Assembly: GCA_949358305.1 (NCBI GenBank)
Contig: OX442317.1
Coordinates: 11,474,186 to 11,538,185, forward strand
Direction of reading: 5' to 3'
DNA from: Strigamia acuminata
Taxonomy: Eukaryota > Arthropoda > Chilopoda > Geophilomorpha > Linotaeniidae
Length of the DNA stretch: 64,000 nt
Within the stretch, counting starts at the first letter, position 1. Each line of letters starts with the position of its first letter. Shown one piece after another: positions 1 to 64,000 of the stretch. The notes under the pieces are model-generated. The model did not search any database and had not been told where the DNA came from. It worked only from the letters and a program-made list of their open reading frames with translations. A program made the position numbers and the translations under genes.

Positions 1-1250
1 CAAAAATCCATGTCGCGCTTACATACATCGCACCTCGCATATTATCGCGCGTGGGAACGCGTTCACGCGTGTGCATGGCAAACAAAGACACGCTCATGCG
101 AGCACATTGTCGAGGACTTCGCTCACGATCGCGCACTGACACCAGAACGTGTTGCATCAAAATATTGAAATTTTCTACGACCAGATGCCGAATCTGTCAT
201 GTGCAAAGAGAGTGTGTGGAAACGAACGGACAAATAAATAAATAAATAGATAAACCAAGTGTTTTTCATAACTGTTTGTTTGTTTGTACCGGGCGGAACG
301 TTGTGATGTCGATGTGAGAGTTTATTTTGGAAGAATTTGTTGGGACTGTCGACGCTCGTCGGTGCCAACTGCCCCGGTTGACCAACGGCTGAACAATAGA
401 GTGGTTGCGCAACCCGAATGCAGACTTTTGTGACCGAAACCCCCCGGATTTCCGCGAGGGCTCGAATCAGTCCCGGTTGGTCTGAATGTGTTAGTAGATC
501 CATCGGATGCAGTGACCGAAATTCGCGTCATTTACGATGGCGCGCCGTGCATTGCGGAATGGAATTTAAACCGTAGACCAGTTTAAGCGTTCACAATCTC
601 ATTTCACGCGACATCTATCGTGATAATCTGATTAATGGTTGGGGTACACGGTGTGACGTAATTACTCAGAATCGTCACGTTAAAAAACAAAACGAAATGG
701 GTGGATGGATGGGAATTTTTATTTCAGTCAGTTTTATTTACTCGCCTAAAAAAGAAAAAAATAAAAAAAAAGAAAGAAAAAAAAAAGAAAAAAAAAAGGA
801 AAAAGGATAACAACGAATACGACGATTGGTCGAGTGGACGGAGATACCCGCCGCGTGGAACCGTGTGCCGAGAGGATGGAGACAGACAGCCGCCATGTTT
901 CCGGATTATGTCACTTGGTGTCGCTCTATGCATCGATAGTGATCACGCGCGGGACAGACGACGTCGTGTTTCCATCTTCGAAAAAGTGAGTAGTTGACCG
1001 TTCTACCGTCACATTTATCAGTCAATCGATCGACAAATTGAAAAAAAAACAACCCTTGATTACCTCTACGCCTCTCTCGACAACGTATCAATTAACACGC
1101 GCGTGCAAACACGAACGCCTGCATTGGTTCGGTCGGGCACCGCTCGCTCGCTCATTTGACAGACTCGTGACTTGAAATTTTTTATTTTTTCTTAGCCGTT
1201 ATTTTATTTTCCTTTGCATTCGACTTTAATTTAATTTCTATGTTCCAGAC
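1..1250. other. No firm gene; degenerate repeat copy and purine-rich tract
   Basis: No coding region can be supported. Around 320-400 the sequence resembles the modules further right (a GGGACTG-type segment followed by a CCAACTGCCCCGG-type segment, comparable with 3730-3780 and 6310-6360), so this is an older diverged copy of the same repeat family. A long A/G tract lies near 748-808. Confidence 0.4.
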
Positions 1251-1253
1251 GAT

Positions 1254-1522
1254 GAACAAAAACGAGAAAAACGACCACAACAACGACGGCGATGATGCAA
1301 GGTGAGAGATTCGACCGACCGGTTTCGATCGTTCGTTTATCCGTTTCTTCATTTCTTTATTTCTTTGTTTATTCAGTTGTCAGCCAATTGATCCGCCCCA
1401 GTCGTCATCGTGGCAGTGGACCGAACCCGGTCACATTCGACCCATCATGCGGGTTGCGCCATTCCAGCGCGCGACTCCGGAACCGATGTAATTCGGTCAA
1501 ACGTCTCGTTTGATTTATTTAT

Positions 1523-1554
<32 letters not shown>

Positions 1555-1656
1555 TAAGCCATCCTCGCGGACGTTCCGTACTGTTTGTTCGCTTCGCGGG
1601 CGCCCAGTTGATGGGACCGGGACGTCCGATGCCGAGGTGAGTTAATTCGATTCAAC

Positions 1657-1687
<31 letters not shown>

Positions 1688-1955
1688 GACCGATTGGTTG
1701 GTTTGATTCGAATTGATTTATTTATTTATATTTATTTTATTTTATTTTCTATTTTTCAAGTCAATCCCGCGGGCGCGCCAGGATGCTAGCACGTTTCGCG
1801 GCCACCGAACCGATGTTGCCAGGGCGTCCGGCGTCGAGGTAATTAATTCGGTTCAACGTTTCAATTTGTCCGCCCGTCCATCAGTTTGTTCACTTAGTTT
1901 ATTCAATTTGATCTCTTCCTCAGTGACCCACAACCAGGCGCGTAATCGGCGATGT
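1254..1955 (+). other. Cluster of short exon-like modules (possible host gene)
   Basis: An ATG at 1254 opens a Asn/Asp-rich stretch that ends at a good donor (AAG|GTGAGA, about 1301). Three further short GC-rich blocks follow, each preceded by a pyrimidine/A-T tract ending in AG and followed by GT: about 1383-1487, 1560-1637 and 1762-1841. The last two are each 78 bp (26 codons, open in phase 0) and are both followed by a TTAATTCG-type intron start, so they look like a duplicated exon plus intron. The phase of the first block does not fit the others cleanly, and no domain is recognised. It may be a host gene with repeated mini-exons or only a GC-rich repeat. Confidence 0.2.
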
Positions 1956-2421
1956 GACGAGTCGATTGTGAATCTTTTTTTATTTTATTTTTCTATTTTT
2001 CGTTTTTATTTTGTAAACAATAAAAACACTTAACTTTTATCATAGAATTTGAAAAGTTTGACAATTTCTTATTAAATTTTGAATTGGAGTGTGGGGGGAG
2101 CAATGGTCGAAACGTCGTTACGGGGAACCAGATGGAAATGTTCTTTTGTCGGGTTCAGTGGTGAGCGCGTTAGTCCGTGTGGGTGTGGTAAGAGTCATAC
2201 CAGAAGAAAACGAAGGAGACGGTGACGAAGCTCAGAGAAAGAATCGAGAGTCTGGCAAAGAAGACGCGGGATAAGAAAAAATTGATCGTGTATTTGTAAT
2301 AATGATAACAATAAAGATGATTAATGTGGATTTTTTTTTTTTTTTGTAAAAAAAAAATAAAAGCAAATGGGGAAGAGTCGGACAATGCAAATTATGAGAA
2401 AAAAATAAAATTAAATAAAAA

Positions 2422-2994
2422 CTAATGTTCATTGACGCCACCTCCATCATTTCCGGCGGGCGCTTGGTAATCGTGTGCCTCCGCCCAATGAGTGACGAGA
2501 TCCCCGAAAGAGGGCGTCTCCGCACAAAACGGACAGCGTCGCCCGTTGAGTCGGTGCACTCGTTTCAACGCCTAAGAAGAAAGGGGAAAAAATAAAAATA
2601 CGAATTAGTTAACTAGTGTGTGAGTGAAGAGGATAATTGGACACTCACCGATGCCGGACAGACGGGCTCGCGCGAGAATTTTTTCAACAGCCCTCGGACG
2701 AAATCATTCGCGTCCTTGTGGATGTTGTGTCGCTGTCGCTGGTGGCGAAAGACGTCGACGCAGAAGAATCCGTCCGGTCCTGAGGCACGTGGGGCGGGGG
2801 AGAAGAAAAAGAAAAAAAAAATTAAAATAAAATTAAAAAATATTTATGTATATAAAATAAATAAAACATATGGAATAAAAGATATAAAATAATAAGTAAA
2901 TAAATAAACGTTTCTTACTATCGGGGTGTTTATCATCGCATAGAGCGCAGGAGTATGACCTGCCGCCACCCTCCTCTTGTGGTGCTTCCGCCAT
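2422..2994 (-). CDS. Small spliced C2H2-type zinc-finger protein
   Basis: Three exons on the minus strand join in frame: 2994-2919, 2779-2649 and 2571-2422, with donors GTAAGA and GTGAGT and acceptors CTCAG and TTCTTAG. The product is about 118 aa. The first finger spans the first intron: CALC near residue 16, then HQRQRH near 43-48. The second is CPFC followed by THWAEAH in the last exon. Fingers of this spacing usually bind nucleic acid or proteins, but no family could be named. A (GA)n tract at about 3038-3063 lies just upstream of the ATG in the presumed 5' UTR or promoter. The intact splice sites and phase agreement argue for a real gene. It sits outside the AT-rich island and looks like an ordinary host gene. 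Confidence 0.6.
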
Positions 2995-3037
2995 TTTCCT
3001 TTTGTTTGTGAGACGAGTAAACAACTGAAAATAAATT

Positions 3038-3063
3038 GGAGAGAGAGAGAGAGAGAGAGAGGG
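3038..3063. repeat. (GA)n simple repeat
   Basis: Pure GA dinucleotide run just upstream of the start codon of the minus-strand zinc-finger gene. Confidence 0.9.
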
Positions 3064-3307
3064 AGGTGATTGTGGTCGTGGGCGTGGTCCATTGACCGAG
3101 AAATCACACAAAGCATCAAACTTACTTACCAACAAACACGAGGTGGTAGTGAGGATCAGACGGAAGATGAAACGCGCGCGTTTTATATAAGCTGCCGAAC
3201 CAAAGTGTGTGTATGTCGTGAGCGGCTGATGTGACATCTGGTGGCAGTCCGAGAACGATTTAAGTTTGAACTATGGAGCGTCGGCAAATGAACGGGTCTC
3301 TCTCGTT

Positions 3308-4740
3308 GGCAATCCTCGTTGTTCCGACGAATCCTGCTATCGCCGTCTTTGTGGTCCTCGTCACGGTCGTCGTTTTTATTTAACTCGAAACGAACGTTAA
3401 TACTAAGTTTCCAATGTGCGTAGACGCGCGTGATTCGCGCGTTTTCCACATGTGGTGCCCCCGTCACGCGTGAATACAAAACGTCGACCCAATAAATTCC
3501 GAAACTGGGCTAATCTTGTTTTATTCGCCCATGTGCGCTTACCCATATATTTTGTTTTTCAGTTTGTGGAAAAGTTCATTGCCTGTGGTTTTCGGCGCGT
3601 ACATGGCAAACGCGGGAAAATTTGCGGTGGTAGCGCGCTTTGGTGGCAATAAAAAAAAAAAACACCATAATGTTAAAAATGGGAATCCCGTCGGGTTTTT
3701 TTACGAAACATCTTGCAGAAGCTTATTTTTGAACAAATTGTTTGGGGCTGCCGGTGCTTGTCGGCGCCAGCTGCCCCGTATTCTGTACAGAGAGACGTTC
3801 AAAAGAACATCTGTTAACCCAAAACGCCAAAAGTGAGTAAAACAATAGCGGATTTCCGCGACCGCCAGGGTTGGTCTGGATTACTGGAATCACCCTGGAA
3901 GCCCGTCGAATGCGTTGATGGAGATTCGCACCAACTACGACAGCGCGTGACAACCGGAAGGTGAAATTAAAATATAAAACGGCGGATATTTTACAAAACT
4001 TTTGTATCGGTCGTTTGGTACAAAGATAATGTGATTAACTGTTGGAATACGAACCGCGAAACCGATCCCACGATCCGAAATTTAAATTTTAATCGTCCAC
4101 CCATTGTCGATTGCCGGACATTTATAAGCGATAGATGCGTCCTTTTCATTTTCGTGCTGCTCCTCCAGAGTTTGTTGGTCTAACCTGACCTAATCTTACC
4201 CAATTCGAATCTGAATTTGAATCTAAATTTTGCGTTTTTATTATCGTTTCAATATTATACGAGTTTCTTTTTATTAAACAATTACATTTTCAATTCTCGT
4301 TGGTAGTTAATTGCGCCCTGGTGCGTTGCCATAAACACCGGACACTTTGTGGACATATATCCACGTTGACGGACATCATTACCGACGCCCGCGTCGAAAG
4401 ACTGTGTCGAGCTCATCAGCATCGCATCACACACATTATCGCGCGCGCGAACGCGCTCGTGCGAGTATGTACGCAGTCGGGGACTTCGCTTCGCGGTCGC
4501 GCATCGATGTCGAAACATGCCGTATCGGTGTGCGGACGTTTTCTATGCCCACAACGAACCGAATCTGTCGGACGCGAGTAGAATGCGCGTCACGAGGTTT
4601 AGACTAACGGATGAGTGTCGATGTGGGAGCTTATTTTTGGGACGAGTCGTCGGGGTTGCCGCCGCCGTCGCCACCGCTCAACGAGCCCAACTGTCATTTA
4701 TTTATTTATTTATTTATTAATTTTTTTCTTTTTTTTTGAC
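3308..4740 (+). repeat. Direct duplication, copy 1 (about 1.43 kb)
   Basis: This block is nearly identical to 5885-7349 (offset about 2.58-2.61 kb). It includes the ATCCTCGTTGTTCCGACG start, the CACGCGTGAATACAAAACG segment, a poly-A tract and a terminal (TTTA)n plus GACCGGCCCGAAGGCC module. Small indels and substitutions separate the copies. Open frames inside it (for example 3516-3836) are matched in the second copy but show no protein family and differ at their ends, so they are not called genes. Confidence 0.85.
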
Positions 4741-5884
4741 CGGCCCGAAGGCCAGTCTGAGACCGAGAGGCGGGAGACGCGTATCGCCGTTGGAACCAAC
4801 AGCATCATAGAATGCAAGAACCCGGCTACCGCGACTCGTACAGATTGAGTGCAAAGAATTAACTACTGACCTCGAAAGGAAACTAGCAAACAAGCTGTAC
4901 GATCGATTGGTCTAAAAATGCTCACAAAACCCATCGAGTGCAGTGATATAAACTCGCGTCGACTACGTTGGTGCAGCGTGTATTGCGAGATGAAATTTAA
5001 ATCGTAAACCAATTGAGACGTTCACGATCTTGTTTCACGCAACATCTACCACGAAAATCTAATTAATGACTGGATCACATGACACAAAATTAATTCTACG
5101 ACCGGGAAATCGATTTCTATTTTTTAAAGACTTTTATTTAACTCGGCGCAAGATTCTACCTACAAACGATAAACGCATCCTTTTTATTTTCTTGTCGTCG
5201 TCTCGAGAGTCTGTGGATCTACAACCTGGCCTAATCTGACCTAATTCAAATCTAAATTTGAATCTGAATTTTGCGTTTTCTTTATCGTTTCAACATTACA
5301 GGAGTTTCTTTTTGTTAAACAGTTATATTTTTAATTCTTGTTGGTTGTTAATTGCGTCCTGGTGCGTTGCCATAAACACCAAACACTTCGCGGACATTCA
5401 TCCACGTTGACGGACATCATTACCGACGCCCGCGCCAAAAGCCCGTGTCGCGCTCACCCCCATCGCATCACGTGCATTATCGCGCGTCGTAACGCGCTCA
5501 AACGCGTAGATCGCGAGCAAAGACACACTCATGTCCATATGTTGCTGAGGACTTTGCTCACGGTCGCGCGTCGACGTCGAAACGTGTCGAAACAAGCCGA
5601 AAAATGCAGGCAACCACGCGCGCGTCATGGGGTTTAAATAAGCGAACGGATGTCGGTGCGGAAACTTATTTTCGGGACGAGTCGTTAGGGCTGCTGTCGT
5701 CGCCGCTCAACGGCCCCAACTGCTCCCATTCGCCGGTAGACCGAGCGAGAACGGGTGCGTTCTATTTCCGATTCATTTATTTATTATTTTGACCGACCCG
5801 AAGGCCAGTCTGAGACCGAGAGAGGTGTTTGTTTAGAAAGGACCCCCTATCGCCATACGCGAGAACCCGGCTACCACGCCGCTC

Positions 5885-7349
5885 GGCAATCCTCGTTGTT
5901 CCGACGAATCCTGCTATCGCCGCCTTTGTGGTCCTCATCACGGTCGCCGTTTTTATTTAACTCGAAACGAACGTTAATACTAAGTTTCCAATGTGCGTAG
6001 ACGCGCGTGATTCGCGCGTTTTCCACATGTGGTGCCCCCGTCACGCGTGAATACAAAACGTCGACCCAATAAATTCCGAAACCGGGCTAATCTTGTTTCA
6101 TTCGTCCACGTGCGCTTACCCATATATTTTGTTTTTCAGTTTGTGGAAAAGTTCATTGCCTGTGGTTTTCGGCGCGTACATGGCAAACGCGGGAAAATTT
6201 GCGGTGGTAGCGCGCTTTGGTGGCAATAAAAAAAAAAAACACCATAATGTTAAAAATGGGAATCCTGTCGGGTTTTTTTACGAAACATCTTGCAGAAGCT
6301 TATTTTTGAACAAATTGTTTGGGGCTGCCGGTGCTTGTCGGCGCCAGCTGCCCCGTATTCTGTACAGAGAGACGTTCAAAAGAACATCTATTAACTCATA
6401 CAGTAGAAAAACCACAGAAGTGAGTAAAACAATCGCGGAAAACCAAAACCCTCCGGATTTCCGCGAGGGCCAGGATTGGTCTGGATTACTGGAATCACTC
6501 TCGAAGCCCGTCGAATGCGTTGATGGAGATTCGCACCAACTACGACAGCGCGTGGCAACCGGAAGGTGAAATTAAAATATAAAACGGCGGATATTTTACA
6601 AAACTTTTGTATCGGTCTTTTGGTACAAAGATAATGTGATTAACTATTGGAATACGAACCGCGAAACCGATACCACGATCCGAAATTTAAACTTTAATCG
6701 TCCACCCATTGTCGATCGCCAGACATCTATAAGCGATAGGTGCGCCCTTTTCATTTTCGTGTCGCTCCCCCAGAGTTTGTGGGTCTAACCTGACCTAATC
6801 TTACCCAATTCGAATCTGAATTTGAATCTAAATTTTGCGTTTTCTTTATCGTTTCAACATTATACGAGTTTCCTTTTGTTAAACAATTATGTTTTGAATT
6901 TTCGTAAGTGGTTGGTTAATTGCGTCCCGGTGCGTTGCCATAAACACAAAGCACTCTGCGGACATTTATCCACGTTGACGGACATTATTATCGACGCCCG
7001 CGTCGAAAGACCGTGTCGAGCTCATCGGCATCGCATCACACGCAATATCGCGCGCGCGAACGCGCTCGTGCGAGTATGTACGTCGTCGGGGACTCGGCTT
7101 CGCGGTCGCGCATCGACGTCGAAACATGCCGTATCGGTGTGCGGATGTTTTCTATGCCCACAACGAACCGAATCTGTCGGACGCGAGTAGAATGCACGTC
7201 AAGAGGTTTAGACTAACGGATGAGTGTCGATGTGGGAGCTTATTTTTGGGACGAGTCGTCGGGGTTGCCGCCGTCGTCGCCACCGCTCAACGAGCCCAAC
7301 TGTCATTTATTTATTTATTTATTTATTTATTAATTTTTTTTTTTTTTTG
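5885..7349 (+). repeat. Direct duplication, copy 2 (about 1.46 kb)
   Basis: Second copy of 3308-4740. Its left end joins a different sequence: at 5876-5885 the GCCGCTCGGC of a repeat module runs straight into the shared ATCCTCG sequence. That marks the rearrangement junction. Confidence 0.85.
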
Positions 7350-7913
7350 ACCGGCCCGAAGGCCAGTCTGAGACCGAGACCCGCCGACCGACCATTGGAT
7401 GGTAGGCGAGTCGACCAACAGAAAATGGCGACAAACATTTCGGGAAGCGGAACCACACCAACGACCGACCGACCATTTGGTACTCAACAGGTACTCCAGT
7501 CTCGATCTGAAGAACGTCCGCAAAGTCTATCGAATGCGATGACCGCGACTCGCGTCTACCGCGACGGTACATGGTCCCCGGGAAATGACGGTTGTTTTGT
7601 AAAACTTTTATTCAAATCTGTCGCGACGAAGATAAAATGATTAACGGTTGGAAGGCGAGCCGCGAAATCAGTTCTACGACAGGGGAATTAAAATTTTAAC
7701 CGTCTTTCTTTTTCGGGTGATTTTTTTTACTCCGTACCGATCGCCACGTCAGACACGAGTAGGATGCACGCGACCGCGCGCACGTTTAAACGAACGAACG
7801 AACGAACGGATGCCGACGCGGAAACTTATTTTCGGGGCGAGTCGTCGTGGCTGTCGTTGCTGTCGCCACCGCCGCCGCTCAGCGACCCCAGTTGCCCCAA
7901 TTTTACGGCCAAT

Positions 7914-7944
<31 letters not shown>

Positions 7945-8554
7945 TTTTGACCGGCCCGAAGGCCAGTCTGAGACCGAAGAAGCACGGCTGCTTTTACAAA
8001 GACGGGTATCGAATACCGCGCCGCTCGGCGGGTACTGTGCGCCGCTCGACCGAGCGGCGGGCCCGAGTCCCGAGTTCGATCTGAAAGTGTTGGCAAAACC
8101 CATCGAACGTGTTCGGGAAGACTCCCGTCCACAACGACGGCGCGAGACCCCCGGAAGATGAAAATAAAATACGAAACGGCTGATTTTCTGTGAAATTTTT
8201 ATTACGACGAGTTGCGACGAAGATAACCTAATTAACGGTTGAAGCACGGACCGCAAAGTCGGTTCCACGACCGAAGAATTAAAATTTTAATCGTTTTTCC
8301 TTTTGCATGTGATATTTTTTTTTAACCCCGTACCGATCGCCACACCGGACACGAGTAGAATGCACGCGACCGCGCGCGCTGCGGGGTTTAGACGGACGAA
8401 GGGATGCCGGTGCGGGAGCTTATTTTCGGGGCAAGTCGTCGGGGCTGCCGCTGCCGTCGCCGCTCAACGACACCATTTGCCCCTATTCTCGTCGGGACGG
8501 GCGCGTTCTATTTCCGATTTATTTGTTTCTTCATTTATTTATTATTTTGACCGG

Positions 8555-9124
8555 CCCGAAGGCCAGTCTGAGACCGAGAGAGCGAGGAAGGCGTTCAAGA
8601 AGGACGCCTACAGCCACTGGAAGCGAGAACCCGGCTACCACGCCGCCCGGCGGGTACTGAGCCGCTCGACCGAGCGGCGGGCCCGAGTTCCGCTGGCGAT
8701 CTGAAAGTGTTGGCAAAACCCATCGAACGTGTTGAAGAAGACTCCCATCGACTGGGACGGCGCGAGACCCCCGGAAGATGAAAATAAAATACGAAACAAC
8801 GGATTCCCTACAAATTTTTTTTCCCGGTAAATTACGACGAAGATAATCTAATTAACGGTTAAAGTACGAACCGCAGAGTCGGTGCCACGACCGGAGAATT
8901 AAAAATTTAATCGTCTTTCTTTTTCGGGTGATATTTTTTACTCCGTACCGATCGCCACGTCAGACACGAGTAGGATGCACGCGACCGCGCGCACGTTTAA
9001 ACGAACGAACGAACGAACGGATGCCGACGCGGAAACTTATTTTCGGGGCGAGTCGTCGGGGCTGTCGTTGCTGCCGCCACCGCCGCCGCTCAGCGACCCC
9101 AGTTGCCCCAATTTTACGGCCAAT

Positions 9125-9155
<31 letters not shown>

Positions 9156-10021
9156 TTTTGACCGGCCCGAAGGCCAGTCTGAGAGACACGGGATGAACGC
9201 GCACAAATGCCACATCATCGACCGGACGCTGAAGCATCGACCGTTTACTCGGTCGAGGAAATTTTAAACTATATAACCATCGACCGGTCAGTTGGGGAGG
9301 CGCGCCCGGTACTATACGAGACGGTCCGCCCCGATCTGAAAACGCTCGCCGAACCCGCAGAACGCGTTGGGTGAGACTCGCGTCGACTACGACGACGCGA
9401 GACTCCCGGAAAGTGAAAATAAAATACGAAACGATTGATTTTCTGTAAAAATTTTATTATGACGAGTTGCAACGAAGATAACCTAATTAATGACTGGAGC
9501 ACACGGCGCGAAATTAATCCTATGATCGGGAAATGCATTTATATTTTTTAAAGACTCTGGTTTGACCAGGCACGAACGTTTATGTACGAGATCCAACGTC
9601 CGATCACGTGACATGTGACATATTTCGCAAAACCACCACGCCGTTTCTCCAAATTAGGTTTTCACGAAACTCGATTCTATTTTTACCCACGTGGTCACGT
9701 GCCCTTCCCGATATCAAAATCGCGTTTTAGCGAAACCCGAAGTTTCGTTTTTAATCGGCTGTTTTTGTTGGACACGAAGAAGCGTTATAGCGCGATCGCG
9801 CTAAGCGAGATTTGTAAAGTTGAGGATGCGTTACAACGCGTTTTCAAAAAACGGTTTGCCAAGAATGATAAAACACGCGCGATCGTGCGGATTGTACGAA
9901 TAGGTGAAATCCGCAGAATCCGCCACGAGACTGCGAACAGGGGGTCAAGGTATAGGCCGCCGTAATGTTAAATATAGGGTCCCTTTCGCACTCCGCGAAA
10001 TCCGCATGCGCGCCATAAGGT
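8555..10021 (+). repeat. 1.47-kb near-identical duplication, copy 1
   Basis: Matches 10887-12353 at a constant offset of 2332 bp with only scattered substitutions. It contains a repeat module, four tandem ACGA units, and a 116-codon open frame (9615-9965) that is identical in length in both copies. The right edge ends at CGCGCCATAAGG, followed here by TTAACGGTC. Confidence 0.9.
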
Positions 10022-10074
10022 TAACGGTCAAAATGAGAATGGCACCGAAGAGACTCCGTACATTATTCGATGTG

Positions 10075-10200
10075 AAATCTGAAATCTGAAATCTGAAATC
10101 TGAAAAATCTGAAAAACCTGAAAAACCTGGGACCCGTGAAAACCCGAAATCTGAAAACCGATTGATTGGTCGGTCGATCAATCAATCGATCGATCGATCG
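10075..10200 (+). repeat. GAAATCTGAAAA-type and (GATC)n short tandem repeats
   Basis: Short tandem copies of AAATCTG (about 10075-10160), followed by overlapping ATCAATCGATCG repeats (10175-10200). They lie between the two copies of the 1.47-kb duplication. Confidence 0.8.
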
Positions 10201-10886
10201 GTGGACGGTTGGCTGCGACGATTGGCCCCACCGGCCGGCGGTGGCTCATTCTCGACTTATTTATTTATTATTTTGACCGGCCCGAAGGCCAGTCTGAGAC
10301 CGAGAGAGGTGTCTGTCTGTTTAGAGAGGACCCCCTATCGCCATACGCGAGAACCCGGCTACCGCGCCGCTTGGCGGAAACTGGCGCCGCTCGACCGAGC
10401 GGCGGGCCCGAATTCCGCATTCGATCTGAAAGTGTCGGCAAAACCCATCGAACGTGTTCGGGAAGACTCCCGTCCACAACGACGGCGCGAGACCCCCGGA
10501 AGATGAAAATAAAATACGAAACGGCTGATTTTCTGTGAAATTTTTATTACGACGAGTTGCGACGAAGATAATCTAATTAACGGTTAAAGTACGAACCGCA
10601 AAGTCGGTTCCACGACCGGAGAATTAAAACTTTAATCGTCTTTCTTTTTCGGGTGATATTTTTTTTATCCCGTATCGATCGCTACATCGAACACGGGTAG
10701 AATGCACGCGACCGCGCGCACATTTAAATAAACGAACGGGTGCCGATACGAGAGCTTATTTTTTGGGACGAGTCGTCGGGGTTGCCGTCGCCGCCGTCGC
10801 TCAACGACCCCAGCCGCATCTATTCGTCGGGACAAATACGTTCTATTTTCGGATTTATTTATTTATTTATTTATTATTTTGACCGG

Positions 10887-12353
10887 CCCGAAGGCCAGTC
10901 TGAGACCGAGAGAGCGAGGGAGGCCTTCAAAAAGGACGCCTACAGGCATTGGAAGCGAGAACCCGGCTACCACGCCGCCCGGCGGGTACTGAGCCGCTCG
11001 ACCGAGCGGCGGGCCCGAGTTCCGCTGGCGATCTGAAAGTGTTGGCAAAACCCATCGAACGTGTTGAGGAAGACTCCCATCGACTGGGACGGCGCGAGAC
11101 CCCCGGAAGATGAAAATAAAATACGAAACAACGGATTCCCTACAAATTTTTTTTCCCGGTAAATTACGACGAAGATAATCTAATTAACGGTTAAAGTACG
11201 AACCGCAGAGTCGGTGCCACGACCGGAGAATTAAAAATTTAATCGTCTTTCTTTTTCGGGTGATATTTTTTACTCCGTACCGATCGCCACGTCAGACACG
11301 AGTAGGATGCACGCGACCGCGCGCACGTTTAAACGAACGAACGAACGAACGGATGCCGACGCGGAAACTTATTTTCGGGGCGAGTCGTCGGGGCTGTCGT
11401 TGCTGCCGCCACCGCCGCCGCTCAGCGACCCCAGTTGCCCCAATTTTACGGCCAATTTATTTATTTATTTACTTATTTATTTATTTATTTTGACCGGCCC
11501 GAAGGCCAGTCTGAGAGACACGGGATGAACGCGCACAAATGCCACATCATCGACCGGACGCTGAAGCATCGACCGTTTACTCGGTCGAGGAAATTTTAAA
11601 CTATACAACCATCGACCGGTCAGTTGGGGAGGCGCGCCCGGTACTATACGAGACGGTCCGCCCCGATCTGAAAACGCTCGCCGAACCCGCAGAACGTGTT
11701 GGGTGAGACTCGCGTCGACTGCGACGACGCGAGACTCCCGGAAAGTGAAAATAAAATACGAAACGATTGATTTTCTGTAAAAATTTTATTATGACGAGTT
11801 GCAACGAAGATAACCTAATTAATGACTGGAGCACACGGCGCGAAATTAATCCTATGATCGGGAAATGCATTTATATTTTTTAAAGACTCTGGTTTGACCA
11901 GGCACGAACGTTTATGTACGAGATCCAACGTCCGATCACGTGACATGTGACATATTTCGCAAAACCACCACGCCGTTTCTCCAAATTAGGTTTTCACGAA
12001 ACTCGATTCTATTTTTACCCACGTGGTCACGTGCCCTTCCCGATATCAAAATCGCGTTTTAGCGAAACCCGAAGTTTCGTTTTTAATCGGCTGTTTTTGT
12101 TGGACACGAAGAAGCGTTATAGCGCGATCGCGCTAAGCGAGATTTGTAAAGTTGAGGATGCGTTACAACGCGTTTTCAAAAAACGGTTTGCCAAGAATGA
12201 TAAAACACGCGCGATCGTGCGGATTGTACGAATAGGTGAAATCCGCAGAATCCGCCACGAGACTGCGAACAGGGGGTCAAGGTATAGGCCGCCGTAATGT
12301 TAAATATAGGGTCCCTTTCGCACTCCGCGAAATCCGCATGCGCGCCATAAGGT
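10887..12353 (+). repeat. 1.47-kb near-identical duplication, copy 2
   Basis: Second copy of 8555-10021. It ends at the same CGCGCCATAAGG, but here it is fused directly to the broken pol gene of the gypsy-like element. The fusion point is therefore also the edge of the duplicated unit. Confidence 0.9.
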
Positions 12354-14050
12354 TAATTGCTTGACATTTAGTGGCACTGGAAACTTTGCCACTGACTCGA
12401 GATTTCGTGGATCTGGTGAAACGCCCTCTGAATCTATCACATGTCCGAGATACCGGATGGTGTTGGTCCCGAAAGTACATTTACTCAGCTTCACCTTCAA
12501 ATTCGCAATTCGCAGTTTTTCAAAAACTGAGTCCAGATCTTGTAAATGTTGTTCAAATGTTTTAGAAAAAATTATAAGGTCGTCAATATAGGCTATACAG
12601 ACCTTCCCCAAGAGGTTACCCAATACTTTATTCATCAATTTTTGAAACGCCGCTGGGCTGTTACATAACCCCATTCCGAGGACATTAAATTCATAGTGTC
12701 CGGTTGAAGTGGTGAACGCTGTCTTCTCTCGATCTTGTTCATTTATTTCAACTTGATGGTATCCTTGGATTAAATCCATCATTGAGAAAAACTGGGCCCC
12801 TGCTAGTTGATCTAACGTGTCATCTATTCTTGGCAGTGGGTACACCATTTTCTTTGTAATTGCGTTCAACCTCCTCCAATCAACACAAAACCTCCATTTA
12901 CCGTCTCTCTTCTTGATGAGCAATACCGGCGCACTCCAGGGACTTTCCGATTTCCTAATGACTCCCTGTTCTAACAATTTTCTGGTTTCCTCAGCTTCTA
13001 CTTCTTTTTCTGCGATTGAACGTCTATACGGCTGCAAGTGAATAGGTTCATGGTCACCTGTATCTATCTTGTGGCTAAAGTTGGTTACTCTTCCTAAATC
13101 TGTATCTGAAATGGCAAACCTGTCCTTATTCTTCTGGAGTAGCTGCTTTATCTGCTCTTGTTGACTCTTATTCATCTTGTCTTTGGCTATTGAAGAGTCA
13201 AAATCAAAGCAATGTGCTTGCTTTTCATCCAACAATCCAATGCCTTTGGCAGTTGGGGAGCCAGAGTCAAAGCAATTTACTTGTTTTTCATCCAACAACC
13301 CAATTTCAATAATATAATGTGCCTTACCAATCGCAGACTTCTCCTGTAGAAATATGGACTTTGATGTTGGATTTGCCACTCGAATTACGCCTTTGCCGTT
13401 CTCAAATTTCGTCAATGTCTTGCAACAGAGAATTCCAAACCTATCGATTACATTACCTAAAGGTTCCAAAAACATTTCTGTTGTTAAAGCTTTACTCAAA
13501 TTAACTGGAACTACACATTCGTGCATTGGTGGAATTGCTATATTTTTTGTCACTCTCGCTACATAATTCTGATCCACATATGTCTTATTCATCGGGAAAA
13601 CTGCTTCTACTCCGCTATTTCGGCCCACAAAGATTTTTTGTAAGTCATAATCGACGACACACCTCGCGGACGTCATGAATGGGTCACCCAATAAAAGCTG
13701 GTAATTGAAATTTCTAACTATCAAAACTTCAACTGCATACTGCAATTGTCCTATGTGAATGTTCAAATTTATCTTGCCCACTGGAGTTATTAAATCATTA
13801 CCTATTCCTCGCAATCTAATGTTTGGCGTAGGCGTGTAATTCAACTGCAACATTTCTGCTATTTCTTCACTCAAAAGGTTACTTTTTGCTCCAGTGTCCA
13901 TGACTGCTTTTATTTCCAAATTCTTTACAATTACTGGGATTTCCAACAATGACTCCGAAATTTTTGCGTCAATTATTATGATGTTATCCTTTTTCCATCC
14001 TCTCTTCTTCTTCTTACTTCTATTTGGATGGTAACAGTTTCTCTGTGGCC
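12354..14050 (-). pseudogene. pol: Truncated pol (retropepsin plus reverse transcriptase)
   Basis: The frame reads through an aspartic protease with the catalytic DTGA motif (on the minus strand near 13895) and a flap-like region. It continues into a reverse transcriptase with KKRDGKWRFCVDWRRLN, the FSMMDLIQGYHQ palm strand and the catalytic YIDD box. RT is followed by the YLGHVIDSEGVSPDP connection typical of Ty3/gypsy pol, and the protein is then lost at a junction with unrelated repeat DNA (the last dozen or so codons of the frame are repeat sequence). Upstream the frame continues past 13949 to near the end of gag, so a programmed frameshift between gag and pol is likely. RNase H and integrase are missing. 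Confidence 0.9.
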
Positions 14051-14056
14051 GTTCAG

Positions 14057-15439
14057 CTAGTTTTCCGTCTGCTGTTGGGTGTTAACTGTAGGATTAGGAC
14101 CTTCTCTTCTACGTCTTCTTGGTCTTCCAGCACTACCACCTCTATCCTGTTGGTATCTTGGTGGATTATAGAATTCGCAACTAAAATGATGATAGCATCC
14201 GCATGAACGAGTATTATTATTATTACTACTGTTGTTATTGTTAGTATTATAATTTTGACTACCACCTCTATTAATACCTCCTTGAAAATTCTTACATTGA
14301 AAATTCTGACCTCTTTGCTTCATTGGTGCATACCACTGGCTTCCTATTAAGATGGGTACTTCAGACTCCGGATCCTCTGTCTCAAAAGCTAATAACTGTT
14401 GCCTCAACCTTGCATTCTCAGCTAAAAGCTCATCGTGGGTTAATGGGGTTACTACAGTTCCACTCAGTTTACCTGCTGTTACTGGGTTCACCTTTTCGTC
14501 CACGACTTTTTTGAATAATGAGAGCAGTACATCCGCTGGATCCTTTACTTGCATGGTCTCATACAACTTAAGTCTTTGTTCCATCTCTGCCAGTTTAGTC
14601 GGGAATACTGTCACCATCATTTGCTGCATTGCCGGCTTCAAACCTTGGTAAACATAATTAATTTTTTGTCCTTCAGTAAGTGCCGGCAACACAAAAGCAC
14701 ACTCGGCCAAGACTTTCTTCATGTAAGCATCGGCTGTTCCTTCTGTATGTCTCATGAAATGAAGAGTATTTAAAACATTTTCCTGACCTCTACGAAACTT
14801 TGTTTCAAGTTGTGGTTTCCACTCGGTCCACGTCCAAGTTGGATTCTTTTTTAATAATTCCACAAACCATGCCAGTCCATCAGTTTTTAACGCTAATGGT
14901 AAATGCTTAACTCTTTCATCATCCGTGCTTATTGTGGCTTCGTATGCCACTAGCCATTGGTCGATGTTTCCTTTTATTGTATCATAACAAATGACATCCC
15001 GCTTCTGTACCATTACACTCTTAAAAAGGTCAGTTAGAACTGCTATTGGGTCCGCCATCTTGGATTTCGCTCCTTTTGATGTGGATCCCCGAGTATTAGT
15101 ATTTACTAAAGGTGTTTGTATCTTTATTGGTGTTAATAATTCAAAAACTGATTGTAACAATTTTGGTTTTGTTAACTTTAAAGGTGAAGAAGAATCAAGT
15201 TCCTGTTGCGATAATGAATCTTGGAAATGTTCTTCCTGGTTTATCTCAACAACTGGTTCCTCTTGTTTTATTTCCACAACTTGTTCTTCCTCTTCAACTT
15301 CAGGTTTAGTGTGTTTTATCTTTCCACTCCCTCTTTTAGTTGTGATATTACGGTTATCTACTGTCCTTTGTAATTCTTGGTTTTGTAAATCTAGTAGATT
15401 ATCCGTTTGTGTTTGTGTAAGCTTCACTGATTTCTCCAC
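14057..15439 (-). CDS. gag: Gag-like protein of the gypsy-like element
   Basis: An open frame of about 460 codons sits upstream of pol on the minus strand. The middle has the capsid-like pattern of gypsy Gag: WLVAYEATISTDDERVKHLP, then a LAWFVELL-type segment, W-x-F-type helices and QGLKPAMQQ. The C-terminal part is rich in Asn, Arg and Gly with a few Cys/His (CGCYHHFSC). This resembles a nucleocapsid region, but a canonical CX2CX4HX4C knuckle is not obvious. The first codon in the frame is GTG where an ATG is expected, so the original start may be mutated. No host function is implied. Confidence 0.75.
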   Translation of the reverse strand: MEKSVKLTQTQTDNLLDLQNQELQRTVDNRNITTKRGSGKIKHTKPEVEEEEQVVEIKQEEPVVEINQEEHFQDSLSQQELDSSSPLKLTKPKLLQSVFELLTPIKIQTPLVNTNTRGSTSKGAKSKMADPIAVLTDLFKSVMVQKRDVICYDTIKGNIDQWLVAYEATISTDDERVKHLPLALKTDGLAWFVELLKKNPTWTWTEWKPQLETKFRRGQENVLNTLHFMRHTEGTADAYMKKVLAECAFVLPALTEGQKINYVYQGLKPAMQQMMVTVFPTKLAEMEQRLKLYETMQVKDPADVLLSLFKKVVDEKVNPVTAGKLSGTVVTPLTHDELLAENARLRQQLLAFETEDPESEVPILIGSQWYAPMKQRGQNFQCKNFQGGINRGGSQNYNTNNNNSSNNNNTRSCGCYHHFSCEFYNPPRYQQDRGGSAGRPRRRRREGPNPTVNTQQQTEN

Positions 15440-16035
15440 TGTTGAGCTTTGAAATGCACTATAATTTTTATTTCCACTACTCTATAATGCACCTCACACT
15501 AATAACCACAATTCACAACACACAATCCTGAAACAAATTTTATTTATTATCAATAAACACCAATTTAAATTCAAAATATTATTAATGTCACTATTTTCCT
15601 GAAAATAGACAAATTATCATTATTAATCATCAATAGAATCAACACAATCTATCAACTTCCTGGAAAAAAAAAATTTTATTAAAACTTTATTTAATATATT
15701 ATTATCAAAATTATTTCCCTCTAAATATTTAATATTCAACAATTTTAAACAACTTTAACAATTAAATCCAAAATATTATTCAATTAAATGCAACTTCAAA
15801 CTCTGAGTCACTCTATGATTCACTCTTATTTTCTCTAATATGCAAATTAATCTGCACTCTTTCTAAATTTTATAAGATTTTCTACTATTTTCACTAAGTT
15901 TTTACGGGGGTTTTTTAGCTCTAACTTCTCAATTTTAGCACAAAATTGGCTGATTTTACTGTAAATTTTCACTTATTCACTACTTTTATCAACCAATTAG
16001 TGGGTCTCAAAAGAAAACCGCAATCTCCACCACTT

Positions 16036-16439
16036 TGTTACGTGGCCAACTGGCCAATAATGACCACGTAACTTATAACTATTTTGATAGACATCATTTA
16101 ATAACTAAGAGTGAAATGAACAGTCAGAGCCTGAATTGAAATTATAACAGTATCCTTTATTCTTTTAAATACAAATCATAAACTTAATTGAAATCATAAA
16201 ACTAAACCTAAAACTAAAGTAAACATTAAGACTAAAGACATGAATAACACCTTCTTTCTTATTTGCAAACTAATCATGCCATATACTGGCTGAAACATTA
16301 ATCATTGGAAGTCCTGGGAAGACTGAGGTCCAAGAGTCAAAGTGCCTCTTTTATACCCAAGTCACCCCCCTGAGTTAGTTCTAATTGACTCGCCCGTGAT
16401 GTCACCATCACGTACGCAGTCTAGTGATAGATTTTGACA
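16036..16439 (-). repeat. Single (5') LTR of the gypsy-like element
   Basis: On the minus strand this block has a TATAAAAG box (16355-16348), an AATAAA signal near 16160, and a hairpin-forming end with TTACGTGG and CCACGTAA. It ends in ...ACA immediately before the leader. The boundaries are estimates because the partner LTR is absent. Confidence 0.55.
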
Positions 16440-17038
16440 ACTCTAATAACATTTGTGCTGGTTTGAGATGGTCGGCAGACGACGCGACTCAACCGCATGA
16501 CAATATCTACCCACGCTATTTTCGTCAAATATTTCTCTCGAAATATCTGTGGGAGCAAGATGGTGACAATTACACCGCTTGTGGTTCCCGTCTGTGTCCG
16601 TCCGCGAACATGGCGCTCGCTCGTCGACATACATACCTGCTTAATTCGATGGATAGGCCGGTTGATAGACCGGTTGATTCAATTTTCTTCCTCTTTTTCT
16701 CGCTGGAAAAGTACTTGGCAGTTGACCAACTACTTGCTGCCACGCCGTCGTCGTGCGAACGCGTGTAGGATGAACCGAGGGATGATGGGAAACCACGGGG
16801 CTTTCACAAGGCTCGCACGGTCGAGAGGCGAGTATGGAAATCGGACGCGCGTGTATATAATCAACCCCGCGTGCGTGTGCAATTTTACACAACAACAATT
16901 TATGTGCTGAAAATTTTGTTAAACGCATGGATAAATAAACGAAAGAAAAACAATGCGAAACGGGGTGCGTGTTTGTTTATTCGAAACCGCAAATGAAAAA
17001 TAAAAAATAGAAAAGAAAATCTGACAAACTGTGCCGTT
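16440..17038. other. No gene recognised
   Basis: GC-rich non-repetitive sequence with several overlapping open frames on both strands, none of which shows a domain or consistent splice structure. It may be the 3' flank of the zinc-finger gene to the right. Confidence 0.4.
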
Positions 17039-18039
17039 TCACGGATTGGCACGCGTGTCTTTCAAATCGTCAACAAAATACCGCGGGCGATCCACATTAG
17101 CCAGGAAAAAGTCTGCGTGGTCCCGATCGATGTCCTCGATCTTAGAGATCAATCGGGTCAGAAATTCGGGAATTGCGACCGCTGTCATGAACGTTTCAAT
17201 TCCGTCTGGTCCCCACGTCTGCGCATACTGTGTTTTTATGGGCAGGTCCGTGCTTATTTTCTTTATAATAGAATGAGCAAAACGTTTGCACTGAAATGTA
17301 AATGAGCAAAATTCAATCGAACGAAAGAAAAGAACAAACAAACAAACAAACAAACAAACAAACAAACAAACAAACAAACAAACAAACAAACAAAAACATA
17401 TAAAAATAATAAAAAATCTATAGTCTGTATCAGTTCTTCGTCTTGGATCAGTAAATCGTGTCGGTCGGTCGACATGAACGATCGCTTCGGGGCACCTTTG
17501 TCAAAGAGGTTCATCCGCCAACTTTTAACCTTTCCATTGAGTACGTCTGCGACGTGTTGGAAGCAGATGTTGAAGTGTTTGGTGAGATTTTGCTCAATCG
17601 AGTAAGTGGAGTACCTGTGTAAAATAATTAAAACTAGTTTAGCAAAAAAATGAACAAGCGAATTAGACTACGGTGTGGCCAAAAAAATTATAGTTAATTA
17701 CAGAATAAAATGAAAGAAAACACTCACCGCAGTTTCGTGATAGGAGCGGGAGGAATTTTACGACAACCGCTACAAAAGAACTTGGTGTAGCTTTTCCGGT
17801 TGGTCCATGTCCGCCCCACACATTCTTCGTGTACCGAAGAGGAACACGATTTGCAACTCAGTCGCGGACTAGTCGACTCCGCGCAGTAAACACTGTCGCA
17901 TTTGCTTCCCGTGATGTCTCGTTTCTCGCGATACAAGGCTGTCTGAAATTTCAGTCAAACACGAACCACCAAATTAATGAGAGCAGCGGAAAGGATCCCT
18001 TTCCTTTACCTTGAACGGATCCGGTTTGCATTTATCCAT
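17039..18039 (-). CDS. Four-exon PHD-like zinc-finger protein
   Basis: Exons at 18039-18010, 17942-17728, 17614-17398 and 17290-17039 join without frame conflict into about 237 aa. Residues about 25-65 contain a Cys/His cluster (CDSVYC, CKSC, HEEC, CSGC) with the order and spacing of a PHD/RING-like treble-clef finger that would bind two zinc ions. The last 80 residues have a helical GPDGIETFMTAVAIPEF segment that faintly recalls the C-terminal domain of RTC4-like proteins; I hold that only as a suggestion. The third intron contains a (CAAA)n tract, and the donor after exon 3 is GTTTTT, so that exon end is the least certain. A chromatin or nuclear role is a family-level guess. Confidence 0.55.
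17333..17396. repeat. (CAAA)n microsatellite in an intron
   Basis: About sixteen copies of CAAA inside the third intron of the zinc-finger gene. Confidence 0.95.
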
Positions 18040-18171
18040 TTGTATACTTTTTAATGTTAACTGTCATATAAACCCCATAATTTTTTTAGGAATTAGGCCA
18101 AAAGTAGCATTTGGCCTAGCGGATAAGGCCATGTTTGTTGGATATCCTAATTATTTTTTTTGGATAATTAA

Positions 18172-18264
18172 TTGCGGATGTCTGACTACGGTAGGCGGAT
18201 GTCACAGCGGATGCCTGGCTACAGTAGGCGGATGTCACAGCGGATGCCTGGCTACAGTAGGCGG
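18172..18264 (+). repeat. 34-bp tandem repeat, about 2.5 copies
   Basis: Unit built of GCGGATG, TCACAGCGGATGCC and TGGCTACAGTAG blocks. It lies immediately left of the large minisatellite. Confidence 0.85.
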
Positions 18265-18285
18265 ACCTGACAGATTGAGTTTCAG

Positions 18286-21200
18286 AAGCGGTTCACATGT
18301 CTACGGTCGTTCCAAAATGACGGGTTGGGTTGCAGGAACGGCTGGCATGTCTACGGTCGTTCCAAAATGACGGGTTGGGTTGCAGGAACGGCTGGCATGT
18401 CTACGGTCGTTCCAAAATGACGGGTTGGGTTGCAGGAACGGCTGGCATGTCTACGGTCGTTCCAAAATGACGGTATGAGTTGCAGATACGGCTGGCATGT
18501 CTACGGTCGATCCAAAATGCCATGTTGAGTTGCAGATACGGCTGGCATGCCTACGGTCGATCCAAAATGCCATGTTGAGTTGCAGATACGGCTGGCATGC
18601 CTACGGTCGATCCAAAATGCCATGTTGAGTTGCAGATACGGCTGGCATGTCTACGGTCGATCCAAAATGCCATGTTGAGTTGCAGAAACGGCTGGCATGT
18701 CTACGGTCGATCCAAAATGCCATGTTGAGTTGCAGAAACGGCTGGCATGTCTACGGTCGTTCCAAAATGCCATGTTGAGTTGCAGATACGGCTGGCATGT
18801 CTACGGTCGATCCAAAATGCCATGTTGAGTTGCAGAAACGGCTGGCATGTCTACGGTCGTTCCAAAATGCCATGTTGAGTTGCAGAAACGGCTGGCATGT
18901 CTACGGTCGATCCAAAATGCCATGTTGAGTTGCAGAAACGGCTGGCATGTCTACGGTCGTTTCAAAATGCCATGTTGAGTTGCAGCAACGGCTGGCATGT
19001 CTACGGTCGTTCCAAAATGCCATGTTGAGTTGCAGCAACGGCTGGCATGTCTACGGTCGTTCCAAGATGCCATGTTGAGTTGCAGCAACGGCTGGCATGT
19101 CTACGGTCGTTCCAAGATGCCATGTTGAGTTGCAGCAACGGCTGGCATGTCTACGGTCGTTCCAAGATGCCATGTTGAGTTGCAGCAACGGCTGGCATGT
19201 CTACGGTCGTTCCAAAATGCCATGTTGAGTTGCAGCAACGGCTGGCATGTCTACGGTCGTTCCAAAATGCCATGTTGAGTTGCAGCAACGGCTGGCATGT
19301 CTACGGTCGTTCCAAAATGCCATGTTGGGTTGCAGCAACGGCTGGCATGTCTACGGTCGTTCCAAAATGCCATGTTGGGTTGCAGCAACGGCTGGCATGC
19401 CTACGGTCGTTCCAAAATGACGGTATGAGTTGCAGCAACGGCTGGCATGTCTACGGTCGTTCCCAAATGCCGGTATGAGTTGCAGGAACGGCTGGCATGT
19501 CTACGGTCGTTCCCAAATGCCGTGTTGGGTTGCAGATACGGCTGGCATGTCTACGGTCGTTCCCAAATGCCGTGTTGGGTTGCAGATACGGCTGGCATGT
19601 CTACGGTCGTTCCCAAATGCCGTGTTGGGTTGCAGATACGGCTGGCATGTCTACGGTCGTTCCCAAATGCCGTGTTGGGTTGCAGATACGGCTGGCATGC
19701 CTACGGTCGTTCCAAAATGCCATGTTGAGTTGCAGAAACGGCTGGCATGCCTACGGTCGTTCCAAAATGACGGTATGAGTTGCAGAAACGGCTGGCATGT
19801 CTACGGCCGTTCCCAAATGCCGTGTTGGGTTGCAGATACGGCTGGCATGTCTACGGCCGTTCCCAAATGCCGTGTTGGGTTGCAGAAACGGCTGGCATGT
19901 CTACGGTCGTTCCAAAATGACGGTATGAGTTGCAGAAACGGCTGGCATGTCTACGGTCGTTCCAAAATGACGGTATGAGTTGCAGGAACGGCTGGCATGT
20001 CTACGGTCGTTCCAAGATGACGGTATGAGTTGCAGGAACGGCTGGCATGCCTACGGTCGTTCCAAGATGACGGTATGAGTTGCAGAAACGGCTGGCATGC
20101 CTACGGTCGTTCCAAAATGACGGTATGAGTTGCAGAAACGGCTGGCATGCCTACGGTCGTTCCAAAATGACGGTATGAGTTGCAGAAACGGCTGGCATGT
20201 CTACGGTCGTTCCAAAATGACGGTATGAGTTGCAGAAACGGCTGGCATGTCTACGGTCGTTCCAAAATGACGGTATGAGTTGCAGAAACGGCTGGCATGT
20301 CTACGGTCGTTCCAAAATGCCGTGTTGGGTTGCAGATACGGCTGGCATGCCTACGGTCGTTCCAAAATGCCATGTTGAGTTGCAGAAACGGCTGGCATGT
20401 CTACGGTCGTTCCAAAATGACGGTATGAGTTGCAGAAACGGCTGGCATGTCTACGGTCGTTCCAAAATGACGGTATGAGTTGCAGAAACGGCTGGCATGT
20501 CTACGGTCGTTCCAAAATGACGGTATGAGTTGCAGAAACGGCTGGCATGTCTACGGTCGTTCCAAAATGCCGTGTTGGGTTGCAGATACGGCTGGCATGC
20601 CTACGGTCGTTCCAAAATGACGGTATGAGTTGCAGAAACGGCTGGCATGCCTACGGTCGTTCCAAAATGCCATGTTGAGTTGCAGAAACGGCTGGCATGT
20701 CTACGGTCGTTCCAAAATGACGGTATGAGTTGCAGAAACGGCTGGCATGTCTACGGTCGTTCCAAAATGACGGTATGAGTTGCAGAAACGGCTGGCATGT
20801 CTACGGTCGTTCCAAAATGCCATGTTGAGTTGCAGAAACGGCTGGCATGTCTACGGTCGTTCCAAAATGCCATGTTGAGTTGCAGAAACGGCTGGCATGT
20901 CTACGGTCGTTCCAAAATGACGGTATGAGTTGCAGAAACGGCTGGCATGTCTACGGTCGTTCCAAAATGACGGTATGAGTTGCAGAAACGACTGGCATGT
21001 CTACGGTCGTTCCAAAATGACGGTATGAGTTGCAGAAACGGCTGGCATGCCTACGGTCGTTCCAAAATGACGGTATGAGTTGCAGCAACGGCTGGCATGC
21101 CTACGGTCGTTCCAAAATGCCATGTTGAGTTGCAGCAACGGCTGGCATGTCTACGGTCGTTCCAAAATGACGGTATGAGTTGCAGGAACGGCTGGCATGT

Positions 21201-24085
21201 CTACGGTCGTTCCAAAATGACGGTATGAGTTGCAGAAACGGCTGGCATGCCTACGGTCGTTCCAAAATGACGGTATGAGTTGCAGAAACGGCTGGCATGC
21301 CTACGGTCGTTCCAAAATGACGGTATGAGTTGCAGAAACGGCTGGCATGTCTACGGTCGTTCCAAAATGACGGTATGAGTTGCAGAAACGGCTGGCATGC
21401 CTACGGTCGTTCCAAAATGACGGTATGAGTTGCAGAAACGGCTGGCATGCCTACGGTCGTTCCAAAATGCCATGTTGAGTTGCAGAAACGGCTGGCATGT
21501 CTACGGTCGTTCCAAAATGACGGTATGAGTTGCAGAAACGGCTGGCATGTCTACGGTCGTTCCAAAATGCCATGTTGAGTTGCAGAAACGGCTGGCATGT
21601 CTACGGTCGTTCCAAAATGCCATGTTGAGTTGCAGAAACGGCTGGCATGTCTACGGTCGTTCCAAAATGCCATGTTGAGTTGCAGAAACGGCTGGCATGT
21701 CTACGGTCGTTCCAAAATGACGGTATGAGTTGCAGAAACGGCTGGCATGTCTACGGTCGTTCCAAAATGACGGTATGAGTTGCAGAAACGACTGGCATGT
21801 CTACGGTCGTTCCAAAATGACGGTATGAGTTGCAGAAACGGCTGGCATGCCTACGGTCGTTCCAAAATGACGGTATGAGTTGCAGCAACGGCTGGCATGC
21901 CTACGGTCGTTCCAAAATGCCATGTTGAGTTGCAGCAACGGCTGGCATGTCTACGGTCGTTCCAAAATGACGGTATGAGTTGCAGGAACGGCTGGCATGC
22001 CTACGGTCGTTCCAAAATGCCGGTATGAGTTGCAGGAACGGCTGGCATGCCTACGGTCGTTCCAAAATGCCATGTTGAGTTGCAGAAACGGCTGGCATGC
22101 CTACGGTCGTTCCAAAATGACGGTATGAGTTGCAGATACGGCTGGCATGCCTACGGTCGTTCCAAAATGCCATGTTGAGTTGCAGAAACGGCTGGCATGT
22201 CTACGGTCGTTCCAAAATGACGGTATGAGTTGCAGAAACGGCTGGCATGCCTACGGTCGTTCCAAAATGACGGGTTGAGTTGCAGAAACGGCTGGCATGC
22301 CTACGGTCGTTCCAAAATGCCATGTTGAGTTGCAGAAACGGCTGGCATGCCTACGGTCGTTCCAAAATGACGGTATGAGTTGCAGATACGGCTGGCATGC
22401 CTACGGTCGTTCCAAAATGACGGTATGAGTTGCAGAAACGGCTGGCATGCCTACGGTCGTTCCAAAATGACGGTATGAGTTGCAGAAACGACTGGCATGT
22501 CTACGGTCGTTCCAAAATGACGGTATGAGTTGCAGAAACGGCTGGCATGCCTACGGTCGTTCCAAAATGACGGTATGAGTTGCAGCAACGGCTGGCATGC
22601 CTACGGTCGTTCCAAAATGCCATGTTGAGTTGCAGAAACGGCTGGCATGCCTACGGTCGTTCCAAAATGACGGTATGAGTTGCAGGAACGGCTGGCATGC
22701 CTACGGTCGTTCCAAAATGCCATGTTGAGTTGCAGAAACGGCTGGCATGCCTACGGTCGTTCCAAAATGCCATGTTGAGTTGCAGAAACGGCTGGCATGC
22801 CTACGGTCGTTCCAAAATGCCATGTTGAGTTGCAGAAACGGCTGGCATGCCTACGGTCGTTCCAAAATGACAGTATGAGTTGCAGGAACCGCTGGCATGC
22901 CTACGGTCGTTCCAAAATGACGGTATGAGTTGCAGATACGGCTGGCATGCCTACGGTCGTTCCAAAATGACGGTATGAGTTGCAGAAACGGCTGGCATGC
23001 CTACGGTCGTTCCAAAATGCCATGTTGAGTTGCAGAAACGGCTGGCATGCCTACGGTCGTTCCAAAATGACGGTATGAGTTGCAGATACGGCTGGCATGC
23101 CTACGGTCGTTCCAAAATGACGGTATGAGTTGCAGAAACGGCTGGCATGTCTACGGTCGTTCCAAAATGCCGTGTTGAGTTGCAGAAACGGCTGGCATGC
23201 CTACGGTCGTTCCAAAATGACGGTATGAGTTGCAGAAACGGCTGGCATGCCTACGGTCGTTCCAAAATGACGGTATGAGTTGCAGGAACGGCTGGCATGT
23301 TTACGATCAATCCAAAATGCCGTGTTAAGTTGCAGAAACGGCTGGCATGCCTACGGTCGTTCCAAAATGACGGTATGAGTTGCAGAAACGGCTGGCATGC
23401 CTACGGTCGTTCCAAAATGCCGTGTTGAGTTGCAGAAACGGCTGGCATGTCTACGGTCAATCCAAAATGCCGTGTTGAGTTGCAGAAACGGCTGGCATGT
23501 CTACGGTCAATCCAAAATGCCGTGTTAAGTTGCAGAAACGGCTGGCATGTTTACGATCAATCCAAAATGCCGTGTTAAGTTGCAGAAACGGCTGGCATGT
23601 TTACGATCAATCCAAAATGCCGTGTTAAGTTGCAGAAACGGCTGGCATGTTTACGGTCAATCCAAAATGCCGTGTTAAGTTGCAGAAACGGCTGGCATGT
23701 TTACGGTCAATCCAAAATGCCGTCCGTGTTAAGTTGCAGAAACGGCTGGCATGTCTACGGTCAATCCAAAATGCCATGTTGAGTTGCAGAAACGGCTGAC
23801 ATGTTTACGGTCGTTCCAAAATACCATGTTGAGTTGCAGATACGGCTGGCATGTCTACGGTCGTTCAAAAATGCCATGTTGAGTTGCAGATACGGCTGGC
23901 ATGTCTACGGTCGTTCCGAAATGCCATGTTGAGTTGCAGAAACGGCTGGCATGTCTACGGTTGTTTCAAGATGACGGGTTGAGTTGCAGAAACGGCTGAC
24001 ATGTCTACGGTTCTACTAACATGACGGGTTGGGTTGCAGAAACGGCTGGCATCTCTACGGTCGTTTCAAGATGACGGGTTGAGCT
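18286..24085 (+). repeat. 50-bp minisatellite, about 116 copies
   Basis: Head-to-tail array of a 50-bp unit. The core is GCTGGCATGTCTACGGTCGT followed by TCCAAAATG, a variable segment (CCATGTTGAG, ACGGTATGAG, CCGTGTTGGG and others) and TTGCAG plus A/G/C/T-AACG. Ends are diverged, as expected for array edges. A rare GACTGGCATG variant recurs at 20990, 21790 and 22490, showing block duplications of 16 and 14 units. Because 50 is not a multiple of three, long open frames appear in all three phases (for example 19430-19978); these are repeat artefacts. One unit near 23720 has a short insertion. Confidence 0.97.
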
Positions 24086-24289
24086 GATGGCTTGAGTTAT
24101 TCGAATCAATGTCCATATTCTCTCTTCTTCTGTATACTGTGAATAATAATAAAAAACAAAAATAAAAGAATTATTGCCTTTGTTATTATTAGCTTACTGT
24201 AAAGTTTACTTGATAAATATAATACTTTCTTTTCTTCACATACACGCATTACGGTAGGCCAGACTGCCTATTTGGCCATAATGTCATTC

Positions 24290-24775
24290 CAGGATGATGG
24301 GTGAAGCGGTTGTCACGTCTACGGTCATTCCAAGATCACGGCTTGAGGGGTGAAGCGGTTGTCACGTCTACGGTCATTCCAAGATCACGGCTTGAGGGGT
24401 GAAGCGGTTGTCACGTCTACGGTCATTCCAAGATCACGGCTTGAGGGGTGAAGCGGTTGTCACGTCTACGGTCATTCTAAGATCACGGCTTGAGGGGTGA
24501 AGCTGTTGTCAAGTCTACGGTCATTCTAAGATCACGGCTTGAGGGGTGAAGCGGTTGTCAAGTCTACGGTCATTCTAAGATCACGGCTTGAGGGGTTAAG
24601 CTGTTGTCAAGTCTATGGTCATTCTAAGATCACGGCTTGAGGGGTTAAGCTGTTGTCAAGTCTACGGTCATTCTAAGATCACGGCTTGAGGAGTTAAGCG
24701 GTTGTCAAGTCTACGGTCATTCTAAGATCACGGCTTGAGGAGGGGTTAAGCGGTTGTCAAGTCTACGGTCAATGA
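24290..24775 (+). repeat. 49-bp minisatellite, about 10 copies, related to the 50-bp array
   Basis: Unit GAAGCGGTTGTCACGTCTAC followed by GGTCATTCCAAGATCACGG and CTTGAGGGGT. It shares the GTCTACGGTC.TTCCAA core with the 50-bp array, so the two probably have a common origin. The arrays are separated by about 200 bp of AT-rich unique sequence (24090-24289). Confidence 0.93.
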
Positions 24776-24777
24776 CA

Positions 24778-24990
24778 ACCTAAGAAAAATCACTTACTCA
24801 TCCAACACGGGTCATTTTTACCCATGTAGAAAAGATTTACAAAATATGGGTGAAAATGATTTTATTCTCCAAGTATTTCATGTTTATGAAGAAATTTAAG
24901 TAATTCGGTATTTGTCGAGAGCAACAAAAACAATTGACATAGTATTCAAAAGTAATAAATAAACAAAGTATATTTGTGAAAATAATTTTT
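24778..24990 (+). repeat. Left copy of a 213-bp inverted repeat
   Basis: Homologous, in reverse orientation, to 55070-55285. Shared blocks include CTTACTCA, GGGTCATTTTTA, TGAAAATG, TTTTATTCTC and AGTATTTCATGTTTATGAAG, then AATTCGGTATTT, ATTGACAT, TATTCAAAAGTA and TAAACAAAG. It begins a few bases after the end of the 49-bp array and marks the change to AT-rich DNA. Confidence 0.85.
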
Positions 24991-25259
24991 GGGGATTTCT
25001 AAATCTATTTATTATCAATTTTATTATTTGTTATGATGTAAAATAAAAATACATAAAATTTCAGAATGAAAAACTTGATCGTTTTTGAGAAAAAATAAAC
25101 ACTTTGGAGGTCTTAATTGATCATAGGTTGGGGTGGGGAAGGCTAATGCATGTTTTAGTAAAAGTATTAAACACAACACACATGTCAGCTGAATAATAAA
25201 GCAGTAGAAGGATATAGATAATACAGAAAAATTTTGATTTTTATAGTATGTAAAGATTA

Positions 25260-25799
25260 TTACCTTTGCTGAAACCACCAAGTGTGGGAGGGTGGCACTC
25301 CTTCAGGAATATCAATCTCAACATTATACTCGGGGTTATTCATCGACTTCTGAATAACGCGGTTGCACCTTTCGATGGCTACACCGATGCCGGATTCTTT
25401 GAGTGTTCTTCTGACGGTATTCTGATCTTCTGATGGAAAAGCACCAAATATGTCGAGCATAAACTGTAGAGCTGATCGCTGCTTACAAGCCGAATTCAAT
25501 GAATTATAGCCCCAGCCATCCGTCGCGTGGGATACGCACGAATCAATGTCTAAACTAGCCTTAGGAATAGAATGTCCAATGGTTATTTTGTCTTCTTCAC
25601 CGAAATCCACCCGATGCTTACCAATCTCGAAAACCTTATCGAGAATTTGTTGTGTAGTCTCAATTTTTTTATCCATACATGTCTTCATGTCGTGGAATGT
25701 ACATGCATGTGAAAAGGCACTTGTAGAACTAACGGCTGAATTTAACAACTGCTTTATACTTGTAATCAACTCGTTGGCTAGTGTTTTCTGGGCGGACAT
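25260..25799 (-). CDS. Hypothetical 179-aa protein
   Basis: Not recognised. A single frame starts at ATG 25799 (a GTG lies just upstream) and ends with TAA next to a GTAATAAT donor-like sequence, so a spliced version with one more exon to the left is possible. The N-terminal half (about residues 1-70) is Ser/Thr/Lys-rich and predicted helical with heptad-like Leu/Ile spacing. The C-terminal half is mixed and ends in a VPPSHTWWF motif. The codon usage and length support coding. It is the first gene inside the inverted-repeat boundary. Confidence 0.5.
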   Translation of the reverse strand: MSAQKTLANELITSIKQLLNSAVSSTSAFSHACTFHDMKTCMDKKIETTQQILDKVFEIGKHRVDFGEEDKITIGHSIPKASLDIDSCVSHATDGWGYNSLNSACKQRSALQFMLDIFGAFPSEDQNTVRRTLKESGIGVAIERCNRVIQKSMNNPEYNVEIDIPEGVPPSHTWWFQQR

Positions 25800-26319
25800 C
25801 ACTCAATTGACATCAACAGACTGGCTTAGATTTTTCAATATGTTGATTAATTTTGTTCTGTTTTTGCTCTTATATACTTTTTTTAAAAGAAGAATCTAAC
25901 TAAAAAGCAAAAATGTGAAATTATTATATTTTTCTAAAAATGTAACTACATACTTTGTCTATTGTAAAATTTTACATAATTTAGAATTATTATTTTTAAA
26001 CTTGTTTTTGTTTTTACTGAAAATGTGATTTTATTATTATTATTTTAGAACGCGGGAAGTTTGACGGGGAAGGACAGAAAAGCGAAAAGCGCTAGTTAAA
26101 CAGAAAATGCCACAACAGCTATTTTGAGGTTTTTAAATTTCGTTTTAATGATTTTATTAAATACTTGAATTTGTAAATGATAATACTAGAAATACTTTTA
26201 TGACTTTGTATAATTTTTTTTAAAATACATAATTAATATAACAATTAAGTTAAATTATAAATAAATAAAGCAAACAAGAAGTAATACGGACTAAACAATA
26301 ACAATAAGAACAATAACTT

Positions 26320-26535
26320 TTATTGATTAACTATGAATATTTTGTAATTGTTGTCACCCCTTGTTTTCATTGCTGACTCCATACAACATATTACAATGTA
26401 AAAAATACAGGCATACAGGGCCAAATTTATCTTTCGACCACATTTGTTTTTATTTGATGAAGAAACATTGACAGGAATATCCTTCAATGTATTATTTTTA
26501 AATTCTCTCCACGTCAATTTTTGCTGCAAATTCAT
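26320..26535 (-). CDS. Small membrane protein, 71 aa
   Basis: Starts at ATG 26535. One hydrophobic span (about residues 39-54, INLALYACIFYIVICC) is preceded by a Lys/Arg-rich stretch, which suggests an N-in, single-pass protein with a short C-terminal tail. No family is recognised. It has the size and topology of minor envelope proteins of arthropod DNA viruses, but the sequence alone does not establish this. Confidence 0.35.
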   Translation of the reverse strand: MNLQQKLTWREFKNNTLKDIPVNVSSSNKNKCGRKINLALYACIFYIVICCMESAMKTRGDNNYKIFIVNQ

Positions 26536-26559
26536 TAACGATGCCACAACTCAACTTAT

Positions 26560-27340
26560 TCCTAATATTACTTTGTTTCAGGAAAACTAATAGTATACAA
26601 TTTTGCTGACCATCACTAAATTACTTCAATTTCAAGAAAACAAAATTTATAAGAACAGTTTTTGAAGATTATAAAACTAAAATATCTTTGGTAATAACGG
26701 ATGGTATCAAAGATATTACTAGCCCTCTAATTATATTTCAATATAAGTACAATTGGAATGTCCAATATGTGTTGATAGAAATAACGACACCTAATAAAGT
26801 ACAAGAAGGAGGGGATTGCTAACTGCTAAGTTTGTGTTGTTGTTTAAATAAGTTGTAAAGGCACTGGCTTTTCTTCACAAATACACTGACAAATAAGAAT
26901 GATTATTTGTATACAGACACCCAGAATCATCAGACTCGAAAAAATAAACAAACTTAACTCCATTCCTAGAAAATTATTAAATTCCACTACTGCTAGTACT
27001 TCAAGTTAATAGAATATATATTAATACTTGCATTTTATTCAGAAATAATTGAGTTTATTAAATTTACTAAATTAATTAAAGAATAAAATTAATTATGAAC
27101 TAGGAATTTGAATAACTAGGAATTTGAAATTTGAAATTTAGAAAAAAGTTTAAAATTTGAAAATTAGAAAAAAATGAAAATTAAAAATTAGAAAAAAAAT
27201 GCAACCGAATAAATCGGAAATCGCTAAAAGCAATTCGTGAAAAAAAAAACTTGGCAATGAAGGAGGAAAAATGGACAGTAGACTGAGGAGAAATGGACAG
27301 TGGACGGTACAGTTGACACACTTGTCAAACAGCTAATTTT
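26560..27340. repeat. No gene; AT-rich with a repeat shared with 38780-39115
   Basis: No coding region seen. The part 27100-27335 (AAATTAGAAAAAAATG units, then AATAAATCGGAAA and AATGGACAGT segments) is a direct repeat of 38780-39115. Confidence 0.6.
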
Positions 27341-27344
27341 TGTC

Positions 27345-27680
27345 TCCTGGAATTAAATGGCGCCGAGGCATGACTATTGGTTAATATAATCACACGTCTT
27401 TTTTTTTGCTGCATAGCCGTTGGTTAATTTATTTTATTTAATTCTAAATTCAAATATATTATTATTTGTTTCTTTTTTATTTTATTATTATTGTTTTTGT
27501 TTTTAAAAAGAGAAACCAATTTAGATTTATTCTAAGCTTAGAATAAATAAATACAAAGTCAAGAAATGTGTTGAGTTATTAAAAGAAATAAGACAAAATG
27601 AATATTTATCCACGAATTTTAAGTTGAACATGGGTTTGGATCAACTTTTGAGGAAATGCGGCGAATATAAAGATTGTAAT
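27345..27680 (+). pseudogene. Orphan family copy A, two broken fragments
   Basis: 27345-27385 matches the 3' end of orphan copy B (35868-35908), and 27530-27680 matches its 5' end (35140-35285). Between them lies the same AT-rich spacer found between copies B and C. The start codon position reads ATA, not ATG, and homology stops after about 40 codons, so this copy cannot make the full protein. It lies about 180 bp upstream of the Dicer-derived gene. Confidence 0.75.
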
Positions 27681-27861
27681 TTTACAATTCGATCATTTTA
27701 TTTTCATTTTTTGAATTCTAATTTCAATTATACTATCACTAAGCGGCCTGTAGCAATTAGCCAATAGGAGGAGTATCACATTTGAATTGATATAAATTTC
27801 AGCTACACTAATAAAATCAGCAGCCAAGAACACACATACAAGTAGTTTATTCACCGTTGAG

Positions 27862-30751
27862 ATGGACAAAGCAGCTCTAGGAAAAACACAACCATATATT
27901 TCAAAACGACGTCAATTATATAAAAAACTGGTACAGTATTTCGTTACTATAAAGATTTTATAGATTAACAGTTTTACAGTTTTTCTATCATAAGCTTAGA
28001 TGGTTATTTAAAATGTCAGAATTGATCAAATTAGACTAATGATTCCCGAAATATTTAAAATTTGTATGTTTTTTTAGGTTGCTCCACATTTACTAGACTG
28101 TCCATGCTCAAATACAAATTGCTCGATGTATCTAATTTGTGTAAAACCTTCGAAACAAACAAGAGAACGTATCGGAGGAACTATTCACGATACCGAAACG
28201 AGTTATCGACAATTTGCCATAATTACGTCAGACGAATTGCCAAAGGTATTACTAATACACTTGCACATATTTTTATTTTACATTTTAAACTTCTTATTAA
28301 AACTTTACATTAGATTTCACCTTTTCCAATATTCACAAAAAATGGAAAACATTGGGTTACATTAACCGAATTATTTGGAACGGTAGATAATGTAATGTTT
28401 GAAGAGAGAGATTTAAGCCGGATTGCAGAATTCCATAAACGTTTTTTTTTCGACTTTTTGCAAATAAATTCATATCCAATAGACTTTCAGCCTTTGGGTT
28501 CAAATATGGCACTTTTTGTCCTTCCCCTTATAAAGCTTATTGGTATGTGTAAAAAAATTTTCGCATTATTAAACTGTTTAACTGAAATGTGACTCTATCG
28601 GTTGACATTATGAAATTTATGAAACTTATAGATGGCACCGCGGATGAACCGCCTTTGTTTGATGTGGATTGGAAAACAATTAAAGATGTATGTGATTACG
28701 CGTTTGATGGTTTACCCTCAGCAGAAGAAAGAAAACAGTTTCAATGTGATGAAACAAAGTTTGTGAACAGAGTGGTAGTTCCACTGTATTTAATCGATAA
28801 AGTATTTTTCATCGTGGAACAAATTACGAAAACAATTTCTCCATCGCATCCATTTACAACCCAAGTGTATAAATCTTGCGGATTTAAATCATGCGCTGAT
28901 TATTTCCAAAAAAAGTACGGAGTGGCGATTCAAAACATGGATCAGCCATTACTATCAGCCAAAATGATCACCAACAATGAACTAAATATGATCTCGAACA
29001 AGGTCAACAGAAAGGACGAGAAAAAAAATATGGCTATTGATGGTGAAACCATGAACACACACATATTCCTGGTGCCTGAACTCTGCGGCGTTTTACCGAT
29101 TAGTGCATCTCACTTAAAACATGGAACGATGATACCCAGTATCATATACCGTTTGAACGACTTAATTTTAGCGACTGAATTTTCGGGGAAAATGGCAATG
29201 TATGTAATGTCGAGAGATCTATGTTCGAAAGATTTAACATACAAGAAATGGTCTATAACTGAAAAGAGATACCGTGAGTTATCGGTTATGAAGGAAAACA
29301 ACTGGGAATTCGATTATAAAATCGAACACGGTTCTATGTTCTCTAATTATGACAATCTTCCACAACCACACGTGATTTTGAATGCACTAACCACGTGCGC
29401 AGCAAATGATTGCTTCGATTTGGGACGGTTAAAATTCTTAGGGAGCGCTTATCTGAGGTTTGTGGTAACAGTACACCTCTTCAACAAGTTCCCAGCACTA
29501 GATGAGGGTAATTTGATCAGTAGAAGAGATGCATTGGTGTCGAGTTCACATCTCTATCAAATAGCTGAAAATAAAGGGTTAACTAATCTAGTAAAATGTG
29601 AGATATTTTCACCAGCTACTAACTGGCTACCACCGTGTTTCGTCATAAACATCAGCTCTGAGTTCAGGTTAATGCGTGCAGGACTGCCCTTCGACTCTTG
29701 GAAATATTTTATCGGTTATGATTTGAAGAAAGGAAGATGTGATAAGATACGCTCATTTGCGGCAAACAGTGGGAATGCAAAATATATCGGCCAATGTGGT
29801 GACAAAATCGGTCATTTGGAAACGGAAGGAATTGTTATGAATTCGACCGAGTATCAGCTGATCGCTGATAAACATGCTGCCGACTGTGTTGAGGCGATTG
29901 TGGGAGCATACTTGTTGTATGCTGGATCAGAAGCAGCTCAGTTTCTTCTCATTTTTCTCGGACTTGATATTCAGCCTGGCGAGACAAACACGAATGTGAT
30001 AAAGGTTGCTTTAACCAACCCAGAAAAATGTATACCTGATGAACTATTAATGGGATTGTCTAATTTTGAAAATGAAATTTGCTACGTGTTTCGAGATAAA
30101 TCCTTTCTCATTCAAGCAATAACTTATCCTTCACACTACAGTAATAAATTAGAAGTTGGTTGTTATAACAGACTCAAATTTCTCGGAGATGCAATTTTAG
30201 GTAAGTGGAAAGTAAAATTTGAAGCTATTTTTTTTTAAATCTATAGATTGAACAACTATTTTTTTTGAAAGATTATTTGATTACCTGGCATCTGTTTGCT
30301 GATACGAAGACATTTCCACCCCGGGAGCTAGCTGATATTAGATCAGGTTTAGTTAACAATACCACTTTTGCAAAATTAGCTGTGACAAATACTGCGTTTA
30401 CAAAATTGGGAAAATTGGCCGCGGATGTGCACAATTATCATTCGAATACAGGAAATCCCATTTTGGTTAATATCAGAAGTAAATTTCTTGCATTAGCAGA
30501 TGGAGATAATGTATGTAGTGGGGTGTGTTTTTAAACTTAGATTACGTTATCTGAATTCTGTTTATTTTATTTTTTTCTAGTTTTTAATCGAGAAAGAAGG
30601 TTGTTTCGATGTGGAGGAAGCTGAAATATTCAAAGTTTTGGGCAATATATTTGTATCTATAGCTGCGGCTATTTATTTGGACAGTGAGTCCAACTTAGAT
30701 TCTGTGTGGAAAGTCTATTTTAAAATTGTGAAACCAATTATTAGTTTGTAA
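27862..30751 (+). CDS. Helicase-less, catalytically altered Dicer homologue
   Basis: Six exons join in frame: 27862-27930, 28078-28245, 28314-28542, 28632-30200, 30272-30510 and 30581-30751, giving about 814 aa. They encode a Dicer platform-like region (residues about 25-190) and a PAZ domain (about 195-330, with [15 protein letters not shown] and PSIIYRLN). RNase IIIa (about 400-600) has [10 protein letters not shown], where the family has RLExLGDxxL; the acids at 423 and 427 are Lys and Ser, while the later ADCVE acids at 573 and 576 remain. RNase IIIb (about 640-800) has [10 protein letters not shown] (Lys 671, Asp 675) and LGNIFVSI, so the last acidic pair is Asn 780 and Val 783. No helicase or DUF283 precedes it and no dsRBD follows. 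Normal Dicers are about twice as long. RNA binding without cleavage is inferred. All splice sites are GT-AG and all frames open, arguing against a decayed pseudogene. A TATA-like GATATAAAT lies about 70 bp upstream. Confidence 0.85.
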
Positions 30752-31630
30752 TTATTCATTACCTGACCACTGCAAGAAAAAGTAGATTTTATTGGATTAA
30801 ATGTATTGTGTAAATTAATTGTAAATTTAATATTTACAAGTTGTAAATTAAATTTACAAATTTTGTTAAAGATGAAATTTATCTTTAAATTTAATTTTGT
30901 AAAAGACACTTTACAAAGTGTTATGAACATAAACTTTACAAAATTATTTTTTTTTTAAATTAACCATTTAAATGCTTGTGAAATTAATTGTAAAATAGAG
31001 AGTTTGTAGGATGCATTTTTCCCTTATTTTGCCCCACGACACATTATTTTAGTACCATATGGTTAAGCAAAAGACCTTTAGTGTATCGTTTTTAACACTA
31101 AAATAAAATATAGGGCAGCCAATTCGGTATTTTTCCAATATTTACGTCACGGCCTTATAATTTAGATTAGCAGCGAACTCATTCCTGACATTTTAATTTC
31201 ATTGCTTCGATGTCATTGTTTTCTCTATCATTTGGTTTAAATTTGCAATAATAAAGGTGCTTCATTGTTTTAAACCAGTAAATTACAAGAATTGTCTCTA
31301 ATGTTTAACGTAAGGATAATTTTAAAACATAAAAAATAAATTCACCCGGAATTTTTTAACTGCCGCAAACTCTCTATTGATTATAAAAATCAACTTTTCA
31401 TAAATAGATTTATTTTTTATCATTTACAAAACATCACGTTTGTAAATATTGAAATAAAGTTAAGATAAACCACACATTTCTTAAAAAATGAAACCAATTT
31501 ACCTCATATTAAATAAAATACATAAATAATTAAATTAATGTAGAACACAAATTAGATCAGTCAGTTGCACGTGTCAACTGTTGAGAACTATCTGAAAGTT
31601 AGCCCTGGAAATTAAAAAGTAGATGTTTTT
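30752..31630. other. AT-rich intergenic, nothing recognised
   Basis: Long A/T runs with several palindromic TTTACAA-type words near 30830-30950. No coding or RNA gene is evident. Confidence 0.5.
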
Positions 31631-31639
31631 AATATTATT

Positions 31640-32490
31640 GTTCACATTAATTCAAATTCGGTTCACTTATCTGATCGATACTCTGGTCCGTGATCAGATA
31701 GACTAGCTCGTTCGGGTCAGAATTAAGCTCGAAGGTGTTATGATGAGTTTCGGGTCTGAAAGAATAAAATTGGATATTAATTGGTTGAGTTAAGTCAATA
31801 GATTTCGCTATTTTACACTAGCTATCTCATTTAAGGAGAAAAACATTATTGCAGACTTGATCTCAGACTTAGAAAATTGGCGATGAATTTGTCTCGATTA
31901 AATTCGTATACTCGGGGCTGGTCGTTAGATACTGCCGAGTCGTGGAAAATAGTAAAAATCGAATATTTTACTGGTGAAACAGACGAATATGAAAATTTTT
32001 ACATTAAATCCACCATTAAATCAATCCGAATTAATTATTAAATTAATTTAAATTACAAATTAGATTTTTAACACTTTACTTTTAACATGTTTTCATTTGA
32101 CAGCTGATTAAATTAAATTTGAGTAAATTAAATTAAATTTATTTGATTTGATTTTATAATTTAATTTATTTTGAAAACTGAAACAAAACAAAAAAATCAT
32201 CACAATCTACAAAACATATTAAAATCTTTATGAGATTTAATGTAAAACTCACGACATTCATTAGGAACAACTTGGGCTCAGTTGCGACACAATAGCGTCA
32301 AATCTGTTGAAGAAAAATTACTTAAATTATAATAAATTTCTAATAATCCAATTTAATAATTTTTTACGAATGGAACATGTAGGCGAGTATTCCTGATTAA
32401 TTTCGGCCTTCCGAATTTGATACTTAGCGGATAATCTTCCTTTTTTTCGATCACTTCCATTGCATCATAACCATCTTCGAGTTGGCGACC
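31640..32490 (-). other. Possible spliced minus-strand gene (candidate exons)
   Basis: A terminal-exon-like block lies at about 31757-31649: it follows TTTCAG, is open for about 35 codons and ends in TAA. An upstream block at about 32490-32373 is open for about 40 codons and ends at a GTAAAA donor. A short block near 32310 is preceded by CTTCAACAG. The phases do not join cleanly, so I cannot give a product. It may be a decayed or misread gene. Confidence 0.2.
31883..32041 (+). CDS. Small ORF, 52 aa, hypothetical
   Basis: ATG to TAA, 53 codons, on the strand opposite the candidate exons. It has an aromatic-rich and acidic middle (YFTGETDEYENFY). No family, signal or membrane span is seen. It could be a chance frame in AT-rich DNA. 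Confidence 0.2.
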   Translation: MNLSRLNSYTRGWSLDTAESWKIVKIEYFTGETDEYENFYIKSTIKSIRINY

Positions 32491-32499
32491 GGTTCACAC

Positions 32500-33500
32500 A
32501 TGGAAACGAATAATGCTAAATATACACAGAAGATGACACTACTGTATTGCGTATTACAGGTCCAGCAGATATTCTAGAGTAGTAATGGCGTCTATTTGTT
32601 TACAAAATGCCGCTTTGTGATTGGCTAAAATTCTGAGAAAACTAAACAACAAAAAAATCATCACACAAATATTAAACAAAAATAAAGATTTCGTGTTTTT
32701 TGTAAATTTGGTAAATTTTTCTTTGTTTATTTTTTCTCATAATATCGGCTAATAACAGAACTGGCTGATGTAAACAACCGTAGCCATTATGGCTTCCCAG
32801 TATCAACTGCTGGATTGTCATGCTTTGATTTCACTAAAAAATGCTCTCAATTATTACACAGACGATAAGTTCCAATCGATTAATTTGATTTTATTTCTAT
32901 TTGTTTTAGACATTTCAAAGATGGCGCTTCCGTCTTGCCATGTTTTGGCTCAATTTTACGTTTCCGGGAGCGAATTAACGTGACAGTTGTACCAAAGATC
33001 GGCCAACATGGATCTCGGTGCCCATTTCAACATCGCCTGTTGCTTCCTCCTCACCTATATATGCTCGTCCACGTGACGAATTTGATGCAGGATGACTTTA
33101 TTCACACTCGGGGTGACGCCAATATTTATTCTAATCATGTTGATGTAATTAAAGAACGAATAAAAGAAGGAATTGCTTTTATTTATAAAACGGTCAAGTG
33201 CAGCTCAAAGTTTAATTGGTGGTCTAATTTTCGCTTGGTGTTAAATAGTTTTTTTGGGGAGGTTTAATTCTCGTTTGGTGTTAAGTATACTGTATGTTCT
33301 AAACTTTTCGGTTATTTTGCTTGAAAACATGTTCTTTATCTGAAAAAAAATGAATAGATATTTTAAGATATATTTAGATTTATTCCAACCCCCACTGTTG
33401 TAATGGTGAAGAATATCATCGATCACACCGAACCTTTTGCATGGTCAGTTCACGGTCAGTGCCCACTGTTTCAAGCAGTAAAATTTTGAATTTATTTTTC
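32500..33500. other. No gene that can be supported
   Basis: Open frames at 32789-32983 and 32935-33267 overlap in different frames, lack a domain and have no splice structure. Left unannotated. Confidence 0.4.
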
Positions 33501-33509
33501 GTCTTTACC

Positions 33510-33830
33510 AATTTTGACGTTTTGGTTAATTTAGACCAATTCAGAGTTCTATTTTACTCATTTTGGTTAATTTAGACCAATTCAGAGATCTATTTTACTC
33601 ATTTTGGTTAATTTAGATCAATTCAGACATTTATGTTACTCATTTTTGTTAATTTAGACATTTATTTTAGTCATTTTGGTAAATTTAGACCAGTTCAGAC
33701 ATTTATCTTACTCGTTTTTGTTAATTTAGAGATTTATTTCAGTCGTTTTGATCATTTGAGATGTTGAATTCAGTCGTTTTGGTCATTTGAGACATTGAAT
33801 TCAGTCGTTTTGATTTGACAATTAATTTTA
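33510..33830 (+). repeat. Interspersed ~30-36-bp motif array 1
   Basis: Repeats of TTTTGGTTAATTTAGACCA, GACATTTATTTTAGTCATT and GTCGTTTTGATCATTTGAGA. The same family recurs at 39120-39600 in the same orientation. Confidence 0.8.
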
Positions 33831-34219
33831 TTTTTCAAAAAAATAAATTTTTTTATTTAAAGTAAAATTAATTTGACTCATTGATAAATAAGAATCTCAG
33901 TGTTAAGGATTTGTTTTAATCTAGTCACTAAAAATTGAAATTTTGAGTTTAAATATGCAAATTTGAGGACGTTTTTGAAATTGTTTTTAATTACATGCTC
34001 TCTCTTTTGTGTTTCATTCTTTTATTTTTTTCTTTAATAATTTTAATATTTTAATTCTACATGCAAAAGTTATTTATGAATATTCAAATGCCAATCATTG
34101 CAAAAAAGTATCATTTTTATTACGAAAAAAATTAATTACTTTAGAAACAATGCAAGTATCCGTATATATTGTTATTTTGGAGTACTAGCGATAGTAGAAT
34201 TTAATAAAATTCATCAGAA

Positions 34220-34357
34220 ATGGAAAAAATTTGGATCATTGTGTTGTGTCTGACAATTCTGTGCCTCTGCATAGGAATAGTTAAACTTATCTGCAAGTAT
34301 ATATGTGGAATAAAGTCAGTTTCTTCAGAACCTGATCCCATTTATGCCCCAGATTAG
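34220..34357 (+). CDS. 45-aa single-span membrane protein
   Basis: A short frame from ATG 34220. Residues about 4-24 are strongly hydrophobic with several Cys (IWIIVLCLTILCLCIGIV), followed by a Lys/Cys patch and an acidic/proline tail (SSEPDPIYAPD). It is too short for homology by eye. Its shape, an N-terminal signal anchor with a tiny tail, is common among virion envelope peptides of arthropod DNA viruses. A LINE fragment begins immediately downstream, so the tail may have been longer. Confidence 0.35.
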   Translation: MEKIWIIVLCLTILCLCIGIVKLICKYICGIKSVSSEPDPIYAPD

Positions 34358-34980
34358 GTCTTATGTTGATGATAATTTCTTGACCCGGTCCATCACCACT
34401 GGCTATGACCCCCCTCCCCGCCCAAACTGAGTTCACCCCGGACCTAGCATCACTCGCTGATTGGTATGCGGCCCATGACATGTCTCTCAACCAAGACAAG
34501 ACTAAGACTATTATTTTTAGGCGACCCTCAAGAGCAGTGACCCCATACCCAAGCGAAATGATCACTTACATAAAAATGAAGATTCACCCTACTGTCACCT
34601 ACGCCTCCCAATATTGGAATTCCACTGCTCGCAGATTCAAGGTCCCGCTTGAAACTGCGTATAATGCCGTTATTCAACCATCCCGGCCATAATCACATTA
34701 CTCCAGTATGTAATGAATTCGGCCTCCTGAGTTTGGATAACCTTCTCCGCCTTCACGGCATCACGGCAATCGCTGATGCTGTCCGTAACGTGGACCATCC
34801 AACCCACAATATCGCCACACATTACCAGTCAGATGTCGATGCCCACCTGCCTTGCCGCCATCGTTTTGAAGTTACCACCCGGCAGTCCACTTACACGCGT
34901 AACACGTTCCCTTATCGATGTACTCCCCTCCCCCATCTGGAACGACCTTCCAAACAATTTGAGATCATCAATGTTAATTA
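34358..34980 (+). mobile_element. LINE-like reverse transcriptase 3' fragment
   Basis: The segment LADWYAAHDMSLNQDKTKTI followed by FRRPSR matches the post-catalytic part of non-LTR (Jockey-type) reverse transcriptases. The frame then shifts into a C-terminal region with FGLLSLDNLLRLHGI. Only the 3' portion is present; there is no endonuclease or YADD region. At 34980 it abuts the 3' part of the orphan-family spacer and appears to have truncated the preceding copy. Confidence 0.7.
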
Positions 34981-35150
34981 ATTTAATCACATATAACATT
35001 TTCTGCTGCCTAGCGATTAATTAATTTATTTTATTTAATTTTAAATTCAAATATATTATTATTATTATTTTACTTTTTGTTTATTTTTTTTTTAATTTTA
35101 TTTTTGTCTTTAAAAGAGAGGAATCAATTTAGATTCATTCTCAGCTTAGA

Positions 35151-35910
35151 ATGAATAGAGATAAAGTCAAGAAATGCGTTGAGTTTTTAAAAGAAAAAAG
35201 ACAAAATAAAGATTTATCTACGGATTTCAAGTTGAACGTGGGTTTGGATCAACTTTTGAGGAAATGCCGTGAATATAAAGATTTTGACAAGATTATCCCT
35301 GTTCCGTATTATCTTCATAAAAGTGCCTTTGATGGTCAATGTCGCGAGTACATTGTAAATTTCGACGAAAGGATTTGTGAAATAGAAGACGTGATGAAAG
35401 ATGTTGCTCCAAAAATCCGAGCATTGGCAGCGGAAGTTATAGCCGACACGAATGCGTGCAAAGTAAGCATTATGATGCAATTGAAATATCGACATTCCAA
35501 AAAGTTGTCGCATGCAAATTTTTGGTACCGGGCTGGGCCGTACGTAATGTTTACAGATGATGTTGACCACATTCTGGATTCGGCTGCGAGAGAACTGGTA
35601 ATACAAAATGCCGAATATGAAGAAACTCACGACTACTTTTATTTCGTATGTGTACAGACACTTAAAATTGATTTCGCTTTTTTTAAACCAAAAGGTGGAT
35701 GGGGCAAAAATGTCATCTCGCGTCGGCGATCGCGTGGAAAGATACGCGATCATACACAGAAACAGGAAACATCACGTTGATTTATTCCTGTACGGGAACA
35801 ATTGCTACAGCCAGATAAGAAATATTAAACGTAACAACCAATTCAAGAGCATTGTTGGTAGAGAATTCCTGGAATTTAATGGCCCGAGGCACGACTATTG
35901 GTTAATTTAA
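35151..35910 (+). pseudogene. Orphan family copy B, frameshifted
   Basis: Not recognised. The first frame (35151-35780) encodes about 209 aa, starting MNRDKVKKCVEFLKEKRQN: a charged helical N-terminus, then a mixed domain with DEICEIED-like acidic and aromatic segments. Around 35695-35710 the coding signal passes to another frame, which stays open to 35910 and ends with sequence that is also found at the 3' end of copy A. A single-base indel therefore probably broke the original gene of about 250 codons. The upstream and downstream spacers are almost identical, showing tandem duplication. It could still be expressed as the shorter product. Confidence 0.55.
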
Positions 35911-36078
35911 TCACATATAACATTTTCTGCTGCCTAGCAATTAATAATTTATTTTATTTAATTTTAAATTCAAATATATTATTATTATTATTTTACTTTT
36001 TGTTTATTTTTTTGGTTTATTTTATTTTATTTTTGTCTTTAAAAAGAGGAACTAATTTAGATTCATTCTCAGCTTAGA

Positions 36079-36215
36079 ATGAATAGAGACAAAGTCAAGA
36101 AATGCGTTGAGGTTTTAAAAGAAAAAAGACAAAATGAAGATTTATCTACGGATTTCAAGTTGAACGTGGGCGAATATAAAGATTTTGAGAAGATTATCCC
36201 TGTAATTAAGAGTCG
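36079..36215 (+). pseudogene. Orphan family copy C, truncated
   Basis: The 5' end is nearly identical to copy B, including the ATG at 36079 and about 160 bp upstream. It has an internal deletion of about 33 bp (the VGLDQLLRKCR codons) and homology ends at about 36202. The frame closes soon after. Confidence 0.75.
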
Positions 36216-36329
36216 CCTTCAGTAGTGAGTAGGACTGTCAGTGCAGAATTGTGTGCTCTAAGTCAGCCAATAAGAAGTCAGCTACAAAGTCGTAAAGTTC
36301 ATTCCTGTATTGTGTGCGAAACCTGCAAA

Positions 36330-36851
36330 ATGTCTTTTTTTGAATATGACGGTTCACCTACTATTGTGTTTAATGGACCCCAAATTTTTTTGTTATTTCA
36401 ACAACAACGAGAAGACGGACGACATCTTTGCCTCCGCCAAAACGGTTTATATAAATCGAGGCTTTTACATATCTCGTGCTCCGAATGGGTAACTCTGACA
36501 TGTAAGGAAACGCTAGATCGTGTGGAAGAAGTTTTCAGAAACTTGAATCCTGATTGCTTAACATCAGCATCGGCGCTGAGCGGTTTTGACCCGATCTGTA
36601 TTAAAATAGGCGAGGATCTGAATTTGGAAATTGAACTGTTTGTGCCTGCTTTTGAGGGTGCTATAGATCGACTAATGTCTTTGTATTTGAGCCGTGAGAT
36701 GAAAGACAAGACAAAGACAAGCCCTGACTTTGTTGTTTTTACGTATTTTGAATTTATGGGTTTGAAAATGTTTAACGAATTTGTGGAACGCAAGTGGAAA
36801 GTGACAAAATTGTATTGTCATGAAAAAATACAATTGTTATCTCTCTCCTAA
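36330..36851 (+). CDS. Hypothetical 173-aa protein
   Basis: Starts at ATG 36330; an in-frame upstream ATG at 36225 would add 35 residues but lies in the copy-C flank. The N-terminal 75 residues have a beta-rich pattern (IVFNGPQIFLLFQQ, HLCLRQNGLYKS, LHISCSEWVTL). It faintly resembles the PC4-type single-strand nucleic-acid-binding fold, but I would not assign that without a search. The remainder is mixed helical with an acidic centre. No intron is needed. It lies directly downstream of the orphan tandem copies. Confidence 0.5.
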   Translation: MSFFEYDGSPTIVFNGPQIFLLFQQQREDGRHLCLRQNGLYKSRLLHISCSEWVTLTCKETLDRVEEVFRNLNPDCLTSASALSGFDPICIKIGEDLNLEIELFVPAFEGAIDRLMSLYLSREMKDKTKTSPDFVVFTYFEFMGLKMFNEFVERKWKVTKLYCHEKIQLLSLS

Positions 36852-36859
36852 TTAACAAT

Positions 36860-38700
36860 TTGAAAGCTAGAAACTTGTTTGTTCATTTCCACATTTCAGC
36901 TTAATTATTTGTCTTCCATCTCCTGATCCAAAATGACCCGATGATCCAACAACTTGTGTCTATTTTTATTATTAAAAATGATTATTAAAAATAAAATAAA
37001 AATATAATTAATAAACACTTAAAATTCTTTTAAATCAATTACACATAGTATAAAGCTGGAAACTTCGCAGTGCACCAAAAATTCAGTCAAAATACATTCT
37101 AATTCAAATTCTAAATTCAATTTCAAATATTCAAATTGAATTTTAACACGTTCAATTGTTGAAAATCAATTAAAAAAATGGTAACATTTAGTATTTATTC
37201 AGATAATTTAGTTCAGTACTTAGATTAAATCATTTACCGGTAATAACCTAAAGCACCAGGGAAATTTTAGTCCTATATTTGAAATATGAGGGAGGAAATG
37301 GCATTATTTTTTTGTTTGCTTTAAAAGTAAAGCAAAACACAATTTTTTTTAAATTTGTTTTAATTAGCTGAGATTAGAAATGTTGTATGGCATCAGGTGA
37401 TTGTGTGTAAAACTATACACGGTACAGAAAAAAAACAAATGAGAGAAAACTGACCGCATGTTGCTAAAAACCAAGACGCATGTTCTACAACCTCTCTCAA
37501 GCTCTGGAAATAAACGTATGGAAATGAATTTTATCATACAATTTTGCCGGGATAACACGTGACTCGGTTTGACCAATGAACATAATTTTAACATTTCCTT
37601 AAAAGCGAAAGTAGAATTACTAATTTCTTATATTCCATGACCTCCTTTCAAAAACAGCGAATTTGTAATTGGTTAAAAACGTGTCATGTGGTGTGGCTGG
37701 AAAATTGTCTGGTCAAAGTCTGTTGCATAGCTTTCCTTCAACTCGAGCTGTGAGGTTAACGAACCAGGTGTCTGAGCTTTTGACCAAACTGTTCTCTCAC
37801 TCGGCAGAAAAGCATTTTGTGCTTGGAACAAGCATATTGCTAATTTAAATTTTAGAAAATAAAATAAAGTGTTGTAAGTTATTTAATTCTGTTAAGATCA
37901 ATCTGAACAACATTTAAAGTTGTTTACACACAAATAGTTTTGAGAAGAATTCATTCATGTGGATTGATTTTGAATATTTATTCATCAAATTTATTTGACA
38001 AATTGTTTGTTTTTAATGTTTGTTTATTGTTTTGAACTGTTAATAGGGAAATTTTAGTCCTATATTTGAAATATGAGGGAGAAAATGGCATTATTTTTTT
38101 GTTTGCTTTAAAAGTAAAGCAAAACACAATTTTTTTTAAAAGCGAACGTAGAATTAATAATTTCTTATATTCTATGACCTCTTTTCAAAAACAGCGAATT
38201 TGTAATTGGTTAAAAACGTGTCATGTACAAATTAAATGAATGTATTGCTCACCTTGGAACTAGGCTAATATTATTTTTTAAAAATAACAGTTCTGAGATA
38301 ATCAAATAACTAAAGCCCGAACTAAATCAATGTGAACACTTGATGTCAGCCAGGATAACAAATAATTATAGATTTAAAAATTAATAAAAAATAAATATTT
38401 TTACAAATATTAACCAGTGAAAATTGAGAACACGTGTGAAATGTCATTTTTATTCACAAAAAATGGCATTTTTATTCGCAAAAATAGCATTTTTCTATGG
38501 ACTGTGCAACTACTAATACAATTACGCCATCTGGCTTGGTAAACATACAACATCTCACACATAAATAGTCTGAACAAGTAATTGAGTATAATGAAAGTAC
38601 TGAATACCCAATACTCACTCTGTCTCAAATTAAAATTAAAAATAATCTTTAAGCAATTTAACTCCAAACAATTTCATTTTTAAATTATATTTTATTTTAA
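36860..38700. repeat. Intergenic, with a local duplication at 37258-37355/37600-37680 and 38045-38225
   Basis: The block TTTTAGTCCTATATTTGAAA through AAGTAAAGCAAAACACAA occurs at 37262 and again at 38048. In the second copy it runs directly into AAAAGCGAACGTAGAATTA, which in the first copy is 245 bp further on (37600). Either a 245-bp piece was inserted in copy 1 or deleted in copy 2. The 76-codon frame inside that piece (minus strand, 37594-37364) shows no family. Nothing else is seen. Confidence 0.7.
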
Positions 38701-38779
38701 AATGTTTCCTGCATTTATATTTGCAATTATTTCTTATTTTTATTTGTGAATGAAAATGTGTAATTCTATTAAAGTTTAA

Positions 38780-39115
38780 ATGTATTGAAATTTAAAATTT
38801 GAAAATTAGAAACAAATGAAAATTGAAAATTAGAAAAAAATAAAAATTGAAAATTAGAAGAAAAAAATGAAAATAGAAAATTTGAAAATTGAAAATTAGA
38901 AGAAAAAATGAAAATAGAAAATTAGAAGAAAAAAATGAAAATAGAAAATTTGAAAATTGAAAATTAGAAAAAATGCAACTGAATAAATCGGAAAGTGCTA
39001 AAGAAATTCGTGAAAAAAAACCAATTTGGCAACGGAGGAAGAAAAATGAACAGTGTACGGAGGAAGAGAAGTGGAAGGAGGAGAAGAAATGGACAGACAT
39101 TTAACCAGACCCGTC
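38780..39115 (+). repeat. Direct repeat of 27100-27335
   Basis: Tandem AATTGAAAATTAGAAGAAAA units followed by AATAAATCGGAAAG, AATTCGTGAAAAAAA and GAGGAAGAAAAATGAACAGT. The first copy precedes orphan copy A; this copy precedes motif array 2. Confidence 0.75.
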
Positions 39116-39119
39116 ACCC

Positions 39120-39600
39120 AACTACTCATTTTCGATTCAGAGATCTATTTTACTCATTTTGGTTAATTTAGACCAATTTAGACATTTATCTTACTCATTT
39201 TTGTTAATTTAGACATTTATTTTAGTCATTTTGGTTAATTTAGACCAGTTCAGATATTTATCTTACTCGTTTTGTTAATTTAGACATTTATTTCAGTCGT
39301 TTTGATCATTTGAGACGTTGAATTCAGTTGTTTCGATTGAGGCATAAAATTCAGTCGTTTTGGTCATTTCAGACTTTGATTTTAGTAGTTTTTGTCAATT
39401 TAGACAATTGAGTTCAGTCGTTTTGGTTATTTTGAACATTGAATTCAGTGGTTCTGGTCTTTTGAGACAATGAATTCAGTGGTTCTGGTCTTTTGAGACA
39501 ATGAATTCAGTCGTTTCGATCATCTGAAGCCTAAAACTCAGTCGTTTGGTCAATTTAGACTCTGAATTCAGTAATTTTAGTCAATTTAGACCCGCGTTGT
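39120..39600 (+). repeat. Interspersed ~30-36-bp motif array 2
   Basis: Same family as 33510-33830 and same orientation, with longer variants such as GTGGTTCTGGTCTTTTGAGA, which occurs twice in tandem. Confidence 0.8.
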
Positions 39601-39699
39601 AAGGGGTGCGGCGTTGATGGCCGCCTCACGTTCTATATATGTATGTTTAACATATTTTGATCAAAAATTCCGGTATTTGGGTCCTAATTCATGCCACTG

Positions 39700-41259
39700 T
39701 TAGTCCCGATTGACACCACGGTGGAAATTCGGTCGTATAAAAAAGAAATTGACGAGCTGTCGGGTCTCTGTATCGTTCGAATGGAGGCAACGTTTGGAGA
39801 TTATTAATACTCAAAGACAGTCGAGAGTGCCTGACGCATCTTAGATGCTGTAGCAGGCCGACCCAAGGCCGTGGGAATGGTCTGCTGCAACATCAGGAAG
39901 AATGGCGTCACCACTGCTCGAAGCAGTCCGGGCGCGTTGTCCACTAGAGTGGACTTGAGAAGGAGGACTCGCTCTTGTAGAGTGACTCGATCAAGTGCTG
40001 TGTCCGTGACGAAACATTTCAGGTTTCCGTGCAGATTGTGTGTCTGCACGGATCCTGTAACAAGCCAGCTCATGTTGAGAACTAGGCTTGAAAGAAAATC
40101 CAATCCATTTAAAACAAGAAGAAACACAGACGTGTTTATTGTTTGAATTATGAACGAGAACTGAGCAGAAAAACTGCTTTACAAGAATGGGCACGTGGGA
40201 GAACGTGCCTAAAACAATAGGCAACTTACAATAAATGATTGTTAAAAATTAAGCCTGGAAATAAAAAAATACAAATAAATCAAAGGGCAACACAGGCTTA
40301 TCTGCATAACAAAATCATCAAATATTCAGCAAACTTAATGCTAACAAATGTTTAATCGCTAAAAGTAGCCGAAAAAGATCAAATAGAATTACACCAAACA
40401 GTTGTCTCAATAAAAGTCACAAAAAACAGTGTAAAAACATAAGAAAAAGGCCTCAACTGATGAAGCAGACGACGGTCACGTGTCGGGAGATCGCCAAAAC
40501 CCGACACGGAAATGCCAAAAGGGACTCAACTCCGAAAAGCACCTTCCCGGCCGTTTGAAAGGCTGGAAAGTACTTCCCAGAGCCAGAAACGACGCTGAGA
40601 CCGTTTTTGTAAACAAAAACGGTCAAAATCGGTCCAGGAATGCTCAAACCGGCGCCTCGAACACGGTCTATACGAACAGCTCATTGGGTCGCTCTAAGTG
40701 GCGATCCAAGCGAGCCGAAGCCTAGGAGAGATGACGTCGGTGGAAAATTACGTTTTCTGAAGTGAAAACAAAACAGATTTCGCTGGGGAAATAAACGAAG
40801 GCTAATGTGGGTTCAATGAACTCGAATAGCCGATAAAATAAACCAAAACAAGGCGGAGAACAAAGCACCAAAAGCTGACGCCCGTTAGAATTCAAAATGG
40901 CGTCCTGCCAGACTCGCCAATTTGCCTAAGCCACTTCTAACGTCGATTTGAGGCCTGTGGAGCCTGAAATCGTCCGAGACAAGTGGCGCAATCGATAGAG
41001 AAGGGTCGAATTAGTTAATGTCGAACATAAACAGGGCCAACTAAACGACTTTCATCGAACAGCAAGGTTCGGAGTGCCAAGAGGCGATAAACAACTTGCC
41101 CCAGACAAGAGCGATCGATCATCCGCCAAGGCCAAATTTTAGCTTCACGGCACAGCAGCCTCGCCGAGATTTCGTGGCGAGCCACTGTCCATCAAGTGAT
41201 GTTCATCAAGTGCTAGTATCTGCCGTTGGAATGTGAAGCGTTACCATGATCGGGACTAA
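39700..41259. mobile_element. Possible non-autonomous transposon with 11-bp inverted ends
   Basis: TTAGTCCCGAT at 39700-39710 and ATCGGGACTAA at 41249-41259 are perfect inverted copies. The interior is clearly more GC-rich than the surrounding AT-rich DNA. One open block on the minus strand (about 40092-39804, following a CTTTCAAG acceptor-like site) could be an exon or a relic gene with no recognisable family. No transposase is seen. The 11-bp match alone could be chance. Confidence 0.35.
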
Positions 41260-41370
41260 TTCTTCACGGAAATAACAAATGTACTCGTGGTAAATTGATG
41301 AAAACTTTAACATTAGTTTTCTTTAAACTGGTTTTGATTTATTATTCATAAATAATTATATTTTCCATTT

Positions 41371-41495
41371 CAAAACATTTTAAATGCAGCAAAAATTAAA
41401 ATTATCAAATTAAAAACATTTTAAATGCAGCAAAAATTAAAATTATCAAATTAAAAACATTTTAAATGCAGCAAAAATTAAAATTATCATATCAA
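41371..41495 (+). repeat. Three 41-bp tandem repeats
   Basis: Three copies of AACATTTTAAATGCAGCAAA followed by AATTAAAATTATCAAATTAAA. Confidence 0.9.
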
Positions 41496-42403
41496 AAACA
41501 TAAGTTTAAATTTAAAAAAAATATTATTTTTAAATTAAAATTAAACAATTAAAATTAAAAATTAAAATTAAATTTTGAGATTGTGAAAATGATTCAAGGT
41601 TGAGCCTCCATACCATATCTCTGTGATAGTGACGTCACATCGCTATTCTCTCACCAGGCGCCACAACCGAGTTGAATCAAGGATATATCCTTGGTTGAAT
41701 GATGGACTGTAATTGACATTGTGTATTTGTAAAGTGACGTATCAGCATTCGGCATCAAAGACTTGTTTTTTTATTCATTCTGTGTTTGTGTTCGTAAAGT
41801 ATGGTGGTCCTGATGCGCCACCTAAAAATTGAAAATTGAATTCTGAGATTCGTTGCCCTCACCCGACACCAAGAAAATGAAATTTGAATTTGAAGTTCAA
41901 ATTTCCAATTTTCAAAATTCAAATTGAAAAATTAAAAATAAAATTCAAATTGAAAAACCTTTTTGCTAATATTTTGAAGAAATCTAACAGTTTTACGATT
42001 TAATCTAGTTAAACAGGGGGAAATTACAATTTATGGCAGCGCTGTACGGTACGGTTATAATACGAAGGTCTTTTGCATTTTCAATGTTGTCGTACATATA
42101 GAAAATTCGTAATATTTAAAGTTAAGGTTTTACAATCTCAATGGGTTTCTTCACTTGGCGCTTAATTAAAAATTATTTATTTATTATTTCTTAATTTTTT
42201 TATTTCTCATTGAAGGATTTGTAAAAACACCAACAAAATATATAAACACGTAACAAAAACAAACTGAATTATTACTATCCATGACTTTTTCCTACACTTG
42301 TCTGTTACAAATTCAAACAAGTGATGTATACAATTTAAACACGCATGATGTCTGATGTCTAAAACTCAAGATGTAAAACTCTAACTAGTGTCTACTAATA
42401 GAG

Positions 42404-44476
42404 ATGGCACACGACTCGCATTTGGAGCAAAACCAAACAATGGACATCCTGAAACAACAAGTTTACTTAGCGGCACGTGATGGAATACCCGCAACTTTAT
42501 TCCACCTCCTGATAGGTAAACCCGATGACGAAATCACTCTTGTTCTGGACCACATGACCGAGGAAGACGGACATATATTCTCACCACTTGCCGTTGCCGC
42601 TAATAATGGCCACTTAGAAGTCGTAGAATGTTTATTAACGTGCTTTAAACCATCTGTCGATCAGGAATGCACGTTTACACGGACTCGAAGTCTTATTATC
42701 GAATGTGCCACTCCTTTGTGGTGTGCTGCAAATGCCGGACATTTGCAGGTTTTGAGATGTCTTGTTGCTAATGGCGCCGACATCGACCACCCAATCCAAA
42801 CTGGAACAACGCCATTACTTGCTGCTTGTTCCAATAACATGTTGGACATTGTGCGATATCTGGTCGAATGTGGCGCGGACATCAACAAGGGCAACCGTTA
42901 TAAAACTACTTGCTTGATAAAAGCCACCTACTACAACTATACGCAGATCGTTCACTACCTGTTGGAAAACGGGGCAAATCCAAACATTGTAGCGGTTAAC
43001 GGTATGACAGCTCTGCATTATGCAGCGAAGCTGAACGACGTGAAAATTATGCAACACATGTTGATAAAAGGAGCAGAAATGCAGAATACTCGGTATGTGT
43101 TGTCGCCGTTATTGCTGGCTGCCCAAAGAGATCGAATGGATGTGTTGAAATTTCTTCTATCGCGGGAAAATGTATCGCAAGCTGAGAAAATCGACGCATT
43201 GGAGCTACTAGGCATTTCTTTCGCCGAAGACCAAGAACATGACTTGGACGATAGGTGCTTCTATTCGCATTTTTTTTGGGAGTTCTGGTCTTGCCATCAA
43301 AATCTAAATCAGGGGATATCGTTCAAACGTGTATATCTTAAGGTTGAAGCGCATGAGAACCCTCATGATAGATGCATGGAACACCACATGCTGGAAGGAC
43401 TGGAATCGATAAAAACGAGCGACAACAGTCCATACTGGGAATATCAGGTGATCAAGAAGATGATCCCCGTTCCTCACAATCCCGACGTGCATTCTTCAGT
43501 GATTTTTCGCGAAGCGGCTTTTGTTAATGGCGGAGATTATGACCGCTGTATAGCGCTATGGATGCATGCTTTGAGATTGAGGCAGCAGACCGATCGATCT
43601 GCCACCATGAACTTGCGGCGACTTGTGCGGGTGTTTTGTCATGCGATACCTAAAGGCGTCGTTATCTCATTCGAGGTCTTGAGTGAGGTACTTAGAAGAT
43701 GCATTTTAGAGCTACAGTACAACCAGGTGAAGCTCTTGACTGTTAAAAACAGAAAAAAGGAGATGCTTGAATATGAAACCGACCTAGACATTTTGACGAC
43801 TATATATTTACTTATCTTAGTAACAAAATTAATGACAAATATGTCAAAGCAAGAAAAGATGTGTATTCATAGCTTGACATCCAATTTGAATTCTTTGGGT
43901 TTGTCAACTCACAAGCACAAGCGTTCATTGTTACATTTAGTCGTGCACGCGGATACTATCGTGGACGAGTTTCACATAAGTGACGTTTGTCAGGTCCCCT
44001 GCGCTGCCACTGCTAACCTATTAATCAAATGTGGAGCCAATGTAAACGCTATCGACACATCCAGAAATACTCCCCTACATTATATTGCTGCTTTTCGGAA
44101 ATTCAAAAAAATCGAGATCATAAGAAATTTTACATCAACTGAGCTGTTGTTAAAAGGTTTGATAGCCCCACCATATGAAACTATTCGTGACATCAAAATT
44201 GAAATAAAAGCTTTATTAATGGAGTTGATACGAAATGGGGCACACACTGACGCTGTTAACAACTGTGGGCTGACGCCATTCGAAGTTGCAACTGATTGTG
44301 ACATCAAGATTTTATTAAATGCTACTTCTAATTTATGTCTAAAATGTATTACAGCCAAAACAATAAATACGTTTAAAGTTCCTTATGATAATTTACCGCA
44401 AATGCTAAAAAGTTTCATTGAAATCCATAAGTTTCCAAATTGTAGCTTTGAAAGTAGACGTGTATTACATGAATAA
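42404..44476 (+). CDS. Intronless FEM-1-like ankyrin-repeat protein
   Basis: One uninterrupted 690-codon frame from ATG 42404. FEM-1 proteins are substrate receptors of CUL2-RING ubiquitin ligases that read C-terminal degrons, and they take part in sex determination in nematodes. Residues about 15-255 hold about seven ankyrin repeats (FSPLAVAANNGHLEVVECLL, TPLWCAANAGHLQVLRCLV, NRYKTTCLIKATYYNYTQIV, GMTALHYAA). The middle has the FEM-1-typical KIDALELLGISFAED and GGDYDRCIALWMHALRLRQQ segments. C-terminal ankyrin repeats follow (CGANVNAIDTSRNTPLHYIA). The length is near that of animal FEM-1B/C, so it is complete. The lack of introns suggests a retrocopy or carriage by a virus or element; whether it has a promoter is not clear. 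Divergence in the centre is large. Confidence 0.85.
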   Translation: MAHDSHLEQNQTMDILKQQVYLAARDGIPATLFHLLIGKPDDEITLVLDHMTEEDGHIFSPLAVAANNGHLEVVECLLTCFKPSVDQECTFTRTRSLIIECATPLWCAANAGHLQVLRCLVANGADIDHPIQTGTTPLLAACSNNMLDIVRYLVECGADINKGNRYKTTCLIKATYYNYTQIVHYLLENGANPNIVAVNGMTALHYAAKLNDVKIMQHMLIKGAEMQNTRYVLSPLLLAAQRDRMDVLKFLLSRENVSQAEKIDALELLGISFAEDQEHDLDDRCFYSHFFWEFWSCHQNLNQGISFKRVYLKVEAHENPHDRCMEHHMLEGLESIKTSDNSPYWEYQVIKKMIPVPHNPDVHSSVIFREAAFVNGGDYDRCIALWMHALRLRQQTDRSATMNLRRLVRVFCHAIPKGVVISFEVLSEVLRRCILELQYNQVKLLTVKNRKKEMLEYETDLDILTTIYLLILVTKLMTNMSKQEKMCIHSLTSNLNSLGLSTHKHKRSLLHLVVHADTIVDEFHISDVCQVPCAATANLLIKCGANVNAIDTSRNTPLHYIAAFRKFKKIEIIRNFTSTELLLKGLIAPPYETIRDIKIEIKALLMELIRNGAHTDAVNNCGLTPFEVATDCDIKILLNATSNLCLKCITAKTINTFKVPYDNLPQMLKSFIEIHKFPNCSFESRRVLHE

Positions 44477-44479
44477 TCT

Positions 44480-45079
44480 GAAATGTATTATAAGATTTTT
44501 TTCTTATCTTTTTTGTGGTAATAAACCTTTCAATTTAGATGGAAACAATAAATATCTCAATTTTGTTTTATTTGAAACAGAAATAAACAATTGTTTTTAT
44601 CGCTTTTGAGGAATTGACAACTTATGTTGTCGACCCAACGTGAAAAAAAAAACAACATTGAAATGTTGCTCTCCGTATACTCTCATTCTCACACTCTCAA
44701 TCTCTCATTAAGACTTAATTATTTACTTACTTTATAGTAAACCTAGATGTATCATTGCACGAACAATTTTAATAATTAATTTTTGTCTAAGATTCAGATT
44801 GGCTGCTAAATAGAGCGCTAAGAGGCAATAAAATCCGCAGCCATTCTCCTTTGAAAATGAGTATATCTCTTCCGTATTATATTCTATGACTACGCTTTCA
44901 TCAACATAGTCAACCCAATGGGTTTACGCTATTTATTTATTTGTTTACATTTTTATACAGTAATTTATACCATATATTGCATAGAGATATAAGTATTTGT
45001 AAATGCAAAATAATTAAGTCATAAAAAAAAGTATTATTTGTTGAAATAAAAAAATAAACAAAAAATATGTATATTTGTA
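44480..45079. other. Intergenic, nothing recognised
   Basis: AT-rich sequence between two convergent genes (FEM-1-like on plus, PPP1R15-like on minus). No gene is seen. Confidence 0.5.
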
Positions 45080-46318
45080 TCAATGGTATAGTTTATCGTA
45101 AATCTTTTCTCTATGTTTTTGCTGCAGAATTGGATTGAGTATACAGGAAAAACATTTGATCTTCTTTGTAAATCTCTCTCGATCACGCGCAAATTCCTCC
45201 CAGGGCCCTTTCCTTGAATCTTCGTTGTCTTTGCAAGGTAACAAATGCTGATGGACTAAATCTGATGCAAAATGAACCTATAAATTACACAAAAAAATTA
45301 TTTTTTTCCTAGCACGTTTCTGCCATTTTATCACTATGTGAAATTTATATTATAGGTCACTACCGATTTCCTGATGAAGCACAATACATGGATTAAAGTC
45401 AAAACAAATATTTTCTCTTTTGAAAAATTAAAACATTAAAACATTAAAACATCTCTATTGTTTTAACTACCGGTAACTTAGAATCAATGTGGGCGTGATT
45501 AGCACGAAAATGATAACTTCCCTGTCATGTTGCTGAAGCTTCAATGCTAACTTAGTTAAATATTAATTTAGTTAACGTACCTTTTTCTTTTTTTTACTGC
45601 CCAACACCATTGACACATCGTCAGTTAATCCCCGTTTCCAACGTGCGTTTGCGTCAAAAATCCGAATTCGACAATTCAACTCATCCTCGGACTCTTCAAA
45701 TGATGTTGTGTCATCTATCTTATCTTGACGCACAAAATTACCCAAAACTAACTCCGTAGCTTGTAATCCGCATTGCTAATTTAAAAAAAAAATATTAAAT
45801 CTACAATAAAAAAGCCAATGAAAAAATACCTGTAATGACACCCATACGTCATCATTATCGTCCCATTCGTCAAGACAATCCCATTCGTCTTCCACACAAT
45901 CCCAATTGTCCTCCAAGCTACAAGTAATCGCCAACAATTCTGATGTGCCGATAATGTCAGGAACCGAATTGGAACGATTACTTGTACACCCGCTGACGAA
46001 GGGCACATTTTTATCTTCGTTTTCGTTCAGAAAACTACATTGAAAAACATCAAGCGGTAATTTGGACACTTTTTGCACATTTTTCTCTTTTACGACACTG
46101 TTTTCCTGGGCTTTTGCGCAATCTAAATCGGTTTTTATTAAATTACACTTGCTTGCTCTCCTGGATCGGCGATTGTTACATCTGGTTCTCTTTTTCTCTC
46201 TCGAAATTGCTGCCTGACTTTTTGCGCGGCGATTAGTTCCTCTTCTCCACACTTTATCACGCACATTTGAAATTTCGTTATTTTCTAAATTAGACTCAGC
46301 AGTTTCCTTATCCTTCAT
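45080..46318 (-). CDS. PPP1R15/GADD34-like eIF2alpha phosphatase regulator
   Basis: Three exons: 46318-45830, about 45748-45581, and 45277-45080, together about 284 aa. The C-terminal exon has KVHF (split by the intron as K|VHF), fitting the RVxF motif that docks protein phosphatase 1. About 20 residues on comes RKGPWEEFARDRERF, the hallmark of PPP1R15 proteins, which bring PP1 to phosphorylated eIF2alpha and so reverse stress- or virus-induced translation arrest. Exon 1 has a basic region (RRSRRASKC) and an acidic DEWDCLDEWDDNDD stretch, as is common in this family. The exon 2 acceptor is uncertain: a better-looking AG at 45777 would put a stop in frame, so TTAG at 45749 is used here. Whether this is the host's own gene or a captured copy cannot be told from sequence; the introns favour host origin. 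Large DNA viruses of vertebrates carry short homologues of this module. Confidence 0.75.
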
Positions 46319-46773
46319 GTCTAACTTCAATATTTGTTGATAAATTAATTTGGAGCAATGTTTTAAGTAGCTTTGTTTTTACTGCTTTCCGTAATGTTTT
46401 TGGATAGAAAATTTTTTTAAAAAAATTACATGTTGTTTGATTTCCCGCTTATTTATTTCTTTATTTAAGGTTTTCACGATCCCAATTGGTTCCTTCTCTT
46501 TGTTGTTAAATTGCTAATTTGCAATAAAACTTATTCAATATTTCAAATTTCTAGTTTTTTTATACTCTTGCAATATAAAAATAAATAAAGTAAAGAAAAT
46601 TCATTCATTTTATTTATTTTTTAGGAAAATAATCTAGAAGCGTAATAAAAAGAAATAAATGTAAATTCACAATTGTGAGTCATAAAAGCTATTAACACGA
46701 AGTTACACATTGTTCAGACCTCGTTTTGTTTATTTTTCTCAGAATGTCAGTCAATGAATATTTAAATCATACT

Positions 46774-46962
46774 TTAATATTTAAAATTTCTGTGAACTTT
46801 CGAAGTTAGATGGCACATTCCCTCGTCAAGTATATGTTCGTCATAGTTGTCTACACATTTTATCAAAAGTTTATCTCGAAGTAAATTTTGACCATCTAGC
46901 AGAAAATACGTGATTACTATAAAAATAGACCCAAGAAACATTTTTAGCACATAATAAATCAT
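46774..46962 (-). CDS. Small secreted or membrane-anchored protein, 62 aa
   Basis: ATG 46962; a second in-frame ATG is at codon 8. The N-terminus (MFLGSIFIVITYFLL) is a good signal peptide or anchor. The rest is charged with two Cys. No family is recognised. It ends 5' of the inverted-repeat element at 46979. Confidence 0.3.
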   Translation of the reverse strand: MIYYVLKMFLGSIFIVITYFLLDGQNLLRDKLLIKCVDNYDEHILDEGMCHLTSKVHRNFKY

Positions 46963-46978
46963 GTGTTATTTCATACTA

Positions 46979-48707
46979 GGTGCATTCAAAGTTAAAATCC
47001 AAATTTGACTTATCATAATCTGAATTATCAATAATTCATATAAGTCATTTGGCTAAATTCCATACAAAGTGAACAATTATTTGGCTGATGTGACTGAAAT
47101 ATCTTACCAGTCACAGGAAATGATGTAATTTACATCACTGAAAAGATAATTCAATTGCAATAAGTGGCCTATTGATAAGTCACTCCAATCATGACTTATC
47201 AATAAGTGGCTGATGGAAAAATTCCTCCAATCATGGCTGAGCACATGAATTATTTGGCCACTGGAATAAGCCATTCAAGATGGATGCCCCCAGTCAGTCT
47301 ATCATGAAAAGAGGAATCCAGCAAGAAACTGGTCAAGGACTCAAGAAATGAGCAGTGCTCATTACCTAGCTGAACAGCCATACTTAGGCAAAAGCAAGGT
47401 TAGTAATTGCTGACATTTTTAAACACAAATTTATGTTTTCGAGCGCACGCCGATCGTACGATTGCCAGGGCCGCACATTTCCGACACGTTCGCGGCGTTG
47501 ACCGCTAATCGACGAGGAACGTCGCACGGACGTTCGCGGACAACGAGGAACGTCGCACGGACGTTCGCGAACAACGAGGAACGTCGCCGAAACGTTCGCG
47601 AAGGACGTGCCGTGCAGCACAGAATGCGCCCAGACGACGATTTGTACCATTTGGACTCGTGCGAGGCATTTTTGAACGTTTTGCATGTTTTTGGACGTTT
47701 TTTGGACCCAAATTTCGAGAGGAAAACACACGTGAAGTGTGGGAATCGATTTGGACACCATAGACCAGCGAAAATTGCGAATTTCGGACATTTTGACCAG
47801 AAAAATACACGTGAAGTGTGTGGATTGTTTCGGATATTTCAACCAGTAGAATTATGGATATTTTGGACCAGATTTTCAAGGAAAAGCACGTGAAGTGCAC
47901 CAGATGACTTCACAAACCTTTCAACTTCTTGAAAACATCATTTTTGAAGATTTTCTTGATTTATTTAAATTTTTGAATTTTTTTTTGAAATTTTTTTTGA
48001 ATTTATTCATTGAATATTATTGTAAACTAGCTTAGTGTTGTGTTAGCATTTTACTAACCTAATTATAAGAGCGCTACTAACCTTGCAAATATTGAACCTC
48101 GTTTGCATGTAATTTATGTTTTGAGCATTTCCACTGGGCAGTGAAAAACAGGGTAAAAATTGTGAAAAATCATGAAAAACTGGGTGAAAATTGTAAAAAA
48201 TCGTGAAAAACAAGATAAAAATTGTGAAAAACTCGGTAAATATCGTGTAAAATCGTGAAAAACGATAAAAATCATGTAAAATCGTGAAAAATTGGGTAAA
48301 AATCGTGTAAAATAATGAAAAACCGGTAAAAATCGTGTAAAATCATGAAAAACTGGGTAAAAATTATGTAATGTGAAAAACAAAGTAAAAATTGTGAAAA
48401 ATCATGAAAAACTGGGTGAAAAGGGTAAAAATCGTGACAAACTGGGTAAAAATTGTGAAAGCCTCGGTAAAAATCGTCAAAAACTGTGTAAAAATCGTCA
48501 AAAATCGTCAAAAATCATCGAAAACTGAGTGAAAAGTCTTGAAAAGCTTGTAAAAAATCATGAAAATAAGCAGATTATGAATTTTCAAATTTCGATTATC
48601 ATCTGATGATGTAAATTGCATCATTTCCTGTGACTGTTAAGTCAAATCAGTCAAATCAGTCAAATCAGTCATTTCAGTCAAATAATTCATTTGACTTTGA
48701 ATGCACC
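46979..48707. mobile_element. Non-autonomous DNA transposon with 14-bp TIRs and TA target duplication
   Basis: GGTGCATTCAAAGT at 46979 is matched by its exact reverse complement ACTTTGAATGCACC ending at 48707, and TA flanks both sides (46977-46978 and 48708-48709). A subterminal inverted block, AGTCACAGGAAATGATG, recurs near 47113 and, reversed, near 48630. The interior is made of short repeats: TGTCGCACGGACGTTCGCG-like units at 47490-47600 and GTGAAAAACTGGGTAAAAAT units at 48140-48540. No transposase is encoded. Confidence 0.85.
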
Positions 48708-48905
48708 TATTGTATCCTAAGTAAAAGCTTTTCTCGGTTTATACTCAAAACGGATATATTTTTTTAATGTTTATTTCAAACAGCAATGGTGAATTCAATT
48801 TTATTAAAAGATAAGGAAATTTAAAGAATTTCAATAAGCAAAAATAGGTTTGTGAAATCTTAAAATAAATAATAAAGTTATAATAAGATTAAATTAAAAA
48901 TGCTA

Positions 48906-49400
48906 CTATTCAAAAACAAAGTTGAGGGTATCTAATGCCTCAGACAACCCATGAACAACGTGGCTCTGTCCGACGTCCGACGAGCATTTAGGGCACTGAA
49001 ATACCCGTAAGTCGTCGTCATCATCCTGGGTTCTTCTCCAGATGTTGAGGCATTCCTCACAAGCCACAAGTGACGAACAGCAGGTACGATAGACAGGTCG
49101 TTGCATTTTGCCTAAAAAAAAATTATGCATATTTCATAAGAATAATTGAAAACAGTTACTTACCCAAGCATATTAAACACCTGAAGGTGTCGCAAATTTG
49201 CAATCGTTGCTCAAGCGTAAGAGGGGAAGATTCCATTTTTTCCGCTGTTTCCTTGAGCGCATCTTCTATAGCCGTTAACTTGGATCTCACTTCAGTCCTG
49301 AAGCTGTCAATTTCAGCAAATACATCTGTTGTACTGGTATTGCTGTCTCCCCTAATCGGTCGCACAGGTGTATCCAAGCGCCTAAATGAAAGGGGATTTA

Positions 49401-49432
<32 letters not shown>

Positions 49433-50362
49433 GTTATTGTTATTGTTATTTTTTACACTTACGGTCTTTTTTTCCTATTCTTTTGCGCTTTCAGTGCCTG
49501 AAACGCCTCTACTGTCATCAAGTTGATTTTCCGGCTGGCTGGTTTCCAATATTCCGGGACTAAAAAAAATTGTAAATTACTATTCAAATTTATTATTATT
49601 ATTACTGTTATTCTTACTTCTGGTTGCTGGCCCATCCATTATTTCTTGGCCCCTTGAATCTACCAAAACCATTTCGTCTTGTTCACTGAGATAGAATTGC
49701 ATCTTCTCCAAAACTGTGTCAACGGTGGTGTCATCTTCATTGAGACGAATGTGGTACGTTTGCACCTCACTTAATTCGCCATCATCTGCTGTGCAGAGCG
49801 TAACAACCCTAAATTTTTTATTTGCAGTTAGAATATGAATTGCATATATTTAAAGATTTAAATTTAACCTGGTGAAGGCTGTATTCGGTCTACTCCAGAC
49901 ATTTTGGCCAGAAGTTGATGCCAACGGTGAAGGCAATGATGATGGAAACGTCAACCTTAGGCTGGGCAGTGGTTGTGGTGCAGAAAATTTTGGAGTAAAT
50001 GCACCTGGTAGTGATGGCACACTTAACACCGGTCGTGATGGCATAGTCATAATCGCCGATGCGGGTTGTGTCGAATTGCCGTGTACACTGTACGTGTCTC
50101 TTGGCAAAAGCTCATCAACGTCGAACTTACCATCAGTATCGTTCGGAAAAAACTGACATCCAACTCTGTCTGTTAAAAACAGCGAGTTTTCAATTATCTG
50201 TGATTGAAAAAGATTTTAAATAAATTATTTGAACAACAAAACAAAAGAAATACCTTTATTTGCGATACTTACAGAAAACATCTTGCTTATACGGCTTGCA
50301 GTCATGTTATACACAGCCACATTAAAGGTTACTTCGTTACGTGTGAGAATGAATGAATCCAT
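48906..50362 (-). CDS. Six-exon RING-finger protein
   Basis: Exons 50362-50273, 50197-49869, 49808-49618, 49559-49463, 49381-49164 and 49111-48906 join in frame at good GT-AG sites, giving about 376 aa. An N-terminal domain (about 1-70) contains GCQFFPNDTDGKF. A Ser/Pro/Thr-rich linker is followed by a beta-grasp-like segment (TYHIRLNEDDTTVDTVLEKM, then VLVDSRGQE) and a short coiled coil (about 280-310). A C-terminal RING-type finger follows: FRCLICLGKM, TCCSSLVACEECLNIW and FQCPKC. RING proteins usually act as ubiquitin E3 ligases. The order resembles a class of invertebrate and fish RING proteins often found near mobile elements, a resemblance given from memory only. The start lies about 130 bp from the oppositely oriented 995-aa gene. 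Confidence 0.75.
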
Positions 50363-50492
50363 TGTTGAAACTGACAAAATTGAATGTTATAAACAGGTTG
50401 ATGAAGACGCAATTTTCCCACCTAATAAACCACTTATTTTCTTTTTTCATAAAAAAATAACTCTTATTTTCTTTAAGAAAACATTTATAAAT
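50363..50492. promoter_or_regulatory. Shared divergent promoter region
   Basis: The 130 bp between the RING start (minus) and the likely start of the 995-aa gene (plus) must hold both promoters. A TTTATAAATATGG stretch lies at the very end, too close to the plus-strand ATG to be an ordinary TATA box. Within it the plus frame is open but has a different composition. Confidence 0.4.
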
Positions 50493-53480
50493 ATGGAAAA
50501 TATAAGTTACAAACATATTCACCCTGTTTATTTACTTTTCGTAATGATATTAATCACGGCTCTTATTACCTTTATTATTTGGATTAGAAACCAAAACATT
50601 TATGTTGAAAATTTAAATTCTTTAATATTTGTTGACAAAAAAGTAAAAATATTCGATAAATGTCGATCAACATATGGCGACAACTTGGAGATAGACATAG
50701 ACGCAAGTAATGTTTTACGGTTACTGAAAATAGACATGATGAGTTCAAAATTGATACTTGACGAATATTGTGTAAAAAATGCAACTAGGTCTGCTTTAGC
50801 AACAGTGAATGATGATGGAAAATCCCTATTCTTTGACCATAAAACCATAGTATCAGGTAATACAATAAAAAATAATGTTTTAATATCTTGGGATTTGAAT
50901 GTGACATCAATAAAAAAAGCTATTCTTGGTGAAACATCAAAATATTCACAATTATTAATTACAGATATAACTGATGGGTATCAAACAAAATATGTTCCGT
51001 TAAAATACGAAAACACGGCTGCTAAAACATTGGAATTAACTAATAAATCAGGTGAATTGGAATTCACAAATCCGTCCAGTAATGTATTTATTGCTCATTC
51101 ATTAATAGATAATGCATTAAAAATAGCTCAATTTAATAACAAGACAATGAGAGATTTAACATTAATTAAACCAAATTTAAAACACATTGCACGTCAGAAT
51201 GTGAACATTGGATTTGAAGAAACAATTAAAAATTTTGTTCTATTTGATTACAATAAGCTATTTGCTTCTGTCGAACAAAATATGTTGATTTATAGTCAAA
51301 ATGGTTCTTTTCATGAAATGGAGAGAAGTGAGTTGTCTTCTAGTTTATGCAAACCTTTTTCAGTTTTAAATAAATGTTCCCATTCTTCTAAGGAATTATT
51401 ACTACATAAAGGCAAGCAATTAAGTTTGTTTTTGACTAACGCGTCAGATGAGGACACTCAACTTTATTTATCACAAACTACAGACACTCCACTTTATTTA
51501 TCACAAACTACAAACGCATTTGTATTCCGAGATCCATCTTTGTATGATTTGCAAACTACGTTTGAAGATAAACGATCAGGCTCTATTGTATTACTTGATA
51601 ATTCCAAACAATACATTAAAGAGTCTAGTTTGACCGTAGACCTCACTCATGGTGCCGAAGGAGACTTGCTAACATTAGATTCAGACAACAAGTTGATCTT
51701 ACAACCGACCACTCCAAACTTTGCAAACAAGAAACAGGCTGATAAAATAAATATAATTTGTATCAATATAAATACAAAAAATCTTCAAGAAATGGTCATA
51801 GGAGGTGGTAGCGACGTAAATATCATCTATGTGTTGGGAGTTAGTTTGAATGGGGTGATAACAGAGTTAATAAAGCTAAACTCAGTATTTTTTGCCTTAA
51901 ACGGAAATAAGATTGCATACAACAATGACATATGTTTGTTGTTTTGGAATAAATCAGTAAACAAGATGTCTCAATTTGAATTATCTATACCAAATACTAT
52001 TAGCAAAGGCATTTTACATATTGGAAGTCAGAATGAAATCAAAACATCAGAGATTAAAGGAATATTTAAAGATTTTACAGTTCATGACTTCACTGGTGAT
52101 ACCAATACGAAATTTTCCGTTCTACTTTGTAATGAAATTAATAAAACATTCATTGTAAATCTAAAAATTGAACTGCCGACACAGATTAATACAGCTTTAT
52201 CATATGTGCTTTGCCTGGAACAATCACGGTTGAATGTATTTCCTACTAGTAACTTCTCAAACGTTTACAAGATTAATCAATCATCTCTAAGCGCTTTGGC
52301 GTGTATATCAAATAATAAAAAAAAATTATCAAAATTATTAACAGGGCCACTTTCACCGGAAAGCCTTGGTAAAGGTTGTACATTGTTTTGTTATAATAAA
52401 ACAGGGGGTCAACATACTTGTACTTTTGTCAAAATAAACAGACGAAAAGATCTAAAAGTATTTAATGTAGTCACCTTATCTGAAGACAACAAAATTTTTA
52501 TTAAAACTGTTGAGAGTGTTTTTACGGAACAAATGATATTGCATGTTGCTTCATTAAACAACATGTTTTCGAATTGCTTTAATCAAAATTCGAATGATGT
52601 TTTGCTTTTTTTTGATTACAGTACAAAGACGATATTGGATGTTGCACCAACTCAAAACGATGTTAGCATTTCATTGTTAACATATAAGAAGGGTAATAAA
52701 TTACAGTCAGTCCCATGTATTTCAGGCGATGTAACTTCATTCTTAGGATTCAATACAACTGAAAAAAATTTTTCTTATGAAAATAATCAAATAATGTTGC
52801 TACAGAATATGGTACAATTACAACAAGATAAGAATTTTCGCTCATCAATGGTTTTACATGATACATCAATAAACAATTTATCTGCAGATAAGATATTACA
52901 ATTTCCAATAGAAAAACCGCGTGTTTCTTCAATGTTAGGTTATGACCTCTTATCAAGTAGTTTATCTTGGATTGTTATATCTTCATATCTGGATAATACA
53001 GGTGGAAATAAGCTGTTGGTTTTAAGGAGACACAACAGGTACATATACCTACCTTTAGGAGTAGAAAGTAAATATTATAATGATACGCCTAACATAACGT
53101 TAAAAACTTATAAAGATACTATACTTTTTTTACCTCAAGCTACAATTTATACTTCAAAAATGTCTGTACTGTTAGTCAATATTTATATCACAATAGACAT
53201 AGATCGGAGAGGCTTAAACAAGCATAATAACATGTACATTAAACTTGTGTGTAAATGTATACATGAGCTTAGTGAGCAAGAACAGTCTGTAATCATGCTC
53301 ATGAAGGAAGAAACCACATACACACAAAATATTTTTTTATTTAAGAAATTGGGATATGGTACAACTGTGTGTGATATTTCTATCAAAAGATGTTTTAATC
53401 CATATGATTTACCACCAGATAATTATCAGGAGAGAGAAATATTAGCACACGAAATACGATATTTTATTACCAGATTTTAG
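50493..53480 (+). CDS. Large type II membrane protein with repeated beta-motifs, 995 aa
   Basis: The frame is open from 50229, but the first ATG followed by an obvious signal anchor is 50493. Residues about 10-33 (PVYLLFVMILITALITFIIW) form one membrane span after a short cytosolic N-terminus, leaving about 960 residues outside or in the lumen. The ectodomain repeats a motif of three hydrophobic residues, aromatic or Leu, Asp/Asn and a polar turn (examples: FVLFDYN, SIVLLDNS, DLLTLDSDNK, VLLFFDYS, SMVLHDTS, SMLGYDLLSSSLSW). There are many Asn sites for glycosylation. The 1025-aa gene at 57894-60971 shares topology and motif, so the two look like paralogues. No introns. Length and topology suit a virion surface protein of a large arthropod DNA virus; I cannot name the orthologue. 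Confidence 0.65.
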   Translation: MENISYKHIHPVYLLFVMILITALITFIIWIRNQNIYVENLNSLIFVDKKVKIFDKCRSTYGDNLEIDIDASNVLRLLKIDMMSSKLILDEYCVKNATRSALATVNDDGKSLFFDHKTIVSGNTIKNNVLISWDLNVTSIKKAILGETSKYSQLLITDITDGYQTKYVPLKYENTAAKTLELTNKSGELEFTNPSSNVFIAHSLIDNALKIAQFNNKTMRDLTLIKPNLKHIARQNVNIGFEETIKNFVLFDYNKLFASVEQNMLIYSQNGSFHEMERSELSSSLCKPFSVLNKCSHSSKELLLHKGKQLSLFLTNASDEDTQLYLSQTTDTPLYLSQTTNAFVFRDPSLYDLQTTFEDKRSGSIVLLDNSKQYIKESSLTVDLTHGAEGDLLTLDSDNKLILQPTTPNFANKKQADKINIICININTKNLQEMVIGGGSDVNIIYVLGVSLNGVITELIKLNSVFFALNGNKIAYNNDICLLFWNKSVNKMSQFELSIPNTISKGILHIGSQNEIKTSEIKGIFKDFTVHDFTGDTNTKFSVLLCNEINKTFIVNLKIELPTQINTALSYVLCLEQSRLNVFPTSNFSNVYKINQSSLSALACISNNKKKLSKLLTGPLSPESLGKGCTLFCYNKTGGQHTCTFVKINRRKDLKVFNVVTLSEDNKIFIKTVESVFTEQMILHVASLNNMFSNCFNQNSNDVLLFFDYSTKTILDVAPTQNDVSISLLTYKKGNKLQSVPCISGDVTSFLGFNTTEKNFSYENNQIMLLQNMVQLQQDKNFRSSMVLHDTSINNLSADKILQFPIEKPRVSSMLGYDLLSSSLSWIVISSYLDNTGGNKLLVLRRHNRYIYLPLGVESKYYNDTPNITLKTYKDTILFLPQATIYTSKMSVLLVNIYITIDIDRRGLNKHNNMYIKLVCKCIHELSEQEQSVIMLMKEETTYTQNIFLFKKLGYGTTVCDISIKRCFNPYDLPPDNYQEREILAHEIRYFITRF

Positions 53481-54734
53481 TATATTAACTTTGTGACCAT
53501 TCTACCTTTTGATAGATAAATAACTTAGAACTAACTGAGACTATGTGCGCTAACTAAATTTACTAACATTTATACTGCCTACAATCATCTGGTTAAAGAT
53601 CCGGGCAAGCAAAGAATAGGGCTGGCTTTGCGCCGTGGCGAAAATGCATAAGGACGCTCTGAATTCTCTGCATTATCGAAATTTATTCAACCGAGGCTAG
53701 GAAGAAATGCAGTAAATAAACATTAGTTATTAATAATATTGGCACCTCCATCCACCTTTCCAGCTGGCAACAATATGGTGCAGTGATGGTTGGCTTACGC
53801 AGAGTCAAAGTAAACTACAAATTGTTTTTTTTTTTAAATCCATATATTTAAATCCTTTCAATAATATATAGTTGATAATCAATTTCAAAATAGCTTTAAA
53901 GTAGAATTTTGAAAAAAAAAAAAAATAAAAATAAAAAATTTAAATTTAAAACTTTTGTTAATTTAAACAAAAACATGAGGTAGCAATAGTTTTATTTACT
54001 AGTTTTAATATGTTTTGAATGCACTTGTTTTCAGCAATACATTTAAAAAAATACGTAATTAGTATTTGAAGAATGATTTGAGATGGTTAACAACTAAAGA
54101 TGGCAAGGGAACAGGTAAAATTCCAAAGCTTGCTAGTACAGGTTTCATTTAGGAGCTCACTTGACCCGCTTTTTGCTTACCAGCTTAACTGGCAAACTCA
54201 AGGTAGATAGGTAGTTGGCTGCTAGAAATTCCCGCCAAAATCTCTTTCAGAGTTCCTCACGAATCTGGTTGGCTGTCAATGTCACATGACCAAAACACCA
54301 GAAAGCTTGAAGCCGAGGGTGAGAAGCTCAGTTTAAAACAAAGCTTTCGATAAAAGCGGAGACGTTTTAATCGCTGTTATAAGTAAAGTAAGCTGTGAAA
54401 TTTTATCTAATTTCTTGTGTTTCCACCTTAACACATTTCAACATAGTCATTTCCTCAATGATATTGGCTAAAATAAAATACACAAATAAAATAAAGATGG
54501 GATAGTTCTAACATCTAATGGCACCAAATAACACTACATCACTACTATTTTATTATGCGAAGATATCACAAACCTCAGTTTGTCATGATGTTTGAAGAAA
54601 ATATGTAAAATTCAGAAAAAAAATGCCTTTTGTTTTCAAGATAAGAAAATAAAACACTTGTCGGGGTCAAAATTGACAGTTGGTGAGAGAGGGTTCATAA
54701 TTATAATATATTTATATAAAGATTAAAAAAAGAA
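53481..54734. other. Intergenic, no gene recognised
   Basis: AT-rich, unique by eye. No frame of interest except the one ending here at the small ORF. A TATATAAA lies at 54713-54720. Confidence 0.4.
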
Positions 54735-54842
54735 ATGCACTGTCATGTTTATATTTATGGCGTCATCAGCATTGCCGCATTTGTAGTAATTATTTTAGTC
54801 ATATTATATCTTTTATTTCGACATTCTAATTGTTCTGATTGA
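54735..54842 (+). CDS. 35-aa single-span membrane peptide
   Basis: ATG 54735 to TGA. Nearly the whole peptide is one hydrophobic span (VISIAAFVVIILVILYLLF) followed by RHSNCSD. The TATATAAA at 54713 is only 15 bp upstream, which is short for a eukaryotic TATA box but not unknown in viral late genes. Too short for homology by eye. Confidence 0.35.
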   Translation: MHCHVYIYGVISIAAFVVIILVILYLLFRHSNCSD

Positions 54843-55069
54843 ATGGGAACACACTATAGTCTCGAGGAATAAATATTAAAAAGTTGGTATAAGTATTGCA
54901 GGAATGTGGTAAATTTTCTAATTTGTTGAAGTAAAACTTAAATCCTTCATAATTATTACATATTTGCTTGATTTTTAATTATGTTAAATAGATGAACAAT
55001 TTGCCTTTTATCATGTGGGGATTTTCAAACGTGTTGCTTTATGAATTTCAAATCTGTTACATCGCAAAA

Positions 55070-55285
55070 AAAACAATTTTTACAAAATTCCTTTGTTTAC
55101 TCTACTTTTGAATAAAATGTCAATAATTTTTGTCGCGCTTTTTTTGAGAAATACCGAATTGCTTAAATTTCTTCATAAACATGAAATACTAAGAGAATAA
55201 AACCATTTTCATCCATTTTTTCAACCTTTTATGGCTTGGAATAAAAAATGACCCAGGTTGGGTGAGTAAGGGATTTCTTTTAGGT
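55070..55285 (-). repeat. Right copy of the 213-bp inverted repeat
   Basis: Reverse-complement homologue of 24778-24990. It ends about 160 bp upstream of the PIF-1-like start codon. Confidence 0.85.
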
Positions 55286-55446
55286 AGGTACTTTAAAAAC
55301 AATTAAAAAAGTCAGGAATTTTTAATACTTTATTTCAATGCTACAGACATGATATACTGTTGGTATCATTGGCTTTTCATTTATCTCTATGTAACAAATG
55401 GAACAAAGAAAAAATAAAGAAGAAAGAGTTACAGTCTCTAGCAATT

Positions 55447-57129
55447 ATGTTAAAATTACTTTTGTTCGTACTAACTATTGTTCTGATCATCTACTTGTTA
55501 ATAAATTTGCTTTTTAAACACCAGTTGTTGAATTGTGACGATTCGTTGTTAAGACAAAAAGATAATCAATTACCAATTCCATATAATTTAAAATACGTAT
55601 TTAATGAAGAAAATGGTTTTGAATGTTCAAATTTAACAAAATGCGATTTGAGGGATCCTAAATCATGTTTTTATTGCAACGGGACTGGGTTTAGATGTAA
55701 ACACTTTTCAAGTCCTGAGATCATGGAAGATTCCAGCATCAAATCTAGACGGTACACTATTCCGAAAAACAAACTGAAAACTGAAGGCTACTGTATAAAA
55801 CATCGCAGATGCAATCCACACACAGGCGATCGAATTTTGGTCAAACTGCCTGATGGATCGGTTGATTATATGTGTAAATGCAAACACCCCAAATTGGTAG
55901 ACAAAGCTAATCTGTTTGGAGATTGTAATTTGATAAAGGCTTGCGGAGTTAAAGGTATTCTAATAAATAAAAACAGTGGAAACCCGATCAAGTTGGGAAA
56001 TGAAGTAGACTTTGACCCTTACACAGAAGGTTCCTGCAAATGCCCAGACGGGTTGAAAAATCAGTTTACTGGAAACATTGGACCTGAATGTACACCGATA
56101 CACGTCAAAGAGTTAGCTGCTTGTCATAATAATACTTACATCGATAAAAAAATGCTATGTAATTGTCCGAAAGGCTATGTTTCGAGCAATCATTTTTCAG
56201 AACTAAAAAAAGTAGGTTATGTTCAAGATGTAGCTAATATTTTTACTAAACCCCAATGCATTCGCAAACCATGTCAATGGGATATCGTAATACCAAAAAA
56301 ATACAGTTTTGATAATTCCTTTGTCGAATCTATTGGGTGCGTGTGTGACTATAAAAAAGGCTGGGTTGGTGTTAGAATAGAAGAGCATTCAAAAAACTTC
56401 GATATCCTTAGCTGGGTGGATACGACCCATTATAATGCGTGTGTACATATAGCAACAACAGATGCTGGTCGTCCTCACGAATCACTTACATTTTTTTATT
56501 GGAAGCAAGGAATTTTCACCAAACATAAATACAACGAAGAGGATCTAAATGACTGGGTTTTTGATATCATCGTTAATAATCACCCCAATAAATCATCGCG
56601 AGATGAAGAGAGACATAGGCGCCGAGAGACGTACGGCAAATTTGCTGATAAGTTTGAACATGAAAGTATATGGATTCTCGAGCAACTATACAATGATGGT
56701 GTGACTCCATATTCCCCCGAATGCTATTACATGAAAGCCATAAATAAATACCACACAAAAGGAGATAAGATTAAACTCACAACTTATCGCAATGAGACCG
56801 GGTTTAATGTGAGTTTATTTGCAGACTGGACTAATTCCAGCAACACAGTTTTAAATATAGGAAAATGTGAGAACAAGCACCCAATGCAAGTTTTATGTTT
56901 CACTGGTAACCGATATATACATATGTTTGTATTAAATCCAAACGCAGTGAGAAAACATGTCAAAAGCGGTGATCCACCCAATTACGGATCTATTAAAATA
57001 ATCGAATTCGATGATAGGATTGAAATCCAAAACACCTATAAAATTCTTCCCTTCAAAGCTGAGATGGCGCTTCAAATGGTTGACGTTCCTTCTAAAGGAA
57101 CATGGGGTTTCTGGAGTGAAAATCCGTAA
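55447..57129 (+). CDS. PIF-1-like Cys-rich membrane protein (viral entry factor type)
   Basis: The frame is open from 55360 but ATG 55447 starts a clean signal anchor, MLKLLLFVLTIVLIIYLL, giving 560 aa. After it come Cys clusters: CDLRDPKSCFYC near residues 53-64, then paired C-x-C turns (CKCKHP, CKCPDG, CNCPKG) and CQWD, spread over about residues 45-295. The remaining half is a mixed domain with no span. N-anchor plus C-x-C-P-x-G repeats and this size fit PIF-1, the per os infectivity factor used by baculoviruses, nudiviruses and related arthropod DNA viruses in gut entry. PIF-2 has related features, so the exact member is open. No introns. The frame is uninterrupted, so the gene is either recent or under selection. 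An EGF-like host protein is the main alternative. Confidence 0.6.
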   Translation: MLKLLLFVLTIVLIIYLLINLLFKHQLLNCDDSLLRQKDNQLPIPYNLKYVFNEENGFECSNLTKCDLRDPKSCFYCNGTGFRCKHFSSPEIMEDSSIKSRRYTIPKNKLKTEGYCIKHRRCNPHTGDRILVKLPDGSVDYMCKCKHPKLVDKANLFGDCNLIKACGVKGILINKNSGNPIKLGNEVDFDPYTEGSCKCPDGLKNQFTGNIGPECTPIHVKELAACHNNTYIDKKMLCNCPKGYVSSNHFSELKKVGYVQDVANIFTKPQCIRKPCQWDIVIPKKYSFDNSFVESIGCVCDYKKGWVGVRIEEHSKNFDILSWVDTTHYNACVHIATTDAGRPHESLTFFYWKQGIFTKHKYNEEDLNDWVFDIIVNNHPNKSSRDEERHRRRETYGKFADKFEHESIWILEQLYNDGVTPYSPECYYMKAINKYHTKGDKIKLTTYRNETGFNVSLFADWTNSSNTVLNIGKCENKHPMQVLCFTGNRYIHMFVLNPNAVRKHVKSGDPPNYGSIKIIEFDDRIEIQNTYKILPFKAEMALQMVDVPSKGTWGFWSENP

Positions 57130-57618
57130 ATGTAATAACGGAGACATTTTAAAAATATGATATGATATACCGCTGTGCGGGTTATTTCCGGAGATTATGA
57201 GATCACGAGTAGATAGACCCCCTAATAGCCGGTTGTTAGTGATTGTGTTGCAATTCCGAATCATTTAAATTGGGTTTATATGTTTCAGTACTGTATTTGT
57301 TTAAGGTTGGGTGTTTGTCTTATTGTAATTTATAAATACACTGCCCAACTTCCTTTAAGAATTATCAAAAGTCATGATAAAGTTAATTCTGAAGCACACA
57401 CTTTTGTACAAAACACATTTTCTTTACGATTTGGCATTTTTAGTTTGCATTACATCTGTGAAAACTGGCGTTTTACTCCAAGTTCACATTCCCTTTACTG
57501 TGTCAGTCAGTCATTTGTTTGTTATTTTTATATTCAATATTGTTTACATTTAATATTTGTTCTTTATAAAATTTTATTATAATAATTTAGTGTCAATATT
57601 AACCTTCATTTATATCTT
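57130..57618. other. Intergenic, no gene recognised
   Basis: Region downstream of the PIF-1-like gene. A 100-codon plus-strand frame (57280-57582) is rich in Cys/Tyr/Leu and looks like chance AT-rich coding. Confidence 0.4.
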
Positions 57619-57885
57619 TTAAATAATTGGATTAGATTTGTTGTTACTCAACTCGGTTTCAGCTCCCCACTTTGGAACACAGCTGAAGCCAATTAACAGA
57701 TTAGTGTTGCTCCAATAGGAGCTCCTCTTGTATACATTTTTGGAAACAATTAAGTTTAACCCAGTGAATATGCAGCTCGTTTCAATTTTTTTCAAATTTA
57801 CATTTCCAATTCCAAGAAGCCAGAAACTTTTAACAATACCAACTGAACGCTTGGAATCAACAACATCGGACACACATTTAAACAT
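57619..57885 (-). CDS. Hypothetical 88-aa protein just downstream of the 1025-aa gene
   Basis: ATG 57885 is 8 bp beyond the stop of the 1025-aa gene and on the same strand, so it may be a second cistron or a chance frame. Mixed composition with a few Cys. No family. Confidence 0.25.
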   Translation of the reverse strand: MFKCVSDVVDSKRSVGIVKSFWLLGIGNVNLKKIETSCIFTGLNLIVSKNVYKRSSYWSNTNLLIGFSCVPKWGAETELSNNKSNPII

Positions 57886-57893
57886 ATTTCAAA

Positions 57894-60800
57894 TCAAAAA
57901 AATAATATTGACAATCTCAATTTAGCACTAGCAAAGTCTATCTTAGTAACCCTTTTATATGCGTTCAACGTAAACATCGGTACAATAGAACGGTTTGTAG
58001 ATGTTATTGATACGTCTGCTTCAAATTTTATTTCAACAACTATTTTTTCTGACGGTTCTATTATAAATTGTTGGACTTCAGATAAATATTGTAGTATTGG
58101 CACAAACCGTATTGTTTTATTAAACGTTTTAGTTCCAACACTATAAATAATCTTTAAATTACAAGAACCTATAGTTATCTGGCAGTAACAGTTAAATGTA
58201 ATCATGACATTTGTTTTATTATTACTATCAAGCTCTTTTTGAAGTAATGTTTGACGTCTATTTTGACCCATAACAAAAGTATAAACTGTGTCGTATATCT
58301 CTTGAATCAGTACCGGAGCTTTTATGATTTTGTCTGCGTTTATCCATTCGGGTTTGCGTTTGTTTTCCGAATACACTAATACTAACTCATCATCCTTATT
58401 TAGAGGAGGCACAGCATTGTTAACAAAAGTATCGTATATTGATTTCCACTTCAGCGATGTATCATAGACTAGAACAGATGATTCACTAGGTCTAGTAGGG
58501 AATTCATACGTGCTATCAGATTGTAACTGTCTCGTGCTGTGATTAAATGTGACAAGTGCTCTTGTAGCTCGACTGTTAGTTGATGTCAAACCTGATAAAA
58601 TTGCAATACTTTCGATAGTGCTTTTGTCTAGCAGACACAATTCTTTCTGATCGTTAAATCCTAGGATATGCGTAATGTGTTTATTTGAAGGAGGTTGAAT
58701 TTGAAAAAAGTTTAGAGACTTTTCTTTCCATCCAATTAATCCCATACTTTCTGTGCTTGGGATTTCTACTCCTTTCACTTTATTATCTGCATGAGTTATT
58801 ATTAGAATACTTTTTTTGTCGATAGGTTTTGCCGTAAAAGTTTTTAAAAACTCTGTATAAGGTGTAAAATACTGCACAAATGAGGATACGAAAAGTTCAT
58901 TTAAACTTATGAAGGTTATTTTCATCTGATGATCTAGAGTCAAAACAGACTCTTTTTTTGGAGAATGTAGTTCATTTAATTCTAACATATTAGTAGCTCT
59001 ATTATAAATAATAATAGACGAATCGCTTGAAATTTTGTCTGATGTTGCGACAGGGATCTTAGACAATTTATCACTTTCAACAGAAAGTAAAAACGCTGGC
59101 AAAGCTGTGGAAATGCTAGCAGGAGAATCTGCTTGAATGTCGTCTGATGTGATCCAACTCAGTAAGTTTTGTTTCAAACCTAAAAAATATTGTTTCTCAA
59201 TGGTCGGGATTGGAGGAATTTTGTACATCGCATGCTTTATAAAGATTTTCTTTTTTTCATCGTACAACACGATTGGTAAAGCTGTATCCGCCACGGTGAT
59301 CAACTTGAACCTTGAAGAAACGTTCTTTTCAATTTCAGTTTCCACATTTATCCAGCTAAGTTCGTTATTAGAATTGACACTTATACAATCATTTTTTTGA
59401 CGTTGCGAAAAAAAATCGTTAGCTAAGTTCCAACCAGCTTCTATATTTTTGGTTTTTGTGTTATAAAATATCAGCACATTGTTTTGTGGTAAATTTCCCA
59501 AAAATTTTGTCCACAAGTTTTCCTCATACTTCACAAGATTTAATTGGTTTGTATCGGTAATACCTATCAACGATTTTGTTGTCGTAGCTTCCTTTGCAAT
59601 AATAGGCACAATTTTTTCATTTTTAATCATAGCGAAAATTATATCAGTCTGTTTAGTATCGTCTGGAAGTTTTATTATAAGCTCAGATATGGTCTTAGAC
59701 AAAACTGGCGACCGTAACCCTAAAGACCCGTCCGTCAATACGGTCAACACGTCTCCTGGCTTACCATCGGATAGGGATATTTGCATCGATGCTTTCATTA
59801 GATTTTTAGAACTTTTATCCATCAATGCGAAATATCCAGAATTGTATTCGGCATCTTTATTATATTGACTGACTGTTTGCCAGTTGAAATCATCTTTGAG
59901 TTTACATAAATATTGAGATGTGTCCTTATCAACAGGGTTTTTTATCAATTCAAATTTCTTATCCTGACAGTTGTATAATACTAGTTTACTTTCTCCGGAG
60001 GCATCTGATCTCAAATTTTCAAGTAAGAAATCTACCGCTTTATTGACTTCAGAAAGTGGATACCAACTAAGTTGTTTATTTTCGTCATAACTCAAGAAAT
60101 TTCTATCAATTATATCTGGGATATCAGGTAAAAAACTGTGCAGTGTTTCATCATCTACCGATTTGTAAAGAACTATTTCATCTTCATCGGTCGCACCAAG
60201 TGTGTAACTCGGGATAGTGTCAATTTTCTTTAAGTATTCTATTTTCAACTTATTTAGCGTAATATCAAACTGTACCAAATGAGGAATGGGTTTAACAACT
60301 TCGTCGGGGTCTGCTACTGATACATTACCAATCGGCGGAAGTAAGTATAAATCATTATTGTGTAAGGTAATTACATTACCTTCATTGTTGTTAGTATTTT
60401 TGTTTAATTTAATAGACGACACTATCCCGTTATTTAAATCGAGAGTTAGAAACGCAGCATCGGACAAATTTAAGTTCACTAAAGGATTAATATTTAAGAG
60501 TCTCAAATTATTGGCTATCATCGTATCGCAAGACATTGTACCATCTCTACATGTAACCGATTCACTAAACGTCAGATTTTTACCGTTGTCACCTAAGATA
60601 CATACAGAATTAGGAATTAACGTTTCAGGAAAACGTGTTGCGTCTATAATAAACTTATCATCAGCAAAAGTAATTCGTTTTACATCTAACGTGTCACCAC
60701 CAATGATTTTGACTTCCTTCGAGGAAGTTAGTTTCGAATTTACAAAAAAAGCCACTTCATTATGACGCTTTTTCTTGGAAACAATCTCGTGCCAATAATA

Positions 60801-60971
60801 TTGTCGTCTGCTTTCCCAAAACCCGTATAATGCTAAAGAGATTAAGATCAACAAAACCGGGAATACATGTGATGAGTTGGGAGTTTTAATGGATGCTAAT
60901 TGTGGTACAATCCTAGACTTAGGTTGTGATTTAACAACTTTAGTCTTTGGTGTTATTATTCGTCTATTCAT
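57894..60971 (-). CDS. Large type II membrane protein with tail-fibre-like repeats, 1025 aa
   Basis: ATG 60971. A basic 34-residue cytosolic N-terminus is followed by a span at about 36-51 (VFPVLLILISLALYG) and a 970-residue ectodomain. The ectodomain has at least eight copies of a hydrophobic-Tyr/Phe-Asp/Asn beta motif, at about 266, 329, 499, 566, 652, 805, 832 and 863. It also has five x-W endings (LSW 301, LSW 538, LSW 604, LKW 840, PEW 874) and a GKPGDVLTVLTDGSL unit near 404. This G-x-x-GDVLT-x-x-DG pattern recalls phage and virus fibre shafts. The C-terminal 120 residues look like a separate beta domain. No introns. It is paralogous in plan to the 995-aa gene. A virion or adhesin role is inferred. 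Confidence 0.65.
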   Translation of the reverse strand: MNRRIITPKTKVVKSQPKSRIVPQLASIKTPNSSHVFPVLLILISLALYGFWESRRQYYWHEIVSKKKRHNEVAFFVNSKLTSSKEVKIIGGDTLDVKRITFADDKFIIDATRFPETLIPNSVCILGDNGKNLTFSESVTCRDGTMSCDTMIANNLRLLNINPLVNLNLSDAAFLTLDLNNGIVSSIKLNKNTNNNEGNVITLHNNDLYLLPPIGNVSVADPDEVVKPIPHLVQFDITLNKLKIEYLKKIDTIPSYTLGATDEDEIVLYKSVDDETLHSFLPDIPDIIDRNFLSYDENKQLSWYPLSEVNKAVDFLLENLRSDASGESKLVLYNCQDKKFELIKNPVDKDTSQYLCKLKDDFNWQTVSQYNKDAEYNSGYFALMDKSSKNLMKASMQISLSDGKPGDVLTVLTDGSLGLRSPVLSKTISELIIKLPDDTKQTDIIFAMIKNEKIVPIIAKEATTTKSLIGITDTNQLNLVKYEENLWTKFLGNLPQNNVLIFYNTKTKNIEAGWNLANDFFSQRQKNDCISVNSNNELSWINVETEIEKNVSSRFKLITVADTALPIVLYDEKKKIFIKHAMYKIPPIPTIEKQYFLGLKQNLLSWITSDDIQADSPASISTALPAFLLSVESDKLSKIPVATSDKISSDSSIIIYNRATNMLELNELHSPKKESVLTLDHQMKITFISLNELFVSSFVQYFTPYTEFLKTFTAKPIDKKSILIITHADNKVKGVEIPSTESMGLIGWKEKSLNFFQIQPPSNKHITHILGFNDQKELCLLDKSTIESIAILSGLTSTNSRATRALVTFNHSTRQLQSDSTYEFPTRPSESSVLVYDTSLKWKSIYDTFVNNAVPPLNKDDELVLVYSENKRKPEWINADKIIKAPVLIQEIYDTVYTFVMGQNRRQTLLQKELDSNNKTNVMITFNCYCQITIGSCNLKIIYSVGTKTFNKTIRFVPILQYLSEVQQFIIEPSEKIVVEIKFEADVSITSTNRSIVPMFTLNAYKRVTKIDFASAKLRLSILFF

Positions 60972-61074
60972 ATTTTTAAGTTACCTGGACATAATATAGT
61001 TGTGACGTAAATTTATTTACTTTATATTTAAAATCAACTTCTTTTTTATAAAATAAGAAGTGAATTATGAATTA

Positions 61075-61149
61075 CAGTACACTTTAATTAAATAGTACAC
61101 TTTAATTACATAGTACACTTTAATTACATAGTACACTTTAATTACAATA
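61075..61149. repeat. Four 19-bp tandem repeats upstream of the 1025-aa gene
   Basis: Unit TAGTACACTTTAATTACAT, four copies with few changes, about 100-180 bp upstream of the minus-strand start. It could be a regulatory repeat. Confidence 0.7.
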
Positions 61150-61299
61150 CAAATGTATTAGAATATCGTCAAATCGTGGAATATCCAAAAAATGTCATTT
61201 CTTTTTGTTTATGAAAAATAAGGTCGGGTTGTTATTCTAGATTGTGTTTCACACAACTTGGTACCTTGGTTGTTAATATGAAATTATCAACTTAGAGAC

Positions 61300-62960
61300 T
61301 GTTGGGAAGTTTAATGTGGAAAATCACCACTTGATGTCATTAATAGTGTAGCTTGTGCAGTTTTTTTTGCTTGTGTATCCTGTGGTGACAATCATACCAT
61401 ATATGGAGTGCTCACTTCCTGTGTTCCCCACTCATCTGCTCAATGTACAACTGTGAGGACGCATTGATTTTGTATTAAACTACATTGATTTATCTTTGGA
61501 TTCATAACAAATGGTAGCAGAGAGGAAGGTTGAACAATCATCAGCCACATTGAATTGAAGAAAAACGGTATTGAGACCGAAAAACAAGAAGTTTTGAGCA
61601 GATTTGAGGCGAGGTTGAAAAGCAACCACGAGGCGAAAACCGCGAGTAACGACGCGCCATCTTGAAGAGCACGATACGAGACGACGAGAAGCAACTTCAA
61701 CAAAGACTGTGAGCAACAATTCAATTCGAGGTGAATTAAACAATATTGAGATTGTACCGGTAATTGGAGTTTGGCTAACATTGAGCCACTAAATGATGCG
61801 AATTATTTCCTATGGGAATCGAGAGTGGAGGGAATTCTTAGAGCCAAGAAATTGTGGAAAGAAGTAATAATTGGAGCCGAACCGCAGCGAGGAGTTCAAG
61901 GAGAACCGGATTTTGCCACAAAAGTGAGAAGGTTGACGCAACACAGTACCAGGAACTGCTGGGCAAGATGATGTACCTTGCCACACACACGAGACCAGAC
62001 CTGAGTTTCCCGATGAGCCTGTTATCTCAGTATAACAAGGACCCACGCAAAATCCATTTTATCGCATTGAAACGAGTATTGAGATACTTGAAAGGGACGA
62101 TCGATTACAAGCTCAGTTACGGAGGAGAAGAGAGCCACATCCACGGCTACTCGGACGCGAGTTGGGACCGGACATCGAACGCACGATCATTCTCCGGATT
62201 CATCACACTTGACGGAAGTTGGATTATTAACTGGAAGTGCCAGAAACAGGCGATTGTCGCAATGTCGAGTACAGAGAGTGAGCTCTTGGCGCTGACCGAA
62301 GGAGTACGAGAATTAATTTGGTTGAAACAACTCGCGATTGGACTAAATGGAGAAGTCGACGACAGAGAGACCACGACGATGCACTGTGATAGTTTGAATG
62401 CAGTAAAACTGTTGCGAGGCGGTGCACAGAAGACGAGGACCAAGCACTTAAATCGCAAAGTGCATTTCATCAAACAAGAGATCGAGGATGGAAACGTTAT
62501 CGTGGAACATGTCCCAAGCGAGGACATGTTGGCGGACTTTCTAACGAAGCCTTTAGCCGGACCTGCACTAAACGGAATATTAGAAGCACTAGGACTAAAG
62601 ACTGTGGGGGAATAATAACATTATTGTGTGCAGTGCTTAATTTTAATTTGTTTGAATTGTTAGTTATCAATCACAGTGAGAATAGAAGTGTATTATGTGT
62701 TTATTGAGAAGTGTTTTTGTAACGAAATCGAATTGTTGATTTTGGGGGAATTTGTTGGGAAGTTTAATGTGGAAAATCACCACTTGATGTCATTAATAGT
62801 GTAGCTTGTGCAGTTTTTTGCTTGTGTATCCTGTGGTGACAATCATACCATATATGGAGTGCTCACTTCCTGTGTTCCCCACTCATCTGCTCAATGTACA
62901 ACTGTGAGGACGCATTGATTTTGTATTAAACTACATTGATTTATCTTTGGATTCATAACA
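61300..62960 (+). mobile_element. Deleted copia-type LTR retrotransposon with two LTRs and 5-bp TSD
   Basis: The LTRs are 61300-61509 and 62753-62960 (TGTTGGG...ATAACA), differing mainly by two T residues in a T-run. The target-site duplication GAGAC is at 61295-61299 and 62961-62965. A TGGTAGCAGAG primer-binding-like site follows the left LTR and a GGGGGAA polypurine stretch precedes the right LTR. The interior jumps from the first codons of gag (frame from TTG 61771) to the end of RNase H. It is non-autonomous and appears recently inserted because the LTRs are nearly identical. Confidence 0.95.
61854..62615 (+). pseudogene. Copia pol remnant (RNase H end) fused to a gag start
   Basis: A short gag-like start in another frame (WESRVEGILRAKKLWKEV, 61801-61870) precedes a deletion junction near 61930. 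The frame then carries copia RT/RNase H: YQELLGKMMYLATHTRPDLS, the YSDASWD acidic turn, the STESELLALTEG motif and VPSEDMLADFLTKPL. Protease, integrase and most of RT are absent. Confidence 0.9.
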
Positions 62961-62964
62961 GAGA

Positions 62965-63654
62965 CTAATGCAACTGTTCGTAATATGCATGGAATTCTCT
63001 CAATAGTTTATGCAACTTCTTTATAGAAGTAGGAATCATACTTACCGAGGTAGCAGGAGATGTATATGACATGTTTTTTGGATAAAACACTAAACACATA
63101 TTTTCATTTATTCCAATGTTCACCATTTCATACAAAAAGTTTTTCCATGTGATCTCTTCACTTTCTTCAAACAATGGATTATATGCAATTAGAAAACTTA
63201 ATGGTTTTAAAAATTCCTGAGATACGGTTTTATCGATCATTATACAGTTAAGCTTTGTAAATATAAATTCTATCTCTTTATCAATACATTCCATTAGCCA
63301 ATCTTCTATGTCATGGTATATATTTTCGATTAATTTATCGTTATTAATGATATGACGGTTGTTTTCAACTAGCGAAATTATATTTTCAAAATTATGAACC
63401 GTGCTGTGTGTGAAATATGTCTCAAAACTAATATTGTCATGTGAACCTTTTAATCTTAGAAATCTATAAGCGGCTGCCGTTTTAACCAACTTATAGTAAT
63501 CATCCATTGCAAAATTATTAATCACTCCTGGGATTACACGATTTCGCATGTTGTGTATAAAAACATTTTCATGACCTACAACACTCTGTAAACTTTCTGT
63601 AACCGTTAACAACAGATCAATAAATTTTGCTTTAAAGTCATTGAAGGTTAACAT
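62965..63654 (-). CDS. Hypothetical 229-aa protein
   Basis: Not recognised. ATG 63654 to a stop at 62965. Mostly helical, Ile/Leu/Phe/Asn/Lys-rich, with no span or Cys motif. A TATATAAAAAA box at 63697-63687 is 33-43 bp upstream of the ATG, which fits a promoter. The stop codon's last base lies in the copia target-site duplication, so the element landed just beyond the coding region and did not break it. It reads in the same direction as the 1025-aa gene and may belong to the same viral-type cluster. Confidence 0.5.
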   Translation of the reverse strand: MLTFNDFKAKFIDLLLTVTESLQSVVGHENVFIHNMRNRVIPGVINNFAMDDYYKLVKTAAAYRFLRLKGSHDNISFETYFTHSTVHNFENIISLVENNRHIINNDKLIENIYHDIEDWLMECIDKEIEFIFTKLNCIMIDKTVSQEFLKPLSFLIAYNPLFEESEEITWKNFLYEMVNIGINENMCLVFYPKNMSYTSPATSVSMIPTSIKKLHKLLREFHAYYEQLH

Positions 63655-63686
63655 GATGTGTGGAATAGTTTTCTTCTGCTAATAGC

Positions 63687-63697
63687 TTTTTTATATA
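63687..63697 (-). promoter_or_regulatory. TATA box of the 229-aa gene
   Basis: TATATAAAAAA on the minus strand, placed 33 bp before the start codon. Confidence 0.5.
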
Positions 63698-63699
63698 CA

Positions 63700-64000
63700 G
63701 GGTATTTTATTTTAAGAGTTTGTAGATGTAAAATCTGAAGGATTTGATTTATTTGATTAAGCATTTTAATTTGTGTTTTTGAGAGATTCAATTTATATTA
63801 TTCAAATAATTGCACCGTTTATTTCAATTGCTTTTACGAGTCACTAATATTGTTTTTAACTTCAGGGTATTCACTTGAGTACCCTTCGAATGTAAATTAG
63901 GTACCACCAAGGTTCTCCTATTCTCCAATTCTCATAATTCACGTGTGGGGTGAATTCTTGGGATTTTAACCCGTTTTAACACTTTTTTTTGGCGTTTATT
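63700..64000. other. No gene seen at the right edge
   Basis: AT-rich sequence to the window end, nothing recognised. Confidence 0.4.

Follow-up and report, generated by a model that had tools for sequence, protein, structure and literature searches.

A Dicer-like gene with replaced catalytic acids in an endogenous giant DNA virus of the centipede Strigamia acuminata: a candidate decoy in RNA interference

Why should a centipede genome carry a Dicer-like gene that has no helicase and has lost most of its catalytic acids? The question is raised by a locus within 64,000 nucleotides of Strigamia acuminata (GenBank assembly GCA_949358305.1, contig OX442317.1, positions 11,474,186 to 11,538,185 of the forward strand; hereafter the window, whose first letter is position 1). 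The original prediction for this locus, made from the letters alone, was a Dicer pseudoenzyme that could tune or suppress RNA interference (RNAi), with a decayed paralogue as the alternative. Through comparison with further copies in the assembly, with the host's own Dicers and with known viral systems, we arrive at a reading to which, in all of its parts together, we give an even chance: a nuclear giant virus made a decoy for dsRNA or siRNA ends out of a host Dicer, killed both of its nuclease sites and carries it alongside FEM1-like ubiquitin-ligase adaptors, in a host that keeps three tandem Dicers and a Dicer-1.

Gene structure and catalytic residues

The Dicer-like gene lies at 27862..30751 on the forward strand, and its six exons yield 2445 nt in a single frame that encodes 814 amino acids and stops at 30751. 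The clean splicing that had been predicted holds at every join, all borders being GT-AG, and the same six exons and borders are open in five other copies. The exons and the neighboring sequence motifs are as follows.

27791..27796, +, TATAAA, 71 nt upstream of the Dicer-like ATG (consensus only)
27862-27930, +, exon 1
28078-28245, +, exon 2
28314-28542, +, exon 3
28632-30200, +, exon 4, encoding K423, S427, D573, E576, K671 and D675
28634..30199, +, open stretch of 522 codons in exon 4 (PAZ, linker, RNase IIIa and the start of RNase IIIb)
30272-30510, +, exon 5
30581-30751, +, exon 6
30796..30801, +, ATTAAA, possible polyadenylation signal (consensus only)

The product matches the Pfam families Dicer_platform (PF20931, 5e-13), PAZ (PF02170, 3e-12) and, in two stretches, RNase III (PF00636, 2e-28), with no Pfam match to a helicase or dsRBD within its 814 residues; the predicted order of platform, PAZ, RNase IIIa and RNase IIIb is thus borne out. 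Arthropod Dicers, including the four of this host (a tandem trio and Dicer-1), share that order, but they differ from the Dicer-like product in that the latter lacks the helicase, has no dsRBD match, has five of eight acids replaced and is located in a virus. Among solved structures, fly Dcr-1 is the closest in sequence (PDB, E 3e-96), and Giardia Dicer (2ffl) is a weak match (E 0.002); for exon 4, a model predicted without an alignment had a pLDDT of 33 and is not used here. Giardia Dicer is an active cellular enzyme that likewise consists of platform, PAZ, RNase IIIa and RNase IIIb without helicase or dsRBD. Relative to this similarly built enzyme, the Dicer-like product has lost active-site acids and represents a separate derivation from an animal-type Dicer.

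The positions of the catalytic acids were judged against fly Dcr-1, human Dicer and the four host Dicers. In the window copy, five of the eight are replaced (K423, S427, K671, N780 and V783) and three are kept (D573, E576 and D675), so that every residue named in the original prediction is found in the translation. K423, D573 and E576 occur in all nine copies of the gene, and K671, N780 and V783 in all eight that reach that far; residue 427 is Ser in eight copies and Gly in one (C13), and residue 675 is Asp in six of eight and Asn in two (C9 and C37). The tandem trio on contig C1 and Dicer-1 on C8 retain all eight acids in each gene, an apparent S780 in one host Dicer having been rejected as an alignment artefact. 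The designation as a pseudoenzyme therefore appears sound, for positions 423, 427, 671, 780 and 783 hold no acid in any covering copy and the host Dicers keep all eight. The earlier concern that orthologues with intact acids might expose assembly errors does not apply, as the altered residues are seen again in copies elsewhere in the assembly.

The loss of acids is, on this comparative evidence, well supported. RNase III enzymes need their active-site acids for Mg2+, and the cutting activity of the product has presumably been lost as well. Glu is changed to Lys at the same position of RNase IIIa and RNase IIIb, and the acid changes are common to diverged copies; Lys in place of the first Glu of both domains could substitute for the charge of the metal and preserve the fold. 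The residues aligned with human Y936, F960, Y971, Y976 and E1036 (numbering by hand), which we take to form the siRNA 3'-end pocket, are kept in all nine copies.

Copies of the gene and the surrounding viral element

Copies were sought with PAZ and RNase III profiles in the assembly from which the window comes (237.5 Mb, 157 contigs), which returned 19 PAZ and 17 RNase III matches. Close Dicer-like copies occur at nine places: the window itself (C5:11.50 Mb), C5:11.05, C3:2.10, C13:1.77, C9:10.49, C37, C145, C1:60.28 and C12:9.39. Six are fully open (window, C145, C1, C9, C37 and C3), with all borders, 814 codons and no indel, and three are broken: in the C13 copy 31 nt are deleted and 2.25 kb inserted, that at C5:11.05 is without its 5' part, and that on C12 ends at about residue 660. 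With nine copies, six of them open, a lone pseudogene is rejected.

The nine copies comprise four large elements and five shorter pieces. Those on C9 and C37 are identical in coding sequence and may represent one locus; C37 and C145 are short contigs, which may cut an element off. The C9 and C145 copies match the window only to ~36.1-36.2 kb and then adjoin a satellite of ~1.02-kb units, presumably the host's, and the C12 copy also borders a satellite (related, with a slightly longer unit). Because these three copies adjoin satellite, some of the spread may not have been viral; five of the nine copies lie at places without other core-gene matches.

Judged by its gene neighbors, the Dicer-like gene belongs to a dispersed endogenous giant DNA virus that is naldavirus-like and ~285 kb or more in length. 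Homologues of p74 (pif-0) and pif-2 and an open DNA polymerase B frame of 1082 aa are all located in the same four places (C5:11.05 Mb, C5:11.50 Mb, C3 and C13), as are the best four of 60 tyrosine-recombinase matches; other polymerase matches in the assembly are short pieces elsewhere. VLF-1 of baculo- and nudiviruses is also a member of the tyrosine recombinase family. A pif-1 homologue is present in three of the four large elements (C5:11529650, in the window; C5:11073833; and C3:2053597, where it is split), with no match on C13.

The arrangement of these genes is shared. A Dicer-like copy stands at one end of all four large elements, in constant order and relative strand (one is without its 5' part and one is decayed), and is followed outward by pif-1, pif-2, polymerase, recombinase and p74 in both C5 elements, on C3 and, without a pif-1 match, on C13. 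In the window element, these genes lie ~28, ~121, ~123, ~199 and ~217 kb, respectively, from the start of the Dicer-like gene, and the last FEM1-like gene among the matches listed lies ~283 kb from it. Between ~24.3 and ~55.8 kb, the window and the C3 copy are colinear, mostly at 95-99.6% identity, except that ~1.7 kb near 47-48.7 kb is absent from C3, which in turn contains two additional stretches of 2.0-2.4 kb. Since the gene keeps its place relative to pif-1, pif-2, the polymerase, the recombinase and p74 in four separate elements, a host paralogue at a single locus is rejected. Nor is the gene a decayed paralogue standing alone; it is one of nine copies, seated in an endogenous giant virus. 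Further features of the window are listed below.

12300-15481, long frames, retrotransposon gag-pol-like (named by the look of the sequence)
18275-24083, 50-bp tandem array of 116 copies, left side of the element
24295-24771, 49-bp tandem array of 10 copies, left side of the element
27345..27675, +, degenerate 5' part of a neighboring element gene family (cf. 34978-35283), in the 5' flank of the Dicer-like gene
35151..35780, +, 209-aa member of an element gene family with several copies and no assigned function; its 5' part is found again ahead of the Dicer-like gene
42404..44476, +, FEM1B-like gene, one open frame of 690 aa (E 2e-103)
50304..53480, +, 1058-aa open frame of the element, no family match in Pfam
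55447..57129, +, pif-1 homologue, a naldavirus core gene (Pfam PF05092, E 1e-14)
57894..60971, -, 1025-aa open frame adjoining pif-1, no family match in Pfam
61842-62615, Copia-like fragment within the viral part (named by look; no significant Pfam match)

Features of Naldaviricetes in the element are thus pif-0/p74, pif-1 and pif-2, together with a DNA polymerase B in each of the four copies. Models of lef-8 and lef-9, and likewise of pif-5, had no match in the assembly and matched no control genome either. According to passages in PMC10271883, pif genes mark Naldaviricetes and lef genes Lefavirales, and for this reason a nimavirus-like placement appears the likelier one. IMG/VR was scanned with three queries (pif-1, the Dicer exon, the FEM1-like protein) and no relative emerged; pif-1 had no PDB match at E up to 1. 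A search of a large protein database left no hit below E 0.001 among 4345 candidates, but animal Dicers seem to be scarce or absent in that database, so that the result has no bearing on novelty.

Endogenous nimaviruses are described in passages of PMC10871703 and PMC7016691 as giant transposable elements with host-like genes, some of them intron-bearing. As portrayed there, Majanivirus, Pemonivirus and Clopovirus resemble the present element: they are giant endogenous naldaviruses of hundreds of kb, several have a tyrosine recombinase, and their host-derived genes carry introns. The host genes named in those passages include IAP/BIR, HSP70, innexin, CHH and Bax inhibitor, and the word "dicer" has no occurrence in the main text of either article. 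One such virus of shrimp, MjeNMV, is characterized in a passage of PMC10871703 as barely transcribed.

Host origin and constraint

The host's tandem trio of Dicers (C1, 13.997-14.036 Mb) encodes a helicase with the motif DECH, a platform, PAZ and both RNase III domains, and its members are 93-97% identical to each other over exon 4, the PAZ-RNase exon. The window copy is 57% identical to the trio over that exon, compared with 30% and 33% in two matched stretches of Dicer-1 on C8. An origin from Dicer-1, suggested by fly Dcr-1 as best PDB match, is therefore rejected: the trio is far closer within the genome, and it is the C8 gene that corresponds to Dcr-1. Downstream of one trio member examined, an open stretch on the same strand gives a weak dsRBD match (PF20932, E 2e-4, below the cut-off) and is presumably spliced to the rest of the gene.

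Three tandem Dicers are thus found in this host besides Dicer-1. Their helicase best matches an ancestral Dicer and human Dicer, with fly Dicer-2 and Dcr-1 less similar; their PAZ-RNase exon is better matched by fly Dcr-1 and human Dicer than by fly Dicer-2. The C8 gene has Dcr-1 as its best match and is without DECH. The trio is probably of Dicer-2 type by exclusion, being so called only because it is the host's other Dicer and keeps a DECH helicase.

Intron positions connect the Dicer-like gene with the trio. In the two trio members examined, all five introns have the same phase as in the Dicer-like gene. The splice acceptors are identical in position for introns 1-4, with an offset of no more than a codon at intron 5; the donors are identical in position for introns 1, 2 and 4, but are shifted by ~9 codons at intron 3 and ~5 codons at intron 5. 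Since the introns match, the piece was acquired as genomic DNA, and a host origin from a Dicer of the trio kind is, by these alignments, well supported. The viral gene stops just past what is likely the donor site with which the host's RNase IIIb exon ends, and a captured piece that ended in the following intron would probably explain the missing dsRBD. In a tree, eight element copies form one group (100/100) on a long stem; with one distant outgroup, a long-branch warning and the C37 copy left out, this tree settles only the unity of those eight.

Several observations point to selection on the captured gene. Between the window copy and four open copies (C145, C1, C9 and C3), there are no indels in 2445 exon nt and three to five such events in the 440-445 nt of intron. 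A random change would produce a stop in about 4.3% of cases, and the six open copies have none. Pairwise maximum likelihood omega ranges from 0.43 to 0.60 in six pairs, three of which use the decayed C13 copy; five of the six have p < 0.02, the exception being C145 versus C9 (p 0.13). A counting method gives mostly 0.35-0.57 for diverged pairs, and 0.11-1.35 for nearly identical pairs with few changes. By domain, each in two pairs, omega is 0.35 (p 0.0095) and 0.50 (p 0.069) for platform plus PAZ, 0.26 (p 0.002) and 0.35 (p 0.004) for RNase IIIa, and 0.97 and 0.66, neither significant, for RNase IIIb. Variable residues among six copies amount to 8% in the platform, 8% in PAZ, 9% in IIIa, 15% in IIIb and 32% in the linker (331-395).

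The inference of selection from open frames is accordingly strengthened by six open copies, exons free of indels and omega below 1; the dN/dS comparison between copies supports it for the whole gene and not for RNase IIIb. These estimates combine time in the virus with time in the chromosome and suggest moderate, not strong, constraint; part of it may predate endogenisation or be blurred by recombination between copies.

Among the alternatives, the one that survives best is a captured host gene without present function that is carried along passively by an endogenous virus, itself dead or dying, and lost its acids by decay. Three of nine copies are broken, RNase IIIb is near neutral, and further changes are present in some copies, namely D675N (C9 and C37) and S427G (C13). 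Nevertheless, we consider this alternative unlikely: decay sits poorly with indel-free exons beside introns that have several, with omega below 1, with a linker more variable than the folded domains, with 814 codons open in six copies, and with acid changes common to diverged copies, including the same Glu-to-Lys change in both domains. As a general account, the decayed paralogue named as the alternative in the original prediction is disfavored on these grounds, even though three copies are broken and constraint on RNase IIIb is not significant.

A putative decoy and its alternatives

The best reading, which we hold to be reasonably probable, is that of a virus-encoded Dicer decoy made from a captured host piece and acting as an RNAi suppressor. 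On this reading, the virus captured the platform-PAZ-RNase IIIa-RNase IIIb part of a trio-type host Dicer with its introns; the helicase was excluded at the 5' side, and the dsRBD probably because the piece ended in the intron that follows RNase IIIb. Within the viral lineage, metal-binding acids of both nuclease sites were replaced, with Glu turned to Lys at the same position in both, and the platform, PAZ and pocket residues were retained. The product, if expressed, may cap the ends of dsRNA, siRNA or pre-miRNA, or occupy Dicer partners, without cutting, and the outcome would be fewer viral siRNAs made or loaded. We infer this role of decoy or dominant-negative Dicer from the combination of a presumed RNA-end-holding non-cutter, its derivation from a host Dicer and its carriage by a virus. 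Tuning or suppression of RNAi, as first proposed, remains the best idea, and the likely beneficiary is the virus rather than the host.

Alternatively, the product may bind RNA on behalf of the virus without acting on antiviral RNAi: it might, for instance, bind host or viral pre-miRNAs, steer virus gene expression or pack RNA. The retained platform, PAZ and pocket residues would allow binding of many short RNAs, the similarity of the trio PAZ-RNase exon to Dcr-1 and human Dicer over fly Dicer-2 makes a role on the miRNA side possible, and the virus holds other captured regulators in its FEM1-like genes. The host, however, has a separate Dcr-1, which leaves the trio, with its DEAD-type helicase, as Dicer-2-type by exclusion, and Dicer-2 serves antiviral siRNA in flies; we regard such a role as quite unlikely. 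Domestication by the host, in which the copies would regulate its own RNAi or shield it against the element or its relatives, could draw on intact copies on C1, C9, C145 and C37, at which the searches for p74, pif-2 and viral polymerase had no match, but it is very improbable given that the gene travels with the element in all four large copies, that other virus genes are open too, and that the partial C9 and C145 copies border satellite arrays with nothing to single out the Dicer-like gene.

Viruses block RNAi with dsRNA-binding proteins or with short active RNase III enzymes. Examples of the latter are the silencing suppressors of ascovirus and sweet potato chlorotic stunt virus, each a short and active enzyme with a single RNase III domain. 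They are likewise viral genes of RNase III kind thought to affect RNAi; the Dicer-like product differs from them as a PAZ-bearing, double-RNase III pseudoenzyme that derives from Dicer. A virus-borne Dicer or Dicer-pseudoenzyme suppressor was not found in our limited search of the literature, and a virus-encoded Dicer pseudoenzyme, if the decoy reading is true, would constitute a class of RNAi suppressor absent from the literature searched. A captured and inactivated Dicer would be molecular mimicry of the RNAi sensor itself, would naturally separate Dicer end binding from cutting, and would bear on why nuclear DNA viruses must counter RNAi. The locus suggests that captured RNAi genes are worth seeking in giant endogenous viruses of arthropods, and it cautions that genes listed as "Dicer paralogues" in animals can be of viral origin.

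Finally, the element carries other genes and repeats of interest. Among the matches listed, each large element copy has at least three to five FEM1-like genes, plus some weaker ankyrin matches, and those other than the 42404-44476 gene are 40-59% identical to it; together they are perhaps a battery of CUL2 ubiquitin-ligase adaptors in the virus. The degenerate gene-family part upstream of the Dicer-like gene has lost the family ATG in eight of nine copies, keeping it in C13, and may have supplied the Dicer-like promoter. Parts of the 49- and 50-bp arrays recur in several element copies and possibly represent viral repeat regions or a satellite of the insertion site; telomere-type units (TTAGG, GGTTA, CCTAA) in runs of two or more are absent from the window. 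The frames at 50304-53480 and 57894-60971 flank pif-1, each with a hydrophobic stretch near its N-terminus. A further cluster of FEM1-like genes at C13:7.60-7.71 Mb is without a Dicer-like match and is probably another element remnant.
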